Shown here piece after piece: positions 1-64,000 of a stretch of DNA of 64,000 nucleotides. The notes beneath the pieces were generated by a model. That model saw only the letters and a program-made list of their open reading frames with translations, was not told the DNA's origin and ran no database searches. A program made the position numbers and the translations under genes. The first letter of the stretch is position 1. The number at the start of each line of letters is the position of its first letter. The stretch covers positions 1,860,001 through 1,924,000 of the forward strand of contig NZ_CP028426.1 in the NCBI RefSeq assembly GCF_003010915.2, read 5' to 3'. The stretch comes from Gulosibacter molinativorax. GTDB taxonomy: Bacteria; Actinomycetota; Actinomycetes; Actinomycetales; Microbacteriaceae.

Positions 1-66
1 TGCAGTCCAATAGCCAAAGCGCATTTCTTGGGTTCTTCTCTCTAAAAATTGTTGTGGCCGGTCCCT

Positions 67-116
67 GAGTAGCGAAGCGTATCGAAGGGGCCTTTCGATA
101 CGTCGCTTCGCTCCTA
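67..116. repeat. Dispersed palindromic repeat, head-to-head pair
   Basis: Two inverted copies of the intergenic unit TAGCGAAGCGTATCGAA face each other across a short GGGGCC centre, giving an imperfect hairpin of about 50 bp. Related units occur near 1275, 25714 and 37293. The position just past the 3' end of the ATP-grasp gene suits a terminator or REP-like role, which is inference. Confidence 0.6.
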
Positions 117-147
117 CACAAGGATCGTGAGCGCGTACCGGGGCGGG

Positions 148-1200
148 CTACGCGGGCTGGTGAAGCTGCTCGAGCTCCTGGCCGAGCACGCGGGCAACCG
201 CGCGGGCTCCGGGGAGCTCGACAGTCGCCTCGACGTCCGGGTTGTAGTTCGTGTTCGTGTTGATGTCGTAGACGATGACGCGGCCGTCGGCGGTCTCGAA
301 GAACTCGATGCCCGCGACCTCAATACCCTGCGCCGCGAGGAACGCCTCGAGGTTGCCGATGAGCGGGGTCGCGGCCGAGATCTCGGGACGGATGCGGAAC
401 AGGCCGCTGTCGGCGGGCACCTCGCACGCGGCCGAGGCCGCCACGAAGCCACCGATTTCGGCTGCTGCGACAGTCAGGTTCGCGAGGTCGATCGTGCTCG
501 CGGCACCGTCAGCACCGTCGGCCGGGACCGCGCAGGCCTCGGCCGGGCACAGCTCGAAGCTGCCAGCGGAGGTGTCGACGCGAACCGCGTAGAGGAACTT
601 GCCGCCGACAAACTCGGCGCGGGTGATGAACGGCTCGGCCGTGACGACGTATTCCTGCAGCAGCGTGATGCCGTCCACGGGCTCTTCGAACTCGTCCGAT
701 GCAACGTATGCGTCGAATTCCTCGTAGCTCTCGAAACGACGAACGCCGAGACCCTTCCCGCCCTGGTTGTGCTTCGTGATGAACGGCAGCTCGAACTCGC
801 GCGCCCGCTCGCTCAGCGCATCCTTGCCGAACACCGCGACAGTCTTCGGCACGTCGAAGCCGGCTGCACCGAGGGCCGCGTACTGCGCAACCTTCGACAC
901 CTCGAGCTCGAGCACGGGCGAGCCGTTGACGACGCGGCGTCCGTGCGCCTCGAGCCAGCGGAGGATGGCGCGAGCATACTCCTTCGCGTGGTCGTTGCCG
1001 CGGGTGTGCGACGACGCGCTCAACCGGGACCAGAACACGCCCTTCGGGGGTTCCGCACCGAGGTCGATCGAGCCGGAGGTGAGCTCGAGCTCGCGGTAGG
1101 GCACGTTCTCGGCCTCGAAGCCGGTGCGCAGCGCGGGAAGCCACTCGGGGTTCTCGTGCAGGATGTAGACCGCCGGGGCGTTCTGGGATTCGTTCGTCAT
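148..1200 (-). CDS. ATP-grasp family protein (RimK/carboxylate-amine ligase-like)
   Basis: The 350-residue protein has the layout of a cytosolic ATP-grasp enzyme, which joins a carboxylate to an amine or thiol through an acyl-phosphate. The central stretch ITKHNQGGKGLGVRRF resembles the glycine-rich nucleotide loop, and the C-terminal VIVYDINTNTNYNPD resembles the metal-binding D/E-x-N motif of the fold. The start is placed at the ATG at 1200 (MTNESQ) because the residues encoded further upstream look unlike coding sequence; no strong Shine-Dalgarno is visible. It is a single-gene unit flanked by palindromic repeats. The substrate cannot be read from the sequence. The family call is fairly safe, the reaction is open. 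Confidence 0.75.
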   Translation of the reverse strand: MTNESQNAPAVYILHENPEWLPALRTGFEAENVPYRELELTSGSIDLGAEPPKGVFWSRLSASSHTRGNDHAKEYARAILRWLEAHGRRVVNGSPVLELEVSKVAQYAALGAAGFDVPKTVAVFGKDALSERAREFELPFITKHNQGGKGLGVRRFESYEEFDAYVASDEFEEPVDGITLLQEYVVTAEPFITRAEFVGGKFLYAVRVDTSAGSFELCPAEACAVPADGADGAASTIDLANLTVAAAEIGGFVAASAACEVPADSGLFRIRPEISAATPLIGNLEAFLAAQGIEVAGIEFFETADGRVIVYDINTNTNYNPDVEATVELPGARAVARVLGQELEQLHQPA

Positions 1201-1274
1201 GTGCTCAGTTTCGTGGATGCAGGGCTGCTCGGCAATTGCGAGCGTCACATTGTGTCGTTATGGGGATTCGAACG

Positions 1275-1400
1275 TTGAGTAGCCGCGAAGCGGCGTATCG
1301 AAACGGGCGACGCCTCGATACACGCGCTTCGCGCGCACTCGGCGAGCGGGGGTGTCGCTCCGCGCGTACTCGGCGAGCGGGAGTGTCGCTCCGCGACCTA
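1275..1400. repeat. Intergenic repeat cluster
   Basis: The segment begins with a unit of the dispersed repeat (GAGTAGCCGCGAAGCGGCG then TATCGAAAC), followed by an inverted degenerate partner CGATACACGCGCTTCGCG. Then come two near-identical direct copies of a unit around ACTCGGCGAGCGGGxGTGTC with GCTCCGCG. It fills the gap between the ATP-grasp gene and the LLM monooxygenase gene. No gene is seen here. Confidence 0.55.
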
Positions 1401-1418
1401 CTCTGCAGGCGAAGCGCG

Positions 1419-2858
1419 CTAATGGGCGAGCAGTTCGCTCTCGTCGAAGCGGGATGGGCGGATGCCGTCGAGCGCGCTCGACGCGTTCTTGTACGCATCG
1501 CGGTACCGCGCGGCCGGGTGCGAGTCCTTGACTCGCTGCTGGCCCTCGCCGTACAGCGCCTCGCGAAGCGTCGTGCCGGTGTACTCGGTCTGCGCGCGGC
1601 CGCGTCGCTGCAGCTCGGGAACCACGTACTCGACGAGGTCCTCGAACGTGCCCGGGGTCACGGCGTAGGCGAAGTTGAAGCCGTCGATGCCACCTTCATC
1701 CACCCAGCGCTCGAGCTCGTCGGAGACGGTGGTCGGGCTGCCGACGATGACCGGGCCCATGCCGCCGATCGCGCGCTGCTTGACCACGTCCTCCACCGTC
1801 CACTTGCGATCAGGGTCGAGCGTCGTGAGCGATGCGAGCACCGAACGCAGGCTGTCGTTTTCGACCGCCTCGAGTTCCTGGTCGGGTGCGAACTCCGAGA
1901 AGTCGAGGCCGGTCCAGCCGCCGTAGAGCGCGAGCACGCCCTCGGGGGATGCGTAGCTCAGGTAGTCCTGGAACTTCGCCTGCGCCTTTTCATCGGTCTC
2001 GTCGACGATCACAGTCACGAGCGCGAAGATCTTGACGTCGTCGCGCGAGCGACCCACGGCCTCGGCCTCGTCGCGGATCGAATCCGACACGACGCGGGCG
2101 CCCTTCGGCGACGCCGGCGAGATGAACACGCCCTCGCCGTGCTTCGCGGCAAACTTCTGGCCGCGCGGCGAGGCGCCCGCCTGGAAGATTACGGGCGTGC
2201 GCTGCGGCGACGGCTCCGTAATCGCAATGCCCGGAACCTTGAAGAACTTGCCGTCGTGGTTGATCGGGTGCACCTTTGCCGGGTCGGCGTAGACGCCGCG
2301 CTCCTGGTCGAAGACGACCGCGTCGTCTTCCCACGAGCCCTCCCAGAGCTTGTAGGTAACGTCGACGAACTCGTCGGCGATCTCGTAGCGGTCGGCGTGC
2401 GCGAGCTGCTTGTCGTAGCCCATGTTTACTGCCGCGCTGTTGAGGTACGACGACACCACGTTCCACGCGACGCGGCCCTTCGTGAGGTGGTCGAGCGTGG
2501 CAAACTTGCGCGCAAGGTAGAACGGCTGGTCGTAGGTCGTCGCCGAGGTGACGCCGAAGCCGAGGTGCTTCGTGACCGCGGCCATCGCGGGCACCTGGAA
2601 GAAGGGGTCGTTCACCGGCGTCTGGTCCGCATCCCGCAGCGAGGGCGCAACCGAGTCGCGGTACACGTTGTAGGTGCCCAGCACATCCGCGATGAAGATC
2701 GAGTCGAAGCGACCCTTCTCGAGCGTCTGCGCGAGGTCAGTCCAGTATTCGAGGTCTTTGTAGCGGTGCGCCTGGCTCTCCGGGTGGCGCCACGTACCCG
2801 ACGATTGATGCGACACGCACGTCATATCAAATGCGTTCAGGATGATTCGTTTTGCCAT
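1419..2858 (-). CDS. LLM-class flavin-dependent monooxygenase (NtaA/SnaA/SoxA/DszA family)
   Basis: The 479-residue protein matches the long nitrilotriacetate/dibenzothiophene-sulfone monooxygenase branch of the bacterial luciferase-like superfamily. These enzymes use FMNH2 from a separate reductase and oxygen to oxidise N- or S-containing compounds. Visible family marks are the N-terminal FDMTCVSHQSSGTWRHP, the flavin-site segment GRVAWNVVSSYLNSAA, and HDGKFFKVPG followed by PVIFQAGASPRGQKFAAKH. The ATG at 2858 is preceded by GGAGAG, which lies at the base of a small hairpin in the leader. A second member of the family is encoded at 5918-7249. No reductase is adjacent, so the substrate is unknown. 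Confidence 0.88.
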   Translation of the reverse strand: MAKRIILNAFDMTCVSHQSSGTWRHPESQAHRYKDLEYWTDLAQTLEKGRFDSIFIADVLGTYNVYRDSVAPSLRDADQTPVNDPFFQVPAMAAVTKHLGFGVTSATTYDQPFYLARKFATLDHLTKGRVAWNVVSSYLNSAAVNMGYDKQLAHADRYEIADEFVDVTYKLWEGSWEDDAVVFDQERGVYADPAKVHPINHDGKFFKVPGIAITEPSPQRTPVIFQAGASPRGQKFAAKHGEGVFISPASPKGARVVSDSIRDEAEAVGRSRDDVKIFALVTVIVDETDEKAQAKFQDYLSYASPEGVLALYGGWTGLDFSEFAPDQELEAVENDSLRSVLASLTTLDPDRKWTVEDVVKQRAIGGMGPVIVGSPTTVSDELERWVDEGGIDGFNFAYAVTPGTFEDLVEYVVPELQRRGRAQTEYTGTTLREALYGEGQQRVKDSHPAARYRDAYKNASSALDGIRPSRFDESELLAH

Positions 2859-2868
2859 GGCGGTCTCT

Positions 2869-2886
2869 CCGTCCGTTCCCGGACGG
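2869..2886 (-). promoter_or_regulatory. Leader hairpin next to the Shine-Dalgarno
   Basis: CCGTCCG and CGGACGG form a 7-bp stem with a TTCC loop just upstream of the LLM monooxygenase start. In the mRNA the 3' arm runs straight into the GGAGAG ribosome binding site, so folding could modulate initiation. Only the geometry is seen; function is inferred. Confidence 0.35.
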
Positions 2887-2966
2887 CGGGAACGCCAAGC
2901 CTCGATCAGTACTTGAAGAGTCTGCCGGGCGCGGTTCCGGAACGTAAGACGGGGCGCCTCATAGCG

Positions 2967-5234
2967 TCATAATGCTTGATCGGGCGTAATAATCGGGATC
3001 GCCTGGGTCGGCACATCCTCACCTCCAACGAGCAAGAACTGCGCCTCGTGCGGGCCGAGGCTCACCGGGAAACTGTGGAGATCATCCACCCGCCCGATCG
3101 TCTCGCGATCAACCGCGCTCGAAACGAGGCGCCGCGGTGGCAGCTGCTCCGAGCGGATCGTGCCGACAATCGGTCGGTTCGCAAAGTTCAGCACCGTGAT
3201 CTGCAGCTGCGCATCCGTCGCCGTCGGGTCGCCGTCGTCGAGGCGATGCACGAGCACGAGCAGTGCCGGGTCGGAGACATCCGGCACATCGAGCTGCGTC
3301 GCGAACGGCAGTCGATAGCGCTCGCGAATGCTGATGAGCTCGCGCAGGCGGTTCGCGAAGGATGCGTCATCGGCGAGTTGTTCGGGCAGGGAGCCATAGA
3401 GCGTGCGGGCTCGCGGAAGGCCTGCTGGCGAGTGGGTCGCCTCGGGGTTAACGCCCATGAGGTCGACTCCCCCGCGCTCGATCCAGCGGGTGTCACCATC
3501 GCCGATCAACCCCGCCACGTCGCCACGCGGCACGGTCAGTGCGCCAAGCATGTCCCAGGCTGAGAGCGCGAAGACGCCGGGTTGCCAGGCGTTGTAGGCC
3601 GCGAGGAGCAGGTGTGCGCGACGGACCGCATCCGTCACCTCGCCCTCGATCTGCTCGAGGCGTGTGACTCCGAGCGCCGCCGCCGAGACCGTCGCCATCG
3701 TGCACGCGATGCCGTTGGTCGTGAACACCAGGTTGTAGTCGATGTCGCGCCCGACGAGCGCGTGCTGCAGTTCGCCACGGATCGTCGCCGCGAGCTGCGC
3801 GCCGGTGATCGTGTCATCGCGGAACTCGTACTCGTCGTGCATGTGCCGGGACTCCCAGTGCACGAGCTCGTACGTGAGTTCGTCGTGGTTTTGCAGGCCG
3901 TGGATGAGGCTCACTGGCTGGATGCCCGCCTCGAGTGAGGTGCGCAGGGTCAGCCGCAGGAACTCGGTGTCGCCGGTGAGGAGCGCGTGCTGGTATCCGG
4001 GCCGGGTGATGAAGTCGTAGGAGAGATCCGCGCCCGCGAGCCCCGCATCCCGGATGTCTTCGACTGTGAGGTTGAGCTCTTGGAACGAGAACCCGCCGAC
4101 CTTGCGGATCATGCTCGCGATGAACTGGTTCGCCGCGTGCGAGAGCGGATGCCCCTCCGACCACGCGGGCTGCCCGTCCGGCCCGCGCTCGGCGGCGAGG
4201 AAGCCGTTCGCGTCGAGCCGCAGCGCGCTCGCACCGAGGTCGCCGAGCGAGTGCAGCGCATCCCCCGTCACGAGGCGCATCGCCGAGTACGTTGGGTCGA
4301 GCCAGTTCAGCGTCGGCTGGCCTTCCTTGAAGTAGTGGAGGTAGACCCAGCGGCGCACCTTGCCGTCGACGCCGAGCACCGGCCGCGTCGCGCTCCAGTT
4401 CGTTTCTTTCACGCCCGGCTCGTAGAAGATGACGCGCTGCAGCGAGCCGATGATGTGGCCCTTCTGCGTCAGAATCACTTCGGACTCGGGACTGATGTTC
4501 ACCGAGTCGCCACCCTCGGGCACCTCTGGCAGCACATCCCAGTCCTCTTCCGGAATCTCGACCATGTGATAAATGCCGGGGTAGTCCTTGTACGAGATCT
4601 CGGCGAGGCGGAAATCGGCGCCCTTGCCCGTGTGACCGGGCACGATGTCGTCGATGATGATGCCGCCGTATTGCTCGGCCACGTCCGCGAGCGCCTGGAA
4701 CTCCGTCTCGTTGCCGAACTGCTTGTCGATGCGCGTGCTGATGCGGTCGAACTGGCCGTCGACGCTGGGCGTGAACTGCCAGCCGACGATGCCGCCCGCA
4801 AGCTTGGTGGGCCCGGTGTGAATCGCGCCGATCCCGATCTGCTCGAACGCATCCCAGAGTTCTTCGTCGGCGATTGCGGCCAGGAAGGACTGGTCTTCGC
4901 GCGTGATGAACGCGGCGGGGTAGGTCGTGAACCAGACGGATGCGGCGTTGAGCGCCCGGCGTGGGTCCGGCATCGCGTATGTGTTGCGCCACATGCTCGA
5001 GCGGCCCGCGAGGCCACGGCCGATGACGCTCGCGTCCCCCAGCATCGACTGCTTACGCAGCCACTCGACGTACGCCGGGTTGCCGCCGTCCGCGCGAAGC
5101 GGGTCACCGGCCTGGTGTTGGATGCGGCTCGTCCCGAGACCCTCGCGAGGCCGGTTCCAGATGCGTCGCCGACGCTTCGGCTGCTGGTCGTCGTCCTGCG
5201 GGGGCTGATTCTGGTCGCCGGAATTCAATTCCAC
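2967..5234 (-). CDS. GH13 alpha-amylase-type glycosidase or glucosyltransferase (trehalose-synthase-like)
   Basis: The 755-residue protein carries the GH13 catalytic signatures. [15 protein letters not shown] holds the nucleophile Asp near residue 338, [11 protein letters not shown] the likely acid/base Glu near 385, and [14 protein letters not shown] the conserved NHD near 449. A basic, Gln-rich N-terminus ([14 protein letters not shown]) precedes the TIM barrel, and there is no signal peptide, so it is probably cytosolic and acts on alpha-glucans, maltose or trehalose. The barrel is unusual: region I (normally DxVxNH) reads [14 protein letters not shown]. It stands alone without other glycogen or trehalose genes. 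The exact specificity is not assignable. Confidence 0.78.
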
Positions 5235-5364
5235 TGTGCTGCTCCAGGTCTGCGTCGTCGGGTCTCTTGCGGATACTCGCGGTTCGGTCAGCGCCTACCT
5301 ACGTTCCGAGCCAGCCTACGGAGCGAACCTCAAACAGTTGTTGAGAGTGCGCAGGATCCTTGGA

Positions 5365-5420
5365 ACTTTCGACGGGATCTTGAGCCCGGTCGAAAGGTCC
5401 TTGAGCCCGCCGAAAGGGCT
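5365..5420. repeat. Palindromic GAGCCCG-CGAAAGG repeat units
   Basis: CTTTCGACGGG is followed by TTGAGCCCGGTCGAAAGG and then a second unit TTGAGCCCGCCGAAAGGGCT, so inverted and tandem copies of one short unit lie back to back. They end at the stop codon of the GNAT gene. This looks like a REP-type or terminator-like element. Confidence 0.5.
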
Positions 5421-5865
5421 ACAGGCGCTTCGCGAAGAACACGCGAGAGTAGCCGTCCTCGACCGCGCGGTGCGTCTCGACGTAGCCGCGCCGCGGGTAG
5501 TAGACGAGGTTCTCGGTCATCGCCTCATTGGTGAAGAGTCGGATCTCGCTAGCGCTCTGTGCCCGGGCGAACGTCTCGGCGTATGTCATGAGCTCGGCCC
5601 CGAGACCTCGGCCCTGCGCATCCGGAGCGACCGCAATGATGTCGAGGAGCACGTGATCAGAGCGAAGCTGCAGCACGATGAACCCGGCAACGCACGCGTC
5701 GCGTTCGGTCACCCAAACCTCGCCCGCATCTACAAGTGCCGCGTAGTCGGCCAGCATTGGGGCTGGCTGGGTGTCCATCCGCTCTAGATAGGGAGTGAAC
5801 GACGCCTCAGCGATCTCCCGAAGCCGCAGCACATCGTTGGACGTGGCTGGGCGAATCGGTGTCAT
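5419..5865 (-). CDS. GNAT family N-acetyltransferase
   Basis: This is a 148-residue single-domain GNAT protein that would transfer an acetyl group from acetyl-CoA to an amine. The acetyl-CoA binding motif A is clear in LLDIIAVAPDAQGRGLGAELM (V-x-P-x-x-Q-G-x-G-x-G), and the C-terminal VYYPRRGYVETHRAVED corresponds to motif B with the usual F/Y-x-x-x-G-F/Y pattern. The start at 5865 is chosen because the minus strand reads CGGAGGAACCACC directly before the ATG; the longer reading frame upstream runs into the neighbouring monooxygenase. The natural substrate is not recognisable. Confidence 0.85.
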   Translation of the reverse strand: MTPIRPATSNDVLRLREIAEASFTPYLERMDTQPAPMLADYAALVDAGEVWVTERDACVAGFIVLQLRSDHVLLDIIAVAPDAQGRGLGAELMTYAETFARAQSASEIRLFTNEAMTENLVYYPRRGYVETHRAVEDGYSRVFFAKRL

Positions 5866-5917
5866 GGTGGTTCCTCCGTGTGGGTCGAGGTGTGGAGATC
5901 TTGCATCCACAGGGAGG

Positions 5918-7249
5918 TTAGTTTCGCTCAGCGAGCCCAAGCAACCCGCGCAGCGTCGCGTCTTCCGGGTACGCATCCCGCAGTGCGCCGCGCACCCGCA
6001 ACGCGGGGGCGAGCTCGTCGCGCACGCGCCGAAACTCGGCCCGGTTACTGACTTGCATGATGAACCCTTCGGCCGCACCGGCGCGCTGCCACTCGACCAT
6101 CTCATCAGCGATCTCTTCGCCCGTGCCAGCGAACACTAGGCGGTCGCGGCCGAGCAGTCGCTCGACCGACTCGCCGAGCGTTCGCCCCGCATCCCGATCT
6201 TCGGTGAGGTGCTCGAAGAGCCACGTGCCCTCGTTGACGTGGCCGCGCGCGATATCTCGATCGGTGATGGTGGATGCGTCGCCCACCTCGATCTCCCGCT
6301 CGATCGCCCGCGAGACGCGGCCACGCAACTCGTCGAGCGCGCCGTGCCGCACGAGGTACTCGCGAGCGGCCTCGTCGGCCCGACCCGGCGCATCCGCGAA
6401 CGCGATCATGACCTTGATGTAGAGCTTCGGTTCCGGTCGGTCGCTCCCAGCCATCGCACCCCGAATCCCCTCGCGGTACGCCAATGCATCCTCAATCGTC
6501 GTCTGCATCCCGAACACGCAATCGGCGCTGTGTGCCGCGAGCGCCATGCCGGGAGCCGATTGGCCCGCCTGAAAGATGACCGGCTCGCCCTGCGGCGAGC
6601 GCTCGATGTTGAGCGGCCCCGCGACCGAAAAGTGCTCGCCCCGGTGATTCAGCGTGTGGACCTTGCTCTGATCAAGGAAGGTCCCCGACGCGCGGTCCCG
6701 AGGGAACGCATCCGCCTCGTAGCTGCGCCAGAGCGCGCGAACGACGTCGATCGCCTCGGTTGCCCGCGCGTACCGGGTCTCGTGGTCGCGCTGCGCGTCG
6801 AGGCCGAAGTTCCGCGCGGCCCGGTCCCCGAGGGAGGTCACCACGTTCCACCCCGCGCGACCGCGGCTGAGGTGATCCAGCGACATGAGCATCCGCGCGA
6901 GGTTGTACGGCTCTTGATACGACGTCGAGAACGTGCCGACGAGCCCGATGTGGCTGGTGACGCCCGCGAGGAAGGACAGCGCCGAAAGCGGCTCGAACCG
7001 CGAGAGATAGTGCGCGGGGCTGTCGAGGTCGACGAACACGGCATCGGCGATGAAGAGGAAGTCGAACGTCGCCTGCTCAGCGATCTGCGCGACCTCGCGA
7101 TACCAGTCCGGGCTCACGGATGCGTTGGTCGGCTCGCTCGGGTCAAGCCAGGCCCGTTCGTCGTCGGGCGCTCCGGATGCGGTGAGCATGGCACCGAGGT
7201 GGAGTGGCGGAAGGGCGTCTGGTTGCGTGGCCGACTCGCGAGAACTCAT
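5918..7249 (-). CDS. LLM-class flavin-dependent monooxygenase, second NtaA-type paralogue
   Basis: The 443-residue protein belongs to the same luciferase-like family as the gene at 1419-2858. It shows LSRGRAGWNVVTSLGDRAARNFG and HRGEHFSVAGPLN then PVIFQAGQSAPGMALAA, the flavin and substrate pocket signatures. Such enzymes oxygenate sulfonates, aminocarboxylates or pyrimidine-type substrates with reduced FMN supplied by a partner. It lies upstream of the GNAT gene on the same strand with a 52-bp gap, so co-transcription is possible. The C-terminal region is more divergent than in its neighbour. The substrate is unknown. Confidence 0.86.
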   Translation of the reverse strand: MSSRESATQPDALPPLHLGAMLTASGAPDDERAWLDPSEPTNASVSPDWYREVAQIAEQATFDFLFIADAVFVDLDSPAHYLSRFEPLSALSFLAGVTSHIGLVGTFSTSYQEPYNLARMLMSLDHLSRGRAGWNVVTSLGDRAARNFGLDAQRDHETRYARATEAIDVVRALWRSYEADAFPRDRASGTFLDQSKVHTLNHRGEHFSVAGPLNIERSPQGEPVIFQAGQSAPGMALAAHSADCVFGMQTTIEDALAYREGIRGAMAGSDRPEPKLYIKVMIAFADAPGRADEAAREYLVRHGALDELRGRVSRAIEREIEVGDASTITDRDIARGHVNEGTWLFEHLTEDRDAGRTLGESVERLLGRDRLVFAGTGEEIADEMVEWQRAGAAEGFIMQVSNRAEFRRVRDELAPALRVRGALRDAYPEDATLRGLLGLAERN

Positions 7250-7333
7250 TTGTTCATTGTCTCACCGGCGCTGCGAGTGGCAGACAACACGGGCGCCCGC
7301 CGAACTGGGACGCCCGCCTGCCAACTCGTTGGC

Positions 7334-7879
7334 TTACTCGCGGCCAACCTTGAACGCGCGGATGACCTGCAGCACGCCCAGCACGACGAGCGAGATACCG
7401 AGCATCCACCACAGCGCGACGACATAGAGGGGCGAGAAGAGCAGCACCAGACCGGCAAGGATGCTGATCACGGCAAAGATTGCCGGCCACACCTTCGAAG
7501 TCGCGTGATGCAGAGTCGACAACGCCATGACGCCTTCCGCGATCCAGAGGATGCCAACCATGATGCCGAGGAAGATCATGAGCCACGCGGTCGTGGCGCC
7601 GAGGTTGAGGATCGCGATCACTGCGCCGATGAGGAAGAGCAGACCGAGCAGGATATTGCCGACTCGGGCCCAGCCGCCCCGCTCCTTTGCCCAGATGCCG
7701 ACGCCGACGTAGACGAGCCCGATGAAGAACGCGTAGGCCGCGATTATCCACGTCAGCGCCATCGCGGTGCGGTCTGGCCACACGAGAATGAGCGCACCGG
7801 CGATGATCGCCAGGAGGCCACCGACCCCGAGCACCACGCGAATGTTCTGCAACCAAGATTTGTTCGTGTTGTTGGGCAT
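7334..7879 (-). CDS. HdeD-family (DUF308) membrane protein
   Basis: The protein has 181 residues and about six hydrophobic spans arranged in pairs, for example VVLGVGGLLAIIAGALILVW near residues 15-34 and IFAVISILAGLVLLFSPLYVVAL near 135-157. Short loops and the internally repeated pattern of paired helices fit the HdeD/DUF308 family, whose E. coli namesake is an acid-resistance membrane protein. The ATG at 7879 follows AAAGG at good spacing. The gene stands alone, with a long regulatory gap upstream. The family is clear; a role in acid stress is only carried over from the name. Confidence 0.85.
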   Translation of the reverse strand: MPNNTNKSWLQNIRVVLGVGGLLAIIAGALILVWPDRTAMALTWIIAAYAFFIGLVYVGVGIWAKERGGWARVGNILLGLLFLIGAVIAILNLGATTAWLMIFLGIMVGILWIAEGVMALSTLHHATSKVWPAIFAVISILAGLVLLFSPLYVVALWWMLGISLVVLGVLQVIRAFKVGRE

Positions 7880-8252
7880 ATTCAGAACCTTTCACGGCGC
7901 GTTGGCGCTCTGCGTGTCATGACGTCGAGTTCGTTAACCCCAAGCTACGCCCCAATGGAACCGAGTGCCATTGAAACGCGCGCGCCGTTTTCCCGCTTAG
8001 TCGGGAATTTTCGCGAATGTCGCCGCGATTTTCTCGGCCGGTAACTTGCCCCGCAAGACGGCGCCAGTGTGTACTCCAGGATCCAAGCGATAGTTTTCTT
8101 GAGCGATCGCTCAAACTTCGGCTAGGGTCGACGGCGAACGCTCGGAAAGGCAAGCGTTCAATCGCTCAGCGCCGAGCATTCACGGGCTCCGAGGAAGAGA
8201 TCGGGGCCTCAAGTGCTCGGTGTCGACCCAATCGATACCGCAGGGAGTAAGC
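7880..8252. other. 373-bp gene-free region, divergent promoters
   Basis: No convincing ORF is present. The gap separates the divergent HdeD-like and SnoaL-like genes and must hold both promoters. Its one clear feature is the 16-bp palindrome at 8099-8114. Confidence 0.6.
8099..8114. promoter_or_regulatory. Perfect 16-bp palindrome, probable repressor operator
   Basis: TTGAGCGATCGCTCAA is a perfect palindrome. Its left end TTGAGC could serve as a -35 with TAGGGT at 8123-8128 as -10 (18-bp spacing). The size and symmetry suit a TetR-type operator upstream of the SnoaL-like gene. No TetR gene is in the window. Confidence 0.5.
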
Positions 8253-8648
8253 ATGACCACGAACGCCGACAACGTCGCCGCCCACTATCAAGCCGCCGGT
8301 AAGCAGGACCTGCCAGGGATGCTCGCAATCCTCACCCCTGAGACGGCATGGACGGAGGCCGCGGGGTTCCCGACTGCGGGCACCTATGTCGGTCCGGATG
8401 CAATCGTCGAAAACGTGTTTGGTGCGCTCCAGGCCAACTGGGACAACTGGGACGTCAACATCGCCGAACTCGTTGAGCAGGGGGACGTCGTCGTGGCGAT
8501 CGGCGCATACACCGCGACGAACAAGGCGACCGGTAAGTCGATGCACGCTCGCACGACGCACGTCTGGCGATTCGAGGATGGCGTTGCCGTTTCGTTCGAG
8601 CAGATCGCCGACTCCGCGATGGTTCGCGCGGCCATGACCGACGACTAG
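8253..8648 (+). CDS. SnoaL-like/NTF2-like nuclear-transport-factor-fold protein
   Basis: The 131-residue protein has the SnoaL-like pattern: an N-terminal amphipathic helix (NVAAHYQAAGKQDLPGMLAILT), then alternating strands with EGDVVVAIGAY-like and HVWRFEDGVAVSFEQIAD segments near the end. Such proteins form a cone-shaped alpha+beta pocket and act as isomerases, hydrolases or ligand binders. The ATG at 8253 is preceded by CAGGGAGTAAGC, a good ribosome site. A palindromic operator lies about 140 bp upstream, so expression is probably regulated. The ligand is unknown. Confidence 0.78.
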   Translation: MTTNADNVAAHYQAAGKQDLPGMLAILTPETAWTEAAGFPTAGTYVGPDAIVENVFGALQANWDNWDVNIAELVEQGDVVVAIGAYTATNKATGKSMHARTTHVWRFEDGVAVSFEQIADSAMVRAAMTDD

Positions 8649-8698
8649 TCGCACGCGCCGGCCGCCAAAGCCGCCACCATTGCCGATATCGCTCGCCC

Positions 8699-8809
8699 TT
8701 GCCCGCACTTCGGCAATGGCTAGCCACATCGACCCGGGCAGCGACCCTGCGAGCGGGCAGCCCCTGCCCGTAGCGCACGTCATTGCCTGCACTTCGGCAA
8801 CGACAAGCC
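8699..8809. repeat. Two direct repeats, each with an internal short hairpin
   Basis: TTGCCCGCACTTCGGCAA at 8699 and TTGCCTGCACTTCGGCAA at 8783 are near-identical. Each contains TTGCC and GGCAA as a small inverted repeat and is followed by a related tail ending in AGCC. They lie between the convergent SnoaL-like and pdxT genes and could end transcription or bind a protein. Confidence 0.45.
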
Positions 8810-8850
8810 CTACGAGCAAGGGTCACGCCAGCGACACACTTCGATTACCG

Positions 8851-9489
8851 CTATCCGACAAATGACAGCAGCCGCTGGTGCAGCGTCGTGTCACGCGTGA
8901 GCTCCGGGTGGAAGGATGCGCCGAGCACCTTCCCCCGCTCCACACCGACAATCGCGTCGCCGTAGTGCGCCATGACGCGCGTCTCCGCGCCATCCACCGA
9001 CACGATCTGCGGGGCACGGATAAACGCGGCGCGGATCTCGCCCCACTCGGTGCCAAGAGTGGCTTCGGCCGACTCAACCTGGGGCCCGAACGCGTTTCGG
9101 TTCACGGTGATATCGAGGATGCCCAGGGTCTGCTGCCCGGGCGCGGGATTCTCGAGTCGCTTCGCGAGCAGGATGAGCCCGGCACACGTTCCCAGCGTCG
9201 GTAACCCGGCCTCGACCTGCTCACGGATGGGCGCATCCAGCCCGAACATGCGGGCGAGGCGATCGATCACGGAAGATTCCCCGCCGGGCAGGATGAGCGC
9301 ATCCACTCGGGCGCCGTCTGGGCCGACGAGGTCGGCGGGCTTGCGGATCTGGACCGCGTGCGCGTCGAGAGATTCGACGAGATCGGCATGCTCGCGTACG
9401 CCACCCTGCAGACCGAGCACGCCGACGGTCGGGGCTCCCGTGGAAAACGCGGGAGCCCCGATGCCGGCCTGCGAATCGGCGATTACCAT
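8851..9489 (-). CDS. pdxT: Pyridoxal 5'-phosphate synthase glutaminase subunit
   Basis: PdxT hydrolyses glutamine and channels ammonia to PdxS, which makes pyridoxal 5'-phosphate by the DXP-independent route. The 212-residue protein has [13 protein letters not shown] at the start of the domain, LILPGGESS, the nucleophile Cys102 in [14 protein letters not shown], and the His194/Glu196 pair in GASFHPELT, which completes the triad. Its start ATG at 9489 overlaps the pdxS stop by 7 nt (ATGGTAA), a classic translationally coupled pair that supports 1:1 subunit production. About 18 extra residues precede the conserved core, so initiation a little further in is possible. Confidence 0.97.
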
Positions 9490-10424
9490 CCGCGCTCGGC
9501 GAGACGGTGCGGTGCCGGGAGGTCGGCGACGTTGATGCCGACCATCGCCTCGCCGAGGCCACGCGAGGCCTCCGCGATTGCGGCGGGGTCGTTGTACTGC
9601 GCGGTGGCGCGGACGATCGCGGCCGCACGCTTGGCGGGATCGCCCGACTTAAAGATGCCGGAACCGACGAAGACACCGTCGGCGCCGAGCTGCATCATCA
9701 TCGCGGCATCGGCGGGTGTCGCGACACCACCGGCGACGAACATCACGACGGGCAGCTCGCCCGTCTCGGCGACCTGCTTGACGAGTCCGTACGGAGCCTG
9801 GAGATCCTTGGCCGCAACGTAGAGCGCATCCGGCTCGACCGCGTTCAGCGCCTGGAGGCGAGCGATCTCGCCCTTGATCGTGCGGATGTGCTTCATTGCT
9901 TCCGAGACATCGCCCGTACCAGCCTCACCCTTCGAGCGAATCATTGCCGCACCCTCGGTGATGCGGCGCAGTGCCTCACCCAGGTTCGTCGCGCCACACA
10001 CGAACGGCACCTTGAAGCCGTGCTTGTCGATGTGGTTCACGTAGTCGGCGGGGCTCAGCACCTCGGACTCGTCGATGTAGTCGACGCCGAGCTCCTGAAG
10101 GATCTGCGCCTCGACGAAGTGGCCGATGCGGGCCTTCGCCATGACCGGGATCGAGACGGTGTCGATGATGCCGTCGATAAGGTCGGGGTCGCTCATGCGG
10201 GCGACACCGCCCTGCGCACGAATGTCGGCGGGGACGCGCTCGAGGGCCATGACGGCGACGGCACCGGCATCTTCAGCGATGCGCGCCTGCTCGGGGGTCA
10301 CGACGTCCATGATGACGCCGCCCTTGAGCATGTCGGCGAGGCCCGTCTTTACGAGCGGAGTCCCCGTCTGCGACGACGCTGCTGCGGACGAGGAGGAAGT
10401 TTCGTTAGTAGTCATGAGTGCCAT
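9483..10424 (-). CDS. pdxS: Pyridoxal 5'-phosphate synthase lyase subunit
   Basis: PdxS condenses ribose 5-phosphate, glyceraldehyde 3-phosphate and ammonia to PLP and assembles as a dodecamer with PdxT. The protein is highly conserved: [67 protein letters not shown] and the glycine-rich phosphate site [29 protein letters not shown] are all present. A low-complexity Ser/Ala leader of about 25 residues precedes the core. Two starts are possible, ATG 10424 or ATG 10415 (MTTNETSSS); neither has a strong ribosome site. It heads the pdxST operon and faces pdxR across a short promoter region. Confidence 0.97.
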
Positions 10425-10454
10425 CCTGAGCCTGCGATTGGACTATTTCCAGAT

Positions 10455-10484
10455 CCACTTTTACACCACTTCAATAGACCACTT
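10455..10484. promoter_or_regulatory. Three AAGTGG boxes in the pdxS-pdxR promoter region (probable PdxR sites)
   Basis: CCACTT occurs at 10455, 10466 and 10479, that is three direct boxes at 11- and 13-bp spacing. On the minus strand two read AAGTGGTCTA and AAGTGGTGTA. From memory, the actinobacterial PdxR motif is close to AAAGTGG-W-CTA, so these are likely activator sites for pdxST and autoregulatory sites for pdxR. Confidence 0.7.
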
Positions 10485-10500
10485 ATGCAACACTGATTGG

Positions 10501-12051
10501 ATGCGCTCCACGTCAATTCCCGAGGTCCCGATCGAGCTCGATCGCGACGGCCAGCTCTCGCTCCCGCTGCAGCTCGCGCGGGCCGTTCGGGAGCTGATCG
10601 ATCGCGGCGCGCTTCTCCCCGGCGACGAGCTCCCTTCGACCCGAGCCTGGGCCGCGAGGCTCGGCGTCTCCCGCGGCACGGTGGTCTCGGCGTATGAGCA
10701 GCTCACCGCCGAGGGCTACCTCACCGGCGAGCGCGGCTCGGCAACGCGGATCAACCCGCGGCTGCGGCAGACGCATCCCGCGCACGAGCCTGCTGCGGCG
10801 TCGCCCACGCGGAAGAACGACGCCCGCACCACCGCGACTGCTTCCGCAGCGGCGTCCACATCACACGATAGGACGCACAGCCACGTGCCCCACCCCATCA
10901 AGCCGGAGGCAGCACCCTCGCACCTGCGCCCTCACGACGCCATAGACATGCTGCCCGGTCGCCCCGCGACCGACTGGCTCCACACGCCAGCGTGGCGTCG
11001 AGCGTGGCGCGTCGCGGCGGATGCGCAGCTCGCCTCGATCCCGCTGGCCGGCGACGATCGACTCCGCGGCAATTTGGCCGAGCACTTTCGGCGGATGCGC
11101 GGCCTCGCCCGCGATCCGGATCAGTTTCTCGTCACCGCCGGCGGGCGCGAAGGCCTCGCCCTCATCATTCAGACGCTTGCCTCGGAGCTGGAAGGCGGAC
11201 GCGCGCTTCGGGTGGGAGTCGAGTCGCCTGGCTACCCTTCGCTCCGCCGCACCGCGCAGCGACTTGGTGCGGAACTCGTCGCGCTCGAGGTCGACCACGC
11301 GGGCCTGCGCACCGACATGCTGCCCGTCGGACCGAAGCGCCCCGATCTCGTGATCGTCACCCCGAGCCACCAGTATCCGCTCGGCGGCTCGCTGCCGATC
11401 GACCGGCGCATCGAGCTCCTCGAATGGGCCCGCCGCGAACAGGTGCTGATCGTCGAGGACGACTACGACTCGGAACTGCGCTACGTCGGCCAGCCCCTCC
11501 CCACCCTCACCGCCCTCGACGACAGCCGGGACGGCAGCGTCGCGCTCCTCGGCACGTTCTCCACCACCGTCGCACCCAGCCTGGGCATTGGAATGCTCTG
11601 CGTGTCAGATGCGCTTCGTGAGCGACTTCTCGCCACACGCCGGGATCTCGGGACGCCGGTGTCGGCACTCGTGCAGCACGCGTTCGCCGAGTACCTCGCG
11701 TCGGGTGAGCTACGCCGGCACACCGCAAGGATGCGCCGCACCTATCGACAGCGACGAGGCCTCGTCCTCGAGGCGCTCGGCGACGTCTCGGGAGCCGCGG
11801 TGTCGCCGATGGACGGCGGCCTCCATGCGGTGATTCGCACGAAGCTACCCGAAGCGAAGGTGCTCGCGGCCTGCGAGAAGGCGGGGGTGCTGGTCTCCCC
11901 CGGCGCCGACTATTGGCGACAGACCGGCCGCGACCCGCAGCAGGATGGCGACGCTCGCGGAACCATCGTGATCGGCTACGCGCACCTCAGCTCGGATGCG
12001 CTGAGCGAGGGACTGCGCAGGCTTCGCGGAGCGCTCGGCGGCTGCGACTAG
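10501..12051 (+). CDS. pdxR: MocR-type transcriptional regulator of PLP synthesis
   Basis: The 516-residue protein joins an N-terminal GntR winged helix (PLQLARAVRELIDRGALLPGDELPSTRAWAARLGVSRGTVVSAYEQLTAEG) to a class I aminotransferase-like domain from about residue 150. The PLP lysine region is not obvious by eye; SLGIGMLCVSDALRERLLATR lies in the equivalent stretch. An unusually long Ala/Thr/His-rich linker separates the two domains. PdxR proteins sense PLP and activate pdxST; the divergent position and the AAGTGG boxes agree. The start at ATG 10501 has no Shine-Dalgarno, so a very short or absent leader is likely; an ATG-open frame continues upstream through pdxS but that is not coding. 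Confidence 0.92.
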   Translation: MRSTSIPEVPIELDRDGQLSLPLQLARAVRELIDRGALLPGDELPSTRAWAARLGVSRGTVVSAYEQLTAEGYLTGERGSATRINPRLRQTHPAHEPAAASPTRKNDARTTATASAAASTSHDRTHSHVPHPIKPEAAPSHLRPHDAIDMLPGRPATDWLHTPAWRRAWRVAADAQLASIPLAGDDRLRGNLAEHFRRMRGLARDPDQFLVTAGGREGLALIIQTLASELEGGRALRVGVESPGYPSLRRTAQRLGAELVALEVDHAGLRTDMLPVGPKRPDLVIVTPSHQYPLGGSLPIDRRIELLEWARREQVLIVEDDYDSELRYVGQPLPTLTALDDSRDGSVALLGTFSTTVAPSLGIGMLCVSDALRERLLATRRDLGTPVSALVQHAFAEYLASGELRRHTARMRRTYRQRRGLVLEALGDVSGAAVSPMDGGLHAVIRTKLPEAKVLAACEKAGVLVSPGADYWRQTGRDPQQDGDARGTIVIGYAHLSSDALSEGLRRLRGALGGCD

Positions 12052-12170
12052 CCACGGCAGCCGAGAGCTCGAGATGTCTGAGTTATCCACATTTGCTGCC
12101 CGGCGCCGAGGTTATCCACGGAAACGAATTGCATGCGCCGATCGGCCCGGAATCGTCGCACGATAGGCGC

Positions 12171-12614
12171 ATGACAACGACAGCGCCGAACAACCTCGCC
12201 GACCGCATCCTCAACACCGACGCCAAGCTTTACGAAACGCTCTCGCTCATTTTCGACACCCCCGACGAACGAGCTGTGTGGATCTTCTTCCTCGACGAGG
12301 ACCACCGCGTCACCGGGCCCGTGATGCCGCTCGAAAACTACCCGGCCACGCCCAACACGCTGGTCGACGAGCCCCCGTTTGGCCGCGTGCGGTTCGCCAG
12401 CGCATTGGCCTCGCGGCTCGGGGACATGCTCGATTTTGTGGAGGGCTCGACCCTCGTTCTCGTCTGGGAGGACACCGACGCCGGCGATCCCGACACGATC
12501 GAGTGGGCACGCGCGCTCGCGATCGCGGCCAAGGAAGCCGAGGTCTCGCTCCGAGCACAGTTCGCGCTGAACCGACACGGATTCTGGCAGATCACACCCG
12601 ATGACCTTGCATAG
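12171..12614 (+). CDS. Hypothetical protein, probably cytosolic
   Basis: The 147-residue acidic protein has no signal peptide or membrane span. It contains AVWIFFLDEDHRVTGPVMPLENYP, a run of predicted strands, followed by STLVLVWEDTDAGDPDTIEWARALAIAAKEA, and would suit a small alpha/beta domain. This style is seen in actinobacterial conserved proteins of unknown function that resemble DUF4192 or JAB-like RadC/DisA accessory domains, but I cannot assign a family. The ATG at 12171 follows GATAGGCGC with no Shine-Dalgarno, which suggests a leaderless mRNA. It precedes the toxin-antitoxin pair by 46 bp. Confidence 0.7.
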   Translation: MTTTAPNNLADRILNTDAKLYETLSLIFDTPDERAVWIFFLDEDHRVTGPVMPLENYPATPNTLVDEPPFGRVRFASALASRLGDMLDFVEGSTLVLVWEDTDAGDPDTIEWARALAIAAKEAEVSLRAQFALNRHGFWQITPDDLA

Positions 12615-12629
12615 TGCACCCAGCCTTCC

Positions 12630-12660
12630 GGTCAAATCGATCAATTGGTATGATTTGACC
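12630..12660. promoter_or_regulatory. Toxin-antitoxin promoter with inverted-repeat operator
   Basis: GGTCAAAT at 12630 and ATTTGACC at 12653 form a perfect 8-bp inverted repeat with a 15-bp spacer. A -10 box TATGAT (12649-12654) lies inside it, six bases before the antitoxin ATG, so the transcript is probably leaderless. The operator covers the promoter, as expected for antitoxin autorepression. Confidence 0.7.
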
Positions 12661-12930
12661 ATGAACGAGAGCCTGCCGATTTCCGTCGCCAAGCAGCAGC
12701 TGGGCACGCTCGTCGACCGGGTCCACCTTGCCCACGAGACTGTCTACCTCACGAAACATGGTCGTCGCGTGGCCGCGATCATCGATGCGGATACGCTCGA
12801 CGGCATCCTCGAGCGACTCGAGGACTTCGAGGATGCCACTGCCGCCAACGCCGCGCGTCGCGAAATGGCAGAGACCGGTGCGAGCCCGATTCCGTGGGAC
12901 GAGGTCAAAGCCGAGCTCGGTCTCTCGTGA
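12661..12930 (+). CDS. Phd/YefM family antitoxin
   Basis: The 89-residue protein begins SLPISVAKQQLGTLVDRVHLAHETVYLTKHGRRVAAIID, the typical Phd/YefM DNA-binding fold in which a dimer binds the operator and the flexible C-terminus wraps and neutralises the toxin. The C-terminal half (ETGASPIPWDEVKAELGLS) is the expected toxin-binding tail. The ATG at 12661 abuts the inverted-repeat operator and probably lacks a leader. It overlaps the downstream toxin start by 4 nt (GTGA), giving translational coupling. The pair probably represses its own promoter. Confidence 0.92.
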   Translation: MNESLPISVAKQQLGTLVDRVHLAHETVYLTKHGRRVAAIIDADTLDGILERLEDFEDATAANAARREMAETGASPIPWDEVKAELGLS

Positions 12931-13184
12931 CCTATCGCGTTGTGCTGTCGCCCGCCGCGGCGCGAGAACTACGCAAGCTTGACGCCCATACGAAGCGACG
13001 CATCCAAGCCGCCATCGAACTCCTCACCGAGACCCCTCGTCCGCCGGCCGCCAAACGACTCGTCGATAGTGGGGGCGCATGGCGAGTGCGCGTCGGCGAG
13101 TACCGCATCGTTTACGACATCGATGACGGCGAACTCGTCGTGCTCGTCCTCCACACACGCCATCGCCGAGACAGCTACCGCTGA
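12927..13184 (+). CDS. RelE/ParE family toxin
   Basis: The 85-residue protein starts at GTG 12927, overlapping the antitoxin stop. VTYRVVLSPAAARELRKLDAHTKRRIQAAIELL, then AKRLVDSGGAWRVRVGEYRIVYDIDDGELVVLVLHTRHRRDSYR, matches RelE toxins, with the conserved R-V-G-E-Y-R-I-V-Y strand and the basic C-terminus used for ribosome-dependent mRNA cleavage. Arg and Tyr residues of the RelE active site are present, which favours RelE (mRNA interferase) over ParE (gyrase). The longer frame from 12894 lies inside the antitoxin gene and is rejected. Confidence 0.92.
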   Translation: MTYRVVLSPAAARELRKLDAHTKRRIQAAIELLTETPRPPAAKRLVDSGGAWRVRVGEYRIVYDIDDGELVVLVLHTRHRRDSYR

Positions 13185-13274
13185 CGAGCTGCGTGATCAG
13201 TCAGCGCCGTGACTATTGCTGCACGGTCAACGAGGTTTCGGAACGCCTGGCGTGTGGCGGTCAGCCCTCGCGTT

Positions 13275-13303
13275 GTGCCAGGCGGCCGGTTGCCGCCTGG
13301 CAC
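13275..13303. terminator. Bidirectional hairpin terminator
   Basis: GTGCCAGGCGGC and GCCGCCTGGCAC form a perfect 12-bp stem with a 5-nt loop. It lies between the convergent relE-type toxin gene and the RamB-like gene and has no U-run, as is common in actinobacteria. Confidence 0.7.
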
Positions 13304-13310
13304 CTAGCGA

Positions 13311-14780
13311 TCAACCCTCGAGCGGCGCGTGGCGATCGATGAACTCAAGCATCTGCACGCGGTCGACGCCGGTAAAGGTGCCCGAAGGCATCGCCGCGAG
13401 CAGCGAGGCGTTGAGCCGAGCACTCGGCCAAACCGCGCCGTCCCAGCGTTCCGAGAGCGCCGCATCCGGTTCGCGACAGCACGACGGTTGGGGGCAGGTC
13501 GAGGTGAAGCGGCGCTTCGTCTCCCTGCCCCGGAACCACTTGGCATGCTCGAAGCTCGTGCCCACAGAGATCGAGAATTCACCGGCGGAGCCCGATTCGA
13601 TGTGCGAGGTGCACCAGTATGTGCCGGCTGGCTTGTCGGTGTACTGGTAGAACGGCGTCATCCGGTCCTCCGTCCGGAAAACCTGCTGCGCGCTCCACCA
13701 GCGGCACACGATCTGCCCCTCGACCGCGCCAAGCGCATCCGTCGGGAACTGCACGTCGTCGTTCTGATAGGCCTTCAAGATGGTGCCGCTCGAGTGCATC
13801 TTGAGGAAGTGCACCGGAATACCGAGGTGCTCAGTCGCGAGATTGCTGAAGCGGTGCCCAGCCGTCTCGTAGCTCACGGCGAACTCGTCGCGGAGGTCCT
13901 CGACCGAAAGCTCGTGGTCCGTTTTGGCCTCTGACAGGAACTTCAGCGCGCTCGCCTCGGGCACGAGGAGCGCACCCGCGAGGTAGTTCGTCTCAACCCG
14001 CTGCCGCAGTAGCTCGCCATAATCGTTCGGCTCACCCTTCCCGAGCTCGTGCGCCGCGAGCGCCTGCAGCACGGTCGATCGCGAGTCGGATGCGCCCCGA
14101 CCGATCGGCAGGTAGATCCGCTTGTTCTCGGTGTCGGTGATGCTGCGGGCGGAGCGTGGCAGGTCGCGAACCGAGTGCAACGTGAACCCGAGCGCGGCGG
14201 CCAGCTCGCCTACGCGACGCTGCGAAAGCGGTCCGCGGCGATAGTTGATGTGCTTGAGGAGATCCGCGGCGATCGCTTCGAGCTCGGGGTAATAGTTCCC
14301 GGCTCGCGATTGCTCCGCACGCAGCTGACCGTTGACGCGCCGGGCCTCCTCTGGCGTGGCCGCGCGCTCTTCGTGCAGGCGGCGCAGCTCTTCGTGCAGC
14401 CCCAAGATGGTTTCGATCGCCTCGTCGCTCAGTGTCTTGCGCACCGGCAGCTCAGGCAGCGGCAGACTTTTGTAGAGCGCACCCTGCTGCGCCCGCTCCA
14501 GCGCGATCTCCAGCTCGGCCCGCCGCGAAGGCGCCTCGGTGCTGAGCAGGTCATCCACCGATACCGCGAGGATGCGCGCCAGGCGCTGTAGCTCGCCGAG
14601 CTTCAATTCGCGGCGACCATTTTCAATCACGGAGACCTGCGAAGGGGCGCGGCCGAGCCGTTCCGCGAGTTCATTGAGGGAGAGACCCCGGGCGCGGCGG
14701 TGCGCCCGGATGCGTTTACCAATAAGCAGTGGATCGTACACGTCTTCATCGTGCTCGAGCACCACGTCGTTGTGTGCCAT
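13311..14780 (-). CDS. ramB: RamB-like XRE/ScfR transcriptional regulator of acetate metabolism
   Basis: The 489-residue protein has an N-terminal Cro/CI helix-turn-helix (KRIRAHRRARGLSLNELAERLGRAPSQVSVIENGRRELKL, about residues 20-60), a central IrrE/ImmA-type domain near residues 230-300, and a C-terminal ScfR domain with paired cysteines (TYWCTSHIESGS, RRFTSTCPQPSCCREP). RamB and relatives sense short-chain acyl-CoA or related signals and control glyoxylate-cycle genes. The metallopeptidase motif, usually HELGH, reads HELGK, so peptidase activity is doubtful. It is divergent from aceA with a RamB-like inverted repeat between. The ATG at 14780 is the first compatible with the domain start. 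Confidence 0.9.
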   Translation of the reverse strand: MAHNDVVLEHDEDVYDPLLIGKRIRAHRRARGLSLNELAERLGRAPSQVSVIENGRRELKLGELQRLARILAVSVDDLLSTEAPSRRAELEIALERAQQGALYKSLPLPELPVRKTLSDEAIETILGLHEELRRLHEERAATPEEARRVNGQLRAEQSRAGNYYPELEAIAADLLKHINYRRGPLSQRRVGELAAALGFTLHSVRDLPRSARSITDTENKRIYLPIGRGASDSRSTVLQALAAHELGKGEPNDYGELLRQRVETNYLAGALLVPEASALKFLSEAKTDHELSVEDLRDEFAVSYETAGHRFSNLATEHLGIPVHFLKMHSSGTILKAYQNDDVQFPTDALGAVEGQIVCRWWSAQQVFRTEDRMTPFYQYTDKPAGTYWCTSHIESGSAGEFSISVGTSFEHAKWFRGRETKRRFTSTCPQPSCCREPDAALSERWDGAVWPSARLNASLLAAMPSGTFTGVDRVQMLEFIDRHAPLEG

Positions 14781-14816
14781 GTCGCAAGCATGCCATAGCC
14801 CGAAACTTCTGCCCAG

Positions 14817-14838
14817 CAGAACTTTTGGAAAAGTTCTG
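14817..14838. promoter_or_regulatory. RamB-like operator in the ramB-aceA intergenic region
   Basis: CAGAACTTTT and AAAAGTTCTG form a perfect 10-bp inverted repeat around a GG centre. A related half-site GAAACTTCTG lies at 14802. From memory, the corynebacterial RamB box is close to (A/G)AACTTTGCAAA, which this resembles. It sits where a regulator could act on both ramB and aceA. Confidence 0.7.
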
Positions 14839-14944
14839 TCCGAGAATCGCACAGTTCGGGCTTGCTGCGGGGCGAAGGTAGATGCAGATCCCAACCAGCA
14901 GATCGAAACCAACGCTCGATCGCAGCCCGACGAAGGAGTCACCC

Positions 14945-16258
14945 ATGACACAGATCACCCGCCCCGGCGACCAGACCCAGACCGCAGCCGAGCTCGCTAC
15001 CGAGTGGGACGTCGACCCCCGCTGGGCGAACGTTCGCCGCGACTACTCCGCCGAAGATGTTGTCTCCCTCCGCGGCCCCGTCCAGGAAGAGCGCACCCTC
15101 GCCCGTCGCGGCGCCGAGACCCTGTGGGACCTCATCAAGCAAAACCACGAAGACCCCGAGTCGTGGGTCCGCGCCCTCGGTGCGCTGACCGGCAACCAGG
15201 CCGTGCAGCAGGTACGCGCAGGCCTGAAGGCCATCTACCTCTCCGGCTGGCAGGTCGCCGCCGACGCCAACCTCTCGGGCAAGACCTACCCGGACCAGAG
15301 CCTCTACCCGGCCAACTCGGTTCCCGCGGTCGTCCGCCGCATCAACAACGCGCTCCAGCGCGCGGCACAGATCGAGTTCGCCGAGACCGGCACGAACTCG
15401 CGTGAGTGGCTCGCCCCGATCGTGGCGGATGCGGAGGCCGGCTTCGGCGGACCGCTCAACGCCTACGAGCTCATGCTCAACATGATCGAGGCTGGCGCCG
15501 CGGGCGTCCACTGGGAAGACCAGCTCGCGAGTGAGAAGAAGTGCGGTCACATGGGCGGCAAGGTGCTCATCCCGACGAGCCAGCACATCCGCACCCTGAA
15601 CGCTGCCCGCCTCGCGGCCGACGTCGCGAACACCCCGAGCATCATCATCGCCCGCACCGACGCGCTCGCCGCCAACTTGATCACGAGCGACATCGATGAG
15701 CGCGACCAGCCGTTCCTCACCGGCGAGCGCACTGCCGAGGGCTTCTACGAGGTCGAGCCGGGCATCGAGCCGGTAATCGCCCGCGGCCTCGCGTACGCCG
15801 AGTACGCCGACCTCCTGTGGGTTGAGTCGGCGGAGCCGGACCTCGAGCTTGCGAAGAAGTTCGCCGACCGCATCCACCAGGACTTCCCGGACCAGTTGCT
15901 CTCGTACAACTGCTCCCCGAGCTTCAACTGGAAGCGCCACCTCGACGACGACCAGATCGCGAAGTTCCAGCGCGAGCTCTCCGCGATGGGCTACGCGTTC
16001 CAGTTCATCACCCTCGCCGGATTCCACTCGCTCAACTACGGGATGTTCGATCTCGCACAGCAGTACAACGACCGCCAGATGGCCGCGTACGTCGAGCTGC
16101 AGGAGGCAGAGTTCGCTGCCGAGTCGCGCGGTTTCACCGCTCACCGTCACCAGGCCGAGGTCGGCACCGGCTACTTCGACAAGATCTCCACCGCACTAAA
16201 CCCGAACAGCGCGACGCTCGCGCTCGTTGGCTCGACCGAAGCCGAACAGTTCCACTGA
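14945..16258 (+). CDS. aceA: Isocitrate lyase
   Basis: AceA cleaves isocitrate to glyoxylate and succinate, the first step of the glyoxylate bypass, allowing growth on acetate or fatty acids. The 437-residue length is typical. The active-site signature [11 protein letters not shown] holds the catalytic Cys near residue 200, and [19 protein letters not shown] and [16 protein letters not shown] are family marks for metal and substrate binding. The ATG at 14945 follows GAAGGAGTCACCC, a strong ribosome site. It is followed 49 bp later by aceB, probably in one operon under the RamB-like regulator. Confidence 0.98.
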
Positions 16259-16307
16259 TTCCCCACCCCTAGCCACACCTGCCAGCGCTGCCAGAAAGGC
16301 CAAGCTC

Positions 16308-17957
16308 ATGACTTCTCCAATCACCGTTCTCGACCCGTCCTTCACCGCAGACTCGACCACCCCGCGTGGCCGGATCGAGGTCCTCGGACCGCTCGAACCC
16401 GGGTTCGACGAAATTCTCTCCGAGGAGGCGCTCACGTTCATCGCGGCGCTCCACGACCGCTTCGCGCGCCGCCGTTGCGATCGTCTCAAGGCTCGCCGCG
16501 ACCGCCAGGCCCGCTTTGCCGCGGGTTCGTCGCCCGAGTTCCTCCCCGAGACGAAGGAGATTCGTGAGGATGCATCCTGGCGCGTCGCCGGGGCTGGCCC
16601 CGGCCTCGTCGACCGTCGCGTCGAAATCACCGGTCCCACCGACCGCAAGATGACGATCAACGCGATGAACTCGGGCGCGAAGGTGTGGCTCGCCGACCAC
16701 GAAGACTCGCTGAGCCCCACGTGGTCGAACATGATCGGCGGACAGATCAACCTCCGCGACGCGATCCGTCGTGAGATCGACTTCGTCTCCCCCGAGGGCA
16801 AGGAATACCGCCTCGGTGAGGAGACCCCGACGATCGTGTTCCGGCCGCGTGGCTGGCACCTCACCGAGCAGCATCTGCAGTACACCGACCCCAAGGGTGG
16901 TCGTGGCACGGTCTCGGGTTCGCTCGTCGACTTCGGCCTCTACGTGTTCCACAACGCGCACGAGCTGATCGCTCGCGGTAGCGGACCGTACTTCTACCTG
17001 CCGAAGCTTGAGTCGCACCTCGAGGCGCGCCTGTGGAACGAGGCGTTCACCTTCGCCGAGGAAGCACTCGGGATCGAGCACGGCACGATCCGCGCGACCG
17101 TGCTGATCGAAACGATCACCGCGGCGTTCGAGATGGATGAGATTCTCTACGAACTGCGCGACCACTGCGCGGGCCTCAACGCGGGTCGCTGGGACTACCT
17201 GTTCAGCATCATCAAGACGTTCCGCAACCGCGGCCGCGACTTCATCCTGCCGGACCGTAACCAGCTCACGATGACGGTACCGTTCATGCGGGCCTACACC
17301 GAGCTCCTCGTAAGGACTTGCCATCGCCGTGGGGCGCACGCGATCGGCGGCATGAGCGCGTTCATCCCAAACCGCCGCGACCCTGAGATCACCGAGCAGG
17401 CGTTCGAGAAGGTCGCCGACGACAAGCGCCGCGAGGCACGCGACGGCTTCGACGGAACCTGGGTTGCGCATCCCGACCTCGTGCCGGTGGCCCGCGCCGA
17501 GCTCGACGCCGTACTCGGTGACCGACCAAACCAGGTCGACCGCCAGCGCGACGATGTCGAGGTGACTGCCGAGGACCTCATCGACCTCCGCGTCGAAGGC
17601 GGCAGCGTCACGAACGCTGGAATCCGCCAGAACATCTTCGTGGCACTGCGCTACATCGACAGCTGGCTGCGCGGCCAGGGTGCCGCGGCGATCGACAACC
17701 TCATGGAGGATGCGGCGACCGCCGAGATCTCCCGCTCGCAGCTGTGGCAGTGGATCAACCAGGGCGTCATCACCGAAGAGGGCCGACCGGTAGTTCGCGA
17801 GCGCGTCGACTACTTCATTGACCGCTATGCGGGCGAGCTCTCCGAGATCGAGGGCAACCGCGCGGCCGAGGCTGCAGAGTTCCTCAAGGAGCTCGTCCTC
17901 GGCGAGGAGTTCCCGGACTTCCTCACCACCCCGGCGTACAGCCGCTACCTGAAGTAG
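16308..17957 (+). CDS. aceB: Malate synthase A
   Basis: AceB condenses glyoxylate with acetyl-CoA to malate, completing the glyoxylate shunt begun by AceA. The 549-residue protein is of the A isoform length. Visible marks include [69 protein letters not shown] (catalytic Glu and Arg region) and [14 protein letters not shown]. The ATG at 16308 has CAGAAAGGCCAAGCTC before it. A hairpin directly after the stop probably ends the aceAB transcript. Confidence 0.98.
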
Positions 17958-17971
17958 CAGCACCGGAACCG

Positions 17972-18016
17972 GAGGGTGGGTACCGCAACAACGATCTTGC
18001 TGTGGCACCCACCCTC
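17972..18016 (+). terminator. Terminator hairpin after aceB
   Basis: GAGGGTGGGT (17972-17981) and ACCCACCCTC (18007-18016) form a perfect 10-bp stem with a 25-nt loop, followed by TTTC. It lies 14 bp after the aceB stop. Confidence 0.65.
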
Positions 18017-18080
18017 TTTCGATTGTCGGGCGGGCAGCTCGCTACGTCGCTTCGCAACTACTCGCCGGCCGGCCGACTGC

Positions 18081-18675
18081 CTAGATGTCGCTTGCCGCAG
18101 CGGTACCGCCGGTCGAGACCCACGAGCCGAGCGGTTCATCCGGATGCGACTCCTCGGTGACCGAGACGTCGCACACCTCGAAACCCCGGGCCTGATAATT
18201 CGCGAGCGCCGCGGGACCGTCGAGGGAGCACGTGTGCACCCACACCCGCGTGACCGGAGGCAGGTCGAGCGATGCAAACCGCTCCGGGAGCGCCCACGCC
18301 GCGCGCACCTCGTGTTCGAGCAGCGTCCCGCCGAGGCCGTCACCAATCGCCGATTCAATAATGCCGAAGTAGCGAACCTCAACGTGGGTGCCGTCTTCGT
18401 GCACGATCGGCTGTAATTGCAGGTATCCGAGCGGTACGCCGCCACCGTAGGGAATCCAGAACTCGGTTCCCGGCACCGCGAGTTCTTCCTCCCACTGCTC
18501 CCGCGACCACCAGAGACGGTCCGTCCAGAACCACGGCCCGCCAACGAGGCCGTAAAGGAAGCGCGCGTATTCGGGAGACCGAGATCGCTCGATCAACGCG
18601 GACGCCTTCGGGGAACGGCCGCGCCTCGCCCGTCGGTGCCTCGAGCATCTCGAGAGTCGTTGTCGTTACCTGCAT
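18081..18675 (-). pseudogene. GNAT family N-acetyltransferase, frameshifted near the N-terminus
   Basis: The intact frame from a TTG at 18596 to 18081 encodes about 171 residues with clear GNAT character: VRYFGIIESAIGDGLGGTLLEHEVRAAW (acetyl-CoA site) and VWVHTCSLDGPAALANYQARGF. The normal N-terminus of this subfamily is encoded just upstream in another frame from ATG 18675 (MQVTTTTLEMLEAP, then PEGVRVDRA), and the two would join at the SPEYARFLY region with a single-base change near 18590-18600. So either one base is lost or gained here, or the sequence has an error. The fragment lacking the first beta strand might still fold if the TTG is used. Confidence 0.65.
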
Positions 18676-18775
18676 ACCTTCTATTCTGCAGCGTGTTCGT
18701 TCACCCCGAATCCCAGGTGCGCATCCAGAAACTGCCAGCGCGCGCGGTCAATAATCGCTCGGGAGAGGAGCCGCC

Positions 18776-20446
18776 ATGATTGAACTGCTCGTCGGGCTCG
18801 TGCTCGGACTGCTCGTGATCGCGGCCTCGACCCTCATCGGCCCAAAGTTCGGCGTGGCCTCGCCTCTGCTGCTCGTCCTGGTTGGCGTGGCCGCGAGTTT
18901 CCTACCGCTCTTCAACAACTTCGAGGTCAACCCCGAGCTCGTGCTGCAGGGCATACTTCCGCCGCTCCTCTATTCTTCGGCGGTGTCGATGCCCACGATG
19001 AATTTTCGCCGGGAGTTCGGCGCGATCAGCGGGCTCTCGGTGTTCTTGGTGGTCGGCAGCGCGCTGGCCCTCGGCCTGTTCTTCATGCTCGTGGTGCCCG
19101 GCCTTGGGTTCGCTTGGGGCGTCGCGCTCGGTGCAATTGTGAGCCCAACGGATGCTGTGGCCACCTCGATCGTCAAACGCACTGCCGCTTCGAAACGCGT
19201 CGTCTCGATCCTCGACGGCGAGAGTCTGCTCAACGACGCGACCGCGCTAGTACTGCTCCGGACTGCGATCGTGGCGACCGCCGCATCCTTCTCGTTCTGG
19301 GGCACGATCGGTACCTTTACTTACTCGGTGATTATCGCGATCCTCATCGGTGCTGCTGTTGGGTTCCTCAATCTGCAGATTCGCAAGCGCATCTCGGACT
19401 CGACGGTGAACACCGTGATCTCATTTGCCGTCCCGTTCGCGGCCTCCCTGCCGACTGAACTCTTGGGTGGGTCGGGGCTCGTAGCCGCCGTCGTCGCCGG
19501 GCTCATCACCGGGGTGCGAGCGGCCCGGACGTTTACCCCGCAAAATCGGATCTCGGATGCCCACAATTGGCGAACGATCGAGCTCGTGCTCGAGGGAACG
19601 GTCTTTCTCACGATGGGCCTCGAGATGACCGCGATTATCGAGGACGTCACGCGCGGCCTCGGTGGCATCGGCATTGCCCTGTGGGTCTCCCTCGGTGCGC
19701 TCGCACTGATCATCCTCGTGCGCGCCGCGTTTGTCGCCCCGCTCCTGTGGATCCTCGCGATGCGCCGACGACGACTCGAGCGGCTGCTGCCGCACATCCG
19801 CGGCTTCGGGGATCAGCTGAAGGACCCCGAAGGCCGCGAGCGCGCGCGACACCGCCTCGCCCAACGCGGGCTGCCGTTGTCCGACAGCGGCCTCAATCAC
19901 TACTCGCGCCGCGTCATCCGCAGCGTCGCCGACATTCAGTATTTCCTGCGCGACCCCCTGGGTTGGCGCGAGGGCACGATCCTGGTGTGGGCGGGGATGC
20001 GCGGGGCCGTCACGGTCGCCGCCGCCCAGACCCTGCCGAGCGACACTCCGCAGCGCACGCTGCTCATCCTCATCGCTTTCGCCGTCGCGCTCCTGTCACT
20101 GCTCATTCAGGGCGGCACGATCGGGCCGCTCGTTCGCATGATCAGTCCGAGGGTAGATCGCGAGTCGGTCGAGGCCGAGTCGCGAGCGGAACGGATGCGT
20201 CTGCTCGAGGTGATGCGCGAGGGCGCCGATGCGGTGCCCGAGCCGCAGCTTCCGAACACCGCCACCCGAGAGCAGCGCCTCGCCACGACGAAGCGCTACC
20301 ATCTCGCGAAACTGCGGGCGGAGCGCCGTGCCCTGCTAAAGGCCCGCGATCACGGTACGTTCGATGCCGACGTGCTCGAGGATGCGCTGGCCAACCTCGA
20401 TGCCTCACAGATCGCACTCGAGATGCGCGGCCCGCACGACGGGTGA
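18776..20446 (+). CDS. CPA1-family Na+/H+ antiporter
   Basis: The 556-residue protein has about 12 hydrophobic spans in the first 400 residues, followed by a hydrophilic, charged C-terminal tail of about 140 residues. The CPA1 fingerprints are present: GILPPLLYSSAVSM, GAIVSPTDAVATSIVKR, and the ion-binding ILDGESLLNDATALVL, where the Asn-Asp pair is the transport site. GMRGAVTVAAAQTLP matches the late conserved helix. It exchanges Na+ or K+ for protons across the cytoplasmic membrane. The ATG at 18776 follows GGGAGAGGAGCCGCC. It appears monocistronic. Confidence 0.93.
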   Translation: MIELLVGLVLGLLVIAASTLIGPKFGVASPLLLVLVGVAASFLPLFNNFEVNPELVLQGILPPLLYSSAVSMPTMNFRREFGAISGLSVFLVVGSALALGLFFMLVVPGLGFAWGVALGAIVSPTDAVATSIVKRTAASKRVVSILDGESLLNDATALVLLRTAIVATAASFSFWGTIGTFTYSVIIAILIGAAVGFLNLQIRKRISDSTVNTVISFAVPFAASLPTELLGGSGLVAAVVAGLITGVRAARTFTPQNRISDAHNWRTIELVLEGTVFLTMGLEMTAIIEDVTRGLGGIGIALWVSLGALALIILVRAAFVAPLLWILAMRRRRLERLLPHIRGFGDQLKDPEGRERARHRLAQRGLPLSDSGLNHYSRRVIRSVADIQYFLRDPLGWREGTILVWAGMRGAVTVAAAQTLPSDTPQRTLLILIAFAVALLSLLIQGGTIGPLVRMISPRVDRESVEAESRAERMRLLEVMREGADAVPEPQLPNTATREQRLATTKRYHLAKLRAERRALLKARDHGTFDADVLEDALANLDASQIALEMRGPHDG

Positions 20447-20499
20447 TGGCCGGGGTCGCGAGGCGCACGTGTCAACTACCGAGCTGCGTGCCTAGAGAC

Positions 20500-21675
20500 C
20501 TAGAGGCCGACGGCGTTGACGCCGTACTCGGCCTGCGACTGCGTGAACCCTTCGAACAGGAGCTGGTCGATCAGTCCCGACCTCGAGAACGACGTGAAAT
20601 CCAGGTAGCTCTGCGCCGACTCTGCCGCCTGCTCATTCCAGTCGACGGTAACTGAATCGACAGCCATCGTCGCGTGATCAGACGAAAAGCCCTCAAATTC
20701 GAGCTGCTCGATGAGCCCGCTTCGCGAGAACGACGTGAAGTCGAGATAGCTCTCGGCAGATTTGATCGCTTGCTCGCCCCAGTCTGCGCCGACGGCGTCC
20801 GCTGCAAAGGTTGCGTCGGCATTCGAGAAGCCCTCAAACTCGAGCTGCTCGATGAGCCCGCTTCGCGAGAATGAAGTGAATGACAGATACCCCTCTGCCG
20901 ATTCGAGTGCCTCCCGCTGGCTCACGGTCATGGAGTTGTTCGACGATTGCTCCTCGATGTATGGCTCCGATTGTCCGCCTGTGCCCTGGCCATTGGTGCC
21001 CTGACTGCCGTCGCTCTGTCCGCCTTCACCCTGACCGGTCGCACCGCTCGCGGTATCCGGCGCCGACACATCCTCGGTTGGTGTATCAACCTCAACGAGC
21101 TGCGGCGCATCCGTCACCGCGTCCTGCGGCGCTTCAGACGGTGCCGGCTCCTCCGTCGGCGTGGCTTTGCTGCTCTCCTCAACCGTGGCTGCGGGCTCCG
21201 CGGCCACTGGCTCTTGTTCATCGTCACCTCCGGTGATGTTGAGGACGAAGCCCATGAGAAAGATGCCCGCAATCGCCGACCACGCGATTCCGGTTTGCTG
21301 CTTCGTTGGCACGATCGGGTTCCCGGCCGCGTCACGCGTCTTCCCCAATGCGAGCAGGACGAGATCGACCAACCACCAGATGCCCGCTCCGCCAAGCGTG
21401 AACAGTTTGGTGAGCCCTGTCCCGACCTTGCCGAGATAGAAGCGGTCGACCCCGAACACACCTAAGAACACCGACAGCACGAGGGTCACTGTGAAGCTGC
21501 GGTCCGAGTCCTCCCGTCTGGGCTCCCAGCCCGAACCTGACCCGGGTGCATACGGGTCATGGGACGCTTGGCTCGCTGCGTAGATCGGCTGCGTTGCTTC
21601 GTCTTGGTACTGCGGGGTCGACTGCTGCGACCCCTGAGGCTGCCATTCCGGCGGTGGCTGGTTGAACGTCATCAT
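20500..21675 (-). CDS. TM2-domain protein with three C-terminal Ltp-type repeats
   Basis: The 391-residue protein starts at ATG 21675 (MMTFNQ) after AAAGGG. A Gln/Pro-rich cytosolic head leads to a TM2 domain ([22 protein letters not shown], then [15 protein letters not shown]), a third membrane span ([18 protein letters not shown]) and a long Glu/Thr/Gly/Ser-rich extracytoplasmic linker. The C-terminus has three tandem repeats of about 47 residues with the core [17 protein letters not shown] then FEGF, matching the Ltp (host cell surface-exposed lipoprotein) repeat first known from a phage superinfection-exclusion lipoprotein. The last copy is slightly divergent. A function at the cell surface is likely; exclusion activity is only an inference from the repeat. 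Confidence 0.85.
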
Positions 21676-21795
21676 GGACCCTTTCTCGAATTCAGCCCAA
21701 CGGTAAATCCGGCCTCCGACATTGCCGACCACCGCATCCGAGCAGGGACCTCTCCCCGACTGGATCCGGCCAATTCACCGCGCTGGGTCTGCTGC

Positions 21796-22944
21796 CTAGC
21801 GAGGACGGTGCGGGTAGAACAGCATGATCGAGGCACCGAGAATCCACACGACGCCGGAGCCACCAAGAAGCCAAAGAGGGTCGATCCCCGCGAGCGTACC
21901 GGCAACTGCCGTGCCGACCGCGCTGGCCGCCGTGCGCATCGCCGCTCCCAAGGTGAACACCTGGCCGACGACCTCGGGAGGGCTGTCTCGCCGACGCAGC
22001 CCCAGCATTGCGGCCGTCGCGCCTGCGGTGAGGAGACCGGAGACCGCAATGAAAATGATTGTCCAAACAAAGCCGATGTCGATCGCCGCAATAATCGTCG
22101 CGACACCGGTGAGCGCAAACCCGATCAGCATCGTCCGCTCCGGATACTTCGGTGACTTCCGCGCCGTTTCGATCGCGGTGCCAAGCAGTGCCCCGAGCGC
22201 GAAGGCGGAGACGATCACTGCGCTGAGCGATGCATCCTCGGTCGCCGCAAGCGCGATGCCGATCGCCGCGATTGGCATCGCGCCGCGCGCGAACTCGACG
22301 GTTGCGCCCGACCAGGCGTTCGTCACGAGCGGGCGCCGCGTCATGATTGCGGTTACGCCCATCCACATCGACTTCAGCATACCTACGCTTGTCGAAGAGC
22401 TGCGCGAGGGCATCGGCATGAGCGGATAGGTCGCCACCGAGATGAGGACGATCGCGGCCATCACGAACATCGACGTCCGGGCGCCAAACAGCGGCGCAAT
22501 CACCGCGACGATCGCCGGCCCGGCCACGCCGCTGAGGTTATAGCTGAGGGCGTCAAGCGAATAGGCCCGGTGCGAGTCTTTGCCCGACTGGCCCACAAAG
22601 CTCGACAACCCGCCGAAGCCGAACGGCGTGAGGAGCCCACTCACCACGAGCAGCGTCGCCACGAGCCATGTCGGCAAGATTCCGAGCCCGCCAGCGACCA
22701 CGTAGATCACGGCGGTGAGAATTGCGGATGCGAGCATCGGCACCCGAGGTCGTTTCACGCTGTCGAGCACGGCACCAACGACGGGCGCCGCGACAATGCT
22801 CGGCAGGAGCGCAAGCGCGACGAGCAGTGCACCGAGGGCAACGTCATTCAGCACCTGCACCGCGAGAATCGGGATCGCGATCTGGATGCCGCTGGATGCG
22901 GTGCGGATCGGGACGGATGCGGCGAGCTGGCGGGCGCCGTTCAT
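21796..22944 (-). CDS. MFS transporter
   Basis: The 382-residue protein has about 11-12 hydrophobic helices and starts just before the first of them. The loop after helix 2 reads GAVLDSVKRPRVPMLASAI, a version of the MFS G-x-x-x-D-x-x-x-R/K motif A. It would move a small molecule by proton antiport; the style (short loops, Ala-rich) resembles actinobacterial drug or metabolite exporters. The family is somewhat shorter than the usual 400-450 residues because the N-terminus starts close to helix 1; no better upstream start is evident. The substrate is unknown and no regulator is adjacent. Confidence 0.82.
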   Translation of the reverse strand: MNGARQLAASVPIRTASSGIQIAIPILAVQVLNDVALGALLVALALLPSIVAAPVVGAVLDSVKRPRVPMLASAILTAVIYVVAGGLGILPTWLVATLLVVSGLLTPFGFGGLSSFVGQSGKDSHRAYSLDALSYNLSGVAGPAIVAVIAPLFGARTSMFVMAAIVLISVATYPLMPMPSRSSSTSVGMLKSMWMGVTAIMTRRPLVTNAWSGATVEFARGAMPIAAIGIALAATEDASLSAVIVSAFALGALLGTAIETARKSPKYPERTMLIGFALTGVATIIAAIDIGFVWTIIFIAVSGLLTAGATAAMLGLRRRDSPPEVVGQVFTLGAAMRTAASAVGTAVAGTLAGIDPLWLLGGSGVVWILGASIMLFYPHRPR

Positions 22945-23140
22945 CGGCGCGTCGGCGACGCTATGACGTCAGGCCGCCTCCAAGGCCAAAGGGAAGTGCA
23001 CACATCCCCGAGGGTACCCCGCCCCAGACGTGCGTTGAGCGCTACGGGGCTCCGCGATTTCCGGCACGAATAGCGCACCGCAACGCCACCCTTACTTCCT
23101 GACCACCCAGGCGTGCCGCAAACTGCAGACAGGCGCGCTG

Positions 23141-23557
23141 CTAGCCGAATAGGGCGTGCGGCGGCCGCTGCAAACCTTCGGTCAGTGCCTCGGAAGGGTC
23201 GTTCCCGAGCTGCACGATCTTGTTGTCGGCGTCGACGTGGACGACGGAGGGCTCGAAGGAGCGCGCGAGCGCGTCGTCCATCTGCGCGTAGGTAATCAGA
23301 ATGACGAGGTCACCGATGTCCACGAGGTGGGCCGCGGCACCGTTGATGCCGATCACGCCGGAGCCGCGCTCCCCCGCAATCGTGTAGGTCTCGAGGCGCG
23401 AACCGTTCGTGATGTCGACGATCGAAACGAGTTCGCCCGGAAGAATGTCGGCAGCATCGAGTAGGTCCTGGTCGACCGTCACGGAACCGACGTAGTGCAG
23501 GTCTGCATGCGTCACGGTCGCGCGGTGAATCTTGGACTTAAACATGGTTCGGATCAT
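23141..23557 (-). CDS. panD: Aspartate 1-decarboxylase proenzyme
   Basis: PanD makes beta-alanine from aspartate for pantothenate and CoA synthesis. The precursor self-cleaves to create a pyruvoyl cofactor. With the start at ATG 23557 ([20 protein letters not shown]) the cleavage site Gly24-Ser25 in [10 protein letters not shown] falls exactly where it lies in well-known PanD proteins, which decides the start over the later ATG at 23545. Length is 138 residues, typical. [22 protein letters not shown] supplies the rest of the active site. It is divergent from the FAD monooxygenase gene. Confidence 0.96.
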
Positions 23558-23670
23558 GGACCCCATAGAGCGTTATGCCTCCATTAATTGCCGATCGTTT
23601 ATTATCCCCGAAATTTGCACCTTGAACAAGCAGTATTGCCTTGCAGGCCTCACTCTCACCCGATATGCTC

Positions 23671-23707
23671 GTATCTATAGTTACGACGCTGTTTCAACTA
23701 TAGATAC
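23671..23707. promoter_or_regulatory. Perfect 12-bp inverted repeat upstream of the FAD monooxygenase
   Basis: GTATCTATAGTT (23671-23682) and AACTATAGATAC (23696-23707) are exact inverse copies separated by 13 bp. Each arm is itself nearly palindromic around TATA. The block lies about 60 bp before the monooxygenase start in an AT-rich stretch and probably binds two dimers of a regulator that is not encoded nearby. Confidence 0.7.
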
Positions 23708-23767
23708 ACAGCCCGAGATGCACACAAATACAACGGTGTAACAAGCGACTTAAGAGGAGTCACTCAC

Positions 23768-25666
23768 ATGCAGATCCATCACCGCGGATACGTATCGCAC
23801 GACCCCCGCATCCAGGAGGCGGCGGGATACGGCATCGACCGCCCTACCGAGATCCCCGACGAGATGGATGTGCTGATCGTCGGGACCGGCCCCGCCGCAG
23901 TGGCCGTGACCGCCCAGCTCTCCAAGTTCCCGAACATCAACGTCCGTGCGATCGAACAGCGCAACGGCCGGCTCGAGGTTGGCCAGGCCGATGGCATCCA
24001 GGCTCGCTCGGTCGAGACGTTCCAGGCCTTCGGCTTTGCGAACGAGATCATCGAAGAGTCGTACCGCAACGTTGAGATGGCGTTCTGGAAGCCGAACCCC
24101 GAAAACCCCGCAGAGATCATCCGCACCTCCCGCGCCCCGGACGACGCGACCGGCATCAGCGAGTTCCCGCACATCTACGTGAACCAGGCACGCGTCCTCG
24201 ACTACTTCTTGCGCGAAGCAGAGCGCGCACCGGGCCGCCTGACTCCCGACTACGGCGTCGAGTTCGTCGACCTCACCATCGACCGCGACGCGGAGTACCC
24301 CGTCGAGGCGCGCATCCGCTACACCGCCGGTGAGCGCGAGGGCGAGGAGCGCACCGTTCGCGCCAAGTACCTCGTCGGCGGCGACGGCGCGCGCAGCCGT
24401 GTTCGCAAGTCGCTCGGCCACAAGCTGCACGGCGACGCATCGATGCACGCGTGGGGCGTGCTCGACATCATGGCAAACACCGACTTCCCGGACTACTACC
24501 TCAAGTGCGCAATCCAGTCGCACGAGCACGGCCAGATCCTACTCATCCCGCGCGAGGGCGGCTACCTTGTGCGCATGTACGTGGACCTCGGCGACCTCGA
24601 CGAGGGCGACGCCGGCAAGATCCGCGCGACCCCTGTCGAGCAGATGATCGACACGGTCAACAAGATCATCGCGCCGTACTCGGTGGATGTGCGCGAGGTT
24701 GCGTGGCACTCGGTGTACGAGGTCGCGCACCGCGTCACCGACGGCTTTGATGACCTCGAGGACGACCAGCGCGGCGAGCTCACCCCGCACGCGTTCATCA
24801 TGGGCGACGCCTGCCACACCCACTCGGCCAAGGCCGGCCAGGGTATGAACGTGTCGATCCAGGATGGTTTCAACCTGGGTTGGAAGCTCGCATCCGTACT
24901 CGAAGGCCGCTCCCCCGCATCCCTGCTTTCGACCTACTCGGAAGAGCGTCGTGTCGTCGCGAAGAACCTGATCGACTTCGACAAGGAGTGGTCGTCGCTC
25001 ATGGCGAAGCCGGTCGACGAGTGGGAGGACCCGAACGAGCTTCAGCGCTACTACGTGTCGACCTTCGAGTTCCCCGCCGGGTTCATGACTGAGTACAAGG
25101 AGTCGATGATCACGACCGGCCTCGAGCACCAGGAGCTCGCCGTCGGTTACCCGATCGGCAAGCGCTTCAAGTCGGCCGAGGTCATCCGCCGTTCCGACAA
25201 CCGCTGGCGCCACCTTGGCCACCTGCACGAGGCTGACGGTCGCTGGCGCGTCTACGTCTTCGCCGATGCCGCGGCTCCGGCGCAGGAAGGCACCCCGACT
25301 GCCGAGTTCGCCAACTGGTGGCGCACGAGCGAGGACTCGCCGTGGGTCAAGTTCACGCCGCAGGATGGCGACCAGGATGCGATCTTCGACACCAAGGTGA
25401 TCTACCAGCAGGAGTACACCGAGTTCGAGCCCTACCAGGTTCCGGATGCATTCAAGCCAGTCAAGGTTCCGTTCGGTCTCGTCGACCAGAACCAGATCTT
25501 CGGCGCCGGCCACGGTCGCGAAATCTTCGCCGAGCGCGAGATCAGCCGCGAAGGCGCGATCGTCGTCGTCCGCCCCGACATGTACGTCTCGGGCATCTTC
25601 CCGCTGGATGCACGCGAAGAGATCGCGAACTACTTCGACGCACACATGCTCCCCGTCGCGAAGTAG
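23768..25666 (+). CDS. FAD-dependent aromatic monooxygenase (phenol 2-monooxygenase / 3-hydroxybenzoate 4-hydroxylase type)
   Basis: The 632-residue protein is a class A flavoprotein hydroxylase. It has the N-terminal FAD site DVLIVGTGPAAVAVTAQL near residues 33-50, the D-G motif YLVGGDGARSRVRKSLG, and the ribose-binding HAFIMGDACHTHSAKAGQGMN. The last 170 residues form the thioredoxin-like C-terminal domain found in phenol hydroxylase and MobA, used for dimer contacts. Such enzymes hydroxylate phenols or hydroxybenzoates with NADPH and O2. The ATG at 23768 follows AGAGGAGTCACTCAC. No ring-cleavage genes follow, so the pathway is incomplete here and the substrate is uncertain. Regulation by the 12-bp inverted repeat is likely. 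Confidence 0.9.
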   Translation: MQIHHRGYVSHDPRIQEAAGYGIDRPTEIPDEMDVLIVGTGPAAVAVTAQLSKFPNINVRAIEQRNGRLEVGQADGIQARSVETFQAFGFANEIIEESYRNVEMAFWKPNPENPAEIIRTSRAPDDATGISEFPHIYVNQARVLDYFLREAERAPGRLTPDYGVEFVDLTIDRDAEYPVEARIRYTAGEREGEERTVRAKYLVGGDGARSRVRKSLGHKLHGDASMHAWGVLDIMANTDFPDYYLKCAIQSHEHGQILLIPREGGYLVRMYVDLGDLDEGDAGKIRATPVEQMIDTVNKIIAPYSVDVREVAWHSVYEVAHRVTDGFDDLEDDQRGELTPHAFIMGDACHTHSAKAGQGMNVSIQDGFNLGWKLASVLEGRSPASLLSTYSEERRVVAKNLIDFDKEWSSLMAKPVDEWEDPNELQRYYVSTFEFPAGFMTEYKESMITTGLEHQELAVGYPIGKRFKSAEVIRRSDNRWRHLGHLHEADGRWRVYVFADAAAPAQEGTPTAEFANWWRTSEDSPWVKFTPQDGDQDAIFDTKVIYQQEYTEFEPYQVPDAFKPVKVPFGLVDQNQIFGAGHGREIFAEREISREGAIVVVRPDMYVSGIFPLDAREEIANYFDAHMLPVAK

Positions 25667-25713
25667 CGCGCCCCGTCATCGCGTGCAAGCCGAAGGCTCG
25701 CGTATCGCTCATT

Positions 25714-25740
25714 GAGTAGCCGCACAGCGGCGTATCGAAA
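25714..25740. repeat. Dispersed palindromic repeat unit
   Basis: TTGAGTAGCCGCACAGCGGC then GTATCGAAA is another copy of the intergenic unit seen near 67, 1275 and 37293. The internal GCCGC-GCGGC can form a short hairpin. It follows the FAD monooxygenase gene. Confidence 0.6.
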
Positions 25741-25753
25741 TGACCGCATGACG

Positions 25754-25787
25754 TTGAGGCCGGTAACTCTAGGGTTACCGGCCTCAA
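25754..25787. terminator. Bidirectional terminator hairpin
   Basis: TTGAGGCCGGTAAC and GTTACCGGCCTCAA form a perfect 14-bp stem with a 6-nt loop. It lies between the convergent FAD monooxygenase and DUF1304-like genes. Confidence 0.75.
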
Positions 25788-25795
25788 GTGCTTTG

Positions 25796-26203
25796 TTAGA
25801 ACGCCGCCGCAATGATGACCACGAGTGGTGGGATGCCCGAGCCAAGCACGCCCACAACGCTGCCACCCCGAGGGTGCCATTTCCCAAGGAGGTCGGCCAC
25901 GCCCATTGCCGCGCCCGATAGCAGCATGTACCAGGAAGCAACAAGGACGACTATGGTGCCGACATCTCCGTTGCCCGCCCAGATCATCCCCAGGCCGATG
26001 AATACTCCGACGGCGGCGATGAGGTTTCGCGCGCCGACACAAAAGGCCCACAGTTCGACATCTCTGTCATTGGCGTGCTCCACATGCAGGAACCGCTTGG
26101 CGTAGGGCTTATCGATTTGGAACATTTCGATCGGGGCAACCGCAATCAACGCGACAGCCCCGACGATCGCCGCAATCTGAGCGACGAGGTTCAGGGTCTC
26201 CAT
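25796..26203 (-). CDS. DUF1304-like small integral membrane protein
   Basis: The 135-residue protein has four predicted membrane spans (for instance NLVAQIAAIVGAVALIAVAPIEMF near the start and IPPLVVIIAAAF at the end). EMFQIDKPYAKRFL after the first helix and ARNLIAAVGVFIGLGM in the second resemble the DUF1304 pattern (EMF-x-W, then N-Q-G-x-Y-N). The start at ATG 26203 is preferred because AAGGGATTCGTC precedes it, better than the ATG six codons upstream. The function of DUF1304 proteins is unknown. Confidence 0.72.
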   Translation of the reverse strand: METLNLVAQIAAIVGAVALIAVAPIEMFQIDKPYAKRFLHVEHANDRDVELWAFCVGARNLIAAVGVFIGLGMIWAGNGDVGTIVVLVASWYMLLSGAAMGVADLLGKWHPRGGSVVGVLGSGIPPLVVIIAAAF

Positions 26204-26525
26204 GACGAATCCCTTGATCATGGAGGGCCATGAGAAATTGACCCTCCTGCCCCAAGTCTGCGCCGTTTTCCCTGGCAAAGGATCGTTAGTTTCGCCTCCA
26301 ACCATTGGGTAAAGCTGAACCGTTTCCATCCGCGTCATCAGCCTCGACTCTGGGCGAGAGCGGAGGCGAGCGACCGGGTCACTGGCTAGGCCGTTGCTTC
26401 CGATGCAGATAATGCGCCTATGTGCCCCACCAGAGGGATATATGCGCATTATCTGCACCTCACGGAACACGGGCCCGATCAATCCGCCAAAACCAGCCAC
26501 ACGGCAGCAGACCGGTCCCGCTGCC
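26204..26525. other. 322-bp gene-free region with one long inverted repeat
   Basis: No plausible gene is seen. The region lies between the SDR stop and the DUF1304-like start, both on the minus strand. It holds the 13-bp inverted repeat at 26405-26456 and otherwise nothing recognisable. Confidence 0.6.
26405..26456. promoter_or_regulatory. Perfect 13-bp inverted repeat with 26-nt spacer
   Basis: GCAGATAATGCGC (26405-26417) and GCGCATTATCTGC (26444-26456) are exact inverse copies. The long spacer argues against a simple terminator and for a pair of regulator sites, or a structured RNA, upstream of the DUF1304-like gene. Confidence 0.5.
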
Positions 26526-27350
26526 CTAACGCATTTTCGAGAAATACTCCCCGACGCGCTCGTCTGCCCAGCTCCATGCATCCTCGCCGCGAAGCACGAC
26601 GTCGGCACCGCCATCGGAGTAGATCGTCTGGCCAGCGCAATGCGTGTTTTCAACCGAGGTGAGCCAGATGAGGAGGGTCGCGATCGATTCGGCTGGCTGA
26701 TGCGAGTTGAGCGGCATCGGTACGGATGCGTCGACCATTTTCGCGGTCTCTTCGTCCGCAAGGAGATCGGCCGTCATCGGCGTGATTACGATCCCCGGGC
26801 CAACAGCATTCAATGGGATGCCTGCACCCGCCCAGTCAGCAGTCACCGACTGCGCCCGCACCCAACGTGAGATTGCGCGCTTCGAGGATGCATAGATCAT
26901 GCTCCCGAGGCGAGGATCTTCGGCGAGCTTGGCCGCAATTTCGAGCGCCTTCGGCTCGTCGTTCTCGAGGAGCGCCGCAGTGAGTTCCGGAGACTGTGGC
27001 TGCAAGGACGACATTGAAGAAATAAGTGCCGCGCGCGGGGCTTCGGACTCAGCGAGTACGGGGCGAATGCCCTCGAGGAATTCGGTCATGCCAAAGAAGT
27101 TGACCGCCGCAGTCGCGGGAATCGGGTGAGAGATACCTGCGCAGGCGATCACCGCATCCACCTTGCCACCCGCCGCCTCAAGCGAGGCTTTGACCGCAGC
27201 CTGGCGGCCCTCTGGGGTGCCGAGGTCACCCTCGACGTCAGCGCCTTTGAGGTCAACGCCGACCACCGTATTGCCGCGTTCGCGAAGAATTTCTGCCGTT
27301 TTCTTGCCGATGCCAGAGCCGGCGCCGGTGATGATGTAGGTGCGTGCCAT
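26526..27350 (-). CDS. SDR family oxidoreductase (3-alpha-hydroxysteroid dehydrogenase-like)
   Basis: The 274-residue short-chain dehydrogenase has the Rossmann motif IITGAGSGIGKKTAEIL (T-G-x-x-x-G-I-G) at residues 6-22 and a V-D-L acidic end to beta2 (VVGVDLKGAD), which favours NAD(H). The catalytic Tyr-Lys is in SMIYASSKRAISRWVR, with ALISSMSS supplying the Ser. The large insert between strand 5 and the catalytic Tyr is like that of 3-alpha-HSD/carbonyl reductases. The start at ATG 27350 follows GGAGAGGATCCACC; the longer frame upstream is not convincing. The substrate is unknown. Confidence 0.88.
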   Translation of the reverse strand: MARTYIITGAGSGIGKKTAEILRERGNTVVGVDLKGADVEGDLGTPEGRQAAVKASLEAAGGKVDAVIACAGISHPIPATAAVNFFGMTEFLEGIRPVLAESEAPRAALISSMSSLQPQSPELTAALLENDEPKALEIAAKLAEDPRLGSMIYASSKRAISRWVRAQSVTADWAGAGIPLNAVGPGIVITPMTADLLADEETAKMVDASVPMPLNSHQPAESIATLLIWLTSVENTHCAGQTIYSDGGADVVLRGEDAWSWADERVGEYFSKMR

Positions 27351-27475
27351 GGTGGATCCTCTCCGATCAGAACATTGCCTGGCGAAATCCTCCCGAGCCC
27401 GCCTGCGAGATCGGTGCGTGCGACCCCGCCGATCTCCGCTACTCGGGTCCGGCCGCAACCAGCTCAAGCATGCGG

Positions 27476-27767
27476 TTACCGGTGGTTTTCGGGCTCAACG
27501 CGCGTCAGCACCGAACTGAGGTGTTGCGTTATTTCGACACCGACGGCTTCCATCTCCAACGTGGTGCGGAGCCGGTCGCCGTCGAGCTCCAGCGTGCGAA
27601 TGATCCTCTCCACGGGCTTCGCGGTAGAGGTGTTGACGACGTGCGCGTGCAGCCGCAACTTGAACCCGCCAGGGCGCACGTCAATCTTGCCCTCAGCAAG
27701 CTCGGTCTGCCCAGTCGGATGCGCGAGCACGAGTTCCACAGTCCGCTCACCCGGCACTCGAAAGTAA
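27476..27767 (-). pseudogene. Nitrobindin-like (FABP/THAP4 heme-binding) gene, 3' part split by IS
   Basis: This is the C-terminal part of a nitrobindin-type beta-barrel protein: FRVPGERTVELVLAHPTGQ with the AHPTG motif, then LRLHAHVVNTSTAKPVERI and a closing strand segment to the TAA at 27476. The last base triplet 27765-27767 is one copy of the target duplication. Joined to 29072-29271 with one copy of TTA, it restores a continuous 162-residue frame. Members bind ferric heme b in a 10-stranded barrel and react with NO or peroxynitrite. The gene is inactivated by the IS. Confidence 0.85.
27765..27767. repeat. IS target-site duplication, left copy (TAA/TTA)
   Basis: TAA on the plus strand matches 29072-29074. 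A 3-bp duplication fits the IS3 family, and the host reading frame is restored by removing one copy with the element. Confidence 0.8.
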
Positions 27768-27810
27768 TGGGCTGCTGCGTAGATTTCGGACAGCGTTTTG
27801 ATGGATTTTC

Positions 27811-28701
27811 TTACGCTGCTAGTGCCAGCTGTCGGTAACTGTAATGGACATCGTTGGGGTACTGGTAACCCAACGCGGAGTGGCGACGGCGACTGTTGTA
27901 GAACCCCTCGATGTAGTTGATCACATCACGTCGCGCCTGCTGTTTCGTCGCGTACACGGTGCGGTACACGCGCTCGTTCTTCAACGCCGAAAAGAACGAT
28001 TCCGCCATGGCGTTGTCCCAACACACGCCAGTTCGTCCCATCGAAGACCGCATCCCCAGCCGGGCCACCAGCGCCCGATAGTCCGCGGAGGTATAAACAC
28101 TTCCGCGGTCCGAATGAAAAATCGCGCCTGGCTCAATCTGGGTGGTCGCTACCGCATTCCGGAGCGCGTCCTCGACCAACTCGGTACGCATGTGATCAGC
28201 GATCGACCAGCCCACAACTTTCTTCGAATAGCAGTCAATCACGGTCGCCAAATAGATGAACCCCTGCCACGAGGGAATGTAAGTAATATCGCCCACGAAT
28301 TTGCGGCCAGGCCGGTCAGCGGTGAACGCCCGCTGCACGAGGTCTGGCATGCCCTCGGCGGCCTCTCGATCCGCCAGCGTCGTCGTTCGGAACGGGCGCG
28401 GTTGACAGGCCACCAGGCCCTCGTCACGCATGATCTGTCGCACCAGCTCTGGCGAGCACTCCGTCCCCTCCGCGGTCAGATCAGCGTGAATCCGCCGGTA
28501 CCCGTAGGTCTGGTCCGATGCGTCGAAGAAGTACCGGATCCGGGAGGTCAGCGCCGCCCTGCGGGTCGCGGTCGCCGATAACGGGCGGCCGCGCCAGTGA
28601 TAGAACCCGGAACGAGAAACTGCCAGCCACACGCACATCCGCGCGATCGATGGCGCGCCTGGCTCGCGGGCATAGGAGTCAATAAACTCATACTTCGCCA
28701 C
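27811..28701 (-). CDS. IS3-family transposase OrfB (DDE integrase domain)
   Basis: The 296-residue protein carries the retroviral-integrase-like core. KFVGDITYIPSWQGFIYLA gives the first Asp, AIFHSDRGSVYTSADY the second, and NAMAESFFSALKNERVY the Glu of the DDE triad. The N-terminal region has the HTH_21-like stretch SRSGFYHWRGRPLS and YGYRRIHADL. The listed start is the GTG at 28701, which overlaps the orfA stop, but the active transposase is expected as an OrfAB fusion made by -1 frameshifting at the A7 run within orfA. It cuts and joins the IS ends. No truncation is seen. Confidence 0.93.
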   Translation of the reverse strand: MAKYEFIDSYAREPGAPSIARMCVWLAVSRSGFYHWRGRPLSATATRRAALTSRIRYFFDASDQTYGYRRIHADLTAEGTECSPELVRQIMRDEGLVACQPRPFRTTTLADREAAEGMPDLVQRAFTADRPGRKFVGDITYIPSWQGFIYLATVIDCYSKKVVGWSIADHMRTELVEDALRNAVATTQIEPGAIFHSDRGSVYTSADYRALVARLGMRSSMGRTGVCWDNAMAESFFSALKNERVYRTVYATKQQARRDVINYIEGFYNSRRRHSALGYQYPNDVHYSYRQLALAA

Positions 28702-28997
28702 TATCGTGGCTCCCTCGCGAAGTACGCTGCTGCTTTTTTTAGGAACGCGGCCTCGGTGCGCAGTTCCCGGTTCTCGCGTTCGAGTTCTCGTAACCGGGCT
28801 CGTTCATCGAGAGTCAAATCGCCCTCCGGTTCTCCGGTGGCGTGCTCGGCCCGGTACTTCTTGAGCCAGCCGCGGAGGGTTTCGGCGCCGACACCGTATT
28901 CCTCGGCTACCGTCTTGACGGCCTTCGAGGTGGTGATCACCTCGCGGCATAACTCGTCCTTGAATTCCTGACTGAATCGTCGTCGTGTTGCAGACAT
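28701..28997 (-). CDS. IS3-family transposase OrfA (helix-turn-helix subunit)
   Basis: The 98-residue protein begins MSATRRRFSQEFKDELCREVI and has a helix-turn-helix (TVAEEYGVGAETLRGWLKKY) followed by a leucine-zipper-like coiled coil (DERARLRELERENRELRTEAAFLKK). It recognises the IS terminal repeats. Its 3' end holds the CTAAAAAAAGC slippery sequence used to fuse it to OrfB. The gene lies directly inside the right IS end and is intact. Confidence 0.93.
   Translation of the reverse strand: MSATRRRFSQEFKDELCREVITTSKAVKTVAEEYGVGAETLRGWLKKYRAEHATGEPEGDLTLDERARLRELERENRELRTEAAFLKKAAAYFAREPR
28734..28740 (-). other. A7 slippery sequence for -1 frameshifting in the IS
   Basis: Seven adenines on the minus strand followed by GC lie in the codons FLKKA of orfA. 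Moving back one base here opens the orfB frame through the orfA stop, giving the OrfAB transposase. This is the usual IS3-family arrangement. Confidence 0.75.
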
Positions 28998-29071
28998 TCT
29001 GCGGATTCCTCATTTCAGTGTTCCCCCGAAATGCTACGGGGCTCACTGTCCGAAATCTCCACAGCACTCCA

Positions 29072-29271
29072 TAACCCGTCTCGGTGTGCATCGGTTGACC
29101 GTGCTGGCCCCACGTGCGCTGGGTATATACGAGAAACGGCGTCCCGATGTCGTGGAACGACAGCTCCTCCAAATAGCGGAAGGAAGGAATCGTTGGGTAA
29201 TCACCCTGACCGGTCCCCCGCCATTCGCCGATAAGTCCGGCTAACGGTTCGAGGCTTGGATGTGTGGCCAT
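29072..29271 (-). pseudogene. Nitrobindin-like gene, 5' part split by IS
   Basis: The frame starts at ATG 29271 and encodes LEPLAGLIGEWRGTGQGDYP, the G-x-W-x-G-x-G signature of nitrobindin/THAP4-like heme barrels, then FRYLEELSFHDIGTPFLVYTQRTW and HTETGY. It runs into the IS at 29071 after 200 nt. With the 289 nt left of the IS, the coding length is 489 nt, exactly 163 codons including stop. No other change that would break the frame is seen. Confidence 0.85.
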
Positions 29272-29366
29272 ACCTCAAGTTTAAGCTCGCGATACGTCGA
29301 GAATGCTTGAAGGTAAAGTCCTCGCAGCAGTCACGAGGATTCGGATTTACCGGGAGACTTCCCCAA

Positions 29367-30068
29367 TTAGGCGCGTCCGAATCCGTAGGTGAATTCGCCG
29401 CTACTCCAGCTCACCGTGGCGTTGTAACAGTGCCCACTCATTGTGCCGTCGCCATTATCTTCGTTTGCAACAAAGCACTCAAAGATCGTCGTGTTCGAAG
29501 ACAGATCATCAATGGACCCACCTCCGACTGGGGTACAGGAGACATCGATAATTGGCCCGTCGATGAACCCTTCCGCCACATGTTCTTCGGCCATCGTCTG
29601 GACTGACGATTCGATGTAGTAGACGTAGTCGTGACGTAGGTCGCGCTCCTGCTGGTCCTCTTCTTCCTGAGCGGAAATGGCATCCGCCTCTGCTTGCTCT
29701 TCCGCCTCTTGCTCCTCGATAAGCCGCTGTGCTTCCTCCGCCTCGGCAGCTTGCTGATTCGCATAGTTCACGAGTCCCCCAATCGTCACTCCGCCAACGA
29801 TGACGACGATCGCCACTATCCCCGTAATGAGCCATCCTCGGGCCGTCGCGCTGAGACGCCGACGGGGCTTGGCTGCGGTTGGAGTCAGCTGCGGTCTCGA
29901 CGTATTTTGGACACCGTAGGTGAGCGGCTCACGGGACACTGCCTCCGAAGCAGGACGTTCAGCCGGTGCGGGAATATCGAGCCAGGCCGACCCGTCCCAG
30001 TATCGAAGATTGCCCGATGGATCCGGGTACCAGCCTGGTCGCATGTTGTTAGAGCCGTTCTCGTTCAC
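29367..30068 (-). CDS. DUF2510-domain membrane-anchored protein
   Basis: The 233-residue protein starts at GTG 30068, with AAGGAATAGTGAA before it; ATG 30044 is an alternative. The N-terminal MRPGWYPDPSGNLRYWDGSAW is a DUF2510 domain, common in actinobacterial envelope proteins. A single span (GWLITGIVAIVVIVGGVTIGGLV) follows near residue 90, then a Glu/Gln-rich coiled-coil-like stretch (EAEEAQRLIEEQEAEEQAEA) and an extracytoplasmic C-terminal domain with three cysteines (VSCTPVGG, FECFVAN, GHCYN). Topology predicts the N-terminal domain inside and the cysteines outside. The function is unknown. Confidence 0.8.
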   Translation of the reverse strand: MNENGSNNMRPGWYPDPSGNLRYWDGSAWLDIPAPAERPASEAVSREPLTYGVQNTSRPQLTPTAAKPRRRLSATARGWLITGIVAIVVIVGGVTIGGLVNYANQQAAEAEEAQRLIEEQEAEEQAEADAISAQEEEDQQERDLRHDYVYYIESSVQTMAEEHVAEGFIDGPIIDVSCTPVGGGSIDDLSSNTTIFECFVANEDNGDGTMSGHCYNATVSWSSGEFTYGFGRA

Positions 30069-30273
30069 TTCACTATTCCTTTGCCTTCGCAGCGTCACGG
30101 TTGAACGCCGAAACGAAATAAGTCAGATCCTCTCGATCGCGTTCAGATCTCGTTTCAGAGCCAACCAGCAGCCTCCGACATTGGCTGTTCCGTCGAAGGC
30201 ATCCCCCCGCTGCGGCCGCCTCTTCATGAGGAATGGGCGGATGGCTCAACCGCACCGTTGCTAGCCTTAACGC

Positions 30274-30927
30274 ATGCGTTCGAACTTCACGCGCCAGTGG
30301 ATCACGAAGGTATCAATCGGCGAAGCGGCCGGCTTCGCCATCGCCGCAGGCACCGGGATCATGACGATCCTGTTGTACCTCGAACTGCCCTGGAGCCTAG
30401 TTCTGATCGTGCTCGCAGGGGCGGTGGAAGGTGCGGCCCTCGCGACAGGTCAGTATCTCGCGATGCACGAACACCGACCCAAACCGGGGCCGTGGATCGG
30501 CGGTACCGCGGCCGCCGCATCCTTCGCCTGGCTGCTCGGAATGCTCCCAAGCATCCTCGAGCTCCAGTTCGATTCTGTGGCGACGATTCTCCTCGTGGTG
30601 CTCGGCGGGCTCGTCCTCCTCGGGAGCATTCCGTTCGCGCAATGGCTGGTGATGCGAAGACGCGGGACGTTTCGGTGGGTTCCGATCAACATGGGTGCCT
30701 GGCTTGTTGCGATTCTGTGGACGGCAGCGCCATCCCCGTTCATCGATGAGAGCAGCCCGATCGCACTCGTTGCGACCCTCTATTTACTCGCGGGCATTCT
30801 CATGGCCGTCACGATCGCATCGATCACGGCACCGGTTGCGAGGCAGCTCTTTGGCCGAAGCGAGCCTAGCCGTGATTGGCGTTCCAGGATGCACAAACGG
30901 GCCGCGGCAGAGTGCCGCGGCCCGTAG
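30274..30927 (+). CDS. Hypothetical polytopic membrane protein
   Basis: The 217-residue protein has about six hydrophobic spans, for example AAGFAIAAGTGIMTILLYLEL, TILLVVLGGLVLLGSIPFAQWLV and ALVATLYLLAGILMAVTIASI, and ends with a basic tail. No family motif is recognised. The ATG at 30274 has no Shine-Dalgarno but follows CTAGCCTTAACGC, so a leaderless transcript is possible. The last codons (RAAAECRGP) are formed by the arm of a strong terminator hairpin, so the terminator lies within the coding sequence. It converges on the FMN reductase gene. Confidence 0.75.
   Translation: MRSNFTRQWITKVSIGEAAGFAIAAGTGIMTILLYLELPWSLVLIVLAGAVEGAALATGQYLAMHEHRPKPGPWIGGTAAAASFAWLLGMLPSILELQFDSVATILLVVLGGLVLLGSIPFAQWLVMRRRGTFRWVPINMGAWLVAILWTAAPSPFIDESSPIALVATLYLLAGILMAVTIASITAPVARQLFGRSEPSRDWRSRMHKRAAAECRGP
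30898..30924. terminator. Bidirectional terminator inside the 3' end of the coding region
   Basis: CGGGCCGCGGCA and TGCCGCGGCCCG form a perfect 12-bp stem with a 3-nt loop. It overlaps the last ten codons of the plus-strand membrane protein gene and lies 37 bp beyond the stop of the convergent FMN reductase gene. Confidence 0.75.
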
Positions 30928-30963
30928 TGTTGCGGTCGCTTACGACCGCCGTATCTTCCTCGC

Positions 30964-31518
30964 TTAGGCGTTCGCCTTCTGGACGCGCTCGATGAGCGAC
31001 GCGAACGACTGCAGGTACATTCCGAGGAATTCTGCCGTGCCTTCGTTGGTGATCTCGCCGTTCTCGAGGAGACCCGGAGCAACCTGGATCATGCCCTCGG
31101 GCTGGCCCATCACGATCGCGTTGAAGTGCCCCATGATCGCGCGCAGGTGCTGCTGCGCTGCCGCCGTCGAGATCGGGCCCTGCGAGGCGCCGATGATTGC
31201 GACGGGCTTGCCGTTGAACGACATGTCACCGTAGGGGCGGGTCGACCAGTCGAAGGCGTTCTTGAGGACACCCGGGATCGAACGGCTGTACTCGGGCGTG
31301 GCGATGAGCACACCGTCAACGTCAACGATTTCCTGCTTGAAGTCCTTCGCGATCTGCGGGAATTCGGCCTCGAGGTCCGGCGAGTAGAACGGGAGCTGCT
31401 TGATCTCGATTTCCTTGAACTCCACGCCTTCCGGGGCGAGCTTGACCATTGCTTCTACGAGCTGACGGTTGATCGAGGTGCTGGAGATGCTGCCAATGAT
31501 GTAACCAATAGTGGTCAT
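30964..31518 (-). CDS. NADPH-dependent FMN reductase
   Basis: The 184-residue flavodoxin-like protein has the FMN phosphate loop GSISSTSINRQLVEAM near the N-terminus, and LIATPEYSRSIPGVLKNAFDW, the conserved P-E-Y-x-x-S-x-P-G-x-L-K-N-x-x-D-W signature. GKPVAIIGASQGPISTAAAQQHLR is the second conserved block. It reduces FMN, quinones or chromate-like acceptors with NAD(P)H and could in principle supply FMNH2 to the LLM monooxygenases elsewhere in the window; that link is speculative. The gene is monocistronic. Confidence 0.92.
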   Translation of the reverse strand: MTTIGYIIGSISSTSINRQLVEAMVKLAPEGVEFKEIEIKQLPFYSPDLEAEFPQIAKDFKQEIVDVDGVLIATPEYSRSIPGVLKNAFDWSTRPYGDMSFNGKPVAIIGASQGPISTAAAQQHLRAIMGHFNAIVMGQPEGMIQVAPGLLENGEITNEGTAEFLGMYLQSFASLIERVQKANA

Positions 31519-31698
31519 GTGCGGCTCACTTTCAAATAGATACGAAGAAGTCTGGCCCGCGCCGAGCGCGACCCATGACTAGTCAATGATCATAGGACGG
31601 CACCTATTCCCACTCGCCGGACTTTTCCGCAGAGTTTTCTGTTTGAATCGACGCGGCGTCGAACAAGGAATGTCGGTGGATGGGATGATGATGTCCGC

Positions 31699-32625
31699 AT
31701 GTCCGATTTCACAGAGCGCACCTGGACGCCTCCGCACCCGACCAACCTAGGGTCGACGCTGTCCGCGCTGCAGCACGGCCCCGGCGACCCGACCTTCCAG
31801 TGGCTTACGCCCGGGCAGGATGCGCTCCTCGCGCGCCGCTTCGACGGGCAGCTCGCGACGCTTCGGCTGACGCAGCTCCCCGATGGCGTGCTCCGGGCCC
31901 GAGCCTGGGGCGATGGCGCATCGGCTGCCCTCGATCGCGCGCCGGAGATCTGCGGCGCGGCCGACGACAGCTCGACGTTCATGCCTCTGCTTCCCGCGAT
32001 CGAGGATGCGCATCGTCGAAGGGACGGGATGCGCATCCCCCGCACCGGCGACGTCTTCGCCGAGCTCGTCCCGGTCATCCTCGAGCAAAAGGTGTTGGTC
32101 GAGCAAGCGACCGCTTCCTATCGGCGCCTCGTCCTTCGCTTCGGCGAGCCAGCCCCAGGCCTCCCCCCGCACCTCGCAGCCAGGATGCGCGTGGCGCCTG
32201 ACGCCGGAACGTGGCGCCGCATCCCTAGCTGGGTGTGGCACCGCGCGGGTGTCGACCCGAGTCGCAGCCGCACCGTCGTGCAGCTGGCGGCGCGCGCCTC
32301 ATCGATCGACCGCCTCGCGAGGCTCCCGGCAGCGGATGCACGTGCCCGGCTCGAGACACTCCCGGGCGTCGGCCCATGGTCGAGTGCGGAGGTTGCGCAG
32401 CGTGCGCTCGGCGACGCGGATGCAGTGTCGGTGGGCGACTATCACCTGCGCAAGCACATTGGCCACGCGCTCGAGGGGCGCGATTACACCGATGCCGAAA
32501 TGGTCGCCGCACTCGAGCCCTGGCGCGGCCAGCGTTTCCGAGCGGTGCGACTCATCCTCGCCGCCGGCCCTCGGCGACCCCGCCGCGGTCCGCGCATGGG
32601 GAAGGTCGACTACCGCGCGTTCTGA
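31699..32625 (+). CDS. HhH-GPD DNA glycosylase (AlkA-like 3-methyladenine DNA glycosylase)
   Basis: The 308-residue protein has the AlkA-type arrangement. A helical domain FAELVPVILEQKVLVEQATASYRRLVLRFG leads to the helix-hairpin-helix LETLPGVGPWSSAEVAQRALGDADAVSVGDYHLR, which carries the GPD loop and the catalytic Asp in VGDYH. It excises alkylated bases in base excision repair. The C-terminus (WRGQRFRAVRLILAAGP) matches the usual final helices. Start ATG 31699 is preceded by GGGATGATGATGTCCGC. It stands alone. Confidence 0.88.
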   Translation: MSDFTERTWTPPHPTNLGSTLSALQHGPGDPTFQWLTPGQDALLARRFDGQLATLRLTQLPDGVLRARAWGDGASAALDRAPEICGAADDSSTFMPLLPAIEDAHRRRDGMRIPRTGDVFAELVPVILEQKVLVEQATASYRRLVLRFGEPAPGLPPHLAARMRVAPDAGTWRRIPSWVWHRAGVDPSRSRTVVQLAARASSIDRLARLPAADARARLETLPGVGPWSSAEVAQRALGDADAVSVGDYHLRKHIGHALEGRDYTDAEMVAALEPWRGQRFRAVRLILAAGPRRPRRGPRMGKVDYRAF

Positions 32626-32700
32626 GCACCGACCACAACGAGTTTCGCCGCCTCAGCGTTTTTGACCGAGGCGGCGATTCTCTTGCGAAATTCCGCGAGC

Positions 32701-33657
32701 TTAGTCTTCGAAGATCGCGACGAGGCGACCCTGAACCTTGCCCTCGGCGAGCTGCTGCAGACCCTCGGGGATCTTGTCGAACGTGGTGTTCGTGGTCGTA
32801 ATCTTGAGGTCACCAGCGCCAACCCAGTCGATGACTTCCTGAAGATCTTCGACCCGCCCGCGCGGCGTCGCACCCTGCAGCGTAATGGCGCGCGAGATCA
32901 GGTCGTACGAGTTGAACTCGAACTGCGTGCGTCCGAGACCAATCAGCGACACGCGGCCGTTGTACTTCACGGCCTTGATGGCGGCCTGGGTAGTGGTGCC
33001 GAAGCCGGCGAAGTCAACGGCAACGTCGAAGTCCTGCCCTTCGAGCTCCGAGGCGTCCTTGTACACCTCTTTGACGCCGAGCTCCTTCGCAGCGTCCCAT
33101 ATGTCTTCGCGCGGCTCGACGCCGACAACCTCGGCACCCTTGAGCACGGCGATGCGTGCGCCCGTCATCCCAAGGCCGCCGAGACCGATGATCAGTACCT
33201 TGTCGCCTTCCTTGACCTTGCCGTAAACGACCACGCCAGCATGCGAAGTCGCGCCAGCATCGGTCGCCGCAGCGGCCTGCGCCATGTCGATGCCCTCGGG
33301 AAGCTTCACGAGCTTGTCGGCAGTGAGGATGGTGTACTCGGCGTATGCGCCGTCACGCGTCACGCCGGGTGCGTCGTCGCCACTCACGGCGCCGACCACG
33401 GCGTCGCCAACCGCATACCCCGAGACCCCTTCACCCAGCTCGGTGACGACGCCCGCGACCTCGTGGCCCAGCACGACGGGCAGGTCGGTCATGAATGGAA
33501 TCACGCCCTCCATGTACCCAACGTCACTGTGGCAAAGACCCGACGCCTTGACCTTGATGACAACCTGGCCGGGACCGGCGGTGGGCACGGGACGTTCCTC
33601 GAGGCGAAGCGGCTGGTGTGCGTCATCCAGAACCCAGGCCTTCATCGTTTCTGCCAT
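32701..33657 (-). CDS. Zinc-dependent alcohol dehydrogenase lacking the structural zinc lobe
   Basis: The 318-residue MDR protein shows the catalytic zinc ligands in GLCHSDVGYMEG (Cys near 36) and VVLGHEVAGVV, and the coenzyme fold KVLIIGLGGLGMTGARIAVLKGAEVVGVE. The four-Cys structural zinc loop normally found near residue 90 is absent (GDAVVGAVSGDDAPGVTRDGAYAEY), which explains the short length. VGVEPRED at the end of the second strand suggests NAD preference. The start at ATG 33657 has AAAGGAGTTTGCA. It oxidises alcohols or reduces aldehydes; the substrate is unknown. The upstream region is AT-rich with several hairpins. Confidence 0.88.
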   Translation of the reverse strand: MAETMKAWVLDDAHQPLRLEERPVPTAGPGQVVIKVKASGLCHSDVGYMEGVIPFMTDLPVVLGHEVAGVVTELGEGVSGYAVGDAVVGAVSGDDAPGVTRDGAYAEYTILTADKLVKLPEGIDMAQAAAATDAGATSHAGVVVYGKVKEGDKVLIIGLGGLGMTGARIAVLKGAEVVGVEPREDIWDAAKELGVKEVYKDASELEGQDFDVAVDFAGFGTTTQAAIKAVKYNGRVSLIGLGRTQFEFNSYDLISRAITLQGATPRGRVEDLQEVIDWVGAGDLKITTTNTTFDKIPEGLQQLAEGKVQGRLVAIFED

Positions 33658-33742
33658 TGCAAACTCCTTTATCAAACGGGGAATAGATATTTGCGACAAG
33701 TGTCGGGATGATTCTGCGCGCCTTTGCTGAGCGATAAATGCG

Positions 33743-33850
33743 AAATGCCACCCAGCTCAATCAGAAATGCGACGGTCATCCCGTCGCAATTCTTATTGAG
33801 CATTATTCTCGTTATTCATAAACCGAGAATTACCGCCTCAAAGCCGCGCT
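33743..33850. promoter_or_regulatory. AT-rich intergenic region with two inverted repeats
   Basis: TGCGACGG/CCGTCGCA (33768-33788, 5-nt loop) and ATTCTCG/CGAGAAT (33805-33830) lie between the alcohol dehydrogenase promoter and the hydrolase stop. The stretch is clearly richer in A+T than its surroundings. The first hairpin could end the hydrolase transcript; the rest may be regulatory for the dehydrogenase. Confidence 0.4.
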
Positions 33851-33851
33851 T

Positions 33852-34751
33852 TCAATTCCCCCGCACGAGCCAATCAACCAATTCCGGCCAAACCGGCTCA
33901 CCGACGTTGCGCCGCAGGAGTCCGTGGTGCCCGATCTTCGCGGCGCCGAGCTCGGCCGGGGTGTAGGTGCACCGCTCAACGCGAGCGCGCAGCAGGTGGT
34001 TCGTGAGCGCATCCATCTGCTGTGGCGACGCCCACAGGTCGTCGGATGCACCGATCGCCAGCACATCTCGGTCGACGGATGCGGCGCGGGCCTGGGCATG
34101 CATCGTCGGGTCGTCGAAGAAATAGCTCGGCTGCTGCACCCACTTGCTCCACTCGAGCAGCGCCCCGAGCGGCATATCCTCCCCGAGGCCGAGCCGCTTT
34201 CCTGGCATGTACCCGAGCGCCCGACTCAGCGCCGGACCGGCGGCGTGCAGAATTGCGCCCACGCGCATCCTCTCGCCGATTGGCTCGATCTTCCGCGTCG
34301 CACCAACGTGCGAAGACACGAGCGCGAACCGCTCGAGGTGCTGCACCCCGTACCCGAGCGTGAGGGCGTGCCCGCCAATGCTGTGACCGATCGCCGTGAT
34401 CGGCAGGCCCCGAAACTCCCGACGGGTCCACTCGGCGACGTGCGGCACGTCGATGCCCATCCAGTCGCGCATTCTCACGTTGCGAAACGCTCGCGGGCTG
34501 CCGGATGCACCGGTCCCCCGATAGTCATAGGTCACGGCCGCGAGTCCGCGACTCGCGATATAGGCGGCGAGCGCACCGTAATAGCGCTCCGGAGTCGCGG
34601 TGGCCGGATGCATGATGACGACACCCGACGGCTCCCCTTCCGGCAACGTAATGGTGCCCGCGATCGCGTCGGAGCTCACGGGAATGGAGACTCGCTGGGT
34701 ATTCGAAACGACATTGTTCGAGGATGCGTCGGCATGCATGCGATCGATCAT
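33852..34751 (-). CDS. Alpha/beta hydrolase family protein
   Basis: The 299-residue protein has the alpha/beta hydrolase nucleophile elbow TAIGHSIGGHALTLGYG (G-x-S-x-G, Ser near 123), the N-terminal strand and oxyanion segment GVVIMHPATATPERYYGALAAYIASRGLAAVTYDYRGTGASG, and the catalytic Asp candidate in LAIGASDDLWASP with the His in KIGHHGLLRR. The whole is like the YdfJ/COG4757 predicted alpha/beta hydrolases. Start is ATG 34751 or ATG 34739; neither has a ribosome site. It is divergent from the methyltransferase-like gene. The substrate is unknown. Confidence 0.85.
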   Translation of the reverse strand: MIDRMHADASSNNVVSNTQRVSIPVSSDAIAGTITLPEGEPSGVVIMHPATATPERYYGALAAYIASRGLAAVTYDYRGTGASGSPRAFRNVRMRDWMGIDVPHVAEWTRREFRGLPITAIGHSIGGHALTLGYGVQHLERFALVSSHVGATRKIEPIGERMRVGAILHAAGPALSRALGYMPGKRLGLGEDMPLGALLEWSKWVQQPSYFFDDPTMHAQARAASVDRDVLAIGASDDLWASPQQMDALTNHLLRARVERCTYTPAELGAAKIGHHGLLRRNVGEPVWPELVDWLVRGN

Positions 34752-34882
34752 AGAAAGAACACGTAATGCGTTTCACATCGTTGTCGAAGGCGGACAAGTT
34801 CGGGTTCGCATCCGTGGGCGTTAGATTGAGCTATTAGTCCGCCTGCGGCTCAGTCGTTGGCGACGCTTTGGCAAAGGAGCCA

Positions 34883-35359
34883 ATGATGAGCGTTCGAATT
34901 CCACCACCAGTGCTCATGGTCGCGGCCGGAGTGGCGCAGCACCTGCTGGCAGGCAAGCGCAAACCCTCGGGCGCATCCGTCGCGGGCGCCGTCGTGCTCG
35001 GTGGTATTGGCGCGTGGCTCGATTTCTCCGCGCTCGCGCAGTTCCGCCGCCACCGCACCACGTTCAACCCCGTCGAGGTGGAGAACGCGAGCGACCTCGT
35101 CACGACCGGACCGTATGCCGTCACTCGCAACCCGATGTACCTCGGGGCCGCACTGGAAATGGGCGCCTACGCCACGTACCGCCGGTCCGCGACGGCGCTG
35201 CTCCCGGTAGCGCTGTTCGTGGTGCTCATCGATCGTCTGCAGATTCCCGCCGAGGAGGCCGCGCTCGCGCGCAAATTCGGCGCGAAGTACCGGAAATATC
35301 AGTCGAGGGTGCCACGATGGGTCGGGACGGCCTCCTTCCGCCCCACCGGGAAAGGATGA
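34883..35359 (+). CDS. Isoprenylcysteine carboxylmethyltransferase (ICMT)-like membrane methyltransferase
   Basis: The 158-residue protein has three to four hydrophobic spans and the ICMT/phospholipid-methyltransferase signature: LVTTGPYAVTRNPMYLGAAL followed by a C-terminal hydrophilic block IPAEEAALARKFGAKYRKYQSRVPRW, where the R-x-P-x-Y-x-G and E-E motifs bind S-adenosylmethionine and substrate. The ATG at 34883 (or the next codon ATG) follows AAAGGAGCCA. Bacterial members methylate unknown lipids or isoprenoids in the membrane. It lies 27 bp upstream of the histidine kinase gene and may be co-transcribed with it. Confidence 0.85.
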   Translation: MMSVRIPPPVLMVAAGVAQHLLAGKRKPSGASVAGAVVLGGIGAWLDFSALAQFRRHRTTFNPVEVENASDLVTTGPYAVTRNPMYLGAALEMGAYATYRRSATALLPVALFVVLIDRLQIPAEEAALARKFGAKYRKYQSRVPRWVGTASFRPTGKG

Positions 35360-35386
35360 GGCGCGACGAGTGATTGAGACGAGGTA

Positions 35387-36604
35387 ATGCCAGAGACAAC
35401 TCGAGCAACCTCGCGCCCCGCGCCGTCGCCAGGCGCGACGGCCACCAACGGCGTCATCGTCGCGGCTGCGGTGATCGCGGTGCTCACGCTGCCCGTGAGC
35501 GCGGTCACGCTCGTGCAGGGCACGACTGAGCCGCTCGCTCCGGGCACCATCGTGGTGATCAGCGTCGCGCTCGTCGCGCTGCAGGCGACGGCCGTCCTGT
35601 GCAAGTGGTTCCCTAAAGCAGCGTTCGTGGCGGCCTGTGCGCTCATGATCCTCCTCGCATTCATCCAGGTGCCGGGCATCGCGAGCGCCGCGATGTTCCC
35701 CGCATCCCTCGCGTTTCTCGTGCCGCTGTGGCGACTCGCCGCGGGCGACGATCGGGCGTGGTCGTACGGCGCGCTCGGCACGGGCCTCGCCGGGGCGGTG
35801 CTAATCACGGCTTCGGATGCGGTCGCGAGCAGCGCATCCGAACCACTCCTGCTCCTCGCCGAGGCCGGCACCCTCATCGCCGCGATTCTCGCCGCGTGGT
35901 CGCTCGGTGCGCTCTCGCGCCAGCGACGCCTCGCCGAACAGCAGCGGCTGGATGCGCGCACCCGCCAAGCAGTGTCGGAGGAACGGACCCGAATTGGTCG
36001 CGATTTGCACGACATCGTCTCGCATTCCCTGACGGTGATGATCGCGCAGGCCGAGGCGGCGCGCGTCACTGTGGATGACCCGGATGCCGATCGCGCGCTC
36101 GAGCAGGTCGCTGAAACGGGCCGCACCGCGATGGGCGGGCTGCGGCGGATGCTCAGCGTGCTCGACGATGCCGCGAACGAGCCGCTCGAACCCGCGCCCG
36201 ATATCGATGCGATCGCGACGCTCGCCGAGCGGGCCCACACCGACGACCATCACATCCAGCTAACCGAGACCGGCACGCCGAAGCCGCTCGCGCCGGATGC
36301 GACGCTCGCCGCCTATCGGATGGTGCAGGAGTGTATTACCAATGCGATTCGGCACGTGCTGCCGCCCGTCGAGATCGAGGTGTCGATTCAGTGGAACACA
36401 GAATCCGTGCTGATCACGGTGGAGGACGACGGCGGCCAGGGTGTTCGTCCCCGCTCTGGCTCGGCGCCGGGTACCGGGTTGATTGGCGTTGCCGAACGAG
36501 TCGAGCGCGCGGGCGGCCGGTGGGATGAGCGCCAAGGCCGGGGCTGGCGGCTGCGGGCCGAGCTCCCGGTACTGACCGACGCGGATCGGGAGGTGGCGTC
36601 GTGA
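35387..36604 (+). CDS. Sensor histidine kinase (NarL-type two-component system)
   Basis: The 405-residue protein has five to six membrane spans in the first 180 residues, a short coiled-coil (LSRQRRLAEQQRLDARTRQAVSEE), a HisKA_3 phosphoacceptor (RTRIGRDLHDIVSHSLTVM, His208) and an ATPase domain ending VLITVEDDGGQGVRPRSGSAPGTGLIGVAERV, with N box, G1 and G2 motifs. The sensor region has almost no extracytoplasmic loop, typical of actinobacterial intramembrane-sensing kinases. It overlaps its response regulator by 4 nt (GTGA). The adjacent multi-spanning protein at 37421-38581 may be a target. Confidence 0.95.
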   Translation: MPETTRATSRPAPSPGATATNGVIVAAAVIAVLTLPVSAVTLVQGTTEPLAPGTIVVISVALVALQATAVLCKWFPKAAFVAACALMILLAFIQVPGIASAAMFPASLAFLVPLWRLAAGDDRAWSYGALGTGLAGAVLITASDAVASSASEPLLLLAEAGTLIAAILAAWSLGALSRQRRLAEQQRLDARTRQAVSEERTRIGRDLHDIVSHSLTVMIAQAEAARVTVDDPDADRALEQVAETGRTAMGGLRRMLSVLDDAANEPLEPAPDIDAIATLAERAHTDDHHIQLTETGTPKPLAPDATLAAYRMVQECITNAIRHVLPPVEIEVSIQWNTESVLITVEDDGGQGVRPRSGSAPGTGLIGVAERVERAGGRWDERQGRGWRLRAELPVLTDADREVAS

Positions 36605-37281
36605 ACGAGCCCATCGCGGTGCTCCTCGCCGACGACCAAGACCTGTTGCGCGCGTCGCTCGCGACGGTCATCGGGGCGGATGCGCGCATCCGCGTCGCGG
36701 GTGAGGTCGGCGACGGTGACGCTGCGGTCGAGTTCGTCCGCTCGCACCGGGTCGACGTCGTGCTCATGGATATCCGGATGCCCGGTATGGATGGCATCGC
36801 GGCGACCGCCGAGGTGCTGCGGCTGCGGCCCGAAACCCGGGTGCTCATCCTGACGACTTTCGACCTCGACGAGAACGTGTTTGCGGCGGTGCGTGCGGGT
36901 GCCAGCGGTTTCCTCACGAAGGACATGCGCCCCGCCGAGCTGATCGACGCCATCTGCAAGGTCGCCGATGGCGACGCGGCGGTGTCGCCGCGCGCGACCG
37001 CATCCCTGCTGCGGCACGTCCGCCACCAGGTGTTTCCGCAGGGCGATCCGCTCGAGGCCCTGACCCCGCGCGAGCGCGACGTGTTCCGGCTGCTCGCGCG
37101 GGGCGCATCCAACGCCGAGATCGGGGCGCGGCTGTACCTCACCGAGAACACCGTGAAGTCGCACGTGCGGTCGGTGCTCGCGGGGCTGCAGCTGCCCGAC
37201 CGCATCCAGGTCGTGATCTGGGCCTACGAGAACGGACTGATCCGGCCGGGCGAGGCCGGCGATGCGCCGCCGGGCGCCTAG
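36601..37281 (+). CDS. NarL/LuxR-type response regulator
   Basis: The 226-residue protein has a receiver domain with acidic pocket Asp11-Asp12, phospho-acceptor Asp57 in VVLMDIRMPGMDG, and Lys107 region FLTKD, joined to a LuxR helix-turn-helix (LTPRERDVFRLLARGASNAEIGARLYLTENTVKSHV). It is phosphorylated by the kinase encoded immediately upstream, whose stop codon overlaps the GTG start. Likely DNA targets are the neighbouring membrane protein gene and its own operon; this is inference. Confidence 0.95.
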   Translation: MNEPIAVLLADDQDLLRASLATVIGADARIRVAGEVGDGDAAVEFVRSHRVDVVLMDIRMPGMDGIAATAEVLRLRPETRVLILTTFDLDENVFAAVRAGASGFLTKDMRPAELIDAICKVADGDAAVSPRATASLLRHVRHQVFPQGDPLEALTPRERDVFRLLARGASNAEIGARLYLTENTVKSHVRSVLAGLQLPDRIQVVIWAYENGLIRPGEAGDAPPGA

Positions 37282-37292
37282 CGCACACGGTC

Positions 37293-37327
37293 GTTGGGTG
37301 AATCGCGAAGCGATTCGTATCGAAACG
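37293..37327. repeat. Dispersed palindromic repeat unit
   Basis: TGGGTGAATCGCGAAGCGAT then TCGTATCGAAA is a variant of the intergenic repeat, with GAATCGCGAAGCGATTC as its internal palindrome. It follows the response regulator gene. Confidence 0.5.
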
Positions 37328-37420
37328 ACCGACCAACACCGACAACTTCACCCGCCCGGGTGGCCCGCTCCCGCCCACGCGGGTGAGGCATCGCGAGCGC
37401 CAACGCGGGACCGTTGAGGC

Positions 37421-38581
37421 ATGAATACGCAACGCACTCAACTCAGCAATTTTGCCTCCATCCACCGGATGCGCGCGCTCGCACGGGCGGGCACCGCGCT
37501 CGCCCTCGCCGTGCTCGCGAGCGCACTCGTGTGGCTCGTCTGGCCCGAGACCGGGCCGTACGTGCAATTCCCGCTGCCGCTGCAGCAACTCTTCGGCGAC
37601 GGTGCCGCCGCGGCGCAGGTCGTCGCCCTCGTTCAGGCGCTCATTGGCGCCGCCGCGGCCAGCGCGGGCTTCGGCATCCTGACCGGCCGCCCCGCGGCGG
37701 CACAGCCCCTCGCGATCGTGAGCCTCGTATGCGGCGCTCTCCTCGCAATCGGCTTTGTCGGCTTTTCCGGAATCGCGGTGGCCGGCTACCTCATGGCAGC
37801 AGCGCTGCCGATTCTCGCGCTCGTTGTCGGGCTCATGGTCGCCAAGCGGCCGCAAACACGGGTCCTCGTGGTCGTGGCTTTCGCGGCCCTCATCGTCATC
37901 GCGCTGCTCAGCCCGATCCCGTTCGCGGAGTTTTATGAGCGCCTCGGCGCGAACTTCGCGACTGACCATTTCCGCACTTCGGCCACGGTGCTTTTCATCG
38001 GTGCCGCGGGCGTCTGGCTCCTCAGCGGGATGGGCGTCGTCGCGCGCGAACCCGGCCGGCTCGGGGCGTTCGCGCTCCGCCGCCGACGCGCGCTCACGAT
38101 CGCGGCCGCCGCATGCGCGCTCCCTTACGTGATCGCACGCGCGACGTGGCTCACCCCGTGGCCGCTCTTCGGTGGCGATCAGATCGAGAAAGTCGGCCCC
38201 GAGGTGCTCGCAACCGGCCTGTTGCTCGGCGGCGCGATGCTTGTCGGCGCTGTGCTCACCCTCGGCCTCATCATGACGTGGGGTTCGCGCTTCCCTAAGT
38301 GGGTCCCCCGCATCGGCAGCAAGCCCGTGCCCGTCGCACTCGCCGTGGTCCCCGCATCCATCGTGGCCGCGCTGTTCACGGCGGGCGGCATCGAGACGCT
38401 GATCACACTGTTTGCCGGAATCGGCGTGGCCCCGGTTTCGCAATGGATCCTCGTGATCGCTCTGCCGTTCTGGCTCTGGGGACCGCTGCTTGGGCTCGCG
38501 ACCTGGGGGTACGCGCAGGCGCGAGCGCTCGAGCCGGATGCACCGGTTAATTCTCGGGGCGGCGTCGTCGCGGCAGCGTGA
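37421..38581 (+). CDS. Hypothetical polytopic membrane protein
   Basis: The 386-residue protein has about ten hydrophobic spans (for example AGTALALAVLASALVWLVW, AAALPILALVVGLMVAKRP, VLVVVAFAALIVIALLSPI and TILFAGIGVAPVSQWILVIALPFWLWGPLL-like stretches) with short loops, and no recognisable transporter signature. It lies 139 bp after the two-component system on the same strand, as target genes often do. The ATG at 37421 is preceded by GTTGAGGC. A hairpin follows the stop. I cannot assign a function. Confidence 0.8.
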   Translation: MNTQRTQLSNFASIHRMRALARAGTALALAVLASALVWLVWPETGPYVQFPLPLQQLFGDGAAAAQVVALVQALIGAAAASAGFGILTGRPAAAQPLAIVSLVCGALLAIGFVGFSGIAVAGYLMAAALPILALVVGLMVAKRPQTRVLVVVAFAALIVIALLSPIPFAEFYERLGANFATDHFRTSATVLFIGAAGVWLLSGMGVVAREPGRLGAFALRRRRALTIAAAACALPYVIARATWLTPWPLFGGDQIEKVGPEVLATGLLLGGAMLVGAVLTLGLIMTWGSRFPKWVPRIGSKPVPVALAVVPASIVAALFTAGGIETLITLFAGIGVAPVSQWILVIALPFWLWGPLLGLATWGYAQARALEPDAPVNSRGGVVAAA

Positions 38582-38598
38582 CCTACACGCAGATAGGC

Positions 38599-38619
38599 CC
38601 GACACGTCGAACGTGTCGG
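38599..38619. terminator. Terminator-like hairpin
   Basis: CCGACACGT and ACGTGTCGG form a perfect 9-bp stem with a CGA loop 18 bp after the membrane protein stop and before the convergent cysteine hydrolase gene. Confidence 0.6.
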
Positions 38620-38679
38620 ACCCATCCGTGCGAGTGGCTGCGGTCCACGAATGACCGCAAGACCGGATACGACGAAAAT

Positions 38680-39321
38680 CTACGCCGAAGCGCTCACTGC
38701 CTCGTGTCCCTGCAGCGCCGAAACGACGAGGTTGCTCTTCTCGAGTGCGGCGCCGTCCACGACGGCCGATGCCCACGCATCCGTCGTCGCCACTGCGGCC
38801 CAGTTCGAGTGCAGGAGCGCCATGAGGGTTTCGTGCACCTGCTGGGCGGATGCACTGCCCGCCTCATTCGCGATATTGATCGCGCCGGTCGCATCCGACA
38901 GCACCTCGACGTTCAAGCCGAGCGGTTCGGCGCCCGCGGCCGATGCGAGCACGCAGTTGTTCGTCATGAATCCGACGAGCGTGACCGTGTCGATCTCGTG
39001 GTCGCGTAGCCACGCCACCAGGGCGTCGTCGTTGAAGACGCTGGCGAGCGCCTTCACCGAGTGGAATGCGGCATCGCCCGAACGCTCGGCGATCTCCGGC
39101 TGCAGTTGGACGCCCTCTGAGCCCGCGGCAAACACGGGCGCACCCTCGGGGTACTCGTGCTGCACCGTGATGACGGGAATCTCCGCGGCAATCGCGGCGT
39201 CGATTGCGCGCACGGCATTCGCGACGGCCGCCTCCCGCGGCGGGTACTGAATCTCGAGCGGCCCGTTCGCGTACTCGTTCTGCACGTCGATCACGATGAC
39301 GGCGCGTCGTGGCTGAGTCAT
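38680..39321 (-). CDS. Isochorismatase-family cysteine hydrolase
   Basis: The 213-residue protein has the family triad: Asp in AVIVIDVQNEYANG, Lys in the ALASVFNDDAL/KALAS region, and the nucleophilic Cys in VTLVGFMTNNCVLASAAGA. Such hydrolases act on nicotinamide, N-carbamoyl compounds or isochorismate-like substrates. It is divergent from a GlxA-type regulator starting at 39444, a frequent pairing in which the regulator controls the hydrolase. The ATG at 39321 has GAGGAGTATCA before it. Confidence 0.9.
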   Translation of the reverse strand: MTQPRRAVIVIDVQNEYANGPLEIQYPPREAAVANAVRAIDAAIAAEIPVITVQHEYPEGAPVFAAGSEGVQLQPEIAERSGDAAFHSVKALASVFNDDALVAWLRDHEIDTVTLVGFMTNNCVLASAAGAEPLGLNVEVLSDATGAINIANEAGSASAQQVHETLMALLHSNWAAVATTDAWASAVVDGAALEKSNLVVSALQGHEAVSASA

Positions 39322-39443
39322 TGATACTCCTCATTGCTGTGTCGGATTTCGTCGCGTCCTCGCAACGATGCCCCTAGTTTGGCCGTGCGGGGCAGCGTAA
39401 TGTGAGTGGCAGAAAGGCACAGTATCGATGAGATTGGGACAAG

Positions 39444-40406
39444 ATGCGGATCGTGATCTATGCGTTCGATGGGATCACGACGTTTCATCTCTCGGCTCCA
39501 CTGCTGACGTTCGGCGAGGTGAGCAAGCGAGGACTCGCGGCTGACTGGGACACCACCGTCTGGACCGCGACAGGCTCGACCGTGAGCACTTCCGAGGGAC
39601 TCAAGATCGACGATCTGGCCGGGATCGAGGCCGCGGCCGACGCCGACATGCTTGTCTTCCCTTCCTGGCCAGCCGACCTCCCCGAGCCAGACTCGAGCAT
39701 CCTCGGGCTCATCCGGAACGCCCACGCGCGTGGCGTGCCGATCGCCGGTTTCTGCCTGGGCGCGCTCCCGGTAGTCGCGAGCGGCATTCTCGACGGTCGC
39801 AGCGCGGCAACGCACTGGGCCGCGACGGATTCACTCGCGACGCGATATGCATCCGTCGAGATGCGCGACGATGCGCTCTACATCGACCACGGCGACGTGA
39901 TCACCTCCGCAGGCACGGCCTCAGCGCTGGATGCGTGCCTTCACATCGTGCGCGAGCGGCTCGGCACCGAGGCCGCGACGCAGATCGCGCGGCACATCGT
40001 CATCGCGCCCCACCGCGACGGCGATCAGGCCCAGTTCATCGATCGCCCCGTGCCGGATGCGCCGGATAGTCCCCTGGGGCAGACGATCGAGTGGGCACTC
40101 GCGAACCTCGACAAGCCGCTGTCGGTCGAGGATCTCGCGGGCCGCGCATCCATGAGCCCGCGAAACTTCTCGCGTCGCTTTCGCGAGCTCACCGGCTCGA
40201 GCCCGGCGAAGTGGCTGCAGGCGAAGCGGCTCGCCGAGGCCCGCCGACTCCTCGAGGGCACGACGTGGAGCATCGCGCGCGTCGCGGAAACCTGCGGCTT
40301 CAACTCCCCGGTGACCTTCCGCCAGAACTTTCTCGCGCGGTACTCGACGACGCCGACGTCGTACCGGCACCGGTTCGCGGTGTCAGCCTCGCTTGCAACC
40401 CGATGA
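39444..40406 (+). CDS. GlxA-type transcriptional regulator (DJ-1/PfpI domain plus AraC HTH)
   Basis: The 320-residue protein begins with a class I glutamine-amidotransferase-like/DJ-1 domain (MRIVIYAFDGITTFHLSAPLLTF; IAGFCLGALPVVASGIL with the elbow Cys) and ends with an AraC helix-turn-helix pair (VEDLAGRASMSPRNFSRRFRELTGSSPAKWL and SIARVAETCGFNSPVTFRQNF). It probably activates the divergent isochorismatase-like gene. From position 39859 to 40382 its sequence is duplicated almost exactly at 42100-42623. The final eight residues (VSASLATR) lie beyond the duplication and may not be the original end. Confidence 0.92.
   Translation: MRIVIYAFDGITTFHLSAPLLTFGEVSKRGLAADWDTTVWTATGSTVSTSEGLKIDDLAGIEAAADADMLVFPSWPADLPEPDSSILGLIRNAHARGVPIAGFCLGALPVVASGILDGRSAATHWAATDSLATRYASVEMRDDALYIDHGDVITSAGTASALDACLHIVRERLGTEAATQIARHIVIAPHRDGDQAQFIDRPVPDAPDSPLGQTIEWALANLDKPLSVEDLAGRASMSPRNFSRRFRELTGSSPAKWLQAKRLAEARRLLEGTTWSIARVAETCGFNSPVTFRQNFLARYSTTPTSYRHRFAVSASLATR
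39859..40382 (+). repeat. 524-bp direct repeat, copy 1 (inside the GlxA-type gene)
   Basis: This segment matches 42100-42623 with no gaps and about four base differences that I could find, roughly 99% identity. It covers the last half of the regulator gene, including the AraC domain. The offset between copies is 2241 bp. Confidence 0.93.
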
Positions 40407-40509
40407 GACGAGTAATGCTGCTATTCCCGATGAATGGACCAGTCCCTTACCGCCCTCGGCAGTTACCTGCTCTGGCGACGCCGGGCCTCAACGCGCAGCA
40501 CTCTTGGGG

Positions 40510-40641
40510 AAATCGGCAACAATGCCCGGGGAAATCCGCAGCGACTCCTGGGTAAATCGGCAGCATCACCCGGGCAAATCGGCAGAATTAGCCGGGCAAA
40601 TCGGCAATGACGGCCGGGGAAATCGGCAACGCTGCCGTAAG
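40510..40641 (+). repeat. Six 22-bp direct repeats upstream of the ATPase gene
   Basis: AAATCGGCA (once AAATCCGCA) begins at 40510, 40532, 40554, 40576, 40598 and 40620, exactly 22 bp apart, each followed by a variable 6-8 bp and ending CCGGG or CTGGG. A degenerate further unit lies just before. The last unit reaches the -10 TAAGAT (40638-40643). Two helical turns per unit put all sites on one face, as in iterons or multi-site operators. Confidence 0.9.
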
Positions 40642-40650
40642 ATCTGACTT
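40638..40650 (+). promoter_or_regulatory. -10 box of the ATPase gene, leaderless start
   Basis: TAAGAT is followed by seven bases and then the ATG, so transcription probably starts at the ATG itself. The box overlaps the last 22-bp repeat, so a protein bound there would cover the promoter. Confidence 0.6.
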
Positions 40651-41907
40651 ATGAGCAACAACATTCTTCCGCGCAACGTGACACCACTCGCGTTAGAAAC
40701 ACTCTCGGACACGCCAATCACGGTGATCAGTGGAGCTCGACAGGTCGGTAAGAGCACGCTCATGCGAGAGCTGCTCAGCAAGTTCGATGCTCGGGTCTTC
40801 AACCTCGATGACCTTTCAGTGCGCGCCGCGGCGGAAGCCGATCCAGACGAGTTTGCCAACCAGTTCCCGCAGGGCCTCCTTGCGATAGACGAGATACAAC
40901 GTGTCCCGCAATTGCTCACTTCGCTCAAGGCATCCGTCGATCGAGATCGCCGCCCGGGACGTTTTCTCGTGACGGGTTCGGCCGATCTTCTGTCTCTTCG
41001 TGGGTCGCAAGATTCGCTCGCTGGTCGAGCCGAGACAATTCGGCTTGAGGGCTTCAGCCAGGATGAAGTTGCAGGGCGCTCTGCCGACTTCGCTTCCTTC
41101 GTGTGGTCGCTTCCTGACGGACGCGAAACATCAGACTACGAAGGATTCTCCCGCCGAAAATACCTCGAGATCATCACCACTCCGGGGTTTCCGGAGGCTC
41201 GAGCACGCAGCGGTCGCGCGCGCGAGCGTTGGCTAGCCAACTACGTTGAACGACTACTTGCAAAAGATTCAACCGACATCACCGGGATCCAGTATCCCGA
41301 TCGACTTCGTCAGCTACTCAGCGTCGTTGCTGCCCGGAACTCAGGCGAGTTCGTCGCGTCACGAATCGGTCGAGAAATAGATGTGCCAGCTCGATCCATC
41401 CCTGCCTATCTTGACGCACTCCGGAGTGTATTCCTCGTTAGATCGATCGCAGGTTGGTCTAACAATGTCGCTTATCGCGCCGTCGCCACACCGAAAGTCA
41501 TGATTGCGGACACCGGTCTTGCTGCATTCCTGGCCGACGTAGACGCCGAAGGGCTCGAGAAGCCCGTCTCCGCCACCATTGCGGGAGGACTTGTCGAGGG
41601 TTTCGTGGTCGCGGAGCTTGAGCGTCAGCGCGCGTGGAGCGCGAAACCAACCCGCATGTATCACTATCGCGATCACCACAATCGGGAAGTTGACATCATT
41701 CTGGAGGATCGTCGCCGGGACGTTGTCGGTATCGAGGTCAAATCGACTTCAAATCCGAGACAAGACGACTTCAAGGGCCTCCATTATCTCCGGGAAAGAT
41801 TATCGGATCGATTCATTGCAGGGGTGGTGGTTCATACCGGTGAACGGGCATTGTCGTTTGGAGATCGGCTTTGGGCTTTGCCGATTGCGACGTTATGGAA
41901 CGTATAA
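40651..41907 (+). CDS. AAA_14/DUF4143 ATP-binding protein
   Basis: The 418-residue protein has a Walker A (VISGARQVGKSTLMRELL, near residues 23-40), a Walker B (GLLAIDEIQRVPQLL), sensor-like FLVTGSADLLSLRG and the C-terminal DUF4143 region with YHYRDHHNREVDIILED then VVGIEVKSTS, which resembles a PD-(D/E)xK nuclease-like core (D, E-V-K). The family is widespread, often solitary, and its function is poorly known. Codon use is less GC-rich than its neighbours. It lies between the two copies of the glxA 3' end and behind six 22-bp repeats, so it looks acquired and self-regulated. A good ribosome site is absent; leaderless translation is likely. Confidence 0.9.
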   Translation: MSNNILPRNVTPLALETLSDTPITVISGARQVGKSTLMRELLSKFDARVFNLDDLSVRAAAEADPDEFANQFPQGLLAIDEIQRVPQLLTSLKASVDRDRRPGRFLVTGSADLLSLRGSQDSLAGRAETIRLEGFSQDEVAGRSADFASFVWSLPDGRETSDYEGFSRRKYLEIITTPGFPEARARSGRARERWLANYVERLLAKDSTDITGIQYPDRLRQLLSVVAARNSGEFVASRIGREIDVPARSIPAYLDALRSVFLVRSIAGWSNNVAYRAVATPKVMIADTGLAAFLADVDAEGLEKPVSATIAGGLVEGFVVAELERQRAWSAKPTRMYHYRDHHNREVDIILEDRRRDVVGIEVKSTSNPRQDDFKGLHYLRERLSDRFIAGVVVHTGERALSFGDRLWALPIATLWNV

Positions 41908-42006
41908 GGGGCAGCCACGCGCGTGATTCGAGCATGATGGCATCGCTGGGATGCTTCGGAGTCGCTCACCCATATCGTGGACAATGGCTCGCGTCGAAGG
42001 AGTCGC

Positions 42007-42099
42007 ATGCAAAAGGTCGTAGCAAGGCAGCTCCGCTCCCAATTGGACGCGGAGTGGCTCCCAACGCTGCCGTCTGACTGGCAACGGGCCACGCTGTTT
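42007..42099 (+). pseudogene. 5' remnant of an unidentified gene cut by the duplication
   Basis: ATG 42007 follows a strong ribosome site (GAAGGAGTCGC) and opens a frame MQKVVARQLRSQLDAEWL, then PTLPSDWQRATLF, for 31 codons up to the exact start of the glxA repeat at 42100. From there the frame runs out of register through the regulator copy. This looks like a real gene start whose remainder was replaced by the duplicated segment. The family is not recognised. Confidence 0.45.
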
Positions 42100-42623
42100 A
42101 GATGCGCGACGATGCGCTCTACATCGACCACGGCGACGTGATCACCTCCGCAGGCACGGCCTCAGCGCTGGATGCGTGCCTCCACATCGTGCGCGAGCGG
42201 CTCGGCACCGAGGCCGCGACGCAGATCGCGCGGCACATCGTCATCGCGCCCCACCGCGACGACGATCAGGCCCAGTTCATCGATCGCCCCGTGCCGGATG
42301 CGCCGGATAGTCCCCTGGGGCAGACGATCGAGTGGGCACTCGCGAACCTCGACAAGCCGCTGTCGGTCGAGGATCTCGCGGGCCGCGCATCCATGAGCCC
42401 GCGAAACTTCTCGCGTCGCTTTCGCGAGCTCACCGGCTCGAGCCCGGCGAAGTGGCTGCAGGCGAAGCGGCTCGCCGAGGCCCGCCGACTCCTCGAGGGC
42501 ACGACGTGGAGCATCGCGCGCATTGCGGAAACCTGCGGCTTCAACTCCCCGGTGACCTTCCGCCAGAACTTTCTCGCGCGGTACTCGACGACGCCGACGT
42601 CGTACCGGCACCGGTTCGCGGTG
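42100..42623 (+). repeat. 524-bp direct repeat, copy 2
   Basis: It is the near-identical second copy of 39859-40382. Differences seen include GGC to GAC (Gly to Asp in HRDxDQ) and GTC to ATT (Val to Ile in SIARxAE). Both copies have the same orientation. Confidence 0.93.
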
Positions 42624-42662
42624 CCGTCCACGACGCGACGAGATCACATAATTTCCCGTTAG
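42102..42662 (+). pseudogene. C-terminal fragment of the GlxA-type regulator (AraC domain only)
   Basis: The 186-residue open frame is identical to the last half of the 39444-40406 product except for two residues and the tail (VPSTTRRDHIISR instead of VSASLATR). It lacks the amino-terminal half of the DJ-1 domain and has no obvious ribosome site, so it is probably not a functional regulator. It might be the original 3' end of the gene, because the sequence after it runs on naturally to the convergent aquaporin gene. Confidence 0.75.
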
Positions 42663-42686
42663 CGTCCGAGCCAGCTCGGGTCCACC

Positions 42687-43409
42687 TCAGTTCGTGTCCA
42701 CGTCAGCTCGCGTTCGTGTCATAGCACCGAATACCAGCGCGGCCACTATCCCTGCGAGGAGCTCGGCGACCACATAGACGGGCCATTCCGCCCAGTTCAC
42801 CTCGCCACCAAGCAGTGCCTGAACGATCATCGGCCCGGTGTTACGCGCCGGGTTGATGGATCCTCCAGTGGTTGAACCGATCACGATGATGATCGCGAAC
42901 ACGGCAAAGCCGATCGAGACTCCAGCCATGCTCGGGGGCGCCTTCCGGTGAATCGCCCCGAATACGACCAGCACGAGAATGAACGTCCCGATGAACTCCG
43001 CAGCAAACGATTGCCACATTGGGATGCCGCCCGACGACGCAATGCCAAGCCCCGCCTCACTCGCAAACATGCCGAGTGAGGCAATGATGGCAAACGCGCC
43101 AATGACCGCGCCGATGACTTGGGCCACGATGTACCCCGGCACTTGCTTCCAAGGAAACTTTCCCCCGGCCGCGAGGCCGACCGTCACCGCCGGATTAATG
43201 TGACTTCCCGACACGAATCCGAAAATGTAGACGACGATCATCACGATCGCGCCGAATGCAAGCGCGATAAATCCAAGGGTTGCCGCGTTAAACGCTTCGT
43301 CGCCCTGCGCCAGGATGAGCGCCGGGATCGACCCGACACCGATGTAAACCAGCAACGCTGTTCCGACCAATTCGGCCACTAGGCGCCGCCAAAATGCGTA
43401 CTCGTCCAT
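42687..43409 (-). CDS. MIP/aquaporin family channel
   Basis: The 240-residue protein has six membrane helices and both half-helix NPA motifs, VSGSHINPAVTVGLA and TGGSINPARNTGPM. It belongs to the major intrinsic protein family, which conducts water or small neutral solutes such as glycerol. The Arg after the second NPA is present. The start at ATG 43409 follows AAAAGGAGTCTC; the longer upstream frame is discarded. It lies downstream of the formaldehyde-dehydrogenase-like gene on the same strand, separated by two strong hairpins. Confidence 0.92.
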   Translation of the reverse strand: MDEYAFWRRLVAELVGTALLVYIGVGSIPALILAQGDEAFNAATLGFIALAFGAIVMIVVYIFGFVSGSHINPAVTVGLAAGGKFPWKQVPGYIVAQVIGAVIGAFAIIASLGMFASEAGLGIASSGGIPMWQSFAAEFIGTFILVLVVFGAIHRKAPPSMAGVSIGFAVFAIIIVIGSTTGGSINPARNTGPMIVQALLGGEVNWAEWPVYVVAELLAGIVAALVFGAMTRTRADVDTN

Positions 43410-43435
43410 GAGACTCCTTTTTGTACTAAATGGAC

Positions 43436-43470
43436 GAGTCGCGCCCGAGCTGAATGGTCGGGCGCGACTC
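43436..43470. terminator. Strong hairpin, 13-bp stem
   Basis: GAGTCGCGCCCGA and TCGGGCGCGACTC form a perfect 13-bp stem with a 9-nt loop between the dehydrogenase-like gene and the aquaporin start. Read on the minus strand it lies in the aquaporin leader, so it may terminate, attenuate or regulate. Confidence 0.6.
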
Positions 43471-43475
43471 CAAGT

Positions 43476-43506
43476 GGTGTGTTCGCCTCGCCGAGACGAA
43501 CACACC
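43476..43506. terminator. Second hairpin after the formaldehyde-dehydrogenase-like gene
   Basis: GGTGTGTTCG and CGAACACACC form a perfect 10-bp stem, with further pairing (CTCG/CGAG-like) inside. It begins 20 bp past the dehydrogenase-like stop on the minus strand, the best placed terminator for that gene. Confidence 0.65.
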
Positions 43507-43525
43507 TATTGGTTGCGGCGGCTGG

Positions 43526-44742
43526 CTAGGCCTTGATGTAGCCGTTCGGGTTCAGCACGAACTTCTTCGCAGCGCCCTTGTCGAAGTCTGCGTAACCCTG
43601 GGGTGCTTCGTCGAGCGAGATGGCTGTGGCATTCACTGCCTTCGCAATCTGCACCTTGTCATGCAAAATCGCCTGCATCAGCCCGCGATGGTACTTCATG
43701 ACGGGGCACTGACCAGTCGTGAACGACAGCGACTTCGCCCAACCGAGTCCGAGGCGAATCGACAGCGAGCCCTCCTTCGCAGCGTCGTCGACGCCACCCG
43801 GATCGCCCGTCACATAAAGTCCGGGAATGCCAAGGGCGCCGCCCGCTTCGGTGAGGTTCATGAGTGAGTTCAGTACCGTCGCGGGTGCCTCATGGCTCGA
43901 GTCGGAACCGTGCCCACGGGCCTCGAAGCCCACCGCATCCACGCCACATTCAACCTCAGGGACGCCGAGGATCTGTTCGATCTGATCGCGTGGGTCTCCC
44001 TTCGACACATCAACGGTCTCGCAGCCGAAGGAGCGCGCTTGCGCGAGGCGATCCTCCTGTAAATCACCGACGATGACGACGGCCGCCCCAAGCAGCTGCG
44101 CGCCCACTGCTGCCGCCAGTCCCACTGGCCCTGCGCCCGCGATGTACACGGTCGACCCCGGACCGACACCGGCGGTGTATGCGCCGTGGAATCCGGTCGG
44201 GAAGATGTCGGACAGCATGGTGAGGTCGAGGATCTTCTCAAGGGCCTGGTCCCGATCAGGGAACTTCAATAAGTTCCAGTCGGCGTATGGCACAAGCACG
44301 TATTCTGCCTGGCCACCGACCCAACCGCCCATGTCGACGTACCCGTAGGCGCTACCGGGCCGATCCGGGTTCACATTGAGACAGATACCAGTCTTGCGTT
44401 CCTTACAGTTCCGACACCGTCCACACGCAATGTTGAACGGCACCGAGACAATGTCACCGACCTTGATGAACTCAACGTCACGGCCCACTTCGACGACTTC
44501 ACCCGTGATCTCGTGGCCGAGTACGAGCCCCTCGGGGCGGTGGTGCGGCCACGAACCATGTGCTGGTCGGAACCACAAATATTCGTTGCGACGGTGCGAA
44601 GAATCACCCCGTGTGGGACTTTTCGACCGACATTCGCGGGGTTAACGCCCGGCCCGTCTTTGAGTTCGAATTCTGGGTAATCGGTGTCGATAACTTCGAC
44701 GACTCCGGGACCCTTGTATGCCACTGCTCTATTTCCAGACAT
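43526..44742 (-). pseudogene. Glutathione-independent formaldehyde dehydrogenase-like gene, frameshifted
   Basis: The N-terminal part from ATG 44742 (MSGNRAVAYKGPGVVEVIDT, ribosome site AAAGGACAACG) encodes the catalytic zinc Cys in VATNICGSDQHMVRGRT. The rest, from VLGHEITGEVV through the structural zinc loop CGRCRNCKERKTGIC and the coenzyme fold VYIAGAGPVGLAAAVGAQLLG to FVLNPNGYIKA, lies in another frame. They join at the GCCCCGAGG stretch near 44535-44545, where one missing C would explain the break. The corrected gene would have 1218 nt and encode 405 residues, the usual length. Either a true one-base deletion or a sequencing error in a C run. Confidence 0.8.
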
Positions 44743-44833
44743 CGTTGTCCTTTCAGCGAATATGGCGGGTTGCCATGCCCTGAGCATCCCCTTGAAAACG
44801 CATAGAATCAATCACACGAGGGCATTGCGAAAA

Positions 44834-44849
44834 CTACCCGTTTGGGTAG
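44834..44849. promoter_or_regulatory. CTACCC-N4-GGGTAG inverted repeat
   Basis: CTACCC and GGGTAG flank GTTT directly upstream of the LuxR-type gene start and in the divergent promoter of the dehydrogenase-like gene. The 6-4-6 geometry fits a LuxR/NarL-type dimer site and suggests autoregulation. Confidence 0.55.
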
Positions 44850-44863
44850 GTACTGTCTCTTGC

Positions 44864-46111
44864 ATGAACAATGGTGTTCCCCCGATTGGATTATTCCGAC
44901 GCCTTGCTGACACGCTTTCCGAGCCACTCGCTTCCGTCCCCGCGAGCCTTTCTGGTGTGCTCACACCCATGGTTTCGCACACCGCACTCGTCATGCTCAC
45001 GGCAGATGCGAGTGGTGGCAGGGTGCAGGGATTCGGCGATCCCCAGTTCACTCGAGACCTCCAGGGTCTTGACTTGGATGCGCTTCGGCGAGCCGCAACC
45101 GGGGTGGAAACGGTTCAACGTGCGCCAATTCGAGTAGGCGGCACGATGTGGCCCACCCTCCAAGCGATCGCACGAAATGGGGCTTTGCTCATTCTCGCTA
45201 GACCAGGCGCGTGTCCGAGCGACGGCGCCGTCCTCGATCTCTGGACGATTGTGTCGACTCTGGTTCAGGAGCGCGCCGACTCCGCGACGCCCGATTATCT
45301 TTGGCAAGCACGTGCGGCCTCCGGAGCCAGACTCACGGCCGTCAGTGAGCTCGAAGACGAGTTCCGGACATTGCTCGAACGGCTCCTCGTCACGCTTCGC
45401 TCAAGGCGGCTTTCGGATGCGGAAGCCCGGGAAATTGCCATTGCTCGCGCTTCCGCCGCAATCGCGAACCTCAATCGCATTACGAACGCCGCTCGCGAGC
45501 TCACTGAAGTGCCCGTCGCGACTGCCTTTGCGCGGCTTAAATCCGATCTGAGCACCATCTTGGAGCAACGGGAAATCCAAGTGCAATTCGTTGACCCGCC
45601 CGCAGACGGGCGACCTCTCCCCGACGAAGTGGCACGCGGAGCGCGTGCAGTGGTGCTCCGCTGCGTGCTCAGTCTGATCGTGACACCCGAGATCCGCCGA
45701 GTGCTCGTGCAATGGGACTGTGACGGCACGAACTTGCTTGCCTACGTTCGAACCGATGGGCCAGGCCGCAAGGAAGATGCTGCGCCACTCGACGCGACGC
45801 TTGAGCGGCGCGTTCAGGCTCTCGGGGCACGGATGTCGGTCGACACCACCCCTGGGTGGGCCACCGATATTTCGGTGGTCTTCCCTCTCGACCCACCCCG
45901 CACAAACCGCGCTAACGCGGCTGTCGCGGAGCTTCGCCCGCGCGAGGTCCAGGTCGTCGACTTTTTGTTAGCCGGCTATCGCAACCGGGCGATAGCCGAG
46001 GCATTGGGCATTAGCGAGAACACCGTGAAGTTCCATGTTTCGAGAATTCTGAGCACGCTCGGCGCGGCTTCGCGCAGCGAGGCGATTGCGATGCTGCTAG
46101 TCGAGAACTAA
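44864..46111 (+). CDS. LuxR-family transcriptional regulator, large
   Basis: The 415-residue protein ends in a LuxR helix-turn-helix (LRPREVQVVDFLLAGYRNRAIAEALGISENTVKFHVSRILSTLGAASRSE). The rest has a GAF-like N-terminal region (MVSHTALVMLTADASGGRV), a long alpha-helical middle (EDEFRTLLERLLVTLRSRRLSDAEAREIAIARASAAIANLNRI) resembling a histidine kinase dimerisation helix, and a degenerate ATPase-like stretch before the HTH. It may therefore be a one-component sensor with a decayed kinase core. It is divergent from the formaldehyde-dehydrogenase-like gene and probably controls this region. Confidence 0.85.
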   Translation: MNNGVPPIGLFRRLADTLSEPLASVPASLSGVLTPMVSHTALVMLTADASGGRVQGFGDPQFTRDLQGLDLDALRRAATGVETVQRAPIRVGGTMWPTLQAIARNGALLILARPGACPSDGAVLDLWTIVSTLVQERADSATPDYLWQARAASGARLTAVSELEDEFRTLLERLLVTLRSRRLSDAEAREIAIARASAAIANLNRITNAARELTEVPVATAFARLKSDLSTILEQREIQVQFVDPPADGRPLPDEVARGARAVVLRCVLSLIVTPEIRRVLVQWDCDGTNLLAYVRTDGPGRKEDAAPLDATLERRVQALGARMSVDTTPGWATDISVVFPLDPPRTNRANAAVAELRPREVQVVDFLLAGYRNRAIAEALGISENTVKFHVSRILSTLGAASRSEAIAMLLVEN

Positions 46112-46263
46112 GTCGCCGCCTGCGCCACGACAACAGGATGCCCTGCTCGACCACAGCCGCGTATCCGGCAGAGCTCCATGAGGCTGCACTCAATGTGGGA
46201 GAATCTCATGTTCGCTTCAGCGGTCGGGCCTGCTCAATTGAATCCGGCGGCCCAATCGCAGCA

Positions 46264-47448
46264 TCATCGTGCCGCGAGGACGGAGACGTTATTCGCCAGC
46301 CCCATTCCGCCCATATTGTGGAGTGCTGCAATATTGGCGTTCGGAAGCTGCGCAGCGCCAGCTGTACCGGTGAGCTGCATCGCGGCCATCACGTGTTGCG
46401 ACACACCTGTGGCGCCCACAGGGTGGCCTTTGGCTTTCAGACCACCCGAGACGTTGACTGGTAACTCACCATCGCGATGAAACCTTCCTGCCTCCAGAGT
46501 GGAGGTCGCGTGACCCTCTGCGGCCAGGCCTAGTGCCTCGTAGAGCACGAGTTCGGCGATCGTGAAGCAGTCATGGAGCTCGACGAACGACAGATCGCGC
46601 ACGCCCACGCCCGCGCTTTCCAAAGCCCGATCCCACGCCAGTCTCGAGCCGGCAAGCGCCAGCGGATCGCGCTGCTCGGCACGAACATAATCGTTTGCCT
46701 GGCCCGATCCGATGACGGCCACGCCATCGGTGGATGCGCTCCCCGACCTGTCACTGGTACGCGAGAGCACGACTGCGGCGGCACCGTCAGACACCGGCGA
46801 GCAATCCGTTCTTCGCAAGGATCCTGCAACGATCGGGTTTTTCTCTGAGACCGCCTGGCAGAACTCCAACGAGAGCTCCTTCTGCAGATGGGCTAGCGGG
46901 TTTAGCAATCCGTTGGAGTGATTCTTGTGGGAGATTGCAGCCATAGCGTCATCAGGCGAGCCTTTCCGTTCTCGGTATCGCTCCGCAACTTGGGCGAAGA
47001 GCTCGGCGAAGCCGGTCACCGAGTCTTCGCCCGCCCTGTCGAAGTCTGCGCTCATCAGAGCGCGTCCCACCGTTTCAACACTCGCCGAGGTCATTTTCTC
47101 GGCACCGATCACCAGGACTTGGCGTGCCATTCCTGATTTCACGGCTCGCAAGCCCGCATGAAACGCACTGGATCCGGATGCGCACGCATTCTCAACGTGC
47201 GTGACGGGGACGCCCCAGAAATCGTTATCAGCGCCCAGTGCGAGGGATGCCGGCGCAGAGAACTCCTGCAGGCCGGCGTTGAAATTCCCAAACCAGATCT
47301 CATCGATATCGGAAGCTTCGACGCCTGCCGTCGCCAGCGCATCCTGCACCGCTTCAGTGATGAGCCCTTCGAGACCAAGCGGGCTTCGCCCGAACTTCGT
47401 ATGCCCCCACCCTGTGATGAGCACGCTGTCCCCGTCACGACCGTTCAT
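46264..47448 (-). CDS. Thiolase family protein (acetyl-CoA acetyltransferase/SCP-x-like)
   Basis: The 394-residue thiolase has the acylated Cys in VENACASGSSAFHAGL, then VELHDCFTIAELVLYEALGL and the closing GGLKAKGHPVGATGVSQ, where the His and the loop complete the active site. The usual second catalytic Cys motif near the C-terminus is replaced by the HDCF region, as in SCP2/SCP-x thiolases. It degrades or forms beta-ketoacyl-CoA. The start overlaps the stop of the upstream MHS symporter by 4 nt (ATGA), so they form an operon with the acyl-CoA ligase. Confidence 0.92.
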   Translation of the reverse strand: MNGRDGDSVLITGWGHTKFGRSPLGLEGLITEAVQDALATAGVEASDIDEIWFGNFNAGLQEFSAPASLALGADNDFWGVPVTHVENACASGSSAFHAGLRAVKSGMARQVLVIGAEKMTSASVETVGRALMSADFDRAGEDSVTGFAELFAQVAERYRERKGSPDDAMAAISHKNHSNGLLNPLAHLQKELSLEFCQAVSEKNPIVAGSLRRTDCSPVSDGAAAVVLSRTSDRSGSASTDGVAVIGSGQANDYVRAEQRDPLALAGSRLAWDRALESAGVGVRDLSFVELHDCFTIAELVLYEALGLAAEGHATSTLEAGRFHRDGELPVNVSGGLKAKGHPVGATGVSQHVMAAMQLTGTAGAAQLPNANIAALHNMGGMGLANNVSVLAAR

Positions 47449-48884
47449 CGTTGCATCGATACCTTCGACTCGTTGTTCTCTTGCGCGGCCACGACCTGCT
47501 CGACGCTCTGATCAATGCTCTGCTCCTGCTCGTACTCCGAGCGAAGGTCCGGCGGCATGTGCCCCGGGGAGACCGCAACGACGCGAGCGAAGTCAGACTT
47601 CTTCAGGATGAGGAGCGAGATCAGTGACACGATGCCCGTCCCGACGAAGAAGTACCAGGGAGCGGTGATGTCGCCATTGATCGAGATCAGCCACGTTGCG
47701 ATGAGGGGTGCACTTCCACCAAAGATCGCGACCGGCAAGTTGTAGCCCAACGCGATTCCAGTCGACCGGATGTGGGTCGGGAGCAACTCGGTCATGAGTG
47801 CGTACGTCGAAGAGGCGTAGAGACCGAACGTGAGCGCGCAGGCCATGAGCGGCCAGATAAACGTCAGTGGCGTCGCCCCGGGTGCCGCCAGGAAGAACCA
47901 CAGCATTGATACCGTCGCCAGGACACCAATAACAAGGAGGAACGGCTTGCGACCGAAGCGGTCGGTGAATGCTCCGCCGAGCGGCATGACGACGGCGGAC
48001 ACGATTCCGGCGGCCAGGACGTACCAGAACTTCACGGTCGCGTCGAAGCCAAGGTGCGCGCTCATGAAGGTGGACGCAAAGGTAAGCACCAGATAGAAGA
48101 TCGACGAGTGCAGTGTAATGATGCCGAAGACGAGCGCGATAGCACGCAACCACGAACCCGACTCACGAAGCGGCGATTTGACCTTCTCGCCGCGTTCCGA
48201 GATGGCCTCGAATTCGGGAGTGTCCTCAAGCTTAAGCCGAATGAACAGCGCCACCGCACCGAGCGGGCCCGCGATGAGGAACGGGATGCGCCAGCCCCAA
48301 GCGAGCATGGTCTCCTCGCCGAGGGCAACGATCAGTCCGTTGGCGATCAGGCTGCCGAGCACGAGACCCATGACTGCGGTGAACATCAGCCATGCGGTGG
48401 AGTAGCCGCGTCGGCCTGGTCCCGCATATTCAGCGATGAAGGCTGTCACGGTACCGATCTCCCCTCCCGCGGAGAGGCCCTGGATGCACCTGAGCAGCAC
48501 GAGGAGGATGGGCGCGAGGACTCCGACGGCACCGTAAGTTGGCAGCAGACCGATAAGGAATGTCGCTCCGGACATCATGATCATGACGGAGACGAGCGTG
48601 CCTTTTCGGCCAAGTCGGTCAGCCATCGGGCCGAACACGAGTCCACCGATGGGCCGCATAAAGAAGCTCAGCGCAAACACGGCGAAGCTGCTCATGAGCG
48701 CGACGATGGGTTCGTCGGCCGTGAAGAAGAGCTGGCCAACAAACACAGCCAAGAACCCATAGACGCCGTAGTCGTACCACTCAATGGCGTGGCCTGAGAT
48801 TGCGCCAGCAAACGCGCGCCTGCGACGTGTGCGCTCCTGTCGCGGTGATTCCCCAGCGACTGGGGTTGCAGTGGTTTCAGTCAT
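47445..48884 (-). CDS. MHS-family MFS symporter
   Basis: The 479-residue protein has 12 helices and the metabolite:H+ symporter signatures: FAGAISGHAIEWYDYGVYGFLAVFVGQLFF at the start and GLVFGPMADRLGRKGTLVSVMIMM in the loop after helix 2, then RCIQGLSAGGEIGTVTAF. MHS members import dicarboxylates, betaine-like or shikimate-like organic solutes with protons. It is encoded between an acyl-CoA ligase and a thiolase in one operon, so it likely imports the compound that they metabolise. The ATG at 48884 follows AAAGGAGTATTGCC. Confidence 0.93.
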   Translation of the reverse strand: MTETTATPVAGESPRQERTRRRRAFAGAISGHAIEWYDYGVYGFLAVFVGQLFFTADEPIVALMSSFAVFALSFFMRPIGGLVFGPMADRLGRKGTLVSVMIMMSGATFLIGLLPTYGAVGVLAPILLVLLRCIQGLSAGGEIGTVTAFIAEYAGPGRRGYSTAWLMFTAVMGLVLGSLIANGLIVALGEETMLAWGWRIPFLIAGPLGAVALFIRLKLEDTPEFEAISERGEKVKSPLRESGSWLRAIALVFGIITLHSSIFYLVLTFASTFMSAHLGFDATVKFWYVLAAGIVSAVVMPLGGAFTDRFGRKPFLLVIGVLATVSMLWFFLAAPGATPLTFIWPLMACALTFGLYASSTYALMTELLPTHIRSTGIALGYNLPVAIFGGSAPLIATWLISINGDITAPWYFFVGTGIVSLISLLILKKSDFARVVAVSPGHMPPDLRSEYEQEQSIDQSVEQVVAAQENNESKVSMQR

Positions 48885-48994
48885 GGCAATACTCCTTTGT
48901 AAATGGTGCGAACGTGCTCGACGCTGAGCCGACGCGGTTGCTGGTTGGTAGCTGGCACCGCCAAATCTCGGGCGGTGCGCAGAGAAGGGGGTTG

Positions 48995-50551
48995 TTAGCG
49001 GACGATTGCGGATCGACGAATCTTCCCGACGCTCGTGCGCGGCAGTTCATCGATGAGATGCCATTCACGCGGCCGCGACGCGGGCGCAAGATTGGTGAGC
49101 GCCCAGCATTCGAGGTCTGCGACCGCAGGCGGGTTCGCATGGTCACGGGGCACCACGTAAGCGACTGGAACCACGTCTCGAACCGGATCCGGGATTGTGA
49201 CCACCGCCACCTCGAGGACGCCCTGAGCCTGAGCAATCGCCGCCTCGACTTCGGTGAGGCTGACGTTTTCGCCCGAGACTTTGACGACGTCATCCACCCG
49301 GCCGACAAACCGCCAGGTGCCGTCATCGTTGGTGACGGCCAGGTCGCCCGTCGAGAACCACTCGACACCGGCATCGTCCGTGCGGAATGACCGCGCGGTT
49401 GTGTCCGGGTCATCGAGATAGCCGCGGAAGAGGTCAATCCCCCGCACGCCGTGGACGGAAATTATGCCCTTCTCGCCGGCGGCTACCGGTGACTCGTTGT
49501 CGACGTCGAACAGGCTCACCGCCCGCCCCGGCGTCACCGTGCCAATCGATTCGGATCCGGGCTGGTTGCTGCTGTCGTACGTGACTACCGCGATCGTCTC
49601 GGTCATTCCGTACAGTTGGCGTGGTGCGGTGCCAACGAGCTCGCCGAATTGGCGGTGGTGTGCCGGCGCGAGGTTCTGCGCGAACCACACGTGCTCGAGT
49701 TGCAGGGGTGGTGTATCGGCGGGGGTTCGCGCCAGGATCATCCGAATCGGGGCGGCGAAGAGTGAGGCGTGAGTTGCATCAAGTTCCCGACCGATCTCTA
49801 TCCACTTGCTCGCCGAGAACGTCGCAGCCAGGCCCACGCTCGCGCCGACCGCAATCGCGGAAGCGAAGCAGTAATACTGGGCGTTTGCGTGGAAAAGTGG
49901 CAGCGACACGTACCAGCGGTGATCGGCAGAGAGCCGAGCTGCGCTTGCCATGACGTTGCCCACCGTCGCGTAATTCGCCTGGGTGACGTCCACACCCTTC
50001 GGTTCGGACGTCGTACCGGAGGTAAACATGATGGCGAGGCGGTCAAGAGGCTCGGGGAGCGGTCGCTCGGCCGGAGACAAGGGTTCTCCGGCCAACGCCC
50101 CACCCGCGATAACGTCGACGGCCGTCTCGGTGAGTTCGATAACCGGCATGTTGGCGCCGGCGGCACCCTCCCGATAGACAGAGGCACGTTCAGCCGATGC
50201 AAACCCGAGCATAGGACGAACCCGCTCAAGGTGACGTTCAATATCACGCGAGGCTGCACCGGGATCGGCAGGTACCATCCAGGCTCCGAGCCTCGACGTT
50301 GCCAGCCAAAGGGCAATGAACGCGGGTGAGTTGCGCAAGCACAGGTGCACGGAGTCCCCCGCTCCTACACCGTACTCCCGCATTTTGCCCGCAGCACGAT
50401 CGACGATTGCATCGAACTCGGAGTAGGTCCAGTTCGACGTGGTGCCGTCGACGTCACGGAAAACTAGGAATGAACGACCCCCGTGGTCGTTGACGGCCTG
50501 ATCCCACATTTGCGAAAAGGTGATCACTTGGTCTGCAAGGTTTTCAGTCAT
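48995..50551 (-). CDS. AMP-dependent acyl-CoA synthetase (carnitine/crotonobetaine-CoA ligase-like)
   Basis: The 518-residue adenylate-forming enzyme has the phosphate-binding loop IMFTSGTTSEPKGVDVTQANY near residue 170, the motif RQLYGMTETIAVVTYD, the STGDLAVTNDDGTWRFVGRVDDVVKVSGENVSLTEVE hinge, and the catalytic Lys in LPRTSVGKIRR at the C-terminus. It activates a carboxylate as AMP and then CoA ester. The order and overall length are close to CaiC-type ligases, but the substrate is not settled by sequence. The start at ATG 50551 follows GAAGGCACGAG. It is the first gene of the ligase-symporter-thiolase operon. Confidence 0.9.
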   Translation of the reverse strand: MTENLADQVITFSQMWDQAVNDHGGRSFLVFRDVDGTTSNWTYSEFDAIVDRAAGKMREYGVGAGDSVHLCLRNSPAFIALWLATSRLGAWMVPADPGAASRDIERHLERVRPMLGFASAERASVYREGAAGANMPVIELTETAVDVIAGGALAGEPLSPAERPLPEPLDRLAIMFTSGTTSEPKGVDVTQANYATVGNVMASAARLSADHRWYVSLPLFHANAQYYCFASAIAVGASVGLAATFSASKWIEIGRELDATHASLFAAPIRMILARTPADTPPLQLEHVWFAQNLAPAHHRQFGELVGTAPRQLYGMTETIAVVTYDSSNQPGSESIGTVTPGRAVSLFDVDNESPVAAGEKGIISVHGVRGIDLFRGYLDDPDTTARSFRTDDAGVEWFSTGDLAVTNDDGTWRFVGRVDDVVKVSGENVSLTEVEAAIAQAQGVLEVAVVTIPDPVRDVVPVAYVVPRDHANPPAVADLECWALTNLAPASRPREWHLIDELPRTSVGKIRRSAIVR

Positions 50552-50726
50552 CTCGTGCCTTCGAGTGATGCTCAACTTTGAGCATGGTCCGGTCGCTCCA
50601 CATCGAGCGCTTTGTTGACTTCAAAATTACGAGTCATGTCGCGGTCGAGCCACGGAGCCATATCCGTGATTGGGATTCAAAAACTAGAGAAAACTCCAAA
50701 GTGCTGCAAATGCGTGACGGTCGCAG

Positions 50727-51863
50727 CTACTCGGCAAGCACCAGCGCCAGATTAATGATTACGTCAGTCTCCCTCAGCGACGCACCGGTAAGTTCTTCGA
50801 ACCGATCGAGGCGATACCGAACTGTGTTCTGATGTACCGTCATTGCTTCCGCTGTTCGGCGAACATTTCGTCCCTCGGTCAGGAACGTCTCCAGGGTCTG
50901 CACGATTTCAGACCCGCCAGCCGATTCAGGATGAAGCGGCTCGAGATATGCCTCCACCAGTGCTTCCCGTGTTAACGGATCTAGCGGCAGCGTCAGCCGC
51001 CAACCACGATTTGCCGCAGAAAACACTCCGACGACATCCGGCGGCAGGCTTCGGAGAATTCTTCCCGCGAGGACTGTCGATTCGTGCAGACGGTGCAAGG
51101 GGCGCAGCGGACCAACGGCCCACCGCCCAGCTTCCCCGAACTCGGTCGTGTCAATGTCGGCGTGTTCGGGCCACACCAACACCGTGCGCCCGTCAATGTC
51201 TGCACTCAAGCTTGCCTGTGGGCGCGGAAAATTGGCAGCGCGCATTGAATCTGCAAGCTCGTTGTCGAGGTGATCTCGCATTACGACTCGATACGAGAGA
51301 TCAAGGTCTACGCCGACGTCGCGCAGTCGATCCTCGAGTCCACTCGGCCAGTCGTCCCCACCAGTGACTTGACGCACAACTTCCGCGTGTTCCAGCGCTT
51401 TCCGAACCGCGACATGGGCAGCGTTGTATCTGTACTCTGCCGCGGCTCCAGCGGTAAACCAATCACCGAGCTGCCATAGCAGATGTGATGCCTCGAGGAT
51501 TTCCGAGGGCGACAGTTGGGAGGCTTCGGCCAACGACAAGAATTCTTCATAGATGACCGTGAGCGAAATCCGATAACCACGGATGATATCCGCCATCGGA
51601 ACCCCCGAGTCCATGCGCTTCCGAGTGGTGTCCCGGTTCTCAGCATCCTCCTCGAACGGCACCGAGCCGCTCAATAGCGTCCCGGCGCTGCGTTCCAGGT
51701 TCAGTCGTACCGATGCGATGACGTCGTCCCTCGCGACAGACTGGTAGGACTGCAGCTCTCGAGCGATCCAATCAGCGGCACGGCGCGCAACATCACCCTG
51801 ATTCGCTCGGAGCTGCCGAACCACGTTCTCGATCCTGCGGCGATAATCCGTTTGGCTTGCCAT
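50727..51863 (-). CDS. PucR/CdaR-family transcriptional regulator
   Basis: The 378-residue protein has a helical sensor-like region, a middle GGDEF-like CdaR domain and a C-terminal HTH_30 helix-turn-helix (VRRTAEAMTVHQNTVRYRLDRFEELTGASL). Such regulators activate catabolic operons in response to their substrate. It lies upstream of the ligase-symporter-thiolase operon on the same strand, 176 bp apart, and is the likely activator. The ATG at 51863 follows GAAAGAGAG; GTG 51884 is an alternative. Confidence 0.9.
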   Translation of the reverse strand: MASQTDYRRRIENVVRQLRANQGDVARRAADWIARELQSYQSVARDDVIASVRLNLERSAGTLLSGSVPFEEDAENRDTTRKRMDSGVPMADIIRGYRISLTVIYEEFLSLAEASQLSPSEILEASHLLWQLGDWFTAGAAAEYRYNAAHVAVRKALEHAEVVRQVTGGDDWPSGLEDRLRDVGVDLDLSYRVVMRDHLDNELADSMRAANFPRPQASLSADIDGRTVLVWPEHADIDTTEFGEAGRWAVGPLRPLHRLHESTVLAGRILRSLPPDVVGVFSAANRGWRLTLPLDPLTREALVEAYLEPLHPESAGGSEIVQTLETFLTEGRNVRRTAEAMTVHQNTVRYRLDRFEELTGASLRETDVIINLALVLAE

Positions 51864-51914
51864 CTCTCTTTCCACGTAGGTCACCCTGGTCGAAATCTTG
51901 TCAGTGCGTCAAAC

Positions 51915-53198
51915 TCAGTTCGAATTCGTGGACAGCGTCGACACATACGCATCAAACACCGGCGCGAACTCTTCCTCGGTTACGACAGGGATCCCATATT
52001 TAAGGGCGTTCTTCCCCTTGCCCGATTGAGTGGTCGGATCCTCCGCGACGAGGACGGCCGTCTTCTTCGTGACCGTGCCTGTCGTGAGCCCGGCCGCGAC
52101 GAGCCGCTGCGCCCACTCCTCACGCGGGCAACTCATGGTGCCTGTGAACACGACTCGGCAGCCTGGGCTGAGAGAGAACGCTGCGCCAGTTGCGGGAGCA
52201 GCGTCATCGACGACGGCTGGCCGACCGACCAGCGATGCGCGACCTACGGCTGACACGTCGGACGACGCCCGACGAAGGTCCGGAAACGGTAGATCGAGTA
52301 CCAGCGCAATTTGTACCAATTGCTCTCGCTCCGCGTCCGAAATCGATCCATCCGCGAGTGCTTCTGCGGTTGCCGCCTCGAGATACTTCGCGTGAAGTTC
52401 CGGCAGCCGGCCCTCATCGAAACCAGCGACTTCCGCAATGGAACGAAGCCGCTCATGCTCCGTTACCGAGATGAATCCGTCGTCCAAGACATCGGCGAGG
52501 AGTTCGAGGTAGACGCACGCCGCGACGTCTCCCGCGGGCAGCGGAACCGTGACGCGCTGCCATAACGGCGGTTCGGCAGCCTCCGGAATGGGGGAACCGG
52601 TTGCGGCGACGTCGCGCGCGGTCAGCCTACCGGCCGCGTGAGTGATCGAGCGCTCGATCGGGAAGACTCCACGAGCCACGTCACGTGCCCAATCCCGATC
52701 GCGACCAGCAACCTCGTTCAATGCCCGAAGAAGATTTGCCGTGGCCTTCGCATCGCCAAGTGCCGAGTGCGCATCCGTGAGATCGATACCCAGCGCGGCG
52801 CACACATCCGCAAGCTTCGCCGCGCCGAATCGCCGTCGAGACCACACCATCGTGCAGAGCGCCGAATATGAATCGGGGATCACAAACCCGTGCAGCGACA
52901 GCTCCGCGCGGAGGAACCTCGTGTCGAACGCCTGGTTGTGGGCAACAATCGTGCGCCCCGCGAGGAGGTCGACGACGTCGGCCGCGACATCACCAAACAG
53001 TGGCGCATCCACGACGTCGCGCGCGCGGATGCCATGAACATGCGTGGCGCCAATGTGTCGCTGCGGGTTGACCAGCGTGGTCCACTCCTGCTCGACCGCT
53101 CCCCCGTCATCGAGGAGCACCACTCCCAACTCAACGATCCGATCACCGCGTGCTGGCGAAAATCCCGTCGTCTCCAGATCGACCACTGCAAAGGACAC
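51915..53198 (-). CDS. DnaQ-like exonuclease with TerB-like middle and C-terminal BRCT domain
   Basis: The 427-residue protein opens with a DEDDh exonuclease (SFAVVDLETTGFSPARGDRIVELG, TIVAHNQAFDTRFLRAEL, DAHSALGDAKATANLL), with all acidic residues and the His present. A middle helical region from about residue 230 (YLELLADVLDDGFISVTEHERLRSIAEVAG, then ADGSISDAEREQLVQIALVL) is TerB-like. The end is a BRCT domain (GCRVVFTGTMSCPREEWAQRLVAAGLTTG, then KKTAVLVAEDPTTQSGKGKNALKYGIPVV). The start is placed at GTG 53198 because AATGGAGGCGCC precedes it. It is likely a DNA repair or processing factor. Confidence 0.9.
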   Translation of the reverse strand: MSFAVVDLETTGFSPARGDRIVELGVVLLDDGGAVEQEWTTLVNPQRHIGATHVHGIRARDVVDAPLFGDVAADVVDLLAGRTIVAHNQAFDTRFLRAELSLHGFVIPDSYSALCTMVWSRRRFGAAKLADVCAALGIDLTDAHSALGDAKATANLLRALNEVAGRDRDWARDVARGVFPIERSITHAAGRLTARDVAATGSPIPEAAEPPLWQRVTVPLPAGDVAACVYLELLADVLDDGFISVTEHERLRSIAEVAGFDEGRLPELHAKYLEAATAEALADGSISDAEREQLVQIALVLDLPFPDLRRASSDVSAVGRASLVGRPAVVDDAAPATGAAFSLSPGCRVVFTGTMSCPREEWAQRLVAAGLTTGTVTKKTAVLVAEDPTTQSGKGKNALKYGIPVVTEEEFAPVFDAYVSTLSTNSN

Positions 53199-53305
53199 GG
53201 CGCCTCCATTTTCTATCGGCCCATCAGCCGATTCGACATCTCGCAGTACCTTCACTGGAATGTGTAGCGCAGACTACAGCCAGCCAGCGACATGATCGGT
53301 AACCG

Positions 53306-54133
53306 CTAGAACGCAGCCGGCACCCCAAGCTCCTCAAGTTTCGCGCGCACGCCCTCACTGTGGAACGCATCCACCAGCGCCGAGGTCGCCTCTGAGTCAG
53401 CATCCTCCTCACGGGTGACGAGGCTCACTGCAAACGCCTCATCCTGCTCAAGTGCGAGCGCATCCTCCTCCGGCGTCAGCTCGAGCTGGCGCGCGAAGGT
53501 CGGGTGCAGGAACACCGCATCCGCCTCGGGGTATGCCGACACGAGCGACATGATGTCGATCTCGGTGAACGTGAGGTTCTTCGGGTTCTCGAGCACGTCA
53601 TCCACCGTCACCACCGTCTCCTCGACCGCCGGGTCGATCGTGATGAGTCCCGCCGCCTGCACCATCAGCAGCGCGCGAGCCTGGTTCGACGCATCCTGCG
53701 GAATCACGATCTGCCCGTCCTCGGGCACGTCGTCGAAGCTGCCGTGCTTCGACGAGTACATGCCGACCTGCGTGAGATACACGGGCTCAACGGCGACGAG
53801 GGTCGCGTCGTTTGCGGCGTTGTACTCCGCCATGAACGGCGGGTGCTGCACGAAGTTCGCGTCGAGCTCGCCGTGCTGCAGCATCGAGTTCGGCTGCACA
53901 TAGTCGGCGACTTCGACCATCTCGATCTCGTACGGCGCCTCGATCACCTCGGCCGCGGCCTGGACGACGTCGGTCATCGGGGTCGTGGTCGCCGCGACCT
54001 TGAGGGTGATGGTCTCGCCCTCGGCGGCATCGTCGGTGGATGCGGCGCAACCAGTGAGTGCGAGCGTCACGGCCGCTGCTGCAGCGGCCATCACGGCGAG
54101 CGGTCGGCGTTTCGTTGAGATGAAGCGAGTCAT
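53306..54133 (-). CDS. metQ: MetQ/NlpA-family substrate-binding lipoprotein
   Basis: The 275-residue lipoprotein has a signal peptide and lipobox LALTGC (Cys29), so it is anchored outside the membrane. TLKVAATTTPMTDVVQAAAEVIE and the NSMLQHGELDANFVQHPPFM and IVIPQDASNQARALLMVQAAGLI segments match NlpA/MetQ binding proteins, which deliver methionine, or in relatives other small ligands, to an ABC transporter. It lies downstream of the permease and ATPase genes with small gaps, completing metNIQ. The ligand is inferred from the family. Confidence 0.92.
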   Translation of the reverse strand: MTRFISTKRRPLAVMAAAAAAVTLALTGCAASTDDAAEGETITLKVAATTTPMTDVVQAAAEVIEAPYEIEMVEVADYVQPNSMLQHGELDANFVQHPPFMAEYNAANDATLVAVEPVYLTQVGMYSSKHGSFDDVPEDGQIVIPQDASNQARALLMVQAAGLITIDPAVEETVVTVDDVLENPKNLTFTEIDIMSLVSAYPEADAVFLHPTFARQLELTPEEDALALEQDEAFAVSLVTREEDADSEATSALVDAFHSEGVRAKLEELGVPAAF

Positions 54134-54166
54134 GCGGGGTCCTTTATCTATGGGGTGGGATGCGAT

Positions 54167-54847
54167 TTAGCGCTTGTCGAGCGCGCGGGAAATGCGGGTG
54201 CCGAGGCTCTGCAACAGCAGCACGGCGATGATGATGAGCGCGATCACGGTGTACATGAGCACGAAGTCGTACTTGTGGTAGCCGTAGCGCATCGCGAAGT
54301 CGCCGACGCCGCCACCACCCACGACGCCGAGCACCGCCGAATACGACACGAAACTGATCATCGCCGAGGTCAGGGCATAAACGAGCCCCGAGCGCGCATC
54401 GACGAGCAAGAATCGCATCACGGTCTGCGGCACGGTGGCGCCCATCGATGCGGCGGCCTGCAGCAGCCCGCTCGGGAGCTCGAGCAGAATCTGCTCGGTG
54501 AAGCGCGCGTAGATCGCGATTGCGACGAAGGCGAGCGGGAATGTCGCCGCGACGGTGCCGAAGCTCGTGCCGAACACCATCCGCGTGAACGGGATCATGA
54601 ACACTACAAACAGCAGGAACGGGAATGACCGCACGACGGTGACATAGAAATTCGCGACGTTCCACAGGATACGGTTGGACGTCAGCCCGCCCTCGCGGGT
54701 GAGGTAGATCAAGACGCCGAGCGGCAGCCCGAACAGCACCGCGACAACGAGCGAGACGCCAACCATGTACCCGGTCTCGGCCAGGGCGACGCCGATTTCT
54801 TCGCCGTATTCGCCGACGATTCGCTGCAGTTCATCGAGGATGTTCAT
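54167..54847 (-). CDS. metI: MetI-type ABC transporter permease
   Basis: The 226-residue permease has five membrane helices and the EAA-type loop LLQAAASMGATVPQTVMRFLLVDAR that contacts the ATPase. It closely follows the MetI pattern, with GVSLVVAVLFGLPLGVLIYLTREGGL near the N-terminus and SYSAVLGVVGGGGVGDFAMRYGYHKYDFVLM late in the protein. It sits in the cytoplasmic membrane as a homodimer. Its start overlaps the stop of the ATPase gene by 4 nt. Confidence 0.94.
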   Translation of the reverse strand: MNILDELQRIVGEYGEEIGVALAETGYMVGVSLVVAVLFGLPLGVLIYLTREGGLTSNRILWNVANFYVTVVRSFPFLLFVVFMIPFTRMVFGTSFGTVAATFPLAFVAIAIYARFTEQILLELPSGLLQAAASMGATVPQTVMRFLLVDARSGLVYALTSAMISFVSYSAVLGVVGGGGVGDFAMRYGYHKYDFVLMYTVIALIIIAVLLLQSLGTRISRALDKR

Positions 54848-55605
54848 TGGCCGAGTACCGTCCGCACGTGGTCGAGGTACGTCTCACCTTTGTCGGTTTG
54901 CACGGCATTCACCGCGACGATGTCTCGGAGCCGACCGACTTCGAAAATCGCTGCCTGATCGCAGATCGCTTTCACCGCATCCAGCTCGTGGGTGACGAGC
55001 ACGATCGTCGTGCCGAAGCGTTCGCGCGTCGTGCGCAGGAGTTCGAGGATCTCGCCGGTGGTGTGGGTATCGAGCGCCGATGTCGGCTCGTCGCAGAGCA
55101 GCAGGAGCGGATCGGTAACGAGGGACCGCGCGATCGCGACCCGCTGCTTCTCGCCGCCCGAAAGCTGCGCGGGATAGTGCTTCGTGCGATGCCCGAGGCC
55201 CACGAACTCGAGCATCGCGGCGACTTTGGCCGTGTCCTTCCGCTTTTGCAGCCGCAGCGGCATCGCAACGTTTTGCTCGACGGTGAGGTTGCCCACGAGA
55301 TTGAACGATTGAAAGACGACGCCGATCTGGTGCCGCATCTGGTTCAGTTGCTTCCGCGCCAGGCTCGCGAGATCAGTTCCATTTACGAGCACTTGCCCGT
55401 TCGTTGGGTGATCGAGCCCGTTCATGAGCCGCAGGAGCGTGGACTTGCCGGCGCCGCTCTCGCCGAGGACGCCGAAGATTGAGCCGCGCGGGATGGCGAA
55501 GTCGACGTTGTCGAGCGCCGTCACGGTGTGTGCGCTGTCTCCAAACGTGCGAGTTACTTCGCGAAACTCGACGGCGCTCTGGCCGATCGTGTTCGATGGA
55601 TGCAT
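54844..55605 (-). CDS. metN: MetN-type ABC transporter ATP-binding protein
   Basis: The 253-residue ATPase has Walker A GVLGESGAGKSTLLRLMNGLD, the signature QLSGGEKQRVAIARSLVTDP, Walker B LLLCDEPTSALD and the H-loop VLVTHELDAVK. It powers the MetI/MetQ importer. It lacks the extended C-terminal ACT-like regulatory domain of E. coli MetN (about 340 residues), so feedback by internal methionine through that domain is not expected. It heads the operon; a perfect hairpin lies about 40 bp upstream between it and the divergent OsmC gene. Confidence 0.93.
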   Translation of the reverse strand: MHPSNTIGQSAVEFREVTRTFGDSAHTVTALDNVDFAIPRGSIFGVLGESGAGKSTLLRLMNGLDHPTNGQVLVNGTDLASLARKQLNQMRHQIGVVFQSFNLVGNLTVEQNVAMPLRLQKRKDTAKVAAMLEFVGLGHRTKHYPAQLSGGEKQRVAIARSLVTDPLLLLCDEPTSALDTHTTGEILELLRTTRERFGTTIVLVTHELDAVKAICDQAAIFEVGRLRDIVAVNAVQTDKGETYLDHVRTVLGQ

Positions 55606-55643
55606 GTGGTGTGGCGCTCGCAGGCTCGTAGCGGATGTGAGTG

Positions 55644-55664
55644 AGAATCCGGTGAACGGATTCT
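55644..55664. promoter_or_regulatory. 8-bp inverted repeat between metN and the OsmC gene
   Basis: AGAATCCG and CGGATTCT are exact inverse copies around a 5-nt loop. The position in the shared divergent promoter region suggests an operator for metNIQ, osmC, or both. No known methionine riboswitch is visible. Confidence 0.45.
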
Positions 55665-55721
55665 TAGACGCAGTCGAATATATGCTGTGCGAGGCGCGAA
55701 GGCAACCAAAGGGGTGGATGC

Positions 55722-56138
55722 ATGACCGATAGCGAGTACGGACCGTCGATTTTCACGGCGGTCGCCGAGAATCGCGGTGGCGCGAACGGCGAGAGCTGGA
55801 TCGAGGGTGGCCTCCGAGTCGACGTGCGCTCGCCGATTGGCCCCGAGCAAAGCCAGGGAACGAACCCCGAAGAGCTACTCGCCCTCGCATGGGCGACGTG
55901 CCTCAGCGAATCGGGTCGGATCGTCGCGGGCCCCAGCTACCCCGTCCAAGTGCGCACGCGCATCACGCTGCACAAGCGCCACGACGGCAGCTCCTTCGAG
56001 TTCCGCGGCCGCGCCGAGCTCCACTTCGAGGGCAAAGACATGGATGCGGCGACTCACCTCGCCGAGGCTGCCCACGCCCGCTGCCCGGTCTCGCGGATGC
56101 TGAGCGGGCAGTCGGAGGTTACTATTGTGGCGGTTTAG
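55722..56138 (+). CDS. OsmC/Ohr family peroxiredoxin-like protein
   Basis: The 138-residue protein has the two reactive cysteines of the family, in LALAWATCLSESGRIVA and AAHARCPVSRMLSG, and the N-terminal GLRVDVRSPIGPEQSQGTNPEELLALAWATC pattern. OsmC and Ohr proteins reduce organic hydroperoxides with lipoylated or thiol partners. The ATG at 55722 follows AAAGGGGTGGATGC. It is divergent from metNIQ. The sequence does not decide between OsmC and Ohr. Confidence 0.92.
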   Translation: MTDSEYGPSIFTAVAENRGGANGESWIEGGLRVDVRSPIGPEQSQGTNPEELLALAWATCLSESGRIVAGPSYPVQVRTRITLHKRHDGSSFEFRGRAELHFEGKDMDAATHLAEAAHARCPVSRMLSGQSEVTIVAV

Positions 56139-56244
56139 CTGCGGAGTTTCATAGTGCGGGGCTGCCGGTTCCGCGGTGAAGCTGGCTTCTGCGGACATCG
56201 GCCAACACGATTTGGGCTCCTCGCTCGGTAACTCAAAATGCGGG

Positions 56245-56868
56245 TTAAGAGATCGGGTAGGTCGACACGAATTCAGCCAGATCTCGGGAATCGCGATGCT
56301 GATCATAGGCCCGAAGAAGTTCAATGTATCGGCCCTTGTCAATCTGCCAGTCGTATGCCTCGATAATTTCTGTGTCTTGAGCAGCTGCAAATACAAGATC
56401 CGCGAAGAGCCTGGTGCTGCGCCCGTTGCCGTCGACAAACGGGTGAATTCGAACGCACTCTGCATGCACCGCTATGCCCAGTTCCCGCGGAGTCCAGTCG
56501 CTCGTGTTTTCCCACCTGTACCGAATGTTGTCTAAGGCCCCTCGCATCTCCGTTGGAATCGCGTGCCAGTCGATACCGATGTTAAAGTCATGGCGTCGGT
56601 AACGACCAGCCCAACTCCAAATGTCTCGGTAAAGGAGTCCGTGTAGCTCACGCAAGTACGCGTCACTAAGAAGTTCTTCGAGCTGCAGTTCGCCTTCGAA
56701 AGCTGCCATCAGGAGTTCCTCTTTGACCGTAGCCTCCACTGCCTGTTCAAGATCATAGACAGCCGCCCTCGTTATCGGCTCTGGCAGCGAAGCTCTTGCT
56801 TCGGGTAGAAGCGCATCCAATTCGTCGAATGGGACCGGCGTTTCCCCGTAACCCGGGTCGAATGACAT
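56245..56868 (-). CDS. Fic/DOC-family protein
   Basis: The 207-residue protein carries the complete Fic motif HPFVDGNGRSTR near residue 142, with the catalytic His and the Asn-Gly-Arg anion site, and a conserved helix DAYLRELHGLLYRDIWSWAGRYR before it. Fic proteins transfer AMP or another nucleotide moiety to a target hydroxyl. No clear inhibitory S/T-x-x-x-E-G/N helix is seen within the protein, so inhibition probably comes from the small protein encoded directly upstream (1-nt overlap, TGATG). Confidence 0.92.
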   Translation of the reverse strand: MSFDPGYGETPVPFDELDALLPEARASLPEPITRAAVYDLEQAVEATVKEELLMAAFEGELQLEELLSDAYLRELHGLLYRDIWSWAGRYRRHDFNIGIDWHAIPTEMRGALDNIRYRWENTSDWTPRELGIAVHAECVRIHPFVDGNGRSTRLFADLVFAAAQDTEIIEAYDWQIDKGRYIELLRAYDQHRDSRDLAEFVSTYPIS

Positions 56869-57023
56869 CAGCCCAGACGGCGGCGCTCAGCGAGGTATCG
56901 CTCAGTCTTTTCCGAACGAACGAAAGTAACCGGGACGTCGCGCCGTTCCAACGATGCGGAAGCGCGGGTTGAACGAAGCGCGGCACGTCTAACGGCTTCT
57001 TTATCGACAAGTCGCTTTTTCAC
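56868..57023 (-). CDS. Small protein upstream of fic, probable antitoxin
   Basis: The 51-residue basic protein starts at GTG 57023 after GGAGGTGGCAGAC and ends one base into the fic start codon. VKKRLVDKEAVRRAALRSTR then VTFVRSEKTERYLAERRRLG fits the short partner proteins of class I Fic toxins in size and position, but the inhibitory S-x-x-x-E-G/N motif is not certain. A longer in-frame start at 57050 (MQGCQEVADVKK) exists. The role is inferred from the operon. Confidence 0.7.
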   Translation of the reverse strand: MKKRLVDKEAVRRAALRSTRASASLERRDVPVTFVRSEKTERYLAERRRLG

Positions 57024-57208
57024 GTCTGCCACCTCCTGGCATCCTTGCATTGTGTCCGAAAATTCAAGTTTACCAACGCACTTCTCGGATATCTCGAGCA
57101 CAAATTTCCTCAGCACGGTAACGACCTGCTGGGTCAGCCACTTCCATCCACCTATCGGGTGCAACGCGGGTAGCTCGCTCACGAGACACCAAGGCTCCAT
57201 CGACGACT

Positions 57209-57421
57209 TCACGGATCCGCCAAAGAACTAGCAGCCGCATACGCGATGACAACGAGTATGTCCTCTCGCTCTAGTTCTTCATAGCCGCTCAGAATCTCGT
57301 CGTGGGACATGCCTGAGTGAAGCAGGTCGAGCAAGTCCTGAACGCGAACACGCATGCCACGGATCGTGGGATCCCTGTGGCATATCGCCGAATTGACTGT
57401 GACCCGATCGAGGCGACTCAT
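57209..57421 (-). CDS. DUF433-domain protein, antitoxin-like
   Basis: The 70-residue protein MSRLDRVTVNSAICHRDPTI, then RGMRVRVQDLLDLLHSGMSHDEILSGYEELEREDILVVIAYAA, matches DUF433, a winged-helix-like fold with the pattern G-x-P-x-I/V-R-G-x-R. DUF433 genes are normally followed by a DUF5615 PIN-like toxin. Here the next stretch (57024-57208) has no such gene, so the pair is broken or this copy is solitary. The ATG at 57421 follows TAGTGTCCACCT, a -10-like box six bases upstream, suggesting a leaderless start. Confidence 0.85.
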   Translation of the reverse strand: MSRLDRVTVNSAICHRDPTIRGMRVRVQDLLDLLHSGMSHDEILSGYEELEREDILVVIAYAAASSLADP

Positions 57422-57490
57422 AGGTGGACACTACGATCGCTATATCGGGAAAGTCAGAGACTGCGGATACCCAACTGACACCACCCGAAC

Positions 57491-60400
57491 CTAACCCGCA
57501 CGCTCCCGCAAATACTCATACAACCCGGCATCGAGTAACATATTCACAACGCGATCGATCGGCATCTCTCGGATCGCTTCGGCGACACTATTCTGTGCCT
57601 CGTCGTACTGCCAGCGCGCGTCATCCACGACCACATTGAGTTTCGGCGAGAAGCGGAAGTCCGTTTCTACGTTGTTTACGGACTGGGTCAGCAGGTCTTC
57701 GCTCTTCGCAGTCTCCGCCAAGAGCTTCCCCACCATGTCGACCTTGTACTCATCCGAGACGTCGAGATCGCCGAAGTACTTGTTCACGGCCTCGATCAGC
57801 TCCGACTTCGCCGACCGCTCCTGCTCGCGCACCTTCGCGAGCCCGGCCTCGGTCATCCCGCGCAGTCCCTCACCGGCTCCAGACTCCAGCCGCAGGTCCT
57901 CGTCGCGCACCTTCTCGAGCTTGTAGTGCGTCAAAACCACATCTGTCACGTCAACGTTCGCGGCGTTGGCCTCCCCCGCGCGGAACTCCCGGAGCTTGCG
58001 CGCGAGCAGATCGGCAAACACCGACAGCTTCTCGAAATAGGGCTCGCCGTAATCCAAAATCTGCGAAAAGAACGCGTACGCCTTCACGTACTGCGCGAGC
58101 GTGGAACGAAAGTCTTCGAGCTGCTCACGTGCCTCGTCATCGCCTTCCACCACGGCGTCGTGCCACCGCACCGAGAATCGATCGACCGGCGCGTGAAACG
58201 CCGAATCGAGCGCCGAATGCTTCGACCGCGTCTCAGTCCAGATGTCCCACACATGCTGCACCTCTGAACGCGTGAAGATCTTCTGCTGCTCGAGTTTCGC
58301 GGACAGATCCAGCACGAGGTCGGGATCAGATTCCGTCTGAATCTCCGCATCCTCGTAGTAGGTCAGAAACGCCTGCCGGACGTCCTCGCCGTCGTTCACG
58401 AAGTCGAGCACATACGTATTGTCTTTGCCGTCCGCGCGACGATTTAACCGCGACAGCGTCTGCACGGCGGTGATGCCCGAGAGCTTCTTATCGACATACA
58501 TGCCAACGAGCAGCGGCTGGTCAAATCCGGTCTGGTACTTATTCGCCACGATCAGGATGTTCTGGTCCTCTCGCGCAAACACCTTCGCGAGATCTCCCCC
58601 GCGAAGTTCGGGGTTCATGGATGCCTCGGTCACGGTCGGCACCTCGATCCCGGGCAGTGCGGTGACATCAGGGTCAGGCACCTCCCCCGAAAACGCCACG
58701 AGGGTCTTGAGCGGCAGTCCGTCGCGTTCGATCGCCTTCTCGAACGCCCGCGCGTACTTCACCGCAGCCGCACGGGATGCGGTGACCACCATGGCTTTCG
58801 CACGGCCACCGAGTTCCTTCTGCACGGTCTCGCGGTAGTGGCGCAGGATCACGTCGACCTTTGACGCGACGTTGGTCGGATGCAGTTCGACGAACCCGAT
58901 GTAAGCTCGCGTGCCCTTGCGCACGTCGACTTCCTCGGACTCACCCTCCTCGGCGCGCAGCGCGATGCGCGCCGCAAATTCGTAGGTCGTGTAGTTCTTC
59001 AGCACGTCGAGGATGAACCCCTCCTCGATCGCCTGCTTCATCGAGTACAGATCGAACGGTTTCGGTTCGCCGCCCTCCTCGGTCCGCCCGAATTTCTCGA
59101 GCGTCTTCGCCTTGGGAGTCGCGGTAAACGCGAAAAAGCTGAGCCGCTTGTCGCTGTCAGCTCGGGCTGCCATCGCGACCAGCGCATCCTGGTCGGCGCC
59201 GATCTCATCTCCTTCGATGGATGCGGGAACCTCGCCCTGGTAGAGCAGCTCGCGGAGCGAGGCGGCCGATTCTCCAGTCTGGGATGAGTGGGCCTCGTCG
59301 GCGATGACCGCGAAGCGCTTGCCCGCGAGCTCGCCACCCTCGTCGCGAATCCTCTTGAGCGCGTGCGGGAAGGTCTGCAGCGTCACACCAATGATGAGCA
59401 CTTGGGCGCGCAGTGCCTCGAGCAACTGCTCGGTCTTTGACCCCTCGCTCCCCCTCGTGACGGGCAGAAAGGTGCCCGTCTTGCTCACGAGTTGGTCGAC
59501 CGCATCCTGCAGCTGCCGATCGAGAATGTCTCGGTCGGCGACGACAATCACGCCATCGAAGACCTTCTTGCCGTAGGGAGTGTGGAGCGTCGCCATGCGG
59601 TGGGCGGTCCACGCGATCGAGTCGGTCTTGCCCGAGCCCGCCGAGTGCTGAATGAGATAATTCTGCCCCGAGCCATGTTCGTGGGCGTGCTGGGTGAGCT
59701 TCGTCACCGCGCGCCACTGGTGATAGCGCGGGAATCGCACGCTCGCCTTTTCGGTGATCTCGCCGGTGACGGGGTTCACCTTGGTCTGGTGGTTCACGTA
59801 GATGAACTTCGCCAGGATGCTCAGCCAGGTATCGCGCTCGAATACCTCTTCCCAGAGGTACGACGTGCGGTGCTTGCCTTCGACTGGCGGATTGCCCGCC
59901 CCATTGTTGTAGCCACGGTTGAAGGGCAGGAACGTCGTCGACTTCCCCTCGAGCTTTGTGGTCATCTGGACTTCGTTGTCGGTGACCGCGAAGTGCACGA
60001 GGGCGCCGCGGAATTCGGTGAGGAGCGGTTCGCCCTTCGGATTTCGGTCTTTGCGGTATTGCGTGACCGCGTCGTTCACCGACTGCGTGAACGTTGTCTT
60101 GAGTTCGAGCGTCGCAACCGGGATGCCGTTCACAAACAGCACGAGGTCGATGCGATCGGCCTTCTTCATCGAGTAGACAACCTCGGGCACGACCCGGAGT
60201 CGATTCTTGGCGTATCGCTCGATCAGGTTCGGATTGCGGCCGTCGGCCGGCGGCATCTGCAGGAGGTCGAAGTGCCGTGCACCGGTGACGTCAAAGCCAT
60301 TCCTGAGCGTGGCGAGCGTGCCGCCGCCGTGCGCCTCGTCGTTGGCGAGCTTCTTCACGACCCGGTCGAGGATGCGCCGCTCACCTTTCGCTTTCGCCTC

Positions 60401-60592
60401 GGGTGTGGCGTTGGTCGGCACGATCTTCGCGTAGTTCTTGGGATCGATGTCCTCGAGCCAGCCGAGGAGGTCTTCGGGATAGAGCGCGCGTTCCTTGTCG
60501 TAACCCGCGGAGTTTTCCGAGCGGAGCCACCCGTGGTCCCCGAGGTAGTCGGCGATCTCGTCCTGAAACGCGCGCTCCCGATACGTGTTCAT
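57491..60592 (-). CDS. hsdR: Type I restriction endonuclease subunit R
   Basis: The 1033-residue motor and nuclease subunit has the N-terminal nuclease block (LVLFVNGIPVATLELKTTFTQS, E-x-K near residue 160), the Walker A NYLIQHSAGSGKTDSIAWTAH near 320, the DEAH box FAVIADEAHSSQTGESA, and further SF2 motifs ending SRLNRRADGKDNTYVLDFVN. It translocates DNA and cuts at a distance when the specificity subunit meets unmethylated sites. The start overlaps the hsdS stop by 4 nt (ATGA). No premature stop is seen. Regulation and sequence specificity are unknown. Confidence 0.97.
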   Translation of the reverse strand: MNTYRERAFQDEIADYLGDHGWLRSENSAGYDKERALYPEDLLGWLEDIDPKNYAKIVPTNATPEAKAKGERRILDRVVKKLANDEAHGGGTLATLRNGFDVTGARHFDLLQMPPADGRNPNLIERYAKNRLRVVPEVVYSMKKADRIDLVLFVNGIPVATLELKTTFTQSVNDAVTQYRKDRNPKGEPLLTEFRGALVHFAVTDNEVQMTTKLEGKSTTFLPFNRGYNNGAGNPPVEGKHRTSYLWEEVFERDTWLSILAKFIYVNHQTKVNPVTGEITEKASVRFPRYHQWRAVTKLTQHAHEHGSGQNYLIQHSAGSGKTDSIAWTAHRMATLHTPYGKKVFDGVIVVADRDILDRQLQDAVDQLVSKTGTFLPVTRGSEGSKTEQLLEALRAQVLIIGVTLQTFPHALKRIRDEGGELAGKRFAVIADEAHSSQTGESAASLRELLYQGEVPASIEGDEIGADQDALVAMAARADSDKRLSFFAFTATPKAKTLEKFGRTEEGGEPKPFDLYSMKQAIEEGFILDVLKNYTTYEFAARIALRAEEGESEEVDVRKGTRAYIGFVELHPTNVASKVDVILRHYRETVQKELGGRAKAMVVTASRAAAVKYARAFEKAIERDGLPLKTLVAFSGEVPDPDVTALPGIEVPTVTEASMNPELRGGDLAKVFAREDQNILIVANKYQTGFDQPLLVGMYVDKKLSGITAVQTLSRLNRRADGKDNTYVLDFVNDGEDVRQAFLTYYEDAEIQTESDPDLVLDLSAKLEQQKIFTRSEVQHVWDIWTETRSKHSALDSAFHAPVDRFSVRWHDAVVEGDDEAREQLEDFRSTLAQYVKAYAFFSQILDYGEPYFEKLSVFADLLARKLREFRAGEANAANVDVTDVVLTHYKLEKVRDEDLRLESGAGEGLRGMTEAGLAKVREQERSAKSELIEAVNKYFGDLDVSDEYKVDMVGKLLAETAKSEDLLTQSVNNVETDFRFSPKLNVVVDDARWQYDEAQNSVAEAIREMPIDRVVNMLLDAGLYEYLRERAG

Positions 60593-61866
60593 CGCGCCTC
60601 CGCGAGCTCGGCTTCGATCTGTTCTGCGACGGGAGCGTGCTTTTCAGTGACGTTGATCTGGCCGGTGACAGCGGCGGAGATTAGGGCGGAGCGGCGTTCC
60701 TTGGCCAACGCGACGGCATCCTGCACCATGGTCTTGGACTCCACAGCATCCTCGAAAATCTTCTGGGCCGAATCCGCGATTCTAGTTTGCGTGTCGCGGT
60801 CTGGGACAGGTAATTCAATACTCAAGAAATCCTCGTAGCTAAGATTTTGCATTGAAGCGCTCGCGCCGACACTACGAAGAGAAACTTGATCTCGATAAAT
60901 GCGAGAATTCCGCACATAATACATAAATTCATTGTTTGCATTGAAATCTATCTGCCAAAGTTTGTCCGACAAGAATAGATTCGGATATTCATTACTAACG
61001 TATGCAGTCGAGCCGACCAATTCTGGGGTATTCGCACGATTAATGAGGATTCGATCCGCCTTCAAGGGAGTCGTCAGCCGTGCGATTTCACTAACTTCTA
61101 CTACGGCCTTATTTTCGGCAACATCCAAGTATCCTTTCGATGCGGCTCCGGTCTTCAGAACGCCAGGCTGCCCTTCCTGTGCCTGCCAACTCGCACCGTT
61201 GACACTGACGCCCGTTTCCCGCTGAGGATTTAGGTGACGTATTTGAACAAAATCATGCCCGAGAAACTTTCTCTCAACGGCCGCGGACTGCCGTTCGCCA
61301 ACTAGATCCGACAGAGAGGAAAGTTCGTCAATGAGCGCATCAATTTCGGCGGTTTCGCGGTCGAGGTAGTCCGCGATCCGCCGTTGTTCTTCGAGTCCTG
61401 GATACGGAATCCTCGATGCCAGGAGCTGCTGCTGATTCAGTATGGGAGCCCCGTAGATATTCCGAGAAGCACTTGCTTCGAAGGCAAGCGGTAATACCCA
61501 CCGTGCGAATCCTAAGTCAATGCGACTCGTTGATTTCACCGTCGCGATCGCCTCATTGGTTACTAGCCTGGAATGAACGAATGCAGTCTTACCAATACTC
61601 AGCTTAAAGCTGTAGAGCAACTCGCCAGGTTCGCTCCAAGGAATGCCTGCAGCCCGCACTCCTTCTTCACTCAAAAAGCGTTCCCCAGTTTGCACTTGAC
61701 CACCGGCCATATCGGCGATCGTAACCCACGGCACGTTACCCTCGAAATAATCCGCTCGACTCGTAGGAGGGGTACCGCCTACCGTCAAATGCAAAATATG
61801 AGATGCCTTTCGGATACTCCAATGATCTGGGATATCCGATAACCAGTCTCGTCGTTCGGCGTTCAC
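60589..61866 (-). CDS. hsdS: Type I restriction-modification specificity subunit S
   Basis: The 425-residue HsdS has two target recognition domains divided by the conserved helical linker LEEQRRIADYLDRETAEIDALIDELSSL near residues 155-190, and a second copy-like region at the C-terminus (PDRDTQTRIADSAQKIFEDAVESKTMVQDAVALAKERR). It sets the bipartite DNA target of the system. Local base composition is lower in GC than neighbours, especially 60800-61600, as expected for fast-evolving recognition domains. The start is GTG 61866, overlapping the hsdM stop by 4 nt. The target cannot be predicted by eye. Confidence 0.95.
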   Translation of the reverse strand: MNAERRDWLSDIPDHWSIRKASHILHLTVGGTPPTSRADYFEGNVPWVTIADMAGGQVQTGERFLSEEGVRAAGIPWSEPGELLYSFKLSIGKTAFVHSRLVTNEAIATVKSTSRIDLGFARWVLPLAFEASASRNIYGAPILNQQQLLASRIPYPGLEEQRRIADYLDRETAEIDALIDELSSLSDLVGERQSAAVERKFLGHDFVQIRHLNPQRETGVSVNGASWQAQEGQPGVLKTGAASKGYLDVAENKAVVEVSEIARLTTPLKADRILINRANTPELVGSTAYVSNEYPNLFLSDKLWQIDFNANNEFMYYVRNSRIYRDQVSLRSVGASASMQNLSYEDFLSIELPVPDRDTQTRIADSAQKIFEDAVESKTMVQDAVALAKERRSALISAAVTGQINVTEKHAPVAEQIEAELAEAR

Positions 61867-63833
61867 GCCTTCACCTGCTCTAGTCGGGCGCGGATTCGGC
61901 CGAGAACCTCATCGAGGTCGGCGTCGATTTCTTCTAGGGAGCGCGGCGGGACGTAATTGTAGAAGTGGCGCGTGAACTGAATCTCCGCGCCCTCCCTCGA
62001 CTTGGATTCGTCGATCCAGGCGTCTGGGACGAACGGCTTTACCTCGCGTTCGAGGTACTCGTCGATGTCTTCGTTCCACGGCACGTTCTCGGTGTCGCGC
62101 AGCGCGGCGTCGGCGACAGGCCTGCCCGCTTTCGTCAACAACTCGCCATCGTCGTCGTGCTCGCTCAGCTCATCCACGAGCATTTTCACGAGCGCCGGTT
62201 TCAGCGCGACGCCCTTACCGTTCGCCGCGGCCATCAGCTGCTTCTGGAACTCCGTGCGGCTGAACGACAGCTCTCCCCCAGCATCCACCCCCGCAGCCTC
62301 GAGCACCTCGAGGAGGCGACCCTGCGCATCCTCATCGAGCTTCGTGACCGGCTTCGCCGCCATCGCGCGCTCGATGCGTTCGGGGGTGAACCCGTAGTTG
62401 CGTTTCATCGGGCGTTCGAGCGTGATCGTGCGGTACATGAAGTCGGTCACGTCGAAGATCTTCGAGACATCGGACTCTTCGAATTGCTCGTAAAGCTTCG
62501 TGATCTCGACGATGTGATCGTCACTCAATTCCTTGCGCTTTGAACCGACGCTCTTGCGCATCTTTACGAACATCTCCGTCGCGTCGATGAGCTGCACCTT
62601 GTTGCGCCGCTCCGCGGGCTTGTCCTTATTGAGGATCCAGACGTAGGTGCTGATGCCGGTGTTGTAGAACATGTCGGTCGGCAAGCCGACGATGGTCTCG
62701 AGGTAGTCGTTGTCGAGGATCCACTTGCGAATGTTCGATTCGCCCGAGCCAGCACCCCCGGTAAAGAGCGGCGAGCCATTAAGGACGATCGCGCCCTTGC
62801 CTCCGCCAGAGCTGTCGCTCGGCTCGCGCAGCTTCGAGATGAGATGCATGAGAAAGAGCATCGAGCCGTCGGAGACTCGAGGCAGGCCCGCGCCGAATCG
62901 TCCGTCGAACCCGGCGATCTCATGTTCGGAAGTGACCGCTTCGCGTTGCTTTTGCCAATTGACGCCGAACGGCGGATTCGAGAGCCCGTAGTGGAAGGTG
63001 CGGTTCTTAAACGCGGGGTTCATGAGGGTGTCGCCGTTCACGATGTTGTCGATCGGCTGGCCCTTCACCACCATGTCGGCCTTGCAGATCGCGTAAGAGG
63101 CACCGTTGAGCTCCTGTCCAAGCAGGTTCACTTGGGCCGAGCCATTCATGGCCTTGATCTCGTCATCGGCGACCGAGAGCATCCCACCCGTACCCGCCGT
63201 CGGATCATAGACATCGCGGACAATGCCGGGGGTCATGAGATCTTCTTCGTTGGCGAGCAGAATCGAGACCATGAGCTTCACGACCTCCCGCGGCGTGAAG
63301 TGCTCACCTGCAGTCTCGTTCGAGGCCTCGGCAAACTTACGAATGAGCTCCTCAAAGATGTGGCCCATTTTCTCGTTGTCGACAGCCTTTGGGTGCAGAT
63401 CGACTTTGGCGAAGTGCTGGAGAATCTGCAGCAAGAGGTCGTTCTGCGCGAGGTCCACAATCGTGTCTTCGAACTTGTACTTCTCGAAGATGTCGCGCAC
63501 GTTCGACGAAAACGAGTTCACATAGTCGCGAAGGTTTTGCTCGAGATTATCGGGGTCGCCTTGCAGCGACTTCAGGTCGTGATTCGAGCGATTCGAAAAC
63601 GAGTAGGTGTGGCCAGCCTTCGCACGGAGCATGCCGGGTGACGGGTCGACGTCCGGGTCGAGACCCTTCGTCGCTTCGAGCACGGCCTGCTTCGTCGGCG
63701 CGAGCACCGCATCCAATCGCGAAAGAACCGTGAACGGCAGGATGATGTCGCCGTACTGATGCTGCTTGTAGGTGCCTCGAAGCAGGTCGGCCGCCGACCA
63801 GATGAACGACGCGTGATTGAAGTTGCTAGACAC
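61863..63833 (-). CDS. hsdM: Type I restriction-modification DNA methyltransferase subunit M
   Basis: The 656-residue N6-adenine methyltransferase has the SAM motif VYDPTAGTGGMLSVA and the catalytic NPPFG in HYGLSNPPFGVNWQKQ. The N-terminal domain NHASFIWSAADLLRGTYKQHQYGDIILPFTVLSRLDAVL is the usual HsdM start, so the GTG at 63833 is chosen over ATG 63959, whose extra residues look random. A C-terminal extension (from about residue 470) is longer than in classical HsdM and may be an interaction module. It is the first gene of hsdMSR. The promoter lies in 63834-64000. Confidence 0.96.
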   Translation of the reverse strand: MSSNFNHASFIWSAADLLRGTYKQHQYGDIILPFTVLSRLDAVLAPTKQAVLEATKGLDPDVDPSPGMLRAKAGHTYSFSNRSNHDLKSLQGDPDNLEQNLRDYVNSFSSNVRDIFEKYKFEDTIVDLAQNDLLLQILQHFAKVDLHPKAVDNEKMGHIFEELIRKFAEASNETAGEHFTPREVVKLMVSILLANEEDLMTPGIVRDVYDPTAGTGGMLSVADDEIKAMNGSAQVNLLGQELNGASYAICKADMVVKGQPIDNIVNGDTLMNPAFKNRTFHYGLSNPPFGVNWQKQREAVTSEHEIAGFDGRFGAGLPRVSDGSMLFLMHLISKLREPSDSSGGGKGAIVLNGSPLFTGGAGSGESNIRKWILDNDYLETIVGLPTDMFYNTGISTYVWILNKDKPAERRNKVQLIDATEMFVKMRKSVGSKRKELSDDHIVEITKLYEQFEESDVSKIFDVTDFMYRTITLERPMKRNYGFTPERIERAMAAKPVTKLDEDAQGRLLEVLEAAGVDAGGELSFSRTEFQKQLMAAANGKGVALKPALVKMLVDELSEHDDDGELLTKAGRPVADAALRDTENVPWNEDIDEYLEREVKPFVPDAWIDESKSREGAEIQFTRHFYNYVPPRSLEEIDADLDEVLGRIRARLEQVKA

Positions 63834-64000
63834 CCGAATTAACCCCTGAAAAGCCGAATATGTTCGATTTGTCGAGCCTAGTCGAGGGCACCGACCCTCC
63901 AGGCGGGCGGGCAGACTTGAACTCTGAAGAAACGGGATGTCTAGCTTGTGACCGGCCACACAGTGACGATTTGTTCGTACTCGATGCTTGGGCTCCGATT

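Follow-up and report, generated by a model that had tools for sequence, protein, structure and literature searches.

A PDC-S01 defence-candidate gene and its 22-bp repeat array between two direct copies of a regulator gene end in Gulosibacter molinativorax

Introduction

Among prokaryotic defence systems, the candidate family PDC-S01 ranks as the fourth most common, the dataset concerned holding 29,494 bacterial and 9,986 archaeal instances of it; its members consist of an ATPase fused to a domain of the PD-(D/E)xK superfamily, and most defence candidates of this kind still await validation, according to the accessible part of the report (PMC12988326). That part describes no upstream array, and the terms "palindrom", "promoter", "iteron" and "direct repeats" are absent from the main text (PMC12988326). 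Direct repeats have been described at the promoter of a defence island, where three 9-bp repeats holding TAGCTA are associated with the separate repressor RptR, as far as the accessible text goes (PMC12255303). A further group for comparison is formed by the STAND NTPases, among them the archaeal structures 2qen and 2fna, AVAST5 (Avs5), the NLR resistosomes and CED-4. Some integrative elements enter the 3′ end of a gene and restore that gene.

Here we describe a locus of Gulosibacter molinativorax, within a 64,000-nucleotide stretch of DNA (the window), that resembles each of these in part. Its ATPase gene shares with PDC-S01 a full-length profile match and the combination of an ATPase with a PD-(D/E)xK superfamily domain, and differs from the accessible description in possessing an upstream array (PMC12988326). 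As with RptR, direct repeats stand at the promoter of a defence locus, whereas here they are lineage-specific sites of 22 or 23 bp and no separate regulator was identified (PMC12255303, accessible text). Residues ~1-300 of the modelled protein share the STAND fold, yet the protein is small, carries a C-terminal nuclease domain (DUF4143), and has no long sensor domain in the model. Finally, the locus resembles the 3′-end integrative elements in having an intact gene on one side and a 3′ fragment on the other, with serial addition possible; unlike them it has no integrase, its repeat is 524 bp rather than a short att core, and the host gene differs between the cases observed.

Results and Discussion

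Two direct copies of a regulator gene end

The features of the locus, all on the forward strand, are as follows.

39444-40406, +, intact GlxA-type regulator, 320 aa, with DJ-1/PfpI and AraC-type HTH domains
39859-40382, +, direct copy 1, covering the 3′ part of the regulator gene and matching copy 2 at 520 of 524 bases
40383-42099, +, unique insert of 1717 bp, GC 57.9%, distinguished by base composition
40506-40628, +, six 13-bp cores GGGNAAATCGGCA with a period of 22 bp; the same architecture lies upstream of relatives
40638-40643, +, TAAGAT, a −10-like hexamer whose first base is 13 nt ahead of the start codon, read from the sequence
40651-41907, +, PDC-S01 ATPase-nuclease, 418 aa, AAA_14, winged helix and DUF4143
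41908-42099, +, right arm of the insert, holding the start of an ORF that is cut off by copy 2
42100-42623, +, direct copy 2, 520/524 identical to copy 1
42102-42662, +, copy 2 ORF, 186 aa, an AraC-type HTH domain alone

Pairwise alignment of the two copies, each of 524 bp, bears out the original prediction of about four mismatches, no gaps, a common direction and a spacing of 2241 bp from start to start: exactly four bases differ, at positions 39941, 40021, 40281 and 40283. A match of 524 bp at 99% greatly exceeds anything that chance would give. The whole stretch matches a single place in its own two-contig genome, in which the only close matches to the regulator protein are these two copies. 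Mis-joins in assembly typically arise at long direct repeats. Here, however, four bases set the copies apart, their flanks are not the same, and the contig around them is 3.47 Mb long; an assembly artefact is therefore an unlikely source of the second copy, and we accord it almost no weight.

Copy 1 stops 24 bp short of the end of the regulator gene, and the last seven codons and the stop codon of the regulator are therefore supplied by the insert. Copy 2 begins 2 bp upstream of an in-frame ATG, and the protein that its ORF encodes does not share its C-terminus with the intact regulator. Beyond the last RF, copy 1 encodes 9 residues and copy 2 encodes 14, and homologues point to no clear ancestral choice between them: among 14 homologue C-termini, 10 finish 3-7 residues past this point and 4 finish 12-31 past it. 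The best-matching proteins elsewhere are 67-68% identical to the regulator (for example in Saccharopolyspora and Streptomyces), while in the 10 other genomes of the genus that were searched the best match is 36% identical and no relative with an empty site at the regulator was found. As a separate observation, the right edge of copy 2 (42618-42635) matches the interior of an isochorismatase gene (38747-38764) at 17 of 18 bases, which may be chance.

In terms of the regulator codons, one of the four mismatches is silent, one exchanges Gly for Asp, and two fall in a single codon (GTC to ATT, Val to Ile). This double change looks more like two alleles than random drift, and it inclines us towards a circle that came from another strain, although four differences are too few to carry that conclusion far. 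Single-crossover integration of a circle bearing the regulator 3′ end had been put forward in the original prediction; with a 2241-bp circle taken to come from another strain, it is a version of the explanation that we favour below. The exact form that it would leave is present; a 524-bp target duplication, however, would leave the same form, and neither the circle itself nor a donor that carries the ATPase gene next to a regulator end of this kind was observed. We regard this route as somewhat unlikely.

Contents of the insert

The insert has a GC content of 57.9%, compared with 63.4% for the window and 69.3% for the copy. It is composed of the six 22-bp repeats, one gene encoding 418 aa, and the 192-bp right arm. 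Every other ORF listed there overlaps either the ATPase gene or the array, and outside the ATPase gene there are just 268 bp and 192 bp. These segments are too short for a recombinase gene, and host recombination therefore fits better than an integrase, as had been proposed. On the same grounds, the listed ORFs leave the insert without a transposase gene of its own or an integrase between the direct repeats, though an integrase might act from elsewhere. None of the 21 inverted pairs of at least 16 nt joins both ends of the insert, at 40383 and 42099.

The search for relatives of the insert returned little. For the right arm, no DNA match was found among the fetched loci, translated matches were only weak, and no plasmid protein matched; DNA relatives of the insert on plasmids amounted to one 73-bp match. 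Other identities for the element were considered and rejected. The array is iteron-like, yet there is no space beside the ATPase gene for the replication gene of a plasmid replicon remnant. An RNA element found no Rfam match at the gathering threshold in 39400-42700, a tRNA attachment site found no tRNA within the window, and a phage family found no PHROG match.

The ATPase gene belongs to a defence-candidate family

The AAA_14/DUF4143 ATPase that had been predicted between the copies is encoded by the ORF at 40651-41907, which has both domains. What the original prediction overlooked is its membership of a defence-candidate family. The protein matches the PADLOC profile PDLC04790 (PDC-S01) over its full length (E 4e-151, profile positions 8-419 of 422), and the gene thus matches a single-gene phage-defence candidate family, with a putative antiviral role; no NCBIfam match was found for it.

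The predicted structure comprises a STAND-type ATPase, a winged helix, and a PD-(D/E)xK-type nuclease, and the order of ATPase, helical and winged-helix domains in the model is the STAND NTPase arrangement. Across 57 sequences, Asp348 and Lys364 are invariant and Glu362 is present in at least 90%. These three residues are taken by us to be catalytic from the PD-(D/E)xK motif, and the ATPase would accordingly be fused to a predicted nuclease of this type that retains its catalytic residues.

A second ATPase gene in the same genome, 29% identical, is located at G000:C1:2400575-2401765 (L135) and has its own 23-bp array. Elsewhere, two genomes carry a heavy load of the one family, with sixteen DUF4143 matches each (G430, 0.7 Mb; G414, 2.2 Mb).

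An upstream array with constant period and changing sequence

The six 22-bp repeats that had been noted are present, their cores being spaced by exactly 22 bp, five of them exact and one with a single mismatch; in this genome, exact paired cores GGGNAAATCGGCA occur at this site only. The repeats evidently belong to the gene family and not to this insertion, a property that had also been overlooked. When periods of 14-33 bp were scanned over 260 bp of upstream sequence, the best period was 22 or 23 in 58 of 123 dereplicated relatives, compared with 13/117 for downstream sequence and 31/398 for control ORFs, which here and in the hexamer comparison below come from the same loci and may include some that are not real genes. 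Among the 199 of 201 genes with enough upstream sequence to be divided by subtype, a best period of 22 or 23 was found for 75/97 long proteins (405-440 aa), 10/94 shorter ones and 2/8 longer ones (Fisher p = 6e-22 for long versus short and 3e-43 for long versus control). A further 20 genes with enough flank gave 16 with this period. We found no description of an upstream array for PDC-S01 in the open-licence literature searched, bioRxiv lying outside that search.

In the arrays that passed the core-conservation threshold (only 59 of the 201 genes), ~13 positions are conserved and 9-10 are variable; the corresponding values of 0.91 versus 0.68 are biased upward, since the 13 core columns were chosen as the best conserved of each array. 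The distance from the end of these 59 arrays to the start codon has a median of 20 bp. The motif TANNNT begins 10-16 nt upstream of the start codon in 47/97 long-subtype genes and in 59/598 control ORFs. From this layout a leaderless mRNA may be proposed, its −35 region lying close to the final repeat; a scan of 40380-42110 found neither a sigma-70 consensus promoter nor an intrinsic terminator.

While the period is constant, the repeat sequence evidently changes much faster than the protein. All 6 ordered pairs of proteins with more than 90% identity share at least 11 of the 13 core positions, compared with 27% of 66 ordered pairs at 60-90% identity. Below 45% protein identity, the resemblance between cores is barely, if at all, above that of shuffled sequence, and conservation of the core between distant arrays was rejected as a candidate property. 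For example, the closest relative with available flanks (L136 in genome G221, its protein ~75% identical to ours) has the array core GTGAAATCCGCAA in place of GGGGAAATCGGCA. Some Bacteroidetes relatives with short proteins (L098, L099 and L124) possess, instead of an array, a ~37-bp palindrome that recurs on either side of the gene in identical or almost identical form. In these same three short-subtype loci, TTTGACAAATACGGAATCTGATTCCGTATTTGTCAAA or a close variant flanks the ATPase gene on both sides.

Repeated flanks at other family members

Flanking direct repeats were sought by a same-strand blastn comparison of the 1.5 kb on either side of each gene, at E 1e-3. Genes with an identical last 300 bp entered the count once, so that close relatives (such as L155, L165 and L166) were counted separately. 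Such repeats flank 19/91 genes that had not been chosen by their flanks and 5/172 of the remaining ORFs at these loci (p = 3.7e-6). A further count gave 22/104 versus 0/75; a larger one, 34/149 versus 10/264, is inflated by genomes that were picked after hits. In a second, small set the difference was not significant (4/20 versus 4/34). Several of the counted repeats are intergenic repeats, low-complexity DNA or palindromes, and some are copies of the end of a neighbouring gene.

It is these gene-end copies that most resemble our locus, the neighbouring genes in the following cases being named mostly from their translations rather than by family search. In Oligosphaera ethanolica (L205), an esterase-like gene flanks the PDC-S01 gene on both sides (805 bp at 89%). 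At L140, part of the end of a convergent msrA-like gene recurs beyond a DUF4143 ATPase gene (48 bp at 100%, 114 bp at 85%), and at L305 the repeated segment, upstream of the array, is the 3′ end of another ATPase gene copy. Not all cases are 3′ ends, because at L301 both sides carry the 5′ end of an hsdR-like gene. At L299 (G416:C1:740000-759500, positions 4706-13903), the 3′ end of an aminotransferase-like gene recurs three more times, at 75-86% identity to the reference copy. Between the gene and the first of these copies, and then between successive copies, lie a Fic protein (PDC-S24), a DUF4143 ATPase gene and a secreted-looking protein, one in each gap; the PDC-S01 gene stands after the last copy. 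L299 reads as a stack of single-gene modules, and its four differing aminotransferase-like ends look like serial additions, as integration of circles would produce. On these comparisons, the regulator insertion appears to be one case of a wider pattern with parallels elsewhere.

A row of a different kind was observed on the reverse strand of L304, where a hairpin-like unit of 62-72 bp recurs near 5124, 6120 and 7762, around two ATPase genes and a PIN-type gene. These units resemble the spacers of a row of cassettes, the gene type and the hairpin being judged by eye.

One might suppose that the regulator end was duplicated in tandem first, unrelated to the ATPase gene, which then landed between the copies by chance. 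Duplications are common, and G265, a relative of G221, has two copies of an operator-like sequence, identified by eye, with no ATPase gene between them. Yet in the larger unselected set, if not in the second set, members of the family have flank repeats more often than control ORFs do, and we consider such a coincidence very improbable.

Filled and empty sites

The neighbours of the G221 gene (L136) occur together without it in three of the four other genus genomes searched (G265, G171 and G109). The G221 insert is ~1536 bp long, and by eye a ~24-bp operator-like sequence is present at both of its ends, once in the empty G171 and G109, and twice in G265. Between Rhizobium plasmids with a filled (L163) and an empty (L162) site, 2115 bp replaces ~44 bp without a long duplication, and the inserted DNA carries the 3′ part of a LysR-like gene. 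On Agrobacterium plasmids, a ~1.5-kb unit (94-99% identical) was found next to four left flanks that all differ, the right flank being common to two of these cases; the unit has no other gene of its own.

The sequence GTTCGATTCCCATCAAGGCG, exact or nearly so, is common to otherwise unrelated junctions on Agrobacterium and Rhizobium plasmids (L165:3993-4013, L166:3993-4013, and the empty L199, L200, L204, L162 and L164). With at most 3 mismatches it occurs 31 times, on five of six plasmids, compared with 0 for the reversed control, and it may be a recombination site.

The Agrobacterium units, near-identical behind their four left flanks, raise the question as to whether the gene inserts itself, its nuclease making widely spaced cuts whose repair would give duplications of variable length, 524 bp here and 24 bp at L074. 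The latter locus accords with such a mechanism: its unit, no more than a palindromic promoter and a PDC-S01 gene, is bounded by an exact repeat of the last 24 bp of a uvrA-like gene, which is short for homologous recombination. Conversely, our insert contains neither a transposase nor an integrase, and of the inverted pairs listed none links its two ends; repeat lengths range from 24 to 805 bp, and the aminotransferase-like ends at L299 differ by 14-25%, as if carried with the cargo and not copied in place. Self-insertion therefore appears quite improbable.

Origin of the arrangement

The explanation that we favour, to which we would give an even chance of being right, is that a PDC-S01 module was acquired and was inserted by host-type recombination, with duplication of the regulator end, and that its array is bound by its own product and keeps the gene off until a trigger. 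The module would consist of one gene, encoding the STAND-type ATPase, winged helix and PD-(D/E)xK-type nuclease, together with its own promoter and its own 22-bp sites. Its composition and patchy occurrence point to horizontal acquisition. Whereas the duplication is observed, the route is conjectural: entry at the 3′ end of the regulator gene would have left the regulator complete save for a changed C-terminus, and a second copy of the 524 bp on the far side. The array would most likely be bound by the protein itself, or by a co-evolving partner, and in the bound state the gene would be kept silent, or ready to act, until some trigger (presumably foreign DNA entering the cell) frees the nuclease to act on DNA. 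Recombination between the copies could later delete the module and restore a single regulator gene.

Several observations weigh against this explanation. In the genomes searched there appears to be no empty site at the regulator, and the homologue C-termini do not seem to decide the matter. The second set shows no enrichment of flank repeats, and the Rhizobium pair lacks a long duplication. Some of the counted flank repeats are not gene ends, and one is a 5′ end. Finally, the cores of proteins below 45% identity show little or no likeness beyond that of shuffled sequence.

A broader reading would treat PDC-S01 genes as one-gene mobile modules, each lineage having a rapidly changing array of 22/23-bp sites, or a promoter palindrome, that its own ATPase would read; the modules would settle at the ends of host genes, stack there, and leave direct copies of the gene end that serve as re-usable homology for excision and re-entry. 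This we judge unlikely.

Implications for the family

The arrangement is real and has parallels at other loci, and it surrounds a known but little understood family of defence candidates. Because an array lies beside the start codon of most long-subtype members, the family offers a defined DNA target for tests of binding and switching. The constant spacing of the array, together with its fast change in sequence, suggests a pressure to differ between copies, and the copies of gene ends hint at how single-gene modules could spread without a recombinase.
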